Source of the DNA: Paracoccaceae bacterium
GTDB taxonomy: Bacteria > Pseudomonadota > Alphaproteobacteria > Rhodobacterales > Rhodobacteraceae
NCBI GenBank assembly: GCA_020832655.1
Contig: JAFIEF010000032.1
Coordinates: forward strand, 1 to 35,707
Direction of reading: 5' to 3'
DNA: 35,707 bases
Under the pieces are notes generated by a model, which saw only the letters and a list, made by a program, of their open reading frames with translations, was not told the origin of the DNA and ran no database searches. Every line of letters starts with the position of its first letter. The stretch's first letter is position 1. Shown piece by piece: positions 1 through 35,707 of this stretch. The position numbers and the translations under genes are program-made.

Positions 1-1
1 A

Positions 2-55
2 TCTTGAATCAAAAAGAGAGGGATTTGGGAATCCCCTAAATGCAGACGCCGCCTA
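2..55. repeat. Left copy of 54-bp terminal inverted repeat
   Basis: These 54 bases are the exact reverse complement of 35654-35707. The match begins at the TAG stop codon of the outermost gene on each side and runs to the window edge. Inside it, GGGATT (20-25) and AATCCC (30-35) form a 6-bp stem around a four-base loop. The last unshared base before the repeat gives TTAG on this side and CTAG on the other, which fits the YTAR target preference of some IS5-family elements. I infer that this is one end of an insertion sequence present in several copies, at which the assembly broke. No transposase is in the window, so the family cannot be assigned. Confidence 0.8.
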
Positions 56-781
56 ACGCACCAGCCGTTCTACCGCCGCGAACAGCAGCAGGCTCATACC
101 TGCCAGAACGATCAGCGACGCGAACATCAGCTCGGTCTGTCCGCGCCCGTTGGCCAGCAACATCAGATGGCCCAGACCCCGTGACGAGCCGACCCATTCG
201 CCGATAATCACCGCAAAAGGGGCATAGACGACAGCCAATCGCAGCCCCGAAGCGAGCGCAGGCAGCGCATGGGGGACTTGCAGCAGAAAGAGCCGCCGCA
301 GGGGCGTGGCGTGCATCATCTGCGCCATATCCGCCAATGGCGGTGGCAGTCGCATCAGCCCGTCGAAAAAGGCCGATGTGACGGGGAAATAGATCACCAG
401 CATCACGATCACGATCTTGGACGCCGCGCCATAGCCCAGCCACAGCGTGAGGATCGGTGCCAATGCAAAAACCGGCACGGCCTGCGCGAAGATCAGCATG
501 GGCCGCAGCATCATCCGCGCGCCCGGCGAGAGCGCAAGGTTCAGTGCCGTGGCGACCCCCAGCGCCACACCTGCGGCCAGCCCGGTCAGCAGGTTGATGA
601 CAGTGAAGCGCGCATGTTCGGCCAGCAGCGCAGCATTGTCCCACAGTGCCAACCCCACGCGGCCGGGCCCAGGCAGGATGAAGCGTGGAACATCGGTTAG
701 CCAGACCACCGCCTGCCACAGCGCCAACCCGACAAACAGCGCCAGCGCCGCGCGCAATGGCGCAATGTTCAGACGTCGCAT
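53..781 (-). CDS. thiX: ABC permease of pyrimidine/thiamin-precursor importer (ThiX)
   Basis: Integral membrane subunit of the ThiXYZ importer, which brings hydroxymethylpyrimidine-type thiamin precursors (in other bacteria the formylamino-pyrimidine from degraded thiamin) into the cytoplasm. The 242-residue protein has about six hydrophobic segments. It also has the binding-protein-dependent permease loop near residues 150-195, where the coupling helix touches the ATPase. The family is the SsuC/TauC-like one, so substrate is assigned from context: last gene of a TPP-riboswitch operon, overlapping thiZ by 13 bp. The TAG stop lies at the start of the terminal repeat. If that repeat is a mobile element, a few native C-terminal residues may have been replaced, although the length is near normal. 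Confidence 0.85.
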   Translation of the reverse strand: MRRLNIAPLRAALALFVGLALWQAVVWLTDVPRFILPGPGRVGLALWDNAALLAEHARFTVINLLTGLAAGVALGVATALNLALSPGARMMLRPMLIFAQAVPVFALAPILTLWLGYGAASKIVIVMLVIYFPVTSAFFDGLMRLPPPLADMAQMMHATPLRRLFLLQVPHALPALASGLRLAVVYAPFAVIIGEWVGSSRGLGHLMLLANGRGQTELMFASLIVLAGMSLLLFAAVERLVR

Positions 782-1497
782 GGCACATCCCCTTGCAGTC
801 GGGTCAGCAAGGCTGCTTGTGCAGCCAGCACTTCGCGCGCGCGGAAGTCGCGCGGTGCGGGCGCATCAGGCAGCGCCAGCGCGTTGGCCCCGGCTGGCCC
901 CAGAAGCCAGGCGCGATCAGCCAAGCGCAGCGCCTCCAGCGGGTCGTGGGTAATCAGGATCACCGTGCGGCCCGCGAGCACTGTTGCAGCCAGATCCTGC
1001 ATCGCCAGCCGCGTGGCGGTGTCCAGCGCCGAGAACGGCTCATCCAGCACCACGACCGGGGCATCCTCTATCAACACGCGGGCCAGCGCTACACGCTGCC
1101 CCTGGCCTCCTGAAAGTGCGGGCGGGCGGCGCTGTTCCAGCCCCGAAAGCCCCATCTGCGCCAACAGTGCCTTTGCCCGCGCCCTGTCCGGGCATGCGCC
1201 GCGCAACCGCGCGCCGATGGTAACATTCGCCACCAAATCAGCCCAAGGCAGAAGCTGGCCGCCCTGTGCCATCAGCGCCACGCGGCCAGCCAGCGGTTGG
1301 CCGTCGTCAGTCTCCAGCCGTCCTGCAAGGCGCTGCGGCCCCGGCAACCCGGCGATCAGCCGCGCGATGCTGGACTTGCCGATGCCCGAAAGCCCCAGAA
1401 GGCACGACCAGCGCCCCGCGGGCATGTCTAGCGACAGGTTGCGGATCAAAGCCGCATCACCCATCCACAGATCACCGCGCAGCGACAGCCCGGTCAT
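769..1497 (-). CDS. thiZ: ABC ATPase of thiamin-precursor importer (ThiZ)
   Basis: Cytoplasmic ATPase that powers the ThiX permease. The 242-residue protein shows a Walker A loop GLSGIGKSS (about residue 34), a Q-loop around MAQGGQLLPW, the signature LSGGQGQRVALAR, Walker B VVVLDEPFSALD and the switch histidine in ITHDP. It is short and lacks an extra C-terminal domain, like the SsuB/TauB/ThiZ class. The start ATG overlaps the tenA stop in an ATGA, and its own end overlaps thiX by 13 bp, so the three are probably translationally coupled. The pyrimidine substrate is inferred from the neighbours tenA and thiY and from the upstream riboswitch. Confidence 0.88.
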   Translation of the reverse strand: MTGLSLRGDLWMGDAALIRNLSLDMPAGRWSCLLGLSGIGKSSIARLIAGLPGPQRLAGRLETDDGQPLAGRVALMAQGGQLLPWADLVANVTIGARLRGACPDRARAKALLAQMGLSGLEQRRPPALSGGQGQRVALARVLIEDAPVVVLDEPFSALDTATRLAMQDLAATVLAGRTVILITHDPLEALRLADRAWLLGPAGANALALPDAPAPRDFRAREVLAAQAALLTRLQGDVPCDV

Positions 1498-2168
1498 GGC
1501 CCGTCAAGCCCCATCTGCCAGAAACCCACCTCCAGCCGCGTCGCCGTGGCGAAGCGCGCCGAGAGATGCCGCGCACGCGGCAGGCTGGCCCAGCCCGGCC
1601 CCAGCCGGTGCACCAGCGCGCTGCCGATCAACGCACCCACATCGCGGCAAAGACCCTGGTAATCGTCGCCCGCATAGGTATTGATCCAGTCAGCATAGAC
1701 CCCGCCGCTGCCCTGCAGACGCGCGCCGATCTCGCCATAGCCCAGCACGCAGGGCGCGAGTGCGGCCATCAGGTCCAGAAAATCACCCGAATAGCCAGAC
1801 TCGAGCACATAGCGCGTATAGGCAAGGTTCGCGGGCGCTTCCTCGGATGCCTCCAACGCCGCCGCATCCATGCCCGCCTGCGCGCAAATCTGCACATGCA
1901 GCGGCATTTCCACATGCGCCAGCGCCTGCACCGTGGCCGATGCCGCCTGGATTTCGGCCAGCGTTTCACCCTTCGCCGCAGCCAGCGCCCAGGCGCGGGT
2001 AAAATGGATCAGGAAGATGTAATCCTGCCGCAGGTAGTGCAGGAAATTCGCCCGCGGCAGATTGCCGGAACGCAGCCCTTCAACGAAGGGGTGATGGGTG
2101 TAGGCGTGCCACTCTGGCGCCTGATCGCGCCAGAGGGTGAAGGCATGGCCATAATCCGGCGCGCTCAT
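1494..2168 (-). CDS. tenA: Aminopyrimidine aminohydrolase / thiaminase II (TenA)
   Basis: TenA hydrolyses aminomethylpyrimidine, a breakdown product of thiamin, to hydroxymethylpyrimidine (HMP), which ThiD then phosphorylates. The 224-residue all-helical protein has the key family residues: RQDY near residue 49, the nucleophilic cysteine in APCVLGYGEIG (Cys140) and the late glutamate in RLEVGFW (Glu213). It therefore belongs to the cysteine-containing class typical of salvage TenA. The ATG overlaps the thiY stop (ATGA) and the stop overlaps the thiZ start. A longer in-frame reading exists upstream but lies inside thiY and is not plausible. Placement between the binding protein and the ATPase of the importer argues that it works on the imported pyrimidine. 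Confidence 0.92.
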   Translation of the reverse strand: MSAPDYGHAFTLWRDQAPEWHAYTHHPFVEGLRSGNLPRANFLHYLRQDYIFLIHFTRAWALAAAKGETLAEIQAASATVQALAHVEMPLHVQICAQAGMDAAALEASEEAPANLAYTRYVLESGYSGDFLDLMAALAPCVLGYGEIGARLQGSGGVYADWINTYAGDDYQGLCRDVGALIGSALVHRLGPGWASLPRARHLSARFATATRLEVGFWQMGLDGP

Positions 2169-3109
2169 GGGATCACCGCGCTTATGTCGAGGGCAAGCTG
2201 ATCCACCGACAACCCGCCCGGTGTGGCACCGCGTTCGGCCAGAAACGCCTCGAACCGCGCATAGCGCCCGGCATCGAGTGCGGCAGGGCGGGTGGCGAAG
2301 CGCGGCCATGTGTCGGCCCATGCCATGACATTCAGCGCGGTCTGCAGTTCAGAGGCTGTGCCGGAAAAAATCTCCCATGCCTGCTCGGGCTGATTCAGGA
2401 TGAAGCTGACTGCCTGCGCTGTGGCTTCCAGAAAGCGCGCAATGGCATCGGCATTCATGGTTTCGGGATTAGCAACATAGATCAGCTCGTCATAAGCGGG
2501 CACCCCTTCAGCCTCTGGGTAAAAGCAGCGCCCGTCAGTGCCTTCAAGCTGCAGCTGGTTCAGCTCAAAATTGCGAAAAGCCCCGATCACGCCATCGACC
2601 TGCCCCGCCATCAGCGCGGGCGAAATCGACCAGCCGATATTGATGCGTTCCACATCATCAGAGGCAAGCCCGTGATGGGCGAGCATGGCGTCCAGCATCA
2701 CTTCCTGCACGCCGGAGACCGCGAAACCGACCTTGCCGCCGCGCAGATCCGCGAAATCCTGCGCCGGGTGGTCGGCCAGCACCGCCAGACAGGTCAGCGG
2801 CGTGGCGATCAGCGTGCCGACACGGCGCAGCGGCAGATCGTCATGGCGGCTGAGATGCAGTTGCGGCTGATAGCTGATCGCCAGATCAACCCGGCCAGCC
2901 GCAGCCATGCGCGGCGGCGCGTTCGGATCAGAGGGGGTGATCACCTCGATCTCCAGCCCGGCGTCAGTGAAATAGCCCAGTTCCTGCGCCAGCACGATGG
3001 GCGCGTGATTGGGGTTCACGAACCAGTCGAGCATCAGGCTCAACCGGTCCTGCGCCTGCGCGGGCAGGGCAAATGCGCTGAAGGCAAGTGCAGAGATGAG
3101 GTGTTTCAT
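2165..3109 (-). CDS. thiY: Periplasmic pyrimidine-precursor binding protein (ThiY)
   Basis: Solute-binding component of ThiXYZ, in the NMT1/THI5-like family that binds HMP-related pyrimidines. The 314-residue precursor begins with a Sec signal peptide, with cleavage likely after AQA near residue 20. The mature part opens with LMLDWFVNPNHAPIVLAQE, the typical start of this family, and has the central SYQPQL and GWSISPALMAGQVDG segments. The ATG is chosen because AAGGAA lies about seven bases upstream. It sits 11 bp after the thiF stop and overlaps tenA by four bases (ATGA). The family has both HMP-binding and HMP-synthesising (eukaryotic THI5) members. The signal peptide and ABC partners favour transport. 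Confidence 0.9.
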   Translation of the reverse strand: MKHLISALAFSAFALPAQAQDRLSLMLDWFVNPNHAPIVLAQELGYFTDAGLEIEVITPSDPNAPPRMAAAGRVDLAISYQPQLHLSRHDDLPLRRVGTLIATPLTCLAVLADHPAQDFADLRGGKVGFAVSGVQEVMLDAMLAHHGLASDDVERINIGWSISPALMAGQVDGVIGAFRNFELNQLQLEGTDGRCFYPEAEGVPAYDELIYVANPETMNADAIARFLEATAQAVSFILNQPEQAWEIFSGTASELQTALNVMAWADTWPRFATRPAALDAGRYARFEAFLAERGATPGGLSVDQLALDISAVIP

Positions 3110-3120
3110 GAGGGTTCCTT

Positions 3121-4071
3121 TCAGTTCAGGGCCAGCAGGGCGATGTCGCCGGGCCAACGGGATTGCAGGTTCTGGCCCGCATTATGCGCGCGCAGACCGG
3201 TGGTGCATGCGAGCACGACACGGGCGGTATCGGGCGGGGTCAGGTCGGCCATGCCTTCGGGCGGGACATGGCGGGCTGCGGGGCAAAAGGGCGCGGCCTC
3301 GGTCCGCAGGTCGATCAGCATGTCACTGGCGCGGATCTGGCTGCGGGCGATAAAGGGCAACGGCGCGTCCGGTTCGGGTGCGGTATCAAAGCGAAAGCCC
3401 GCCATGCGCCATGTGGCGCCATCCAGGCGCAGAAGCTGGCCAAGCGGGGACGGGGCCAGTTCAAGCAGCACCGACAGCGCCATCTGCGCCTGCAACGCCC
3501 CAAGGGTCGCCACCACTGGCCCCATCACGCCCGCTGTGGCGCAGGTCGCGCCGCGTTCGGGCAGATCGGGGAAGATGGCGCGCAAGCTGGGTGCGCTGCC
3601 GCAGCAGCCCGCGACATAGCCCGAAAGCGCCAGCGCGGAAGCTATGATCAGCGGCTTGCCCTGCGCATGGCAGTTGTCAGACAGTATCAGGCTGGCCGCA
3701 AATGTGTCTGCGCAATCGAGCACCAGATCCGCTGCCGCGATCAGGTCGGGCGCATTGGCGGGGTCCAGCATGTCGCAGATCGGCGTGACGCTGACTTCGG
3801 GGTTCAGCGCAGCGAGGGCCGCGGCGGCGGCGCGCGCTTTCGGCTGGCCGATCTGATCCATCCGGTAAAGTGGCTGGCGGTGCAGGTTATGCGCGGCAAC
3901 AGTATCGCCATCGACCAAGTTGATGCGGCCCACCCCGGCCCCGGCAAGATATTGCAGCACCGGCACGCTCAAACCGCCGGCGCCCACGACCAGCACATGC
4001 GCGCGCGCCAGCCGCGCCTGCCCGGCGCTGCCGATTTCAGGCAGGACCATCTGACGCGCATAGCGGCTCAT
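3121..4071 (-). CDS. thiF: ThiS adenylyltransferase ThiF with rhodanese-like tail
   Basis: E1-like enzyme that adenylates the C-terminal glycine of ThiS so that sulfur can be loaded for thiazole synthesis. The 316-residue protein begins [13 protein letters not shown] and has the nucleotide-binding GAGGLS loop (30-35), the VDGD acidic pair (about 53-56) and the conserved cysteine in ATCATAGVMGP (Cys177), matching the persulfide-carrying cysteine of E. coli ThiF. Residues about 248-316 look like a shortened rhodanese domain with LIDLR and the active loop ACTTGLR (Cys289), which could supply sulfur. Oddly, the first zinc CxxC of the MoeB/ThiF family is replaced (SLRAIFP instead of CYRCLYP-like) and I see no second CxxC. 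ATG overlaps the thiE stop (ATGA). A MoeB role is less likely in this context. Confidence 0.85.
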   Translation of the reverse strand: MSRYARQMVLPEIGSAGQARLARAHVLVVGAGGLSVPVLQYLAGAGVGRINLVDGDTVAAHNLHRQPLYRMDQIGQPKARAAAAALAALNPEVSVTPICDMLDPANAPDLIAAADLVLDCADTFAASLILSDNCHAQGKPLIIASALALSGYVAGCCGSAPSLRAIFPDLPERGATCATAGVMGPVVATLGALQAQMALSVLLELAPSPLGQLLRLDGATWRMAGFRFDTAPEPDAPLPFIARSQIRASDMLIDLRTEAAPFCPAARHVPPEGMADLTPPDTARVVLACTTGLRAHNAGQNLQSRWPGDIALLALN

Positions 4072-4664
4072 GCGCAAACCCGCAGCCAGTCGCGCATCCG
4101 CGCCTCCGGGTCGGGGTTAAGCGTGATATCGGTCACGGCAGAGACAGTATCAGCCCAGGCCTCGAATGCGCCCGGCGCGCGTTCGACGCTCATGCCGCCA
4201 ATTGCGCAAAGGGGAATATCGCCCACCAGCCCTTTCCATTCGGTGACCCGCTTCAGCCCTTGGCTGTGCCATTTCATCGCCTTCAGGATGGTCGGATAGA
4301 CTGGCCCCAGCGCGACATAATCAGGCGACAGCGCCAAGGCGCGGTCGAGTTCCGCATGGTCATGCGTGGAGATGCCCAGTTTCAAACCAGCACGGCGGAT
4401 CGCGGGGATATCGGCCGTGTCCAGATCCTCCTGCCCCAGATGCAGCCAGTCCGCGCCTTCCTCGACAGCAAGTTGCCAATGGTCATTGACCACCAGCGCC
4501 GCGCCATGTGCCCGCGCCATTGCCAGCCCGGCGCGGATATCCAGCCGCAGCGCGTTGATGTCACGCTTCTTGATGCGCAGCTGCACCAGCTTTACGCCCA
4601 GCGGCAGGGCACGTTCCAGCCACGCAACGGAATCGAAGATAGGGTAGAAGCGGGGCAGCGTCAT
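4068..4664 (-). CDS. thiE: Thiamin-phosphate synthase (ThiE)
   Basis: Joins HMP pyrophosphate and carboxythiazole phosphate to give thiamin phosphate. The 198-residue TIM-barrel protein carries the family landmarks: QLRIKK near residue 26, VVNDHWQLA with the Mg-binding aspartate, [30 protein letters not shown] and CAIGG. The start is the ATG at 4664, which overlaps the thiG stop in ATGA. A much longer in-frame reading upstream runs through thiG and is rejected. It is somewhat short but complete through the last strand. The [10 protein letters not shown] version of the phosphate-binding segment resembles alphaproteobacterial ThiE paralogues, so a ThiE-like paralogue is possible but less likely, since it is the only ThiE in the operon. 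Confidence 0.9.
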
Positions 4665-5422
4665 AGCCAGGCCTTGCCGATAACAGGGGTCGAGGGCTGG
4701 GCCATGTCGCGCGGGGTCATCGGATCGGCACCCTTGGCCAGTGCCCCCGCCTGCACAGCCAGCGCGAAAGCCCGCGCCATGACCACCGGATCGCCCGCCT
4801 CCGCCACAGCAGTGTTCAGCAGCACCGCGTCGAAGCCCATTTCCAGCGCGTCGGCGGCATGGCTGGGCAGGCCAAGTCCTGCATCGATCACCATCGGCAC
4901 GTCGGGGAAGGCCGCGCGCAGGGTGCGCAGCCCATAGCGGTTGTTCAGCCCCAGCCCCGAACCGATGGGCGCGCCCCAGGGCATCAGAACGCGCGCGCCC
5001 GCATCCAGCAGACGCGCGGCCAGAACCTGATCCTCGGTCATGTAGGGGAACACCTCGAACCCGTTGGCGGCCAACGCCTCGGTTGCTTCCAACAGGGCGA
5101 ACGGGTCGGGTTGCAGCGTGTCCGCATGGCCGATCACTTCCAGCTTGATCCAGTTGGTTTCGAACAACTCGCGCGCCATCTGGGCTGTGGTGATCGCCTC
5201 GCGCGCTGTATAGCAGCCCGCTGTATTCGGCAGGATATGCACGCCCAGCCCCTTGATGATGTCCCAGAATACCTGACCCTGACCGCCCTCGCGGCGCAGC
5301 GACACTGTTGCAACCGATGCGCCAGACTGACGAAACGCGGCTTCCAGCACCGCGGGCGAAGGATATTGCGCTGTGCCCAGCATCAGCGGGCATGTCAGCG
5401 AGACGCCATAGAAATCGCGCAT
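4661..5422 (-). CDS. thiG: Thiazole synthase (ThiG)
   Basis: Condenses deoxyxylulose 5-phosphate, dehydroglycine and ThiS-thiocarboxylate into the thiazole ring. The 253-residue protein starts MRDFYGVSL and contains the Schiff-base lysine in NWIKLEVIG (Lys93), the [12 protein letters not shown] segment (about 58-69), the [12 protein letters not shown] phosphate-binding loop and the [17 protein letters not shown] helix. The start ATG at 5422 follows the thiS stop after four bases, and the sequence GAGGGG across that junction can act as ribosome binding site. ThiS-ThiG adjacency fits the ThiS/ThiG complex. Dehydroglycine would come from ThiO rather than ThiH in this operon. Confidence 0.95.
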
Positions 5423-5426
5423 CCCC

Positions 5427-5624
5427 TCAGCCCCCCTGCATCGGCGCCAGCACTTCCAGCCGGTCGCCGTCTTGCAGCGCGGTATCTGCCCGTGCGGCCT
5501 TGGGCACGAAAGCACCATTGACCGCCGTGGCCACGCGGGCATCAGACCAGCCAAGCTCGACCAGAACATCTGCCAGCGTCGGACCCGTCACCTCGCGCGG
5601 CTCTCCATTCGTCTCAATCTTCAT
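5427..5624 (-). CDS. thiS: Sulfur carrier protein ThiS
   Basis: Ubiquitin-like sulfur carrier of 65 residues ending in the required Gly-Gly (APMQGG), whose terminal carboxyl is adenylated by ThiF and turned into thiocarboxylate. The sequence follows the family layout: short strand MKIETNG, a helix [10 protein letters not shown], the conserved [10 protein letters not shown] segment and the [13 protein letters not shown] tail. The gene overlaps the end of thiO by 11 bases and lies four bases before thiG. Length and the double glycine leave little doubt. Confidence 0.95.
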
Positions 5625-6582
5625 GGACCAGATCCCCCTTGATGCCTTTTGTCAGATAATCGACGGCTTGCGCGGCCAGTGCCGGCGCCATCAGATAGCC
5701 ATGACGAAACAGCCCGTTCAGATGCAGCACCCGGCCCCGGACCGTCACGCGCGGCACATTATCGGGATAGGCCGGGCGCAGATCGGCGCCGGTTTCCAGC
5801 AACTCGGCCTCGGCAAAGCGCGCATCAAGCGCATAGGCGGCGGACAGCAATTCCAGCAACGAGCGTGCCGAAACGCCCCGGCGGTCGGCGCTTTCGATCT
5901 GGGTCGCGCCAAGCATGTAAACGCCATCGCCCCGCGGCACGATGTAGAGCGGATGACGCGGATGCAGCAGACGGATCGGGCGGGTCAGGGCGATGTCGGG
6001 CGCATTCAGCACGGCCATTTCGCCGCGCACGGCACGCAGGCCGGGCAGATCGGCGGCCATGCCGCGCGCGTCGATCACCGGGCCGTCGATCTGGTCGGGC
6101 GCGGCATCGCCGGTTTCGACTTCGATGTCGCGTTCGGCCAGCGCCGCAACCAGATCGGAAAGCGCCGCGCGGGGATCGAGATGCGCCTCTTCGGCAAAGA
6201 ACAGCGCCTGTTTGAGGCCATGCAGATCAGGTTCCAACTGGTGCAGCCCGTCGGCAATCAGCGTGTGCCCGGTTGTGCGGCGCCCAAAGCGGGCAAGCTC
6301 GCTTGTGTCGCGATCCAGCGCCACGACAAGCGAGCCGCGACGCGCAACCGGTGTCACCTCTGCCCAGAAGGTCGCTGCGCGCTGCCCATGCGCGACGATT
6401 GCAGGCTCTGCCACAGCGCCTTCGCAAGACGGCGCCAGCATGCCCCCGGCCCACCAGGAACAGCCATGCGGCCCCGGTTCACCCCAGCGGTCAATCAGGC
6501 GCGGATGCAGCCCCGCCTTGCTGCATTCCCATGCGGCGCATAGTCCGGCGACCCCCGCCCCGATGATGGTGACTTCAGCCAT
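5614..6582 (-). CDS. thiO: Glycine oxidase (ThiO), FAD-dependent
   Basis: FAD enzyme of the D-amino acid oxidase fold that oxidises glycine to dehydroglycine with oxygen, feeding ThiG. The 322-residue protein starts MAEVTIIGAGVAGLCAAWE, with the dinucleotide-binding GxGxxG (about residues 8-13). Later come PHGCSWWAGGMLAP and the C-terminal VRGRVLHLNGLFRHGYLMAPALA block that closes over FAD. The ATG overlaps the last eight bases of thiD; an upstream extension lies inside thiD. Using ThiO instead of radical-SAM ThiH points to aerobic thiazole synthesis. A related amino-acid oxidase is possible by fold alone, but the position before thiS-thiG settles it. Confidence 0.9.
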   Translation of the reverse strand: MAEVTIIGAGVAGLCAAWECSKAGLHPRLIDRWGEPGPHGCSWWAGGMLAPSCEGAVAEPAIVAHGQRAATFWAEVTPVARRGSLVVALDRDTSELARFGRRTTGHTLIADGLHQLEPDLHGLKQALFFAEEAHLDPRAALSDLVAALAERDIEVETGDAAPDQIDGPVIDARGMAADLPGLRAVRGEMAVLNAPDIALTRPIRLLHPRHPLYIVPRGDGVYMLGATQIESADRRGVSARSLLELLSAAYALDARFAEAELLETGADLRPAYPDNVPRVTVRGRVLHLNGLFRHGYLMAPALAAQAVDYLTKGIKGDLVHED

Positions 6583-7378
6583 TGGACCAGACCTTGTGGA
6601 AATGGTGCACTGGCCCGTGACCGGATCCGACCGCCAGCCGATCCGCAGCCGCAATCGCGCCTTGCAGATAGCCATGCGCGCGCACCACGGCTGCCGACAG
6701 GGTCATGCCCTGCGCCAGTGCCGCCGCAATGGCTGCCGACAGGGTGCAGCCAGTGCCATGCGTGTTGCGCGTATCAATGCGCGGTGCGACCAGCCGCATG
6801 GTGTCAGTCGCAGTGACCAGTAGATCGACACATTCCGCCCCTGCCGCATGACCGCCCTTCATGAGCACGGCCTGCGCTCCCATAGCGCGCAGCGCATGGG
6901 CCTGTCGGATCATCTCGGCCTCGCTTTGCGCGACTGCGCAGCCCAGCAGGTCAGACGCTTCAGGAAGGTTCGGTGTCAGCACTGTCGCGCGCGGCAGAAG
7001 CAGGCTGCGCAACGCGTCAAGCGCGTCAGCGGGCAGCAGGCGGTCGCCGGATTTGGCTACCATGACCGGGTCCAGAACAACCGGCAGGTCGCGCCCCTCC
7101 AGCCCCTGCGCGACAGTCGCAATCACGTCTCGCGCGCCCAGCATGCCAAGCTTGACCGCGCGCACATCCAGATCGTCGAACACTGCGGCCATCTGCGCCG
7201 CGATCATATCAACGCTGGCAGGCTCGACCATGATGACGGTGCGGGTGTTCTGCGCGGTCAGGGCCGTTATGACGCTGGCGCCATAAATGCCGAGCGCTGA
7301 AAACGCCTTCAGATCCGCCTGAATGCCTGCGCCGCCGCCCGAGTCGGACCCTGCTATGGTCAGTGCGATTGAAACCAA
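6575..7378 (-). CDS. thiD: HMP / HMP-phosphate kinase (ThiD), probable TTG start
   Basis: Phosphorylates HMP to HMP-P and HMP-PP. The ribokinase-fold protein opens SIALTIAGSDSGGGAGIQAD and has the NTHGTGCTLSAAIAA anion hole with catalytic Asp replaced in the usual ThiD manner by Cys (GTGCT). I set the start at TTG (7378-7376), giving 267 residues. The strong ribosome binding site AAGGAG ends directly against the upstream ATG (7384-7382), leaving no spacer, while the TTG two codons later sits six bases after it and gives the usual short ThiD N-terminus. First gene of the operon, directly controlled by the TPP riboswitch and the ribosome-site hairpin upstream. The eight-base overlap with thiO implies coupled translation. 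Confidence 0.88.
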   Translation of the reverse strand: MVSIALTIAGSDSGGGAGIQADLKAFSALGIYGASVITALTAQNTRTVIMVEPASVDMIAAQMAAVFDDLDVRAVKLGMLGARDVIATVAQGLEGRDLPVVLDPVMVAKSGDRLLPADALDALRSLLLPRATVLTPNLPEASDLLGCAVAQSEAEMIRQAHALRAMGAQAVLMKGGHAAGAECVDLLVTATDTMRLVAPRIDTRNTHGTGCTLSAAIAAALAQGMTLSAAVVRAHGYLQGAIAAADRLAVGSGHGPVHHFHKVWSNG

Positions 7379-7383
7379 CTGCA

Positions 7384-7414
7384 TCTCCTTGCTTCTGGAA
7401 TCAGCGCAAGAAGA
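7384..7414 (-). promoter_or_regulatory. Ribosome-site-sequestering hairpin (riboswitch expression platform)
   Basis: On the minus strand TCTTCTTGC (7414-7406) pairs with GCAAGGAGA (7392-7384): nine consecutive pairs, one of them G-U, around a 13-base loop. The 3' arm contains the whole AAGGAG ribosome binding site of thiD. No U-run follows, so it looks like a translational switch, not a transcription terminator. It lies about 30 bases after the TPP aptamer. Confidence 0.7.
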
Positions 7415-7444
7415 CGGACGAGACGCGATTTGCCGCGCGTTTTT

Positions 7445-7527
7445 ACCGTTCCCTACGCCGGTATGATCCGGATCAGGTTCGATGGGTTGGCTTTCGCCTC
7501 TCAGCCCGGACAGGGCACCCCAACGGT
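7445..7527 (-). promoter_or_regulatory. TPP riboswitch (THI element)
   Basis: The minus strand carries the conserved thi-box parts in order: CTGAGA (7504-7499), ACCTGATCCGGATCATACC (pyrophosphate and pyrimidine pockets) and GGCGTAGGGAA. Helix P1 closes the aptamer by pairing ACCGTT (7527-7522) with AACGGT (7450-7445). It should bind thiamin pyrophosphate and switch off the ten-gene thi operon. A THI element this complete needs no protein evidence. Confidence 0.97.
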
Positions 7528-7905
7528 TACATTGCAGAGCTAACACTCAACACTGGCGAAGACAAGTCCTGTGAAAAAGGCAACAATTTCAAAGCCTGGG
7601 CCAGGGTTGCGTCAAACCCCGAGACGACCCCCGGCACAGCTTGCCCTGCCACGAAGTGCAGCCAGAGGCCGCAACGACAGTGCAACAGCCCTATAGCGGC
7701 GCAGACGGGATGTGAAAGAAATGGCTGCGAAAAGCACTGAATGTCTGCATCCCAGACTACCCATAAGCATACATGCAGGCCGCCCCAGGTCATTCACGTC
7801 CAGATGGTTCGCGCCTGTGCAAGGGGCGGGAAGCGGGGTTGCCGCTGGTGGCCAAAGCTACCGGCGGCCATGCCAGCCGTCACCGACGGCAGGGGGCGGG
7901 CTAAG
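7528..7905 (-). promoter_or_regulatory. Intergenic region with candidate thi promoter
   Basis: About 380 bases between dgcN and the thi leader hold no convincing gene on either strand. On the minus strand TTGTCT (7565-7560) and TTAGCT (7543-7538), 16 bases apart, form a modest sigma-70-like promoter whose start would fall just ahead of the riboswitch. GCCGTC-ACC-GACGGC (7877-7891) is a perfect small hairpin 15 bases after the dgcN stop, but without a T-run. It may help end the dgcN operon. Confidence 0.4.
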
Positions 7906-8940
7906 CTACTGCACTACTGCCATTGCCAGCTTCGCGGCACCATGTCGTACCGGATCACTGGCGGGCAAGCCGGTGTCATCTTCGGCCGATTTCAGCGCCG
8001 CTTCGGCCTCTGCCGGTGTCAGGCGTGCGGTGTTCAGGGCGATGGCAACCACTCTGGCCGGTGTCAGCGCGCCTGCGGCGTGGGCCACGGCTTCGTTCAG
8101 GGCGATCACATCACGCAGCGGCGGAATGCGCACATGGTCCAACTCGTCAAGCGTTTGCATGCCCGCACGGTGGCACAGGATCATATGGGTGCAGGCAGAG
8201 CCGCGCATCAGCGGCAGGGTCGCGGTGCTGCCCGGATGCAGCAGCGAGCCTTGCCCCTCGACCACGACAATCTCGTGGCTGGCGGCATCCAGCACCATGC
8301 GTTCAACCGAACCGCCCGCATGATCAACGCGGATCGCGTCCAGCGGGATGCCGCGCCCGGTGATGGCAATGCCGGTCTGGCCTGTGGCCAGAAACGCCGC
8401 ATCGCGCCCCAATTCCTGCAAGCTGCGGGTCAGTTCCAGCCCGGCGGTCATCTTGCCGATGGCCATGTCGGTGCCCACCATCAGCACGCGCCTATTGCCC
8501 AGGCTGGCCGCGCGCGCCATGCTGATCGGGGGCGCGTCGCCTTGCGGCACGCGCAGATCCCACACCCATTGCCCTGCGCGCAGCCGGTCTTGAAACATGG
8601 GCTGCAAGCGGTCATGCATACCGTTGACCAGCGACATTCCCGCCGCCACGGCCTGTTCCAGCACCGACACCCAGGCCGGCGGCAAACGCCCCCCAGAGGG
8701 TGCCGTGCCCAGAACCAGAACCTGCGCGCCAAGCGCCTGCGCATCTGCCAGCGTCGCCACAACCGGCACATCGCTGTCTAGCGCACACAGATCGCCCACG
8801 CGCTTGCGCGCCTGTGTGCTGTCTATCACCGCCACCACCGGATTGCGGCCATAGCGCAGGATGCCCTCGGCCATCTTGGCGTTCAGGCTGCCCATAGTGG
8901 CCTCTGCAAACAGCGCGATGGGCTGGGTTGGATCAAGCAT
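7906..8940 (-). CDS. dgcN: D-glutamate N-acetyltransferase DgcN (DUF1611 family)
   Basis: DUF1611-family P-loop protein. In marine bacteria and haloarchaea, DgcN acetylates D-glutamate and DgcA racemises the product, leading to L-glutamate (published knowledge of the family, not visible here). The 344-residue protein begins with a Rossmann-like domain (IALFAEATMG) and has the P-loop GTDMAIGKMT (about 157-166), then IVVVEGQGSLLHPGS and THMILCHRAG blocks typical of the family. The ATG is at 8940, eight bases inside the end of dgcA. It is the last gene of the long minus-strand operon. Whether its substrate here is D-glutamate or another amino acid handled by the operon is open. Confidence 0.82.
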   Translation of the reverse strand: MLDPTQPIALFAEATMGSLNAKMAEGILRYGRNPVVAVIDSTQARKRVGDLCALDSDVPVVATLADAQALGAQVLVLGTAPSGGRLPPAWVSVLEQAVAAGMSLVNGMHDRLQPMFQDRLRAGQWVWDLRVPQGDAPPISMARAASLGNRRVLMVGTDMAIGKMTAGLELTRSLQELGRDAAFLATGQTGIAITGRGIPLDAIRVDHAGGSVERMVLDAASHEIVVVEGQGSLLHPGSTATLPLMRGSACTHMILCHRAGMQTLDELDHVRIPPLRDVIALNEAVAHAAGALTPARVVAIALNTARLTPAEAEAALKSAEDDTGLPASDPVRHGAAKLAMAVVQ

Positions 8941-9964
8941 GCAGGGTTCCTCCGTGGCCGGGCTGGTCTGCGGGCAGGGTGACGCCATCCTGGAAGGGCG
9001 CGCCACTGGCCGGGTCCGGGTCAAGGTTCAGATGGGAATCAAGATCGATATAGTCGAACAACGCCGAAAGCGACGCGCCTGCGGCAATCGAGACCGAGCT
9101 TTCGCCCATGCAACCGATCATCGTGCGCAACCCATACGCGCGGGCGGTGGCGACAATGCGCAGCGCCTCGGTAATGCCGCCGCATTTCATCAGCTTCAAA
9201 TTCACCCCGTCCGCGCAATGGGCAAAGCGCGGGATGTCGGCGGAAAAACGGCAGGATTCATCGACGAAAATCGGCAAGGCGCGGGTCTTGAACAATTCGG
9301 GCAACTGGTCTTCTGCCCCTTCAACAAGCGGTTGTTCGACATATTCCACGCCCCGCGCGGCCAGCCAGCCCATCATCTGGCGCGCATCCTCCAGCGACCA
9401 GCCGCCATTGGCGTCAACCCGCAACACCGCGCCGCTGCCTGCCGCTGCCTGATGCACTGCCGCAAACATGGCCTTGTCGGCCTCTATCCCGTCCGCGCTG
9501 CCCAGCTTGATTTTCAGCGCCCGCGCGCCGCGTTCCAGCAGTAGCGGCACACGCTCGCGCACCACCTCTGGCAGGTTGATGCCCACGGTCAGCGACGACA
9601 CCACACCCCGCCGCGCCAACCCCAGAAGCCTGTATAGCGGCATCCCCGCCTGTTTGGCACGCAGATCCCACAGCGCCATATCCAGCGCCGCCAACGCGCA
9701 CGCGCCCGCACCGCCCGCATGGGCCTGCGCCCAGATGTCGTGGATCGCGCCGTTCAGCCCGCCCGCGCAAAACGCCTCTAGCTGCGCGCGGCCTTCGGCA
9801 ACAGTCGCCGCGCCCTCGGTCGCGCCTAGGGCCATCTCGCCCCAGCCCGTATGCGTACCGTCGCTGACGGACAAGAACAGGTTTTCGCCGCCCGCAATCT
9901 CGCCGCGCGAAATGCGCAAGGGGAAGCGCTTTTTCAGATACAATGTGTGAAAGTCAACCTTCAT
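8933..9964 (-). CDS. dgcA: N-acetyl-D-glutamate racemase / dipeptide epimerase DgcA
   Basis: Enolase-superfamily enzyme of the muconate-lactonising / Ala-Glu epimerase group that takes the alpha-proton from an acylated amino acid. The 343-residue protein has the full active site: KIK (Lys151, Lys153), metal ligands in RVDANGG (Asp184), VEQPL (Glu210) and VDES (Asp235), and the opposing lysine in NLKLMKCGG. Having a lysine on each side of the pocket fits 1,1-proton transfer, that is racemisation. It overlaps the deacetylase-like gene upstream by four bases (ATGA) and dgcN downstream by eight. Paired with dgcN it is most likely DgcA; a murein-peptide epimerase would be the alternative. Confidence 0.85.
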   Translation of the reverse strand: MKVDFHTLYLKKRFPLRISRGEIAGGENLFLSVSDGTHTGWGEMALGATEGAATVAEGRAQLEAFCAGGLNGAIHDIWAQAHAGGAGACALAALDMALWDLRAKQAGMPLYRLLGLARRGVVSSLTVGINLPEVVRERVPLLLERGARALKIKLGSADGIEADKAMFAAVHQAAAGSGAVLRVDANGGWSLEDARQMMGWLAARGVEYVEQPLVEGAEDQLPELFKTRALPIFVDESCRFSADIPRFAHCADGVNLKLMKCGGITEALRIVATARAYGLRTMIGCMGESSVSIAAGASLSALFDYIDLDSHLNLDPDPASGAPFQDGVTLPADQPGHGGTLHA

Positions 9965-10977
9965 GAAACCCCGCCAAGAAAGGCCGTCAGATTATCCGCC
10001 AGCGCGTCGCTGACATAGCCGCCTTCCTGCACCAGTACCAGCGGCAGGCCCAGCCCGGCAATCGCCCGCGCCATCGCCTGAAAGCACGGCGTTGTGATCG
10101 CCAGCCCGCGGAAAGGGTCGTCAATATGCGCGTCCAGCCCCAGCGCCACCACCACCACATCTGCGCCAAACGCGCTTATGCGCGCCAGTGCTGTATCGAG
10201 GGTTTTCATATACCCGTCATCACCCGTCCCACGCGGCAGGGGCAGATTCAGGTTAAAGCCCATCCCGCGCCCTTCACCACGTTCCTGCGCGCCGCCCCAG
10301 AAGAACGGGTAGAAGCGGTCGGGGTCGGCGTGCAGCGACACGGTCAGCACATCATCGCGGGCATAGAAGATGCCCTGTGTGCCATTGCCGTGATGCACAT
10401 CGACATCCAGAATGGCGGGCCGCAGCCCTTGCACGCGCAAGCGTTCTGCCGCGATGGCGGAATTGTTCAGGAAACAAAAGCCGCCTGCCAGATCGCTGAA
10501 CGCATGATGGCCGGGCGGGCGCGAGAGCACATAGACCGCAGCCTCGCCGCCCGCCACCAGATCGGCCCCGGTGATCGCCGATTGCGCGGACCAATAGGCA
10601 GCATCCCATGTCTGCGCACCAATGGGGCAGGCGGTGTCGGCCTGATGATAGCCTGCCTGCCCGATGGCGGATTTCGGGTAATTGTCGCCCCGCGTGGCGG
10701 GGTGGATATTGGGGATCACCTCTGGCCCGGCATCGGGGATGCGCAGCCAGCGCGGATAGATCGTGCGCAGAAAATGCAGATATTCGGCGCTGTGAATCGC
10801 CGCAATGGGGCCAGGCCCGGCATCCTGCGGTGCCGTGAACCTGCACCCCGCCGCCCTGGCCCCCGCCATCAGGCGGGCAATGCGTTCGGGCGCTTCGGGG
10901 CTGGGATAGGTCTTGCCATTGGCCATGAAATGCTGTGGGTCATGCAGGCGCTGGCGGTCGTCGAATATGGCTTTCAT
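9961..10977 (-). CDS. Histone-deacetylase-fold amidohydrolase, acetylpolyamine-amidohydrolase-like
   Basis: Zinc deacetylase of 338 residues. Active-site parts are all present: RPPGHHA (His158, His159), DVDVHHGNGTQ (zinc Asp193 and His195), SLHADPDRFYP, GLDAH (zinc Asp282) and the transition-state tyrosine in QEGGY (Tyr321). Length and residue spacing match bacterial acetylpolyamine amidohydrolases, which act on small acetylated amines, better than protein deacetylases. It overlaps the GNAT gene upstream and dgcA downstream (ATGA at both), so its substrate should be an acetylated intermediate of this operon. I infer 4-acetamidobutyrate or its CoA ester, or an incoming N-acetyl diamino acid. 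N-acetylglutamate from DgcN/DgcA is another option. Confidence 0.85.
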   Translation of the reverse strand: MKAIFDDRQRLHDPQHFMANGKTYPSPEAPERIARLMAGARAAGCRFTAPQDAGPGPIAAIHSAEYLHFLRTIYPRWLRIPDAGPEVIPNIHPATRGDNYPKSAIGQAGYHQADTACPIGAQTWDAAYWSAQSAITGADLVAGGEAAVYVLSRPPGHHAFSDLAGGFCFLNNSAIAAERLRVQGLRPAILDVDVHHGNGTQGIFYARDDVLTVSLHADPDRFYPFFWGGAQERGEGRGMGFNLNLPLPRGTGDDGYMKTLDTALARISAFGADVVVVALGLDAHIDDPFRGLAITTPCFQAMARAIAGLGLPLVLVQEGGYVSDALADNLTAFLGGVS

Positions 10978-11462
10978 GCGGTCCTCTTGATCAGTTCTGC
11001 CACGCCCTGCGGGGCAAGGCGCATCTCCTGCATCCCGCGCGCGGGTTCAAAGCCCAGCCGCTGATAGAAGGCTTGCGCGTCTTCACTGTGGTCATAGACG
11101 GCAAGCTTCAGCCATGTTGCCTGCCAGCGCGCCACGCCTTCGCGCGCGATCCGTGCCAGCAACTTTGCGCCAAGCCCCTGACCGCGTGCCTGCGCGCTGA
11201 CCCACAGATCGGACACATACAGCCCCGCCGCGCCGCGCACGGTCGAAAACAGCGGGCTGTAAAGCGCCGCGCCAAGGGTCTGATCCCCCTGCATGGCCAA
11301 CAGCCCATGCGCGGATGGCGGCACCCCCAGAACCGCCTTCTCCAGCACGGCACTGTCGGTGGCGTAATCCTCGGCAATATCTGCGCTCAGCGCGCGCAAG
11401 GCTGCTTCCAGCCGCGCCAGATCATCCACGCCCGCGACTGTGCGAAACGCGATGTCACGCAT
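10974..11462 (-). CDS. GNAT-family amine N-acetyltransferase
   Basis: Single-domain GNAT enzyme of 162 residues that would transfer acetyl from acetyl-CoA to a small amine. Acetyl-CoA binding motif A is clear in LWVSAQARGQGLGAKLL (about 98-114), followed by motif B with the AQAFYQRLGFEPA segment. The overall arrangement, with LYVSDLWV before motif A, resembles the spermidine/spermine acetyltransferase layout, though this is only a visual impression. It overlaps the BKACE gene by eight bases and the deacetylase by four. An acetyltransferase next to a deacetylase in one operon suggests that an amine is acetylated for protection and freed later. Substrate inferred: beta-lysine N6 or a comparable terminal amine. 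Confidence 0.8.
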   Translation of the reverse strand: MRDIAFRTVAGVDDLARLEAALRALSADIAEDYATDSAVLEKAVLGVPPSAHGLLAMQGDQTLGAALYSPLFSTVRGAAGLYVSDLWVSAQARGQGLGAKLLARIAREGVARWQATWLKLAVYDHSEDAQAFYQRLGFEPARGMQEMRLAPQGVAELIKRTA

Positions 11463-12381
11463 TGATGCCCCCCGCGCCCTTCAGCCCCAGCGTGGCGCGT
11501 AGCTGATCGGGGGTCATCACCACACGGCCCAGCCGCTCCACGATCTCGCGGATCTTGACCACCTGCTCGGCGTTCGAGCGCGCAAGCTGGCCGCGCGCGA
11601 TTGTCAGGCTGTCTTCCAGCCCCACGCGCACATGCCCGCCCATTGCCGCCGCCATGGTGATCAGCGGCATCTGAAACCGCCCCGCCGCCAGCACCGAAAA
11701 CAGGTAATCCCCACCAAACAGCTTGTCGGCTATCCGCACCATATGAGACAGGTTTTCAGGGTCCGGCCCCATGCCCCCCAGTACGCCGAACACGAACTGG
11801 ATGAAGTATGGCGGCTGCACCAGGCCACGGTCCGCGAAATGGCGCAGCATGTAAAGATGGCTCAGATCATAGCATTCAAACTCGAACCGCGCGCCGCGCT
11901 CCTGGCCAAGCTTGCTCAGGATGCAGGCAATGTCGCGCGGCGTGTTCTTGAACACCAGATCATTGGTGTTTTCCAGAAACGGCTTTTCCCAGTCATGCAG
12001 CCAGTCGCGATCCTTTCCCAGCATCGGATAGAGCGCGAAATTCATCGTGCCCATGTTCAGCGAGGCCATTTCCGGCGCTATTGCCAAGGGCGCGGCAAGG
12101 CGCTCGTCCAGTGACATGACCGCACTTCCGCCCGTGGACAGGTTCAGCACCGCGTCTGTTTCCTGCGCCAGCGCGGGAACAAAACCGTTGAAATGCTCCA
12201 GCGCCGCCGAGGGGCGCCCGCTCAACGGATCGCGCGCATGCAGATGCAGGATGGACGCGCCCGCGCGCGCCGCTTCGATACCCTGACGCGCGATATCTGC
12301 GCCGTTGATCGGCAGATGTGGCGACATGCTGGGTGTGTGGATGGATCCCGTCAGCGCGCAGGTGATGATGATGCCCGACAT
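11455..12381 (-). CDS. Beta-keto acid cleavage enzyme (BKACE, DUF849)
   Basis: Zinc-dependent enzyme that splits a beta-keto acid with acetyl-CoA into acetoacetate and a new acyl-CoA. The founding member, Kce, acts on 3-keto-5-aminohexanoate in lysine fermentation. The 308-residue TIM barrel has IITCALTGSIHTPSMSPHLP at the N-terminus, the zinc pair HLHARDP, STGGS, MASLNMGTMNF, FVFGVLGGMGPDPENL and the zinc glutamate in VRVGLEDSL. The start ATG is at 12381, four bases after the aminotransferase stop. The aminotransferase just upstream could make its beta-keto acid substrate. The exact substrate cannot be read from sequence here. Confidence 0.9.
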   Translation of the reverse strand: MSGIIITCALTGSIHTPSMSPHLPINGADIARQGIEAARAGASILHLHARDPLSGRPSAALEHFNGFVPALAQETDAVLNLSTGGSAVMSLDERLAAPLAIAPEMASLNMGTMNFALYPMLGKDRDWLHDWEKPFLENTNDLVFKNTPRDIACILSKLGQERGARFEFECYDLSHLYMLRHFADRGLVQPPYFIQFVFGVLGGMGPDPENLSHMVRIADKLFGGDYLFSVLAAGRFQMPLITMAAAMGGHVRVGLEDSLTIARGQLARSNAEQVVKIREIVERLGRVVMTPDQLRATLGLKGAGGINA

Positions 12382-12385
12382 CCGC

Positions 12386-13720
12386 TTACACCATTTCCGA
12401 CAGTGCCAGTTCATCGACCAGCCGGGTCAGCGCGGCGTCAAGCGTGTCGGTGATCTCGTCCAGATGCGCCTCGGTCACGATCAGGGGCGGACAAACCATG
12501 ATATGGTCGCCCTCCACCCCGTCGCGGGTGCGGCGCGAATAGATGATCAATCCCATCTCATAGGCGATATCGACAAGGCGCTGATGCGCGTTCAGACGGG
12601 CAGGCAGCGGGGCTTTCGTGTCATGATCGGCCATCAACTCGAAGGCCATCAGCAACCCTTTGCCGCGCACATCGCCGATGATCGGATGACGCGCCATCAA
12701 CCCGTCCAGCCGTGCGCGCAGCGCGTGGCCCATCATTTCGGCATTCTGCACCAAACCCAGCCGCGCGATCTCGTCGATCACCGCCGCGCCCGCCGCGCAG
12801 GCCAGCGGATTGCCCGCATAGGTGAAGCCATGCTGGAAGCCGCCGCCCTTCAGCACCGCGCCCACCAGATCATCGCGCGCCGCAATCGCGCCAAGCGGCA
12901 CATATCCGGCTGCAAACCCCTTGGACAACACCACGATATCGGGCGACAATCCCCAATGTTCCAGCCCCAGAAACCGGCCTGTGCGGCCTGCGCCGGTCAT
13001 CACCTCATCCAGGATCAGCAGCACACCGTAGCGGCGGCATATGTCCTGCACGGCCTGCATATACCCCACAGGTGGCACCAGCGCACCGGTTGACGCGCCG
13101 CCAATGGGTTCGACAATGAAGGCCAGCACCGACTCCGTCCCCTGCGCGATGATCTCGGCCTCCAGCATCGCGGCGTAATGCACGCCAGTGGCGGGGTCGG
13201 CGGGGTCCAGCCCGTCCAGATAGGCGCGCGGGGCGGGGATTTTCGGCATCGCGCGCATCATCGGGGCGAATGGCTCGCTCAGCGGCGCATACCCCGTGAT
13301 GGCCAGCGCGCCCAGCGTGCACCCATGATAACTGGGGGCGCGGCTGATGACCTTCCAGCGGGCGCCCTGACCCACGGCCAGCGCATGCTGGCGCGCCAGT
13401 TTGATCGCGGATTCCACCGCTTCCGACCCGCCAGAGACGAAATACACCTTGTTCATCCCGTCCGGGCACAACGCGGCTGTCCGCGCAGCCAGCGATTCCG
13501 AGGCTTCAGTCTCGAAATGCAGCCGGTAGCCAAAGGTGGATTTTTCCATCTGGCGGCGCATGGCATCCAGAACGCGCGGGTTGGAATGGCCGATATTGCA
13601 CACCATTGCGCCGCTTGATCCGTCCAGATAGCGCTTGCCGTCCAAGTCCCACATATAGACCCCGCGCGCCTGATCAAGCACGGGGCGGCGCTGGCCGGTC
13701 TGATAGAATAGATGGCTCAT
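12386..13720 (-). CDS. Class III aminotransferase (PLP-dependent)
   Basis: PLP enzyme of the omega-amino acid / 4-aminobutyrate aminotransferase class, 444 residues. Visible features are the phosphate-binding VSGGSEAVESAIKLARQ (about 95-111), the aromatic YHGCTLGALA, the cofactor-ring aspartate in LILDEVMTGAGRTG (Asp238) and the Schiff-base lysine in VVLSKGFAAGY (Lys267). The chosen ATG (13720) lies five bases after the ABC ATPase stop; a longer reading would overlap that gene. Class III enzymes often remove amino groups distant from the alpha carbon, including beta-amino groups, which would yield the beta-keto acid for the BKACE next door. Specific substrate unknown; N6-acetyl-beta-lysine is my proposal. 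Confidence 0.88.
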   Translation of the reverse strand: MSHLFYQTGQRRPVLDQARGVYMWDLDGKRYLDGSSGAMVCNIGHSNPRVLDAMRRQMEKSTFGYRLHFETEASESLAARTAALCPDGMNKVYFVSGGSEAVESAIKLARQHALAVGQGARWKVISRAPSYHGCTLGALAITGYAPLSEPFAPMMRAMPKIPAPRAYLDGLDPADPATGVHYAAMLEAEIIAQGTESVLAFIVEPIGGASTGALVPPVGYMQAVQDICRRYGVLLILDEVMTGAGRTGRFLGLEHWGLSPDIVVLSKGFAAGYVPLGAIAARDDLVGAVLKGGGFQHGFTYAGNPLACAAGAAVIDEIARLGLVQNAEMMGHALRARLDGLMARHPIIGDVRGKGLLMAFELMADHDTKAPLPARLNAHQRLVDIAYEMGLIIYSRRTRDGVEGDHIMVCPPLIVTEAHLDEITDTLDAALTRLVDELALSEMV

Positions 13721-13725
13721 GTCAG

Positions 13726-14799
13726 TTATCCGGGCAGGGCCGCGCAATCCTGCGGCCTGAGCGTCAGATGCACTTGCGCGCCAACCGCAAATGGGCGTTC
13801 ATCGATCATGTTGATGGCCTGCAACTGCGTATCACCGGCGCGCACGAAATAGCGCACCGACTGACCCTGATAATCCACTGTTTCGACAGTGGCGGGCGCG
13901 GAAAATGCGCCGCTTTCGGGCGGGGCATCGCGCAACAGCAGCTTTTCAGCACGGATCACCAGCTTGGCCGCCCCTTCACCCGCCAGATGCGGCGCCTTGG
14001 CCGACGGAACAATGACCTTGCCGAAGACCGGCACCTCCAGCACCGCCCCATCCGGCCCGCGCGACAGGCAGCGCCCGCCCAGAATGTTGGATGCGCCCAG
14101 AAACCGTGCCACGAATTCACTGGCCGGGGTGTTATAGACTTCTTCAGGGGCGCCCACCTGCTCCACCTTGCCATCCGACATGACCACGATCTGATCAGAC
14201 ATCGCCAGCGCCTCGGACTGGTCATGCGTGACGAACACCGTCGTCACCCCAATACGAGACTGGATGTTCTTCAACTCCACCCGCATATCCTCGCGCAGAT
14301 TGGCATCGAGCGCGGAAAGTGGTTCATCCAGCAGCAGCACATCGGGTTCGATGACGATGGCGCGCGCAAGGGCGATGCGCTGTTGCTGCCCGCCCGACAG
14401 CGCCTTGGGGTAGCGGTTTGCCACCTGCGGCAGTTGCACCAGCTCCAGCGCGTCCTGGACCCGCCGCGCGATATCGGCGCGCGGCACATTGCGATACCGC
14501 AGCCCGAAACCCACATTATCTGCCACGGTCTTGTGCGGAAACAACGCGTAATTCTGGAACACCAGCCCCAGATTGCGCTTGTGGATCGGCACATCATTGA
14601 CGCGCTTGCCATTGATGATGATCTCGCCCTCGCTTGGGTCCAGAAGCCCGGCGATCATGCGCAGGGTTGTGGTCTTGCCGCAGCCTGACGGTCCCAGCAG
14701 CGTGGTGAAGCTGCCCTCTGGTATCTGCATCGACGTCTGCTCAACCGCTGTGAACGTGCCAAAGCGCTTGACGATATTGTTCAGAGTGACCGCGCCCAT
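13726..14799 (-). CDS. ABC ATPase, polyamine-type (PotA-like)
   Basis: ATPase subunit of a PotABCD-type importer, 357 residues. It has Walker A GPSGCGKTT, Q-loop VFQNYALFPH, signature LSGGQQQRIALARA, Walker B LLLDEPLSALD and switch VTHDQSEAL. A C-terminal TOBE/OB extension follows (about 240-357), as in PotA, FbpC and related regulatory ATPases. The ATG at 14799 follows a GGCGG element; the upstream extension carries no family sequence. It lies 108 bp after the binding-protein gene, separated by a strong hairpin, and is followed by the aminotransferase. A cationic amine or amino-acid substrate is inferred from the catabolic genes, not from the ATPase itself. Confidence 0.9.
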   Translation of the reverse strand: MGAVTLNNIVKRFGTFTAVEQTSMQIPEGSFTTLLGPSGCGKTTTLRMIAGLLDPSEGEIIINGKRVNDVPIHKRNLGLVFQNYALFPHKTVADNVGFGLRYRNVPRADIARRVQDALELVQLPQVANRYPKALSGGQQQRIALARAIVIEPDVLLLDEPLSALDANLREDMRVELKNIQSRIGVTTVFVTHDQSEALAMSDQIVVMSDGKVEQVGAPEEVYNTPASEFVARFLGASNILGGRCLSRGPDGAVLEVPVFGKVIVPSAKAPHLAGEGAAKLVIRAEKLLLRDAPPESGAFSAPATVETVDYQGQSVRYFVRAGDTQLQAINMIDERPFAVGAQVHLTLRPQDCAALPG

Positions 14800-14879
14800 G
14801 ATCCGCCTTTCGTATTGCGAAAGCGGCCTGCAATGCACGCGGCTTTCCCTTCATCTTGCCCGAAATACTCCGGGGGGTT

Positions 14880-14899
14880 CCGGGGGGCTGGCCCCCCGG
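14880..14899 (-). repeat. GC-rich intercistronic hairpin
   Basis: CCGGGGGGC and GCCCCCCGG, separated by two bases, form a perfect nine-pair hairpin between the binding-protein and ATPase genes. It is flanked by a second CCGGGGGG run and the phrase CCCGAAATACTCC, which I associate from memory with dispersed intergenic elements of Rhodobacterales. No T-run follows on the minus strand. A likely role is to protect or partly terminate the binding-protein mRNA, giving more binding protein than ATPase. Confidence 0.6.
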
Positions 14900-14907
14900 C
14901 CTTTCCT

Positions 14908-16050
14908 TCAGAAGCCGCGCTGCACGCGGGCGAAGGTTTCGGACCACTCGGCCTCATTGCCGTTCCAGTAGACCGGGTCGGCAAAGGTCAGCGATTCCAG
15001 CGTGCCGGTCGGGTCATAGGCGGGCAGGGTCGGGATCTTCTCGCCCAGATCGACCTTGGTGCCATCCAGCGCGGGCGGGTAGTTCTGCCCCTCGGCCACC
15101 GCGATCGAGGTTTCGGGCGCCAGCATGAAGTTCAGCAATTCCTCGCAAGCCTCAACCGGCGAGCCTTTGATCACGAACAGACATTCCTGCCAGCCAAAGC
15201 TGTTGGGCGCGTCATAATAGCCGATATCATGGCCCTGTTCCTGCAATGCCGCGATCCGGCCTGACCAGCCCTCGGTGACATAGATTTCTTCCTCGGCCAG
15301 CAGGCTCATCAGCTCGGCGCCCGAACCCCAGTATTTCAGCGCCAGATCACGATGCGCGCGGATCGCGTCCCATGCCGCGTCCATATCCTGAATGTCATTG
15401 GGGTGCTGGCCGGTTTGCAGCGCCGCATACCACAGCCGCGTGCGCCAGTCGGACCAGCCGCCGATCTTGCCCTTATAGGCTTCGTCAATCAGGATCGACG
15501 CACCCTTTTCGCGCATTTCCTCGTCCGAGATGTATTTGCGGTTATAGGCCAGCCCGGTGGTGCCGTAATTATAGGGCACAGCCGACAGATGGTCGGGCGT
15601 GATGCCCCGGAAGGCGTTGGTCAGCGCGTCCATGACCAGTTCCATATTCGGGATATTGGCAAGGTTGAGTTCCACATCCAGCCCGAAATTGACATAACGC
15701 GCATAGTCGAACACACCCGACAGATGGGCGATGTTGTATTCGCCCTCGCGCGAGGAACGCACCTGCGCCAGATATTCATCCCCGCCTGCGAATGTGCCAT
15801 CGACCACATTGATGCCTGTGGCCGCCGTGTAGGGATCAAAAGCGTGGCGGCGGAAGGCTTCCGACACCACACCGCCCCAGCCATCGAACCGCACCTGCGT
15901 CACATCCTGCGCGAAGGCCATGCGCGCAAAGGGGGTCTGCACGCCATAGGCGACACCGGCCGCACCGATCAGGCCCAGAAAGCTGCGCCGGTCCAGATCA
16001 CCATTGCGGAAGCGCTCCAGCAGGCGTTCATAACGTTTGGTATTGTCCAT
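14908..16050 (-). CDS. Tat-exported solute-binding protein, PotD-like
   Basis: Periplasmic binding protein of 380 residues for the adjacent ABC importer. It starts with a twin-arginine signal, DRRSFLGLIGAAG (about 20-32), with cleavage probably after AFA near residue 47, so it is probably exported folded by Tat. The mature part has the family-1 layout seen in PotD/PotF (VRFDGWGG, YNYGTTGLAYNRKY, YVTEGWSGRIAALQEQG, ECLFVIKGSP, NFMLAPETS). The ATG at 16050 has AAGGAGA six bases upstream, one of the strongest ribosome sites in the operon. Ligand unknown: PotD relatives bind putrescine, spermidine and other small amines or amino acids. Confidence 0.88.
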   Translation of the reverse strand: MDNTKRYERLLERFRNGDLDRRSFLGLIGAAGVAYGVQTPFARMAFAQDVTQVRFDGWGGVVSEAFRRHAFDPYTAATGINVVDGTFAGGDEYLAQVRSSREGEYNIAHLSGVFDYARYVNFGLDVELNLANIPNMELVMDALTNAFRGITPDHLSAVPYNYGTTGLAYNRKYISDEEMREKGASILIDEAYKGKIGGWSDWRTRLWYAALQTGQHPNDIQDMDAAWDAIRAHRDLALKYWGSGAELMSLLAEEEIYVTEGWSGRIAALQEQGHDIGYYDAPNSFGWQECLFVIKGSPVEACEELLNFMLAPETSIAVAEGQNYPPALDGTKVDLGEKIPTLPAYDPTGTLESLTFADPVYWNGNEAEWSETFARVQRGF

Positions 16051-16087
16051 TTCTCTTTCTCCTTGTCGGTTGGGGTTGTCGCGGTTC

Positions 16088-16891
16088 TTACATGCCGCGT
16101 TTTATCGATATCTGGCGGGCAATCGCGGCCCCCAGCAAAGGCAGGCCCACAGTGATGATGATCATCACGGTGCCCAGCGCGTTGATTTCGGGGCTGATGG
16201 AATTGCGCAGCATTGAGAAAATCTGCGTGGGCACGGTTTCCACCCCGCCCGGTTTCCAGAACAGTGTGCCGGTGATGTCATCGAAGGAAATCGTGAAGGC
16301 AAACAGCGCGCCCGCGGCCACGGCGGGCATCAGAAGCGGCAATGTGACGGAAAAGAATGTCTGGATGGGCGAGGCACCAAGGCTAAGGGCCGCTTCTTCC
16401 ACATCGCGGCGTATGGAAACCAGCCGCGCCTGCACCACCAGAATGACGAAGGGCAGCGTGAAGATGACATGCCCCGCCAGCAGCAGCGCAAAGCTCTTGC
16501 CGATGCCCAGCCAGTTCAGGAATAGTAGCAACGCCACCGCCAGCACCACTTCGGGCACCAGAATCGGCGCGATCAGGATGGTGGTGATCAGGTTCTTGCC
16601 CGGAATGGCGTAACGCACCAGTGCAAGGCTTGCCAGCACCCCCAGCGTGGTGGAAATCAGCGCCGTCAGCAGGCCAAGGATCAGCGAGGTACGAAAAGCC
16701 CGCATCACGGCGTCATTGTTCCACAATGCCTCGAACCAGCGCAGCGAAAAGCCGGTCATCGGGAAGCTGCCGAACTGATTCTGGTTGAAGGACAGCAGAA
16801 CCACCACGGCCACCGGCAGGAACATGAACAGATACACAAGTATCGTATATGCGCGGATTGCAGCCCAACCCATTTTTCCGCCCCCGCCCAT
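16088..16891 (-). CDS. ABC permease, PotC-like
   Basis: Second membrane subunit of the polyamine-type importer, 267 residues with six hydrophobic segments. The start region ILVYLFMFLPVAVVVLLSFN and the coupling loop EEAALSLGASPIQTFFSVTLPLLMPA (split here: EEAALSLGAS at about residue 190) are typical of PotC/YdcV. The ATG at 16891 overlaps the last base of the previous permease stop (TGATG). A second in-frame ATG at 16873, preceded by a G-rich run, is an equally plausible start and would shorten the protein by six residues. A downstream AAGGAGA leads into the binding-protein gene. Confidence 0.87.
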   Translation of the reverse strand: MGGGGKMGWAAIRAYTILVYLFMFLPVAVVVLLSFNQNQFGSFPMTGFSLRWFEALWNNDAVMRAFRTSLILGLLTALISTTLGVLASLALVRYAIPGKNLITTILIAPILVPEVVLAVALLLFLNWLGIGKSFALLLAGHVIFTLPFVILVVQARLVSIRRDVEEAALSLGASPIQTFFSVTLPLLMPAVAAGALFAFTISFDDITGTLFWKPGGVETVPTQIFSMLRNSISPEINALGTVMIIITVGLPLLGAAIARQISIKRGM

Positions 16892-17757
16892 CAGCCCAAG
16901 CCTTTCGTCAGTTGCGACATGCCCAGATAGCGGTTGTAAAGTGCGACCAGCGCGCCCAGCACGATCAGCAGAAGCAGCGACAGGGCAGACCCCATCGGCC
17001 AGTTCAACTGCGTGATGATCGCCTCGAACACCAGATTGGCAAACATCGCATCGCGCGGGCCGCCAAGGATCAGCGGGGTGATATAGGTGCCTGCCCCCAG
17101 CACGAAACACAGCAAGCCCCCCGCCGCCAGTCCGGGCAGCGACAGGGGCAGCGTGACTTGTGTGAACGCCTGCCAGCGTGTGGCGCCCAGCGATGTTGCG
17201 GCGTCTTCCAGATTGGTGTCGATCCCGTCAAGGCTGACATAGATATTCAGCACCATGAAAGGCAGCAGGAAATGCACCAGCCCCAGTATGACCGTAGCCT
17301 CGTTATAGAGCATCTGGATCGGCGAGGAGATCACGCCCATCGACATCAGCGCGGTGTTCAGCGCGCCGGAACTGCCCAGAATGTTGATCCAGCTCATCGT
17401 GCGGATGATGTAGCTGATCCAGAATGGCAGCATCAGCAGCAGAAGCAGGATCAGCTTGTTGCCGCTGGAGCGGGTGATGAAATAGGCCGCCGGATAGCCC
17501 AGCAGGGCGCAGAAGAAGGTGGTAATGGCAGCGATCTTCAGCGTGTTCAGCAGGATGTAGCGATAGAACGGATCGGTCAGCGCGCGCTGCCAGTTGTCCA
17601 GATGAAAGCCCGCAGTATCCGGCCCGACCGCCGAGCGCAGCCAGAAGGAATAGACCACGATGAACAGCAGCGGCACCAGCAACAGCAGCGTCACCGCCCC
17701 CAGCGCGGGCGCAAGCAGAACCCAGGGCTGGCGTCTTTCACGGGCTTCTACAGACAT
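16891..17757 (-). CDS. ABC permease, PotB-like
   Basis: First gene of the operon: membrane subunit of 288 residues, six hydrophobic segments, with LLAPALGAVTLLLLVPLL at the start and the coupling loop around LEDAATSLGATRWQAFTQV near residue 190. It pairs with the PotC-like permease that overlaps it. I take the ATG at 17757 because the family begins shortly before the first membrane segment. Another in-frame ATG at 17823 would add 22 residues that look like untranslated leader. Ribosome site upstream is weak. It faces the divergent LysR gene across about 108 bp. Confidence 0.87.
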   Translation of the reverse strand: MSVEARERRQPWVLLAPALGAVTLLLLVPLLFIVVYSFWLRSAVGPDTAGFHLDNWQRALTDPFYRYILLNTLKIAAITTFFCALLGYPAAYFITRSSGNKLILLLLLMLPFWISYIIRTMSWINILGSSGALNTALMSMGVISSPIQMLYNEATVILGLVHFLLPFMVLNIYVSLDGIDTNLEDAATSLGATRWQAFTQVTLPLSLPGLAAGGLLCFVLGAGTYITPLILGGPRDAMFANLVFEAIITQLNWPMGSALSLLLLIVLGALVALYNRYLGMSQLTKGLG

Positions 17758-17865
17758 GGCGACATCTTGCGTGGCGGATGGGGCGGATTGAACATGCGCG
17801 CAGATTGCAAAGTCGAAGATCATAAGGCAAATTGATAATTGGAATAGTGACAATAGACGTGATCA
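17758..17865. promoter_or_regulatory. Divergent LysR/operon control region
   Basis: The spacer between the LysR gene and the ABC operon is notably AT-rich from about 17815 to 17860, as expected for promoters. ATTGAT (17831-17836) and ATCAAT (17862-17867) form a spaced inverted repeat that reaches into the LysR start codon. ATTG (17831) and CAAT (17851) form a tighter one. These are candidate LysR contacts only. No clean T-N11-A box stands out. Confidence 0.4.
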
Positions 17866-18834
17866 ATGGCTAACCAGAATGATGCCGACCGACTGACCCG
17901 CGATCTGGACTGGAACCTGTTGCGCAGCTTTGTGGTGATTGCCGAATCGCGCTCGATAACGGATGCGGCGCGGCGCCTTCGCCTGACGCAGCCATCGGTG
18001 TCGACCGCGCTGCAAAAGCTTGAAAAGCTTATCGGAAAACGCCTGATAGATCGCGCACCGGGGCGGTATGATCTGACCCGCGCAGGGGCGGTGCTCTATC
18101 GCGAGGCGGTCGAGATCCACGGGTCTGTCCACAGGCTCTCGACCCTGATGCGTGATATGACCGACGAGGTACGGGGCCATGTACGCATCGCGGTTGCCAG
18201 CCATGTTGTCTGCCCATTATTTGACCACATGCTGGCCGAATTTCACGCCCGCCACCCGCGCGCCACATTGTCGATATCTGTCCTCGGCTCCAGCGCCGCG
18301 CTGGCCAGTGTCTCTGCACGCACTGCATCCTTTGCGATCTGCCTTGTGCATCGGCGCGACCCCAAGATCGAATACATGCGGCTTTACCGTGAATTCTTCG
18401 GGTTGTTCTGCGGCCCTCCACACCCGCTTTTCGGGCGCAGAAATCTGCACCAAGGCGATCTGGCGGGGCATTCCGCCGTCAGCTTCGAAACCGACAGTTT
18501 GCATGACGCCCTGCGCTCGGTGACATTGCTGCGCGCGCAATCCGAACTGAACGAACAGATCATTGGCACGTCAAGCCACCTGGAAGAAGTGCGCCGTATG
18601 GTCGTTGCCGGGCTGGGGATTGGTCCGCTGCCCTTGCATGTCGTGGCCCGCGATATGGCCGATGGCCTGCTTTGGCGCCTGCCGCCCTATGTCGATCCGC
18701 CAGCTATTGATGTGCATCTGGCCTGGAACCCCAAAGCCACCCTGAATCGCGCCGAATCATCGCTTCTTGAAATCATGCAGAATGCAATCCGAACGGTTCC
18801 AATGAGCGCGCGCACATATGGGCTTGAACTGTAA
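17866..18834 (+). CDS. LysR-family transcriptional regulator
   Basis: Regulator of 322 residues with an N-terminal winged helix-turn-helix (about 15-75), including LLRSFVVIAESRSITDAARR and LTQPSVSTALQKLEKLIG, and a C-terminal periplasmic-binding-fold effector domain (about 100-300). It is transcribed divergently from the ABC/aminotransferase/BKACE/dgc operon, the standard arrangement for a LysR activator of that operon. The effector is probably the imported compound or an intermediate. The dgcN-dgcA modules described elsewhere have a regulator named DgcR. I cannot tell from sequence whether this is its counterpart. Confidence 0.9.
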   Translation: MANQNDADRLTRDLDWNLLRSFVVIAESRSITDAARRLRLTQPSVSTALQKLEKLIGKRLIDRAPGRYDLTRAGAVLYREAVEIHGSVHRLSTLMRDMTDEVRGHVRIAVASHVVCPLFDHMLAEFHARHPRATLSISVLGSSAALASVSARTASFAICLVHRRDPKIEYMRLYREFFGLFCGPPHPLFGRRNLHQGDLAGHSAVSFETDSLHDALRSVTLLRAQSELNEQIIGTSSHLEEVRRMVVAGLGIGPLPLHVVARDMADGLLWRLPPYVDPPAIDVHLAWNPKATLNRAESSLLEIMQNAIRTVPMSARTYGLEL

Positions 18835-18938
18835 AAGCATGGTAGCGGAAGGGCCGGGGCGCAGCCCCATAAGCCAGCCAGTACCGCTTTGATGGTGCGA
18901 TCCTTTCGCGGAATTGAAAAGAAGCAGGAGAATATCCA

Positions 18939-19274
18939 ATGACCACTGCCCTGAAGATCGACTATATCGAATTCTACAGCCCCCGGCTGGAAGACAGTCA
19001 GGCTTTCTTTTCCAAAGCCTTCGGCTGGCAGTTCATTGAATACGGCCCGGATTATCGGGACATTCAGGGCGCGGGAACCGGCGGCGGGCTGGCACGCAGC
19101 CCCAACAATCCCCCGCTGATTGTCCTGCGCGCCGATGATCTGCAGGCCGCCTATGACCAGATTGCCGCCGCCGGCGCCGAGATCACGAAACCGATTTTCG
19201 ACTTCCCCGGCGGGCGTCGTTTCCAGTTTCGCGAACCCGGCGGCACTGAAATGGCGGTGTGGTCCGAAAGCTGA
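18939..19274 (+). CDS. VOC-superfamily (glyoxalase/bleomycin-resistance-like) protein
   Basis: Small cytoplasmic protein of 111 residues with two beta-alpha-beta-beta-beta modules. It opens KIDYIEFYSPRLEDSQAFFSKAFGW and ends GRRFQFREPGGTEMAVW, the classical VOC pattern, with acidic residues at the usual metal positions (Glu11 and the Glu in GTEMAVW). AGGAG stands about nine bases before the ATG. It follows the LysR gene by 104 bp and is convergent with priA, with only 23 bp between the ends. Substrate unknown; members include lyases, dioxygenases and binding proteins, so no specific reaction is claimed. Confidence 0.85.
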   Translation: MTTALKIDYIEFYSPRLEDSQAFFSKAFGWQFIEYGPDYRDIQGAGTGGGLARSPNNPPLIVLRADDLQAAYDQIAAAGAEITKPIFDFPGGRRFQFREPGGTEMAVWSES

Positions 19275-19297
19275 GCACGCGCGCCGGGGCGCGGACC

Positions 19298-21502
19298 CTA
19301 GAGAAAGCTTTGCGGGTCAATATCCACGCTTAACCGCAGATCACCCGCCATCCGGTACGGGGCCAGCCAGTCACGCAGCGCTGCCTGCAAGGGCGCGCCG
19401 CGCGCGGCCTTGACCAGCATGCGCACCCGGTGCCGCCCGCGCACCCGCGCAATCGGGGCCGGGGCGGGGCCAAAGATCTGTGCTCCGATACGTGTCAGGG
19501 GCAGCGCGTTCTCTGCCAGTTTCTGGCCCAGCGCAAACGCCTGTTCCAGCTTGGTTGATGAAATCACCACCCCCGCCAGCCGCCCGAAAGGCGGCATCGC
19601 CAGCACTTCGCGCGCCTGCGCCTCGGCCCGCCAGAAGGCTTCTTCATCTTCTGACAGGATCGCGCGGATCACCGGGTGTTCAGGCTGGCTGGTCTGGATC
19701 AGCGCCAGCCCCGGACGTTCCGCGCGCCCTGCCCGCCCGGCCACCTGGCGCACCAGTTGAAACACGCGTTCTGCTGCGCGCAGATCAGAGCCTGACAAGC
19801 CCAGATCGGCATCGATCACCCCCACCAGCGTCAATGCCGGGAAATTATGCCCCTTGGCCACAATCTGGGTGCCGATGATGATATCAGCCTGCCCGTCGGC
19901 GATCTGCGCGATCTGGTCTTTCAGCGCGCGGGCCGATCCGAACAGATCGGATGACAGCACCACAACCCGCGCTTCTGGCCATAGCGCGCTGGCTTCTTCA
20001 TGCAGCCGTTCGACACCGGGGCCGACCGGGGCCATGCGATCTTCGGCGCCGCAGGACGGGCAGGTTTCGGGCACAGGCGCGGTGGCCCCGCATTGATGGC
20101 AGACAAGGCGTTTCAGAAACCGATGCTCGACCATGCGCGCATCGCAATCGGCGCATTCGATCTGATGGCCGCAGGCGCGGCATATGGTCAGCGGCGCATA
20201 GCCCCTGCGGTTCAGGAACAATAGCACCTGTTCGCCCGCTTGCAGCCGCGCATCGGCGGCACGTTTCAGGCTGGGCGCAATCCAGCGCCCCGAGGGCAGT
20301 TCCTCGCGCCGCAGATCGATCGCGCGCATCTGGGGCAGCGTGTTCGGCCCGAAGCGGCTGGTCAGGTCAAGGCGGGCATATTTGCCGCTTTCGGCATTGG
20401 CCCAGCTTTCCAGGCTGGGCGTGGCAGAGGCCAGCACCGCCTGCGCGCCATTGAGCGAGGCGCGCAGCACCGCCATGTCGCGCGCATTATACAGCACCCC
20501 GTCTTCCTGCTTGTAGGAGCTGTCATGTTCCTCATCCACCACCACCAGCCCCAGATCGCGAAATGGCAGAAACAGCGCCGAGCGCGCGCCAACCACAAGC
20601 TGCGCCTCGCCCAATGCCGTCATGCGCCAGCAGCGGCGGCGTTCGGCTTGCGTGACCCCCGAATGCCATTCGGCGGGGCGGGCACCGAAACGCGCCTCGA
20701 CCCGCGCCAGAAACTCGGCCGTCAGCGCGATTTCGGGCAGCAGCACCAGCGCCTGACGCCCGCGCGCCAGACAGGCGGCGATGGCTTCCAGATATACCTC
20801 TGTCTTGCCGGACCCGGTGACGCCCTTCAGCAGCGTGGTGCCGAAACGCCCGCCGGCAACCGCGCGGCGCAAGGTATCCGCCGCCTGCGCCTGATCCTCG
20901 GTCAGCACTGGCCCTGCGCGCGCCGCATCAAGCCGCGCATAGGGCTGGTCGCGGGGTGCATCGCGTTCCTCCAGCCCGCCGGTCTTGACCAGCCCGCGCA
21001 GGACAGCACTGCTGACACCCGCCGCCTGCGCCAGTTCGCCCGGTGTCAGCCCCGCCCCGCCATAGCTTTCCAGCGCGGCAAGCACCCGCGCGCGGGTATC
21101 GGTCATGCGCGCAGGCGTCACATCACCGCGAAACAACAGCTTGCGCATGGCAGGCCCGTCGCCCAAGCCCGGCGCGCGCGTGGCCAGCCGCAGCATGGCG
21201 GGCAGCGGGGTCAGGGTGTAATCGGCCACGCGGGTCAGAAAACCGCGCAATTCGGCCCGCATCGGCGGGGTGTCCAGAACGCGGATCACGCGGCGCAGTT
21301 TTTCACGCGCAAACCGCCCCTCTGCCGCGCCCCAGACCACACCCACCACCCGGCGCGGCCCCAGCGGCACCTGCACGAACGCCCCCAGCCAGCACCCGCC
21401 TTCGGGGGCCAGATAATCCAGCACGCCCATGCCCACAGGTTCGGTGGTCAGCACTGCGCAGGGCGTCGCTTCGTCAAAGAACTCTGGGTCAGATTGCGGC
21501 AT
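19298..21502 (-). CDS. priA: Primosomal replication helicase PriA
   Basis: Superfamily-2 helicase that reloads the replisome at stalled forks, 734 residues. The N-terminal DNA-binding part is followed by Walker [12 protein letters not shown], the DEEH box ([12 protein letters not shown]) and [10 protein letters not shown]. Eight zinc-binding cysteines follow in [16 protein letters not shown] and CHQCGA/CPSCGA, then [15 protein letters not shown] and the [13 protein letters not shown] motif VI. I use the ATG at 21502; a TTG three codons upstream is also in frame, and neither has a strong ribosome site. It is divergent from tal, with about 80 bp between the starts. Confidence 0.96.
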
Positions 21503-21584
21503 GGATGACAAAACGGGGTTCCGGGACAGGTCAGCTTACGGTATGACCGGGCCGGAAACCTCCTGCAAGCCGAAGGGGCATGAA

Positions 21585-22238
21585 ATGAAATTCTTTGTCG
21601 ATACCGCCGATGTCGCCGCCATTCGCGAACTGAACGATCTGGGCATGGTGGATGGTGTGACCACCAACCCCTCGCTGATCCTGAAATCGGGCCGCGACAT
21701 TACCGAAGTCACGCGCGAGATCTGCGCCATTGTCGAAGGGCCGGTCTCGGCCGAGGTGGTCGCACTGGAAGCCGACAAGATGATCGCCGAAGGCCGCCAT
21801 CTGGCCGAAATCGCACCCAATATCACCGTGAAGCTGCCCTTGACATGGGACGGGCTGAAAGCCTGCAAGGTGCTGTCGGACGAAGGCAAGATGGTCAATG
21901 TCACGCTGTGCTTTTCCGCCAATCAGGCACTTCTGGCCGCCAAGGCAGGCGCGACCTTCATCTCGCCCTTCCTTGGACGGCTGGATGATCTCGCACTCGA
22001 CGGCGTTGAACTGATCGAGGATATCCGCACCATCTATGACAATTACGGCTTTGAGACCCAGATCCTTGCAGCCTCTATCCGCACGGTCAATCATGTGCTT
22101 GATGTGGCGCGCATCGGCGCGGATGTCATGACCGCGCCGCCTGAAGTCATCCGCAAGCTGGCCAGCCACCCGCTGACCGATGCCGGACTGGCACAATTTT
22201 TGCTCGATTGGGAAAAAACAGGTCAAAAAATCCTGTAG
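21585..22238 (+). CDS. tal: Transaldolase (small TalC/Fsa-type)
   Basis: Class I aldolase of the short transaldolase/fructose-6-phosphate aldolase family, acting in the non-oxidative pentose phosphate pathway. The 217-residue TIM barrel begins [17 protein letters not shown] and has GVTTNPSLI (about 24-32), the Schiff-base lysine in NITVKLP (Lys83), [27 protein letters not shown] and [10 protein letters not shown]. The ATG at 21585 has AAGGGG about seven bases upstream, and a longer in-frame reading overlaps priA's start. Transaldolase activity is more common than Fsa activity for members of this length in Alphaproteobacteria, but sequence reading alone does not separate them. Confidence 0.92.
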
Positions 22239-22245
22239 GCTTTGC

Positions 22246-22251
22246 TATAGT
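22246..22251 (+). promoter_or_regulatory. Candidate -10 element for the DUF484-xerC operon
   Basis: TATAGT lies 44 bases before the DUF484 start codon, in the 57-base gap after tal, and matches the sigma-70 -10 consensus at five of six positions. No good -35 hexamer is visible at the right distance, so the call is tentative. Confidence 0.35.
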
Positions 22252-22295
22252 CCCGCCAAACAAGACCAATAAGAGCAGTAACCGGGCAGGAGCAT

Positions 22296-23015
22296 ATGGC
22301 AGAAATCGCAACCAAACCCGACCGGCTTGCGCAGTTCCGTGCGCAGGTCATGGCTGATCCGGGGCTGATTCTGGACGACAAGGACATGATGCGCGCGCTG
22401 GTTTCGGCCAGCGAACGCGACATGGGCAGCAATATCGTGGATCTGCGCGGGCTGGCAATGGAACGGCTGGAAGCGCGGCTGGAACGGCTGGAAGAAACCC
22501 ATCGCGCGGTGATTGCCGCAGCCTATGAAAACCTGTCGGGCACCAACCAGATTCACCGCGCCATATTGCGGATGCTGGACCCCAACCAGTTCGAGGAGTT
22601 TCTGCGCAATCTGGGCAATGACGTGGCCGAGATCTTGCGCGTGGATGCGATCAAGCTGGTGCTGGAAAGCCCCTCGGCCGGGCCGGACCCGGCGCTGGAG
22701 CGGATCTCGAACGTGCTGTGCGTGGTCGAGCCGGGCTTTTGCGATGCCTATATGAACGCCGGACGTGCCGGGCAGTCGGGGCGGCATGTGGTGCTGCGTC
22801 AGGCAATCCCGCAAGCCGACATCATCTATGGTCAGGCGCATGCCGATCTGCGCTCGGAAGCCTGCATGCGGCTTGATCTGGGCGCGGACCGGATGGGCGG
22901 CATGCTGGTCATGGCATCCGAGAACCCGCATATGTTCAAGCCGGGTCAGGGCACGGATCTGCTGGCCTTCTTTGCCGGTATTTTCGAACGCTCGATGCGG
23001 CGCTGGCTGGCATGA
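22296..23015 (+). CDS. DUF484 family protein
   Basis: Conserved protein of 239 residues with a predicted coiled-coil segment (MERLEARLERLEETHRAV, about 50-68) followed by a GAF-like domain. It includes NQIHRAILRMLDPNQFEEF and ends with the KPGQGTDLLAFFAGIFER block that marks the family. AGGAG precedes the ATG. The stop overlaps the xerC start in ATGA, and this DUF484-xerC linkage is widespread in Proteobacteria. Function is unknown; a role connected with XerC-dependent chromosome resolution is only suggested by that linkage. Confidence 0.9.
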   Translation: MAEIATKPDRLAQFRAQVMADPGLILDDKDMMRALVSASERDMGSNIVDLRGLAMERLEARLERLEETHRAVIAAAYENLSGTNQIHRAILRMLDPNQFEEFLRNLGNDVAEILRVDAIKLVLESPSAGPDPALERISNVLCVVEPGFCDAYMNAGRAGQSGRHVVLRQAIPQADIIYGQAHADLRSEACMRLDLGADRMGGMLVMASENPHMFKPGQGTDLLAFFAGIFERSMRRWLA

Positions 23016-23950
23016 ACACAGGCGGCCTGCATCTGTCGGCAGGCCAGCGCGACGCGCTGCAGGGCTGGCTGGACAGTCTGCGCGCGCTGGACGGGGCGTC
23101 GCGCCACACGCTTGATGCCTATGCGCGCGATGTGGCGGGGTTTCTGGGTTTCATGGCCCTGCATCATGGCGGCGCGCAGGGGGTCGGGCAACTGGCCGCG
23201 CTGGGCCAGTCCGACATGCGCGCCTGGATGGCGGCGGAACGCGCGCGCGGGATTGGCGCGCGCAGCCTTGCGCGCAGCCTGTCGGCGGTGAAAGGTTTCG
23301 CATCCTGGCTGGCCGAGCGGCAGGGCTTTGACATTTCGGCCATTCTGGCCGCGCGCGCGCCCAAATTCGCCCGCAACCTGCCCCGCCCGCTTAGTGCCAG
23401 CGATGCACGTCAGGTGATCGACCGGGTGGAAGTGCAAAGTGCCGCAGATTGGGAAGGACTGCGCGACAGCGCGGTGGTGACGCTGCTTTACGGCTGCGGG
23501 CTGCGCGTGTCGGAAGCCTTGTCGCTAAGCGGGCGCGATGCGCCCCTGCGCGATGTGCTGCGCATCATCGGCAAGGGGGGCAAGGAACGGCTGGTGCCGG
23601 TGCTGCCTGTCGCGCGTGACGCGGTAGCGCGCTATGTCGCCGCCTGCCCGCATGACATCACCCCTGACGGCGCGCTGTTTCGCGCCCATCGCGGCGGCGC
23701 GCTTTCGCGCCATGATGTCGCGCGCGTGATGCGCGGCGCACGCATGCAGCTTGGCCTGCCCGCCAGCGCCACGCCCCATGCGCTGCGCCATTCCTTCGCC
23801 ACCCATCTGCTGGCGGCCGGGGGCGATCTGCGCGCAATTCAGGAATTGCTGGGCCATGCGTCCTTGCAGTCAACACAGGTCTACACCGCGGTCGATGCCA
23901 CCCGCCTGATGGAGGTCTATGACGCTGCCCATCCCCGCGCACATGGTTGA
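23012..23950 (+). CDS. xerC: Tyrosine recombinase XerC
   Basis: Site-specific recombinase that, with XerD, resolves chromosome dimers at dif. The 312-residue protein has the N-terminal SAM-like core-binding domain (about 10-105) and the complete catalytic set: Arg165 (YGCGLRVSEAL), Lys188 (GKGGKER), His256/Arg259 (HALRHSFATHLL), His282 (LGHASLQSTQ) and the nucleophile Tyr291 (QVYT). It shares a four-base overlap with DUF484. The intact catalytic set and its housekeeping partner argue that it is XerC and not a phage or integron integrase. Confidence 0.93.
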   Translation: MNTGGLHLSAGQRDALQGWLDSLRALDGASRHTLDAYARDVAGFLGFMALHHGGAQGVGQLAALGQSDMRAWMAAERARGIGARSLARSLSAVKGFASWLAERQGFDISAILAARAPKFARNLPRPLSASDARQVIDRVEVQSAADWEGLRDSAVVTLLYGCGLRVSEALSLSGRDAPLRDVLRIIGKGGKERLVPVLPVARDAVARYVAACPHDITPDGALFRAHRGGALSRHDVARVMRGARMQLGLPASATPHALRHSFATHLLAAGGDLRAIQELLGHASLQSTQVYTAVDATRLMEVYDAAHPRAHG

Positions 23951-24051
23951 CCGGCCCGTCAGCGGCAGAAAGGCACCATGCGTGCCGCAAGCGGGTTTTC
24001 CCCCGTCTGCCGGGCTGCCAGGGACAGATCGCAGCGCAGCGCCGAGGTGAA

Positions 24052-24756
24052 ATGTTGAGATCCAGTCTGCAAGCCTATTCGGTCCATCTGTTCACCGCCA
24101 CTGGCGCGGTATTCGCCATGCTGGCCCTGCTGGACGCCGCCAAGGGCGACTGGCCGATGATGTTCCTGTGGCTGGTGGTGGCCTTCATCGTTGACGGGAT
24201 CGACGGGCCACTGGCACGCAAGTTCCACGTCAAGGCCAATGCCCCCAAGATCGACGGGCAGTTGATGGATCTGATCATCGACTATCTGACCTATGTCTTC
24301 ATCCCCGCCTTCGCGCTGTTTCAGTCGGGGCTGTTGCCGGGCTGGACCGGCTGGCTGACGATCATCGTCATCACCTTTGCCAGCGTGATCTATTTTTCCG
24401 ACACCCGCATGAAGAACCCCGATAACAGCTTTCAGGGCTTTCCCGCCTGCTGGAACATGGCCGCGCTGGTGATCTTCGCGCTGCAACCGACCTTCTGGGT
24501 GATCCTTGCGATTGTCGGCTTCCTGACACTGGCGATGTTCACACCGCTGAATTTCGTCCATCCGGTGCGCACCGCGCGCTGGCGGGCGGTATCGCTGCCG
24601 GTGGCGCTGGTCTGGACAGGGATGGCGGGGATGGCGGCCTGGCAAAGCTTCGAGCAGCCGCAATGGGCAAGCTGGGCGCTGGTCGTGACCACGCTTTATC
24701 TGGCCTTTGCCGGCATTGCCCAGCAGATCATTCCGCACACCCGGCACGCGCGGTAG
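24052..24756 (+). CDS. pcs: Phosphatidylcholine synthase (Pcs)
   Basis: Inner-membrane CDP-alcohol phosphatidyltransferase that condenses choline with CDP-diacylglycerol to make phosphatidylcholine. The 234-residue protein has several membrane helices and the active-site motif DGPLAR followed by DGQLMDLIID. The spacing after AR is 12 residues, the stretched version typical of Pcs and not the eight-residue spacing of most CDP-alcohol enzymes. I choose the ATG at 24052 with GAGGTGA just upstream, which gives normal length. An earlier ATG overlapping the xerC stop would add 35 residues without family character. It lies about 100 bp after xerC. Confidence 0.88.
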   Translation: MLRSSLQAYSVHLFTATGAVFAMLALLDAAKGDWPMMFLWLVVAFIVDGIDGPLARKFHVKANAPKIDGQLMDLIIDYLTYVFIPAFALFQSGLLPGWTGWLTIIVITFASVIYFSDTRMKNPDNSFQGFPACWNMAALVIFALQPTFWVILAIVGFLTLAMFTPLNFVHPVRTARWRAVSLPVALVWTGMAGMAAWQSFEQPQWASWALVVTTLYLAFAGIAQQIIPHTRHAR

Positions 24757-25145
24757 CACGACAGACACGCGCAGACGCATAAAATGCCCGGTTTCATCTG
24801 CTTGTTCCAACCGCATCATTTTGCCATGCTACACGCACTTGGTCAGGATGACCGGGCTTAAGTGCTCCCGTGCTGTGAAGGGCAGATGGGTGAGCGGGCC
24901 TCGGATCATCTGTCCGGGGCCCGATTCCCTGACACGCCATCAACGCGCACCGAATGGCGCGTCAATGGCCCGCCGCATTTGCGCCCTGCACCTGTCTTGC
25001 CCCCGCCATCTTTGCGAAACAGGATATCTGTTGCCTGCCGATATTGTGATAATCGCTGTCAGGCGCTAGGTTGAAACCCGACCCGGCCGATACCTATCTG
25101 TTGGGCAAAGGCGCACATCGCGTCAGGCCGAAAAAGGATTTTGTC
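24757..25145 (+). other. Intergenic region upstream of lon
   Basis: About 390 bases without a convincing gene on either strand. It must hold the lon promoter. GTTGAAA (25070-25076) followed by CTATCT (25094-25099) is reminiscent of alphaproteobacterial heat-shock sigma-32 elements, but the spacing is long. GATAAT (25048-25053) could be an alternative -10 without a good -35. A small inverted pair GGTCA/TGACC lies near 24841-24851. Nothing else stands out. Confidence 0.3.
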
Positions 25146-27557
25146 ATGAGTGAGACCACCCGTTTCCCTGTGCTGCCGCTGCGCGACATGGTCGTGTTTC
25201 CACATATGATCGTGCCGCTTTTCGTCGGGCGCGAGAAATCGGTGCGGGCGCTGGAAGCGGTGATGGCCGATGACAAGCAGATCCTGCTGGTCAGCCAGAA
25301 GGATCACGCCCAGGAAGATCCCGGCGTGACCGACATCTACCGCGTGGGCGTGTTGTCGAATGTGCTGCAATTGCTGAAACTGCCCGACGGCACGGTCAAG
25401 GTGCTGGTGGAAGGGCGCAGCCGGGTCCAGATCACGGAATTCACCGACACCGACGCCTATTTCGAGGCGATGACCACCCCCGCCCCAGATCAGACCGGCG
25501 ATGCGGCCACAATCCGCGCGCTGACGCGCTCTATCCAGGACGAGTTCGAACGCTACAGCGCCATTCGCAAGAACATCCCCGAAGAAGCCCAACGCGCCAT
25601 CGCCGATGCCGATGACCCGGCGATGCTGGCCGATCTGGCCGCAGGCATGCTGGGCGCCAGCGTCGAGCAAAAGCAGAAATTGCTGGAAACCCGCGACATC
25701 GCCACGCGGCTGGAAGAAGTCTATGCCCTGATGCAGGGCGAATTGTCGGTGCTGAAGGTAGAGCGCAAGATCAAGACCCGCGTGAAATCGCAGATGGAAC
25801 GCACGCAGCGCGAATACTACCTGAATGAGCAGATGAAGGCCATTCAGAAGGAGTTGGGCAGCGGCGAGGATGGCCAGAACGAAGTCGCGGAACTGGAAGC
25901 CCGGATTGCACAGACCAAACTGTCGAAGGAAGCCCGCGACAAGGCCGAGGCAGAGCTGAAGAAGCTCAAATCAATGGCCCCGATGTCGGCCGAAGCCACC
26001 GTGGTGCGCAACTATCTGGACTGGATGCTCGGCCTGCCCTGGGGCAAGAAAAGCCGCGTCAAGAAAGACCTTGGCCGCGCGCAGGAAGTTCTGGACGCTG
26101 ATCATTACAGCCTCGACAAGGTCAAGGAACGCATTGTCGAATATCTGGCCGTGCAGGCGCGCAGCGCCAAGCTGAAAGGCCCGATCATGTGCCTTGTCGG
26201 CCCGCCGGGTGTGGGCAAGACCAGCCTTGGCCGGTCTGTCGCCAAGGCCACCGGGCGCGAGTTTATCCGCATCAGCCTTGGCGGGGTGCGCGATGAAAGC
26301 GAAATACGCGGCCACCGGCGCACCTATATCGGCTCGATGCCCGGCAAGATCATTCAGGCGCTGAAAAAGGCCAAGACCACCAACCCGCTGATCCTGCTGG
26401 ATGAGATCGACAAGATGGGCCATGATTTCCGCGGCGACCCGGCCTCGGCCATGCTCGAAGTGCTGGACCCCGAACAGAACTCGACCTTCGTCGATCACTA
26501 TCTGGAAGTGGAATATGACCTGTCGAATGTCATGTTCCTGACCACAGCCAACAGCTACAACATGCCCGGCCCCCTGCTGGACCGGATGGAGATCATTCCG
26601 CTGTCGGGTTATACCGAGGATGAGAAGCTGGAAATCGCGCGCCGCCACCTGATGCCCAAGACGATCACAAATCACGGGCTGCGCAAGGGCGAGCTGACGA
26701 TTGCGGATGAAGCCATCACCGAAATCATCCGCCGCTACACCCGCGAAGCCGGCGTGCGCAATCTGGAACGCGAACTGAACAAGATCGCGCGCAAGGCGGT
26801 GACGAAGATCGTCAAGAAGGAAACCGCGAAAGTGACCGTCGCGCGCGACAATCTGACGGATTTCCTGGGCGTGCCGCGCCACAAATTCGGGCTGGCCGAA
26901 AAGGAAGACCAGATCGGCGTTGTCACCGGGCTGGCCTGGACGCAGGTGGGCGGCGATCTGTTGCAGATCGAAGCGGTGCGCCTGCCGGGCAAGGGCCGGA
27001 TGAAGACAACCGGCAAGCTTGGCGATGTGATGAAGGAATCGATTGATGCGGCGAATTCCTTCGTGCGTTCCATTGCGCCGGAAATCGGCGTGAAGCCGCC
27101 GCGCTTTGACGCGCTCGATATCCATGTCCATGTGCCTGAAGGCGCCACGCCCAAGGACGGGCCAAGCGCGGGTGTGGCGATGGTAACATCGATCGTGTCG
27201 GTGCTGACGCAAATCCCCGTGCGCAAGGATGTCGCCATGACCGGCGAGGTCACGCTGCGCGGCCATGTGCTGGCCATTGGCGGGCTGAAGGAAAAGCTGC
27301 TGGCCGCGCTGCGGGGTGGCATCACCAAGGTTCTGATCCCACAGGAAAACGCCAAGGATCTGCCCGAGATCCCCGATAATGTGAAGGAAGGGCTGACCAT
27401 TATCCCGGTCGAGCATGTGCGCGATGTTCTGGACCAGGCGCTGGTACGCAAGCCCAGCCCGATCGAATGGGATGAAGAGGCCGACGAAGCCGCGCGTCTG
27501 GCCCGGCTGTCCACGACCGAGGGCACGCAACCCGGCCCGCCGCGCGCCGCGCATTAA
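25146..27557 (+). CDS. lon: ATP-dependent protease Lon
   Basis: Soluble AAA+ protease that degrades misfolded and regulatory proteins. The 803-residue protein has the substrate-binding LON domain ([23 protein letters not shown] at the start, about 7-200), a coiled-coil linker, Walker [11 protein letters not shown] (352-361), Walker [10 protein letters not shown], the arginine-finger region, and the protease domain. Its Ser-Lys dyad is visible as PKDGPSAG (Ser674) and [10 protein letters not shown] (Lys717), 43 residues apart as in E. coli Lon. The ATG at 25146 is preceded by AAAGGA. Length is typical, and a terminator-like hairpin follows the stop. Confidence 0.97.
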
Positions 27558-27579
27558 GCGGGGGCACGGGACCGGCATT

Positions 27580-27612
27580 GCACAAGGCACCCCGCAACCG
27601 GGTGCCTTGTTG
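27580..27612 (+). terminator. Terminator-like hairpin after lon
   Basis: ACAAGGCACCC (27582-27592) pairs perfectly with GGGTGCCTTGT (27600-27610) around a seven-base loop, 25 bases after the lon stop. The 11-pair stem is strong but followed only by a short T-containing stretch, so termination may be partial or Rho-assisted. Confidence 0.65.
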
Positions 27613-27616
27613 CATC

Positions 27617-27668
27617 AGAGCATGTTGCGCAAAACTGGTCACCGGTTTTGCGCGTCAAAACATGCGAC
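27617..27668. repeat. Alphaproteobacterial-style palindromic intergenic element
   Basis: A nested palindrome: outer GCATGTT (27620-27626) with AACATGC (27659-27665), and inner GCGCAAAAC (27627-27635) with GTTTTGCGC (27645-27653), around ACTGGTCACCGGT. The form resembles the dispersed REP-like palindromes known from many Alphaproteobacteria (AGAGCATG...ACCGGTTTT...CATGC). Only one copy is in the window. Confidence 0.65.
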
Positions 27669-27734
27669 CACATAAAGTGTGGCGCGCGTTTGCCTCTTGC
27701 AGGGCGCGGGTCAAGCGGTTAGATAGCGCCGCAG

Positions 27735-27809
27735 GGGCGATTAGCTCAGTGGTAGAGCGCTTCGTTCACATCGAAGATGTCGGCAGTTCGAATCTGTCAT
27801 CGCCCACCA
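27735..27809 (+). tRNA. tRNA-Val (anticodon CAC)
   Basis: A complete cloverleaf can be drawn: acceptor GGGCGAT (27735-27741) with ATCGCCC (27799-27805), discriminator A and encoded CCA. The D-arm is GCTC...GAGC, the anticodon stem CTTCG...CGAAG with loop TTCACAT giving anticodon CAC, and the T-arm GGCAG-TTCGAAT-CTGTC. It reads GTG valine codons. Length with CCA is 75 nt. Confidence 0.95.
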
Positions 27810-27891
27810 TCCTTCCCTCGAAATCACTATAGCGGCATTGCGCGATCAGGCCCATACTGACAGCCTGGAATTGACCTGCTATGCTTCCGGC

Positions 27892-28134
27892 ATGCCGACG
27901 ATTTTTCTTGCCGACGGGTTCCGGTTCTTTTTCTATTCGAATGAAGGGGATCCCCGCGAGCCGGTCCATGTGCATGCAATGGGAAACGGGGGCGAAGCGA
28001 AATTCTGGCTGCGGCCAGAGGTAACCGTCGCGCGCAGTGCGCGGCTGGACGCGCGAAGACTGCGGCGGCTGACGCGAATTGTCGAGGCGCGGCGGGAACA
28101 GATTGAAAGGGCGTGGCATGATTATTTCGGCTGA
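27892..28134 (+). CDS. DUF4160 family protein (possible toxin-antitoxin partner)
   Basis: Small basic protein of 80 residues starting PTIFLADGFRFFFYSNEG, with the EPVHVHAM segment and a long helical end RRLRRLTRIVEARREQIERAW, the DUF4160 pattern. Its histidine-rich strand resembles small RNase-like or nucleic-acid-binding toxins, but no activity is shown by sequence. It overlaps the following DUF2442 gene by 17 bases. DUF4160-DUF2442 pairs recur in bacteria and are often listed as putative type II toxin-antitoxin modules. The position just after a tRNA gene fits an accessory gene. The ATG at 27892 gives the family start; the frame extends upstream without family sequence. Confidence 0.8.
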   Translation: MPTIFLADGFRFFFYSNEGDPREPVHVHAMGNGGEAKFWLRPEVTVARSARLDARRLRRLTRIVEARREQIERAWHDYFG

Positions 28135-28363
28135 GGGCGTGCGCTTCGACGAGGATGCGATGTGGGTGACCCTGTCTGACGGGCGGGTTCTGGGGGTGCC
28201 CCTGGCATGGTTTCCCCGCCTGCTGCATGCCTCCCCCGAGGCGCGGGCGGGCTGGACGCTCTCGCCCTTCGGCATCCACTGGGAAGCGCTGGACGAGGAT
28301 ATCTCGGTCGCCGGACTGCTGGCCGGACGCGGGGATGGGGCGCAGGTGGGGAAGGTGGCGTAG
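28118..28363 (+). CDS. DUF2442 family protein (putative antitoxin-like partner)
   Basis: Acidic protein of 81 residues of the DUF2442 type. It has an N-terminal strand IISAEGVRFDEDAMWVTLSDGR, the motif VLGVPLAWFPRLLHASPEAR, and the end GIHWEALDEDISVAGLLAG. AAAGGG lies about seven bases before the ATG, inside the DUF4160 gene, so the two are co-translated. In comparable pairs the DUF2442 member, which resembles small DNA-binding or toxin-neutralising proteins, is taken as the antitoxin. That is inference from pairing, and which member is toxic is not known. Confidence 0.8.
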   Translation: MIISAEGVRFDEDAMWVTLSDGRVLGVPLAWFPRLLHASPEARAGWTLSPFGIHWEALDEDISVAGLLAGRGDGAQVGKVA

Positions 28364-28386
28364 GTAGTGCGCGCGAGTACGCACCT
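28363..28386. terminator. Small hairpin between convergent genes
   Basis: GTGCG (28367-28371) pairs with CGCAC (28379-28383), extended by AGG/CCT with a bulge, in the 25-base gap between DUF2442 (plus) and the AT-rich ORF (minus). It could serve as a shared weak terminator. Confidence 0.35.
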
Positions 28387-28388
28387 TA

Positions 28389-29144
28389 TCACAGGTCATT
28401 GCGCCATGTCAGAGTAAGCTCAGGATACTCTACTTTGTTCAATGGCCCTCTATCGTTATTGACGTATTTTACGAATCTGTGAAGCGTTTCCCATGCGATC
28501 TGCATACATATTTGACGTTGCGCCCACGATTGTTGTTGATTTCTTCCATGTCTCTGGTTGGTCGATATTTCACGAAATGACTTCAAACAGTCTTCACTGA
28601 TGTTCAAATTGGTTCGCATGGAAACCCAAGCTTCCTTGTCCCAGCCCTGCTTCGCGAAATCACTGCAAAATGCATTGCGGATAGACTCGAGAGCAAGCTG
28701 GCAGTGCATTGCGGTGAAATCAGGATATCGAATTGCGGCACGTAGTTCAAAAGTTGATCGAGAGACGGCTAGATCCATCACTACGCTTGGGCTGATTTCT
28801 ATAGGTTCTCCTTCGACTTGCTTCGAAAACTTGCATTGCGCTCTTACAGTGTCTGTCGGCCTGTCGAATACGTATCCATCGGCACCAAAAACAGTAACTT
28901 CCCCTGTGTTAATCTTGACCATTGAATCAAGCTCGTAAGACAACGCTATCGCCTGTCTAAACCCAACATAGTTAACTACATTGCCAATCACTGTAAGCAA
29001 TAAATTTCTAAAGGAGGCAATATCTTCACTCTCTATTTCTGCTATTATAAAGATCTTTGACTTTATAATCTGAAGAGTGAAGCATTTCAAATGCAATCTT
29101 GGGAAAGTTGGCGTCAACCCTCTCAGGAATAATGCGGCCTTCAA
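28389..29144 (-). CDS. AT-rich ORF of unknown function, probably 5'-truncated
   Basis: An open frame of up to 251 codons that I do not recognise. It has no transmembrane segment and ends with a polar, tryptophan-rich region (WAQRQICMQIAWETLHRF). Composition is foreign: bases 28921-28980 are 24/60 G+C, against 44/60 in the uvrB stretch 29221-29280. The frame opens only six codons after an in-frame TGA that lies immediately beyond the uvrB stop. The first possible start is a TTG at 29144, there is no ATG before codon ~74, and no ribosome site is visible. It is either translated from TTG by coupling to uvrB, or is the 3' part of an acquired gene cut at the uvrB boundary. I favour the second. Confidence 0.55.
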   Translation of the reverse strand: MKAALFLRGLTPTFPRLHLKCFTLQIIKSKIFIIAEIESEDIASFRNLLLTVIGNVVNYVGFRQAIALSYELDSMVKINTGEVTVFGADGYVFDRPTDTVRAQCKFSKQVEGEPIEISPSVVMDLAVSRSTFELRAAIRYPDFTAMHCQLALESIRNAFCSDFAKQGWDKEAWVSMRTNLNISEDCLKSFREISTNQRHGRNQQQSWAQRQICMQIAWETLHRFVKYVNNDRGPLNKVEYPELTLTWRNDL

Positions 29145-29162
29145 AAATATAACGATTATTCA

Positions 29163-31340
<2,178 letters not shown>

Positions 31341-31447
31341 GTCCGTCCGATCTGAAAAGGCTGGTCCATAGTTGTGCCTTTGCCGCGCAGGTTCAACCCG
31401 CATCGCGGCGAATGGACGCGATCACGCCATTGGGCTAAGCAGAACGC

Positions 31448-33271
31448 ATGATAACCGCCCTCAAGACCCACAGCACAAATCTACGCCTTGGCCTGATTCT
31501 GGGGCTGCTGCTGGCCGCCTTCTGGGCCAGTGCCGATTTCCAGCGAATCGCTGCCGGGGTGGCCTTGTTCCTGTTGGGCATGCTGATGCTGGAAGACGGG
31601 TTCAAGGCGCTGGGCGGGTCGGTGCTGGAACGGCTGCTGAAACGCGCCACCGGCACGCTGCCGCGCGCATTGACCTTCGGCGCAGTGGCGACCACGATCA
31701 CGCAGTCAAGCTCGCTGGTGTCGGTGATCTCGATCTCGTTTCTCAGCGCCGGGCTGATTTCGCTGGCAGCCGGGATCGGCATCATCTTCGGGGCCAATCT
31801 GGGCACCACCACCGGGGCATGGCTGATTGCCGGGGTCGGGCTGCGCGTCGATATCGCGGCCTATGCGGCGCCGATGCTGGCGTTGGGGGTGGTGCTGATG
31901 TTCCAGAACCGCAAGGGCTTGCGCGGCGCGGGGCAGGTTCTGACCGGGATCGGGCTGATCTTTCTGGGCATTGCCTTCATCAAGGACGGGTTCGACGCTT
32001 TCAGCGCCCGGTTTGATCTGACAAGGCTGGCACTGGCCGGGCTGCTAGGGCTGGTGGTCTATACGCTGATCGGGGCCGCGGCGACAGTGGTGATGCAATC
32101 AAGCCATGCCACAATGCTGCTGGTGATCACCGCGCTGGCCACCGGCCAGATCGGCTATGACAACGCGCTGGCCGTGGCCATCGGTGCCAATATCGGCACC
32201 ACGGTCACGGCGATGATCGGCGCGGCCTCGGCCAATTATCAGGGCAAGCGGCTGGCGCTGGCGCATCTGGTGTTCAACCTGACCACAGCCGGGGTGGCGC
32301 TGGCGCTGATCGTGCCCTTGCGGATGCTGGTCGAGGTCACAAGCGACGGCCTGGGCATCGCCCCGGATGATTTCGCGCTGCGGCTGGCAGTGTTTCACAC
32401 GCTCTTTAACGCGCTGGGCATCGGGTTGATGGTGCCGCTGATCCCGCGGCTGATCAAGGCGCTGGAACGGCGCATCGCCACGCCCTCGCCCAGTGTCAGC
32501 CGCCCCTATTTCATCACCGCCGATCTGGGCGATTTCCCCGCCCCCATTGTCACGGCGCTGCGCAACGAGGTCTGGCACCTGTATCAGAATGCCGCCGCGC
32601 TGATCGTCGAAGGGCTGAATATGCGGCTTGATGATATCCTGCTGTCAAAGGACATTCCCACCACGGTTCAGCGCAGCCGCGACCCCATCGGGATGGAGTT
32701 TGACGCCCGCTACCGCGACAAGGTCAAGGCGCTGCATGCCGCGATTGTGGATTTTTCCGCGCGCAAAAGTGCGCTGCCGCTGCCCGCCCCGGCCCTGACA
32801 CGGGTGCAGGAATTGCGCGACGGGGCGCATGCGCTGGTGCGCGCGGTGAAGGCGGCCAAGCATATGCGGCCCAATATACAGCGCTTCTGCCAGGGCGATC
32901 AGGGCGCGGTGACAGTGCTGTATGATCGGCTGCGCGAAACCATTGCGGAACTTCTGAACGAGATCTGGCACATCGAGGCCACCGCCCCCGAAAGCCGCAG
33001 CGTGCTAAGCCTGATCGAGGAACAGCAGGTCATCCACACCATGCATGATGATGCGCTGCGCCGGGCCGAAAGGCTGTTGCGGGCGCGCCAGATCAGCGCA
33101 GCGGATGCGACATCCTTCGTCAATGATTCGCGCTATGCGCTGGAATTGCTGCTGGCACTGATCGAGGCAGCGCAAGCCTGCCTGCGCGAAGAAGACAGCG
33201 CATTGGCAGAGATTGAGCGGGTGCTGGAACAGCCGGAAGAAGATGAAATGCACAAGGCCACGACATCATGA
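31448..33271 (+). CDS. Na/Pi-cotransporter family protein with PhoU-like domain
   Basis: Membrane protein of 607 residues. The N-terminal half (about 10-340) has two inverted repeats of the Na/Pi cotransporter II domain, each with a QSS signature (TQSSSLVS near residue 86 and MQSSHATM near 217) and each followed by a GAN(L/I)GTT motif. The C-terminal part (about 360-595) is soluble, helical and PhoU-like. Such NptA/YjbB-like proteins move phosphate with sodium, in E. coli mainly outward; direction and ion here are inferred. It is divergent from uvrB. No phosphate-regulon box was recognised upstream. Confidence 0.9.
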   Translation: MITALKTHSTNLRLGLILGLLLAAFWASADFQRIAAGVALFLLGMLMLEDGFKALGGSVLERLLKRATGTLPRALTFGAVATTITQSSSLVSVISISFLSAGLISLAAGIGIIFGANLGTTTGAWLIAGVGLRVDIAAYAAPMLALGVVLMFQNRKGLRGAGQVLTGIGLIFLGIAFIKDGFDAFSARFDLTRLALAGLLGLVVYTLIGAAATVVMQSSHATMLLVITALATGQIGYDNALAVAIGANIGTTVTAMIGAASANYQGKRLALAHLVFNLTTAGVALALIVPLRMLVEVTSDGLGIAPDDFALRLAVFHTLFNALGIGLMVPLIPRLIKALERRIATPSPSVSRPYFITADLGDFPAPIVTALRNEVWHLYQNAAALIVEGLNMRLDDILLSKDIPTTVQRSRDPIGMEFDARYRDKVKALHAAIVDFSARKSALPLPAPALTRVQELRDGAHALVRAVKAAKHMRPNIQRFCQGDQGAVTVLYDRLRETIAELLNEIWHIEATAPESRSVLSLIEEQQVIHTMHDDALRRAERLLRARQISAADATSFVNDSRYALELLLALIEAAQACLREEDSALAEIERVLEQPEEDEMHKATTS

Positions 33272-33328
33272 AATCGTCATATGGCTGTGCTAACGTCCAC
33301 AGGATTGGGCAATCGCGGAGGCAGCGTC

Positions 33329-33619
33329 ATGGCGGGCGATGATCTGGCCGACAAGCTGGGCAAGTATTTCGCGCGCTTTGGCAAGGCACGCGATGCCAGG
33401 ATCATGCCCGACGATGTGGCCCGCATCATCGTCAAGCTGGAAGCGCGCTGCGACGAGTTGCACGCAGAGCTTGCCAGCGCCACCGGCAAGAAACATGCGC
33501 GCCTGACCCAGAAACATGACGCCGCCCGCCGGATGCTGGAACGCGCGCGCTGGCTGCTGGCAGAGGTTCAGCCACAACATGATGACACCGCACCTGAAGA
33601 CGGGACCGATCCGGGCTGA
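33329..33619 (+). CDS. Small hypothetical protein
   Basis: A 96-residue charged protein I cannot assign. It begins AGDDLADKLGKYFARFGKARD and is mostly helical, with a heptad-like stretch IVKLEARCDELHAELASATG (about 35-54) that could form a coiled coil, then a basic helix (KHARLTQKHDAARRMLERARW) and an acidic tail. No signal peptide or membrane segment. The start is the ATG at 33329 because GGAGG lies seven bases upstream; the earlier in-frame ATG at 33281 has none. It sits between the phosphate transporter and argE on the same strand, with 57 and 48 base gaps, so co-transcription is likely. Confidence 0.75.
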   Translation: MAGDDLADKLGKYFARFGKARDARIMPDDVARIIVKLEARCDELHAELASATGKKHARLTQKHDAARRMLERARWLLAEVQPQHDDTAPEDGTDPG

Positions 33620-33667
33620 CGCGGCTTTCGCTTGATCCTGCGCGCAAGCGCGGGCAAGTTGCGGGGC

Positions 33668-34858
33668 ATGACACTTGCCCCGGATGACCCCCAGAACCCG
33701 CTTGAACGCTGCAAGGCCATTCTGGCCGATCTTGTGGCCTTTCCATCGGTGTCAAGCGATGGCAATCGCGACATCACCGATTATCTGGCGCGCAAGCTGG
33801 AAGGCTATGGCGCGCGGGTGACGGTCATGCCCGATGAAACCGGGCGTCAGGCCAATCTGTTGGCCACGCTCGGCCCCGAAGGGCGCGATGACGGCGTGAT
33901 CCTGTCAGGCCATACCGATGTCGTGCCGGTGGCCGATCAAAGCTGGACCCATGACCCCTTTACCCTGACCGAACAGGACGGGCGGCTTTACGGGCGCGGC
34001 AGTTGCGACATGAAGGGCTTTGTCGCCGCTTGCGTGGCAATGGCCCCGGTCCTTGGCGCGCGCAATCTGGCGCGGCCGGTGCATTTCGCCTTCACCCATG
34101 ATGAAGAGGTGGGCTGTTTTGGTGCTCAGCGCCTGACTGAATGGATGAAGCGTCAGGGCATAAGCGCGCGCGCCGCGATCATAGGCGAGCCATCGCTGAT
34201 GCAGGTGATCGAGGGTCATAAGGGCTGTTATGAATATTCAACCCATGTCACCGGTCTGGAAGGGCATGGCTCCAGCCCCGAACTGGGGGTGAATGCGGTT
34301 GAATATGCCGCCCGCATCGCCGTGAAGCTGGCCGAACTGCGCGAGGCGCTGAAAACCCGCGCGCCGGCGGGCTGCCCGTTCGACCCGCCCCACAGCACGA
34401 TCAATATCGGCGGCCTGCAGGGCGGGCAGGCGCATAACATCATCCCCGGCACTGCGCGGCTGGACTGGGAAATGCGCCCGGTGCAGGACAGCGACGCCGG
34501 TTTCGTCAAGGCCGAACTGGCCGCGCTGTGCACACATCTGCAAGACCAGATGCGCACCCGCCACCCGCAGGCCGAGATCCGCACCCGGACCATTGCCGAG
34601 GTGGTCGGGCTGATCCCCGAAACCGACAACCCTGCCCGCGCGCTGATGATGGCGCTGACCGGGGCCAATGGTGCCGGGCTGGTGCCCTTTGGCACCGAGG
34701 CCGGGCTGTTTCAGGGCATCGGCATTGCATCGGTGATCTGCGGTCCCGGCTCCATCGCGCAGGCGCACAAACCCGATGAATATATAGAGATCAGCCAGCT
34801 TGCGCGCTGCCTTGATGTGCTTGACGGGCTGGCCGATGCGCTGTGCCACCCGGCCTGA
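33668..34858 (+). CDS. argE: M20 amidohydrolase, acetylornithine deacetylase-like (ArgE)
   Basis: Dinuclear-zinc peptidase-family M20 enzyme of 396 residues that removes the acetyl group from N-acetylornithine or a related N-acyl amino acid. Metal ligands and catalytic residues are visible: SGHTDVVPV (His), RGSCDMKG (bridging Asp), THDEEVG (catalytic Glu and ligand Glu), IIGEPS (ligand) and AQAHKPDEY (final His). The lid domain includes LEGHGSSPELGVNA and INIGGLQGGQAHNIIPG. The ATG at 33668 gives the usual start; an upstream extension overlaps the gap. Rhodobacterales often make arginine through ArgJ, so this could instead serve N-acyl amino acid breakdown, for instance N-acetyl-L-glutamate from the DgcN/DgcA route. 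Substrate not settled. Confidence 0.8.
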   Translation: MTLAPDDPQNPLERCKAILADLVAFPSVSSDGNRDITDYLARKLEGYGARVTVMPDETGRQANLLATLGPEGRDDGVILSGHTDVVPVADQSWTHDPFTLTEQDGRLYGRGSCDMKGFVAACVAMAPVLGARNLARPVHFAFTHDEEVGCFGAQRLTEWMKRQGISARAAIIGEPSLMQVIEGHKGCYEYSTHVTGLEGHGSSPELGVNAVEYAARIAVKLAELREALKTRAPAGCPFDPPHSTINIGGLQGGQAHNIIPGTARLDWEMRPVQDSDAGFVKAELAALCTHLQDQMRTRHPQAEIRTRTIAEVVGLIPETDNPARALMMALTGANGAGLVPFGTEAGLFQGIGIASVICGPGSIAQAHKPDEYIEISQLARCLDVLDGLADALCHPA

Positions 34859-34882
34859 CATGCGCGCAATGACCCGCCCCTG

Positions 34883-35656
34883 ATGCTGCCCTTCGCCACG
34901 CTTTATGATGACCCGCTGACCCTGCTTGCCGCGCTGATCGCGGTGTTTCTGGTCGGGCTGTCCAAGGGCGGTCTGGGCGGGGCATTTGCGCTGATGGGGG
35001 TGCCGATTCTGGCGCTGGTAATGCCGCCGGTGCAGGCCGCGGCTTTGCTGCTGCCGGTTTTGCTGATGATGGATGCGGTCAGCCTGTGGACATGGCGCGG
35101 CTGGTTCGACCGCGCGACGCTGTGGCATATCCTGCCCGGCGCGATGCTGGGCATCGCCATTGGCGGGCTGACCGCGGCCTTCACATCCGAAGCCGTGGTG
35201 CGGCTGCTGGTGGGGCTGGTGGCGCTGGGCTTCGTGGCGCGCATGGCGCTGGCGCGATCCGGCGGGCGGGCGCGCGGACAAGGCCGTCTGCGGGGCAGTT
35301 TCTGGGGCACGGTGGCGGGCTTCACCAGCTTTGTGGCCCATGCAGGCGGGCCGCCCTTTCAGGTCTATGTTCTGCCGCTACGCTTTGACCCGCGCATCTT
35401 TACCGGCACCAGCGTGATCTTCTTTGCCGCGGTCAATCTGGTCAAGGTGCTGCCCTATGGGCTGCTGGGGCAGTTTGACCCCATGACGCTGACCTCGGCC
35501 TTTGTGATGCTGCCGCTGGCGGTGGTCTCGACCCTGCTTGGCGCAATGCTGGTCAAGCGCATGCGCGCGGAAATCTTCTATCCCTTCATGTATGCAATGA
35601 TCACGCTGGTCGGGCTGAAGCTGGTCTGGGATGGTGTGACAGCGCTGCTGGCCTAG
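34883..35656 (+). CDS. TauE/SafE-family membrane transporter
   Basis: Inner-membrane protein of 257 residues with about eight hydrophobic segments of the TSUP (TauE/SafE/YfcA) family, which exports or imports sulfur-containing or organic anions. Typical features are the N-terminal half motif FLVGLSKGGLGGAFALMGVPIL (split: LSKGGLGG near residue 27) and the second-half GFTSFVAHAGGPPFQVYVLP. It starts 24 bases after argE. The TAG stop is the first codon of the right terminal repeat. Since family members end near this point, little or nothing seems lost, but a few native C-terminal residues could be missing. Substrate unknown. Confidence 0.88.
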   Translation: MLPFATLYDDPLTLLAALIAVFLVGLSKGGLGGAFALMGVPILALVMPPVQAAALLLPVLLMMDAVSLWTWRGWFDRATLWHILPGAMLGIAIGGLTAAFTSEAVVRLLVGLVALGFVARMALARSGGRARGQGRLRGSFWGTVAGFTSFVAHAGGPPFQVYVLPLRFDPRIFTGTSVIFFAAVNLVKVLPYGLLGQFDPMTLTSAFVMLPLAVVSTLLGAMLVKRMRAEIFYPFMYAMITLVGLKLVWDGVTALLA

Positions 35657-35707
35657 GCGGCGTCTGCATTTAGGGGATTCCCAAATCCCTCTCTTTTTGA
35701 TTCAAGA
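35654..35707. repeat. Right copy of 54-bp terminal inverted repeat
   Basis: Exact reverse complement of bases 2-55. It starts with the TAG stop of the TauE/SafE gene, preceded by C (CTAG), and runs to the last base. Both copies face outward in the same sense, so the same element end lies beyond each window edge. Confidence 0.8.

Follow-up and report, generated by a model that had tools for sequence, protein, structure and literature searches.

Which compound is taken up and broken down by an operon that joins an ABC importer to an aminotransferase, a BKACE, an acetyltransferase and a zinc-dependent deacetylase? The question is raised by the window analysed here, a 35,707-nucleotide stretch of a Paracoccaceae bacterium genome (contig JAFIEF010000032.1). 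The answer we prefer, at slightly short of an even chance and judging from predicted protein functions, is that the operon would import and degrade a beta-amino acid resembling lysine, with beta-lysine or N6-acetyl-beta-lysine as the leading candidates.

Gene content of the operon

Ten adjoining minus-strand genes occupy positions 7906-17757 and face a LysR gene, with coordinates and strands as described in the first-pass annotation. With the starts chosen here, neighbouring genes overlap by up to 14 bases or are separated by up to 108, and the run is confirmed as a genuine operon. Its core is the class III aminotransferase, the BKACE, the GNAT and the zinc deacetylase, the GNAT being optional across relatives. 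The divergent LysR regulator likely controls the operon; at 81/96 Rhodobacterales loci, a homologue (at least 38% identity) lies no more than 7.5 kb from the aminotransferase.

7906-8946, minus: DUF1611 protein, distant DgcN relative (PF07755 and PF17396); add-on, non-core
8933-9964, minus: DgcA-like enolase-superfamily epimerase, MLE fold (PF13378/PF02746); add-on
9961-10977, minus: zinc-dependent deacetylase of the HDAC/acetylpolyamine amidohydrolase kind (PF00850, Hist_deacetyl); proposed N-acetyl removal
10974-11462, minus: GNAT N-acetyltransferase (PF00583, 46 bits); proposed omega-amine acetylation
11455-12384, minus: BKACE (PF05853, NF053538); proposed conversion of N-acetyl beta-keto acid and acetyl-CoA to acyl-CoA and acetoacetate
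12386-13723, minus: class III aminotransferase (Aminotran_3, PF00202, 329 bits); proposed beta-amino acid:2-oxo acid transaminase
13726-14799, minus: PotA-type ABC importer ATPase with TOBE domain (TIGR01187, above cut-off)
14908-16050, minus: solute-binding protein, SBP_bac_8 family, distantly PotD-like (PF13416, 75 bits)
16088-16900, minus: PotC-like permease (PF00528; NF007047, 211/326 bits)
16891-17757, minus: PotB-like permease (PF00528; NF007044, 202/348 bits)
17866-18834, plus: LysR-family regulator, divergent (PF00126 and PF03466)

The aminotransferase scored 448/485 bits against PRK07483, and the GNAT attained no NCBIfam equivalog cut-off. The BKACE, the sole PF05853 match in its own genome (334.7 bits, curated cut-off 24.8), also passed the cut-off of NF053538, the 3,5-dioxohexanoate:acetyl-CoA acetone transferase model (465 versus 430 bits). 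That this model names a different substrate, 3,5-dioxohexanoate, was counted against our preferred reading. BKACE relatives at 60% identity were found in other gene contexts.

Catalytic residues, whose roles we in part presume, were compared in alignments of 178 aminotransferases, 163 BKACEs, 145 deacetylases and 10 DgcA-like proteins, drawn from two collections that share organisms. The PLP Lys268 and Asp239 of the aminotransferase (178/178), the zinc His pair, Arg, Glu and Asp of the BKACE (163/163), and the zinc ligands, two His and Tyr of the deacetylase (145/145) were kept throughout. Tyr172 of the window BKACE sits where the Tyr reported for BKACEs in an excerpt of PMC12871164 lies.

The importer and deacetylase raise the reading that polyamines enter through a PotABCD system and that acetylpolyamines are the substrates of the HDAC-type enzyme. 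PotA passed the cut-off of the PotABCD polyamine-importer subfamily (TIGR01187, 364.5 versus 355.6 bits), and the closest solved structures to the deacetylase are acetylpolyamine amidohydrolases (3men, 319 bits). The PotD model gave the binding protein 28.8/582 bits, well short of its cut-off, and the best solved relative of that protein scored 37 bits. Against this reading, importer type varies among relatives. Bacterial polyamine deacetylases (ApaH) are reported to carry a PIS gatekeeper motif; at its place, 146/146 cluster enzymes sharing 50% identity or more have P-F/L-x, the window enzyme having PFR. Since polyamines carry no carboxylate, the BKACE, or the CoA transferase and thiolase of relatives described below, would also be left idle, and we consider acetylpolyamine degradation highly unlikely.

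Conservation and two versions of the proposed pathway

We surveyed 390 genomes of the order Rhodobacterales and found close relatives of the aminotransferase at 96 places. The BKACE shared the operon at 60 of them, with 0-200 bases between the tblastn matches of the two genes at 58 and an HDAC-type deacetylase at 56. At 30 places a 3-oxoacid CoA-transferase pair stood in its stead, with an M20 (ArgE/DapE-type) deacylase at 29/30 and a thiolase at 19/30. BKACE and CoA-transferase pair never occurred together (0/96), and 6/96 places had neither. Loci L210 and L211, where the core has neither a BKACE nor a CoA transferase in its vicinity, were counted against our preferred reading. A quick aminotransferase tree, read for fewest changes, required at least five version changes.

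As a control, the 30 best NF053538 matches (L002-L031) were viewed with about 1.5 kb per side: none adjoined the operon's aminotransferase or GNAT, and two adjoined a deacetylase at about 39% identity. The aminotransferase-BKACE pairing thus occurs more than by chance. When 39 BKACEs sampled elsewhere than in such clusters were placed on a quick unrooted tree, 37 formed one side of a branch (SH-aLRT 88). An NF053538 match at E<=1e-60 was absent from 24 of the 30 CoA-transferase-version genomes, so that the pair performs the cleavage step or the step is dispensable there. The swaps of BKACE for CoA transferase and of HDAC-type for M20 enzymes, together with the conservation, lend strong indirect support to the logic of the steps, in which the aminotransferase product would be a beta-keto acid, followed by two-carbon shortening and N-acyl removal, with acetylation where a GNAT is present. 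Gene content, operon conservation and this logic of beta-keto acid, C2 cleavage and N-deacylation are supported by comparative evidence.

The proposed one-to-one mapping of GNAT, aminotransferase, BKACE and deacetylase on four pathway steps stood in its step logic and weakened at the GNAT, detected at 55/96 loci and missed at 41 (one of which, L225, has a partial match). In 14 of the 16 misses within the BKACE version, the space between BKACE and deacetylase was too small to hold one. The frequent lack of a GNAT suggests that the substrate is often imported already acylated or that acetylation occurs elsewhere.

The suggestion that a polyamine-type importer suits a dibasic substrate carries little weight, because Pot, PAAT and LIV types all occur beside the core: 34 Pot, 10 PAAT and 3 LIV importers in the BKACE version (n=60), and 25 PAAT and 3 Pot in the CoA-transferase version (n=30). 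Being one of three, the Pot type tells little about the substrate; since type tracks version, the two versions might differ in their substrate. In relatives, the binding protein of the PAAT importers scored highest, though below cut-off, with cystine and Lys/Arg/Orn models; glutamine-type proteins preceded the Lys/Arg/Orn type among its nearest solved relatives, which was counted against beta-lysine.

Optional modules and candidate substrates

Conservation of the gene set as a unit held at most loci for aminotransferase, BKACE and deacetylase and failed for the DgcA/DUF1611 pair, an optional operon-end module outside the core that occurs at 5/96 Rhodobacterales loci. The names DgcA and DgcN apply to these two proteins less firmly than the first-pass annotation had it; the scores were 190/400 bits (NF042940) and 231/480 bits (NF041892), neither reaching the equivalog cut-off. 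The nearest solved structure to the DUF1611 protein is 2obn (260 bits), and among solved structures the DgcA-like protein comes closest to 3iji, which bears the name muconate cycloisomerase, and to dipeptide epimerases. With KxK, the third Lys and the Mg ligands kept in 10/10 homologues, it is probably an N-acyl-amino-acid or dipeptide epimerase.

Other loci carry other modules. Across 111 loci we counted 33 DauA-like, 21 DMFA2, 5 DgcA and 4 racemase plus M20 modules, never overlapping; the 96 Rhodobacterales loci held 20, 1, 5 and 12, respectively, with none of these within reach at 57. In the aminotransferase tree, DgcA/DUF1611 and racemase plus M20 each took two separate positions. The DauA-like D-arginine dehydrogenase (289 bits) has a Glu aligned to DauA E87, whose role we assume, in 43/52 rows, and the racemase is a relative of broad-specificity/lysine racemase.

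Had the substrate been beta-glutamate, transamination would give 3-oxoglutarate, the BKACE would form malonyl-CoA and acetoacetate, and DgcA and DgcN would handle D-glutamate. The DgcA- and DgcN-like genes of the window suit this, at about half of the model cut-offs; GNAT and deacetylase would be without function, and the DauA-like and lysine-type racemase partners elsewhere suggest basic amino acids. A characterised member of the BKACE's family, BKACE15, accepts uncharged beta-keto acids according to an excerpt of PMC11961710, with which an N-acetylated, uncharged side chain agrees. Beta-glutamate, a candidate of the first-pass annotation, is thus a poor fit and very improbable, and beta-lysine or N-acetyl-beta-lysine is the best, still inferred, fit.

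Another reading takes the cleavage product to be an N-acyl-D-alpha-amino acid. The substrate would then be a beta,gamma-diamino acid or a similar compound, and a single linear path would end in whichever module the operon carries: a DauA-like dehydrogenase and RidA, a DgcA-like epimerase and DUF1611, or a lysine-type racemase and an M20 amidohydrolase. It draws on the non-overlapping recurrence of the modules, the two tree positions of two of them, and the ArgE/DapE-type deacylases, a family suited to alpha-amino acids. Set against it are the 57 loci without modules, relatives that suggest basic amino acids where the cleavage product need not be basic, and the fact that we know of no natural substrate of the beta,gamma-diamino acid kind. 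We hold it improbable. If true, catabolism would gain a new class of substrates, either beta,gamma-diamino acids or aminoacylated beta-lysine, and the operon would belong to a widespread, unrecognised alphaproteobacterial N-acyl beta-amino acid pathway with two interchangeable versions.

Rather unlikely, in our estimate, is the same chemistry on another N-acylated beta-amino acid, imported free or pre-acylated and perhaps differing between versions (beta-ornithine, 3,5-diaminohexanoate, hydroxylated beta-lysine or aminoacyl conjugates). The version swap sets the beta-keto acid logic and leaves the side chain free, the GNAT is optional, importer types vary with version, and a DMFA2-type amidase lies ahead of the aminotransferase in rhizobia. 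By chemical reasoning, however, the beta-lysine spacing is the one where acetylation blocks five-ring closure, and beta-lysine is to our knowledge the sole such compound with a complete four-step biochemical route.

In that route, from Pseudomonas, L-beta-lysine undergoes N6-acetylation, C3 transamination (EC 2.6.1.65), acetyl-CoA cleavage and deacetylation (EC 3.5.1.51). On the beta-lysine reading, the substrate would enter through the PotABCD-like transporter, and the GNAT would acetylate the omega-amine if it arrives non-acetylated, keeping the later ketone from cyclising. The aminotransferase would convert the 3-amino group to a ketone, yielding 6-acetamido-3-oxohexanoate, which the BKACE and acetyl-CoA would turn into acetoacetate and 4-acetamidobutyryl-CoA. 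The zinc deacetylase would release acetate before or after CoA loss, and 4-aminobutyrate would enter general metabolism. In this genome, a D-amino acid that arrives, or is set free, with the substrate may be handled by the DgcA-like epimerase and the DUF1611 protein. We infer the substrate, the GNAT role, the order of deacetylation and CoA loss, the product and the epimerase/DUF1611 step. On plasmids of Shinella and Roseateles, annotated thioesterase genes adjoin the cluster, which was counted for this reading.

The lysine-like partners in relatives (PAAT importers, DauA-like dehydrogenase, lysine-type racemase) were counted for beta-lysine. The resemblance of the optional modules to D-amino-acid enzymes was counted against it: M20 deacylases and the add-on enzymes mostly have alpha-amino acids as substrates, and beta-lysine chemistry yields none. 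A succinate-semialdehyde dehydrogenase above cut-off offers a possible 4-aminobutyrate outlet in the own genome; no 4-aminobutyrate transaminase there exceeded the TIGR00700 cut-off, and the best of nine matches below it is the window aminotransferase itself. Lysine 2,3-aminomutase (TIGR00238) was found neither there nor in 42 of 47 cluster genomes, so that beta-lysine would need an external source. The missing transaminase and aminomutase matches were both counted against beta-lysine.

If the substrate is beta-lysine, enzymes that we know by activity alone could be given genes, and the organisms that consume acetylated osmolytes of the lysine type in saline habitats could be named. Independently of the exact substrate, the repeated BKACE/CoA-transferase swap suggests that otherwise unplaced genes of many Alphaproteobacteria share one kind of pathway.

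Comparison with known systems

BKACE15 of Paracoccus denitrificans (8RIP) shares full-length homology (343 bits), catalytic residues and the Tyr with the window BKACE; an aromatic-degradation context is suggested for it in the excerpt of PMC11961710, whereas the window BKACE lies in an aminotransferase operon. The known system with the NF052387 enzyme has the same enzyme family and reaction type (219/382 bits, under cut-off), and none of the ten operon genes belongs to an aminomutase or dehydrogenase family. The acetylpolyamine amidohydrolases (cluster 4 classical deacylases) share the RPPGHH and EGGY motifs and the zinc site, with a gatekeeper unlike that of the cluster enzymes. As in the DgcN-DgcA D-glutamate pathway, the gene of a DUF1611 protein here adjoins that of an MLE-fold epimerase, but the two proteins fall well under the equivalog cut-offs and are embedded in a different operon.

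For the Pseudomonas beta-lysine route we know of no genes, and no paper among those listed in literature searches assigns any. Its four steps match GNAT, aminotransferase, BKACE and deacetylase at the level of protein family. Unlike that route, the operon and its relatives have an optional GNAT, attached D-amino-acid-type modules and a second version built on a CoA transferase and an M20 deacylase, often with a thiolase.

Operon structure and neighbouring genes

The ten genes of the operon overlap or are separated by short gaps, and a LysR gene faces them from the opposite strand.

Features of the window (coordinates, strand where assigned, description)
4661-7546; thiamine-type gene run (phosphomethylpyrimidine kinase, DAO-family protein and ThiG) adjoining the operon
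7433-7532, minus; TPP riboswitch (75 bits) at the 5' end of the thiamine-type gene run
7906-17757, minus; operon of ten genes
17866-18834, plus; LysR gene facing the operon
23012-23950, plus; tyrosine-recombinase-type gene (Phage_integrase with SAM-like domain)
27735-27806, plus; tRNA gene (Rfam)

In order of transcription, the operon encodes PotB-like and PotC-like permeases, a solute-binding protein, a PotA-type ATPase, a class III aminotransferase, BKACE, a GNAT acetyltransferase, an HDAC-type deacetylase, an MLE-fold epimerase and a DUF1611 protein. The PotA protein scored over the cut-off of the polyamine subfamily, and BKACE reached that of NF053538, a family named for 3,5-dioxohexanoate; one match to PF05853 (BKACE) was found in the whole assembly. 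With the DgcA and DgcN models, the window proteins scored only about half of the cut-offs. An Rfam scan of the window at gathering scores gave no match at the operon, the TPP riboswitch and the tRNA being its only matches.

Conservation of the core and its CoA-transferase version

The gene order aminotransferase, BKACE, often GNAT, and deacetylase was that of the majority of 80 BKACE relatives on genome contigs. Among 390 Rhodobacterales genomes, the aminotransferase (E ≤ 1e-150) was present in 95, including its own, at 96 places. All of these neighbourhoods were examined, and a gene was scored as present when a tblastn match no more than 7.5 kb from the aminotransferase passed the threshold. 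BKACE was present at 60 of the 96 places, accompanied by the HDAC-type deacetylase at 56/60 and by a detected GNAT at 44/60, and a LysR homologue lay within 7.5 kb at 81/96. In a phylum-wide sample, close aminotransferase relatives (E ≤ 1e-130) occurred in 21 of 398 genomes, again including its own, and none of those 398 genomes outside the window's class had one. As a control, about 1.5 kb on each side of the 30 best NF053538 matches was inspected; this aminotransferase or GNAT was beside none of them, and a deacetylase at about 39% identity was beside two. The first-pass annotation had named a failure of the gene set to co-occur in related genomes as a refutation of its reading; DgcA/DUF1611 were ruled out as core genes by their presence at 5 of the 96 loci. 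Cultured relatives with the cluster include Roseovarius mucosus DSM 17069 (L048) and Roseibium aggregatum (L061).

Several neighbourhoods fetched from relatives (L-numbers) depart from this arrangement. Ten (L084, L085, L086, L089, L091, L093, L094, L096, L097 and L110) carry BKACE and the deacetylase, mostly with GNAT, and lack this aminotransferase; nearby are an MttB-like methyltransferase and a FadH/OYE-type oxidoreductase in L097 (scanned), an M19 dipeptidase in L086, and peptide-type binding proteins in L089 and L097. This group may represent a second route into the same beta-keto acid. L092 has a tandem pair of HDAC-type deacetylase genes (3234-5294), 58% and 47% identical to that of the window. 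In L113, L116 and L120, from Shinella and Roseateles plasmids, an annotated thioesterase gene adjoins the cluster, which fits hydrolysis of an acyl-CoA product. Lone BKACE genes lacking the core, for example in a probable carnitine locus (read from gene names) and beside genes for a P450 and an acyl-CoA dehydrogenase, were regarded as serving other BKACE functions and left aside.

Thirty of the 96 places lacked BKACE and had a 3-oxoacid CoA-transferase pair downstream of the aminotransferase instead, with GNAT between them at 8/30. An M20 deacylase of the ArgE/DapE family replaced the HDAC-type enzyme at 29 of these places, and a thiolase was present at 19; proteins from L148, L162 and L164 were scanned for their families, and the other loci were identified by tblastn matches to those. 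No place had both versions and six had neither. A match to NF053538 (E ≤ 1e-60) was missing from 24 of the 30 CoA-transferase genomes, at the sensitivity of a search that scored only part of the first-look candidates in many genomes. The version changed at least five times (fewest changes) on a quick aminotransferase tree that excluded the six 'neither' loci and L240, whose match contains one stop; the BKACE tree was likewise a quick one. L148, from another order, mixes the versions (aminotransferase, BKACE and M20 deacylase), and L210 and L211 carry importer, aminotransferase, GNAT, deacetylase and DauA-like dehydrogenase genes with no BKACE or CoA transferase nearby. Unrelated enzymes replace one another repeatedly only where the job is the same. 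This comparative evidence suggests that both versions would split a beta-keto acid into an acyl-CoA plus a two-carbon unit and take off an N-acyl group.

GNAT distribution and add-on modules

GNAT was detected at 55 of the 96 places. Of its 16 misses in the BKACE version, 14 had no room for the gene between BKACE and deacetylase, and one (L225) showed a partial match on checking; many true absences remain. GNAT never occurred with the racemase/M20 pair (0/52 loci with GNAT vs 12/39 without, among the 91 loci with enough downstream sequence and uncorrected for kinship). Since GNAT is often absent and never found with this pair, the substrate may often be acylated already on arrival.

The add-on modules are mutually exclusive. 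Across 111 loci we counted 33 with a DauA-like protein, 21 with a DMFA2 amidase, five with DgcA and four with racemase plus M20; first-round and order-sample loci share organisms, so the 111-locus, residue and gatekeeper-motif counts are not independent. The corresponding numbers at the 96 order loci were 20, 1, 5 and 12, and one further locus had M20 alone. DgcA/DUF1611 occupied two separate places on the aminotransferase tree, as did the racemase pair. The DauA-like D-arginine dehydrogenase occurs with a RidA-family protein in relatives, and the glutamate aligned to DauA E87 was kept in 43 of 52 DauA-like rows (matches covering ≥80% of the query). Another partner is related to broad-specificity and lysine racemases. 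M20 deacylases and DauA-like, racemase and DgcA-like proteins are normally enzymes of alpha-amino acids. We take their role to be the processing of D-lysine brought in by the same transporter; alternatively, the core could yield a D-amino acid that they then convert further.

Clusters of the Hyphomicrobiales type encode a protein resembling the beta subunit of N,N-dimethylformamidase (PF20254 in the scan of L111) upstream of the aminotransferase (L102, L103, L105, L107, L108, L111, L114, L118, L149-L151, L153-L155, L157, L158 and L161).

Candidate substrates and comparison with the Pseudomonas route

An N-acetylated omega-amine is uncharged, and free 6-amino-3-oxohexanoate and 3-oxoglutarate are charged. 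Acetylation of the omega-amine of beta-lysine keeps it from cyclising onto the new ketone and would thereby explain the presence of both GNAT and deacetylase. BKACE15 (8RIP), which matched the window BKACE with 343 bits, is a relative with tested substrates; those reported are uncharged acids, among them beta-ketohexanoate and 3,5-dioxohexanoate (PMC11961710). The cluster deacetylase keeps its catalytic residues and lacks the PIS motif, which has been reported for bacterial polyamine deacetylases (PMC11532494). Some partners in relatives are of the lysine type, namely certain importers, the DauA-like dehydrogenase and the racemase relative. These partners, the uncharged-acid BKACE relative, the ring-closure logic and the missing PIS motif point to beta-lysine or N-acetyl-beta-lysine rather than to beta-glutamate or polyamines; beta-glutamate and acetylpolyamines are retained as weak rival readings. 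Beta-lysine or N-acetyl-beta-lysine is our first choice as the operon substrate, a tentative one held at slightly under even confidence. Several results speak against it: the frequent lack of GNAT, the importer types described below, the usual action of the add-on enzymes and M20 deacylases on alpha-amino acids, the outcome of the aminomutase and 4-aminobutyrate transaminase searches, the loci L210 and L211, and the ten neighbourhoods that keep BKACE and deacetylase and lack this aminotransferase.

The importers bear on this choice. A polyamine-type importer had earlier been taken to suit a dibasic substrate; this argument was discarded as not decisive, because PAAT and LIV importers substitute for it in relatives. 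BKACE loci had Pot importers at 34/60, PAAT at 10/60 and LIV at 3/60, and CoA-transferase loci had PAAT at 25/30 and Pot at 3/30; the substrates of the two versions might therefore differ. For importers in relatives, the cystine and Lys/Arg/Orn models gave the highest scores, although these stayed under the cut-offs, and the best solved relatives of the PAAT binding protein are of the glutamine type. The link between importer and version and these glutamine-type relatives slightly weaken the first choice and strengthen its first rival, the same chemistry acting on another N-acylated beta-amino acid, which we consider less likely.

Lysine 2,3-aminomutase could supply beta-lysine locally. A search for it found it neither in the window's own genome nor in 42 of the 47 cluster genomes searched, and was present in five, in two of which the neighbourhoods were compared with the query set alone. 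Any beta-lysine would therefore have to come from outside, although the search in itself neither supports nor refutes an imported substrate. On the product side, the own genome encodes a succinate-semialdehyde dehydrogenase over cut-off, and a search of it for 4-aminobutyrate transaminase gave none over cut-off.

In the parts of the openly licensed literature available to us, we found no assignment of genes to beta-lysine degradation and, as far as could be seen there, no earlier description of the CoA-transferase version. The genes of beta-lysine degradation thus apparently await assignment, as far as these sources go, and the route with which we compared the operon is known from the biochemistry of Pseudomonas.
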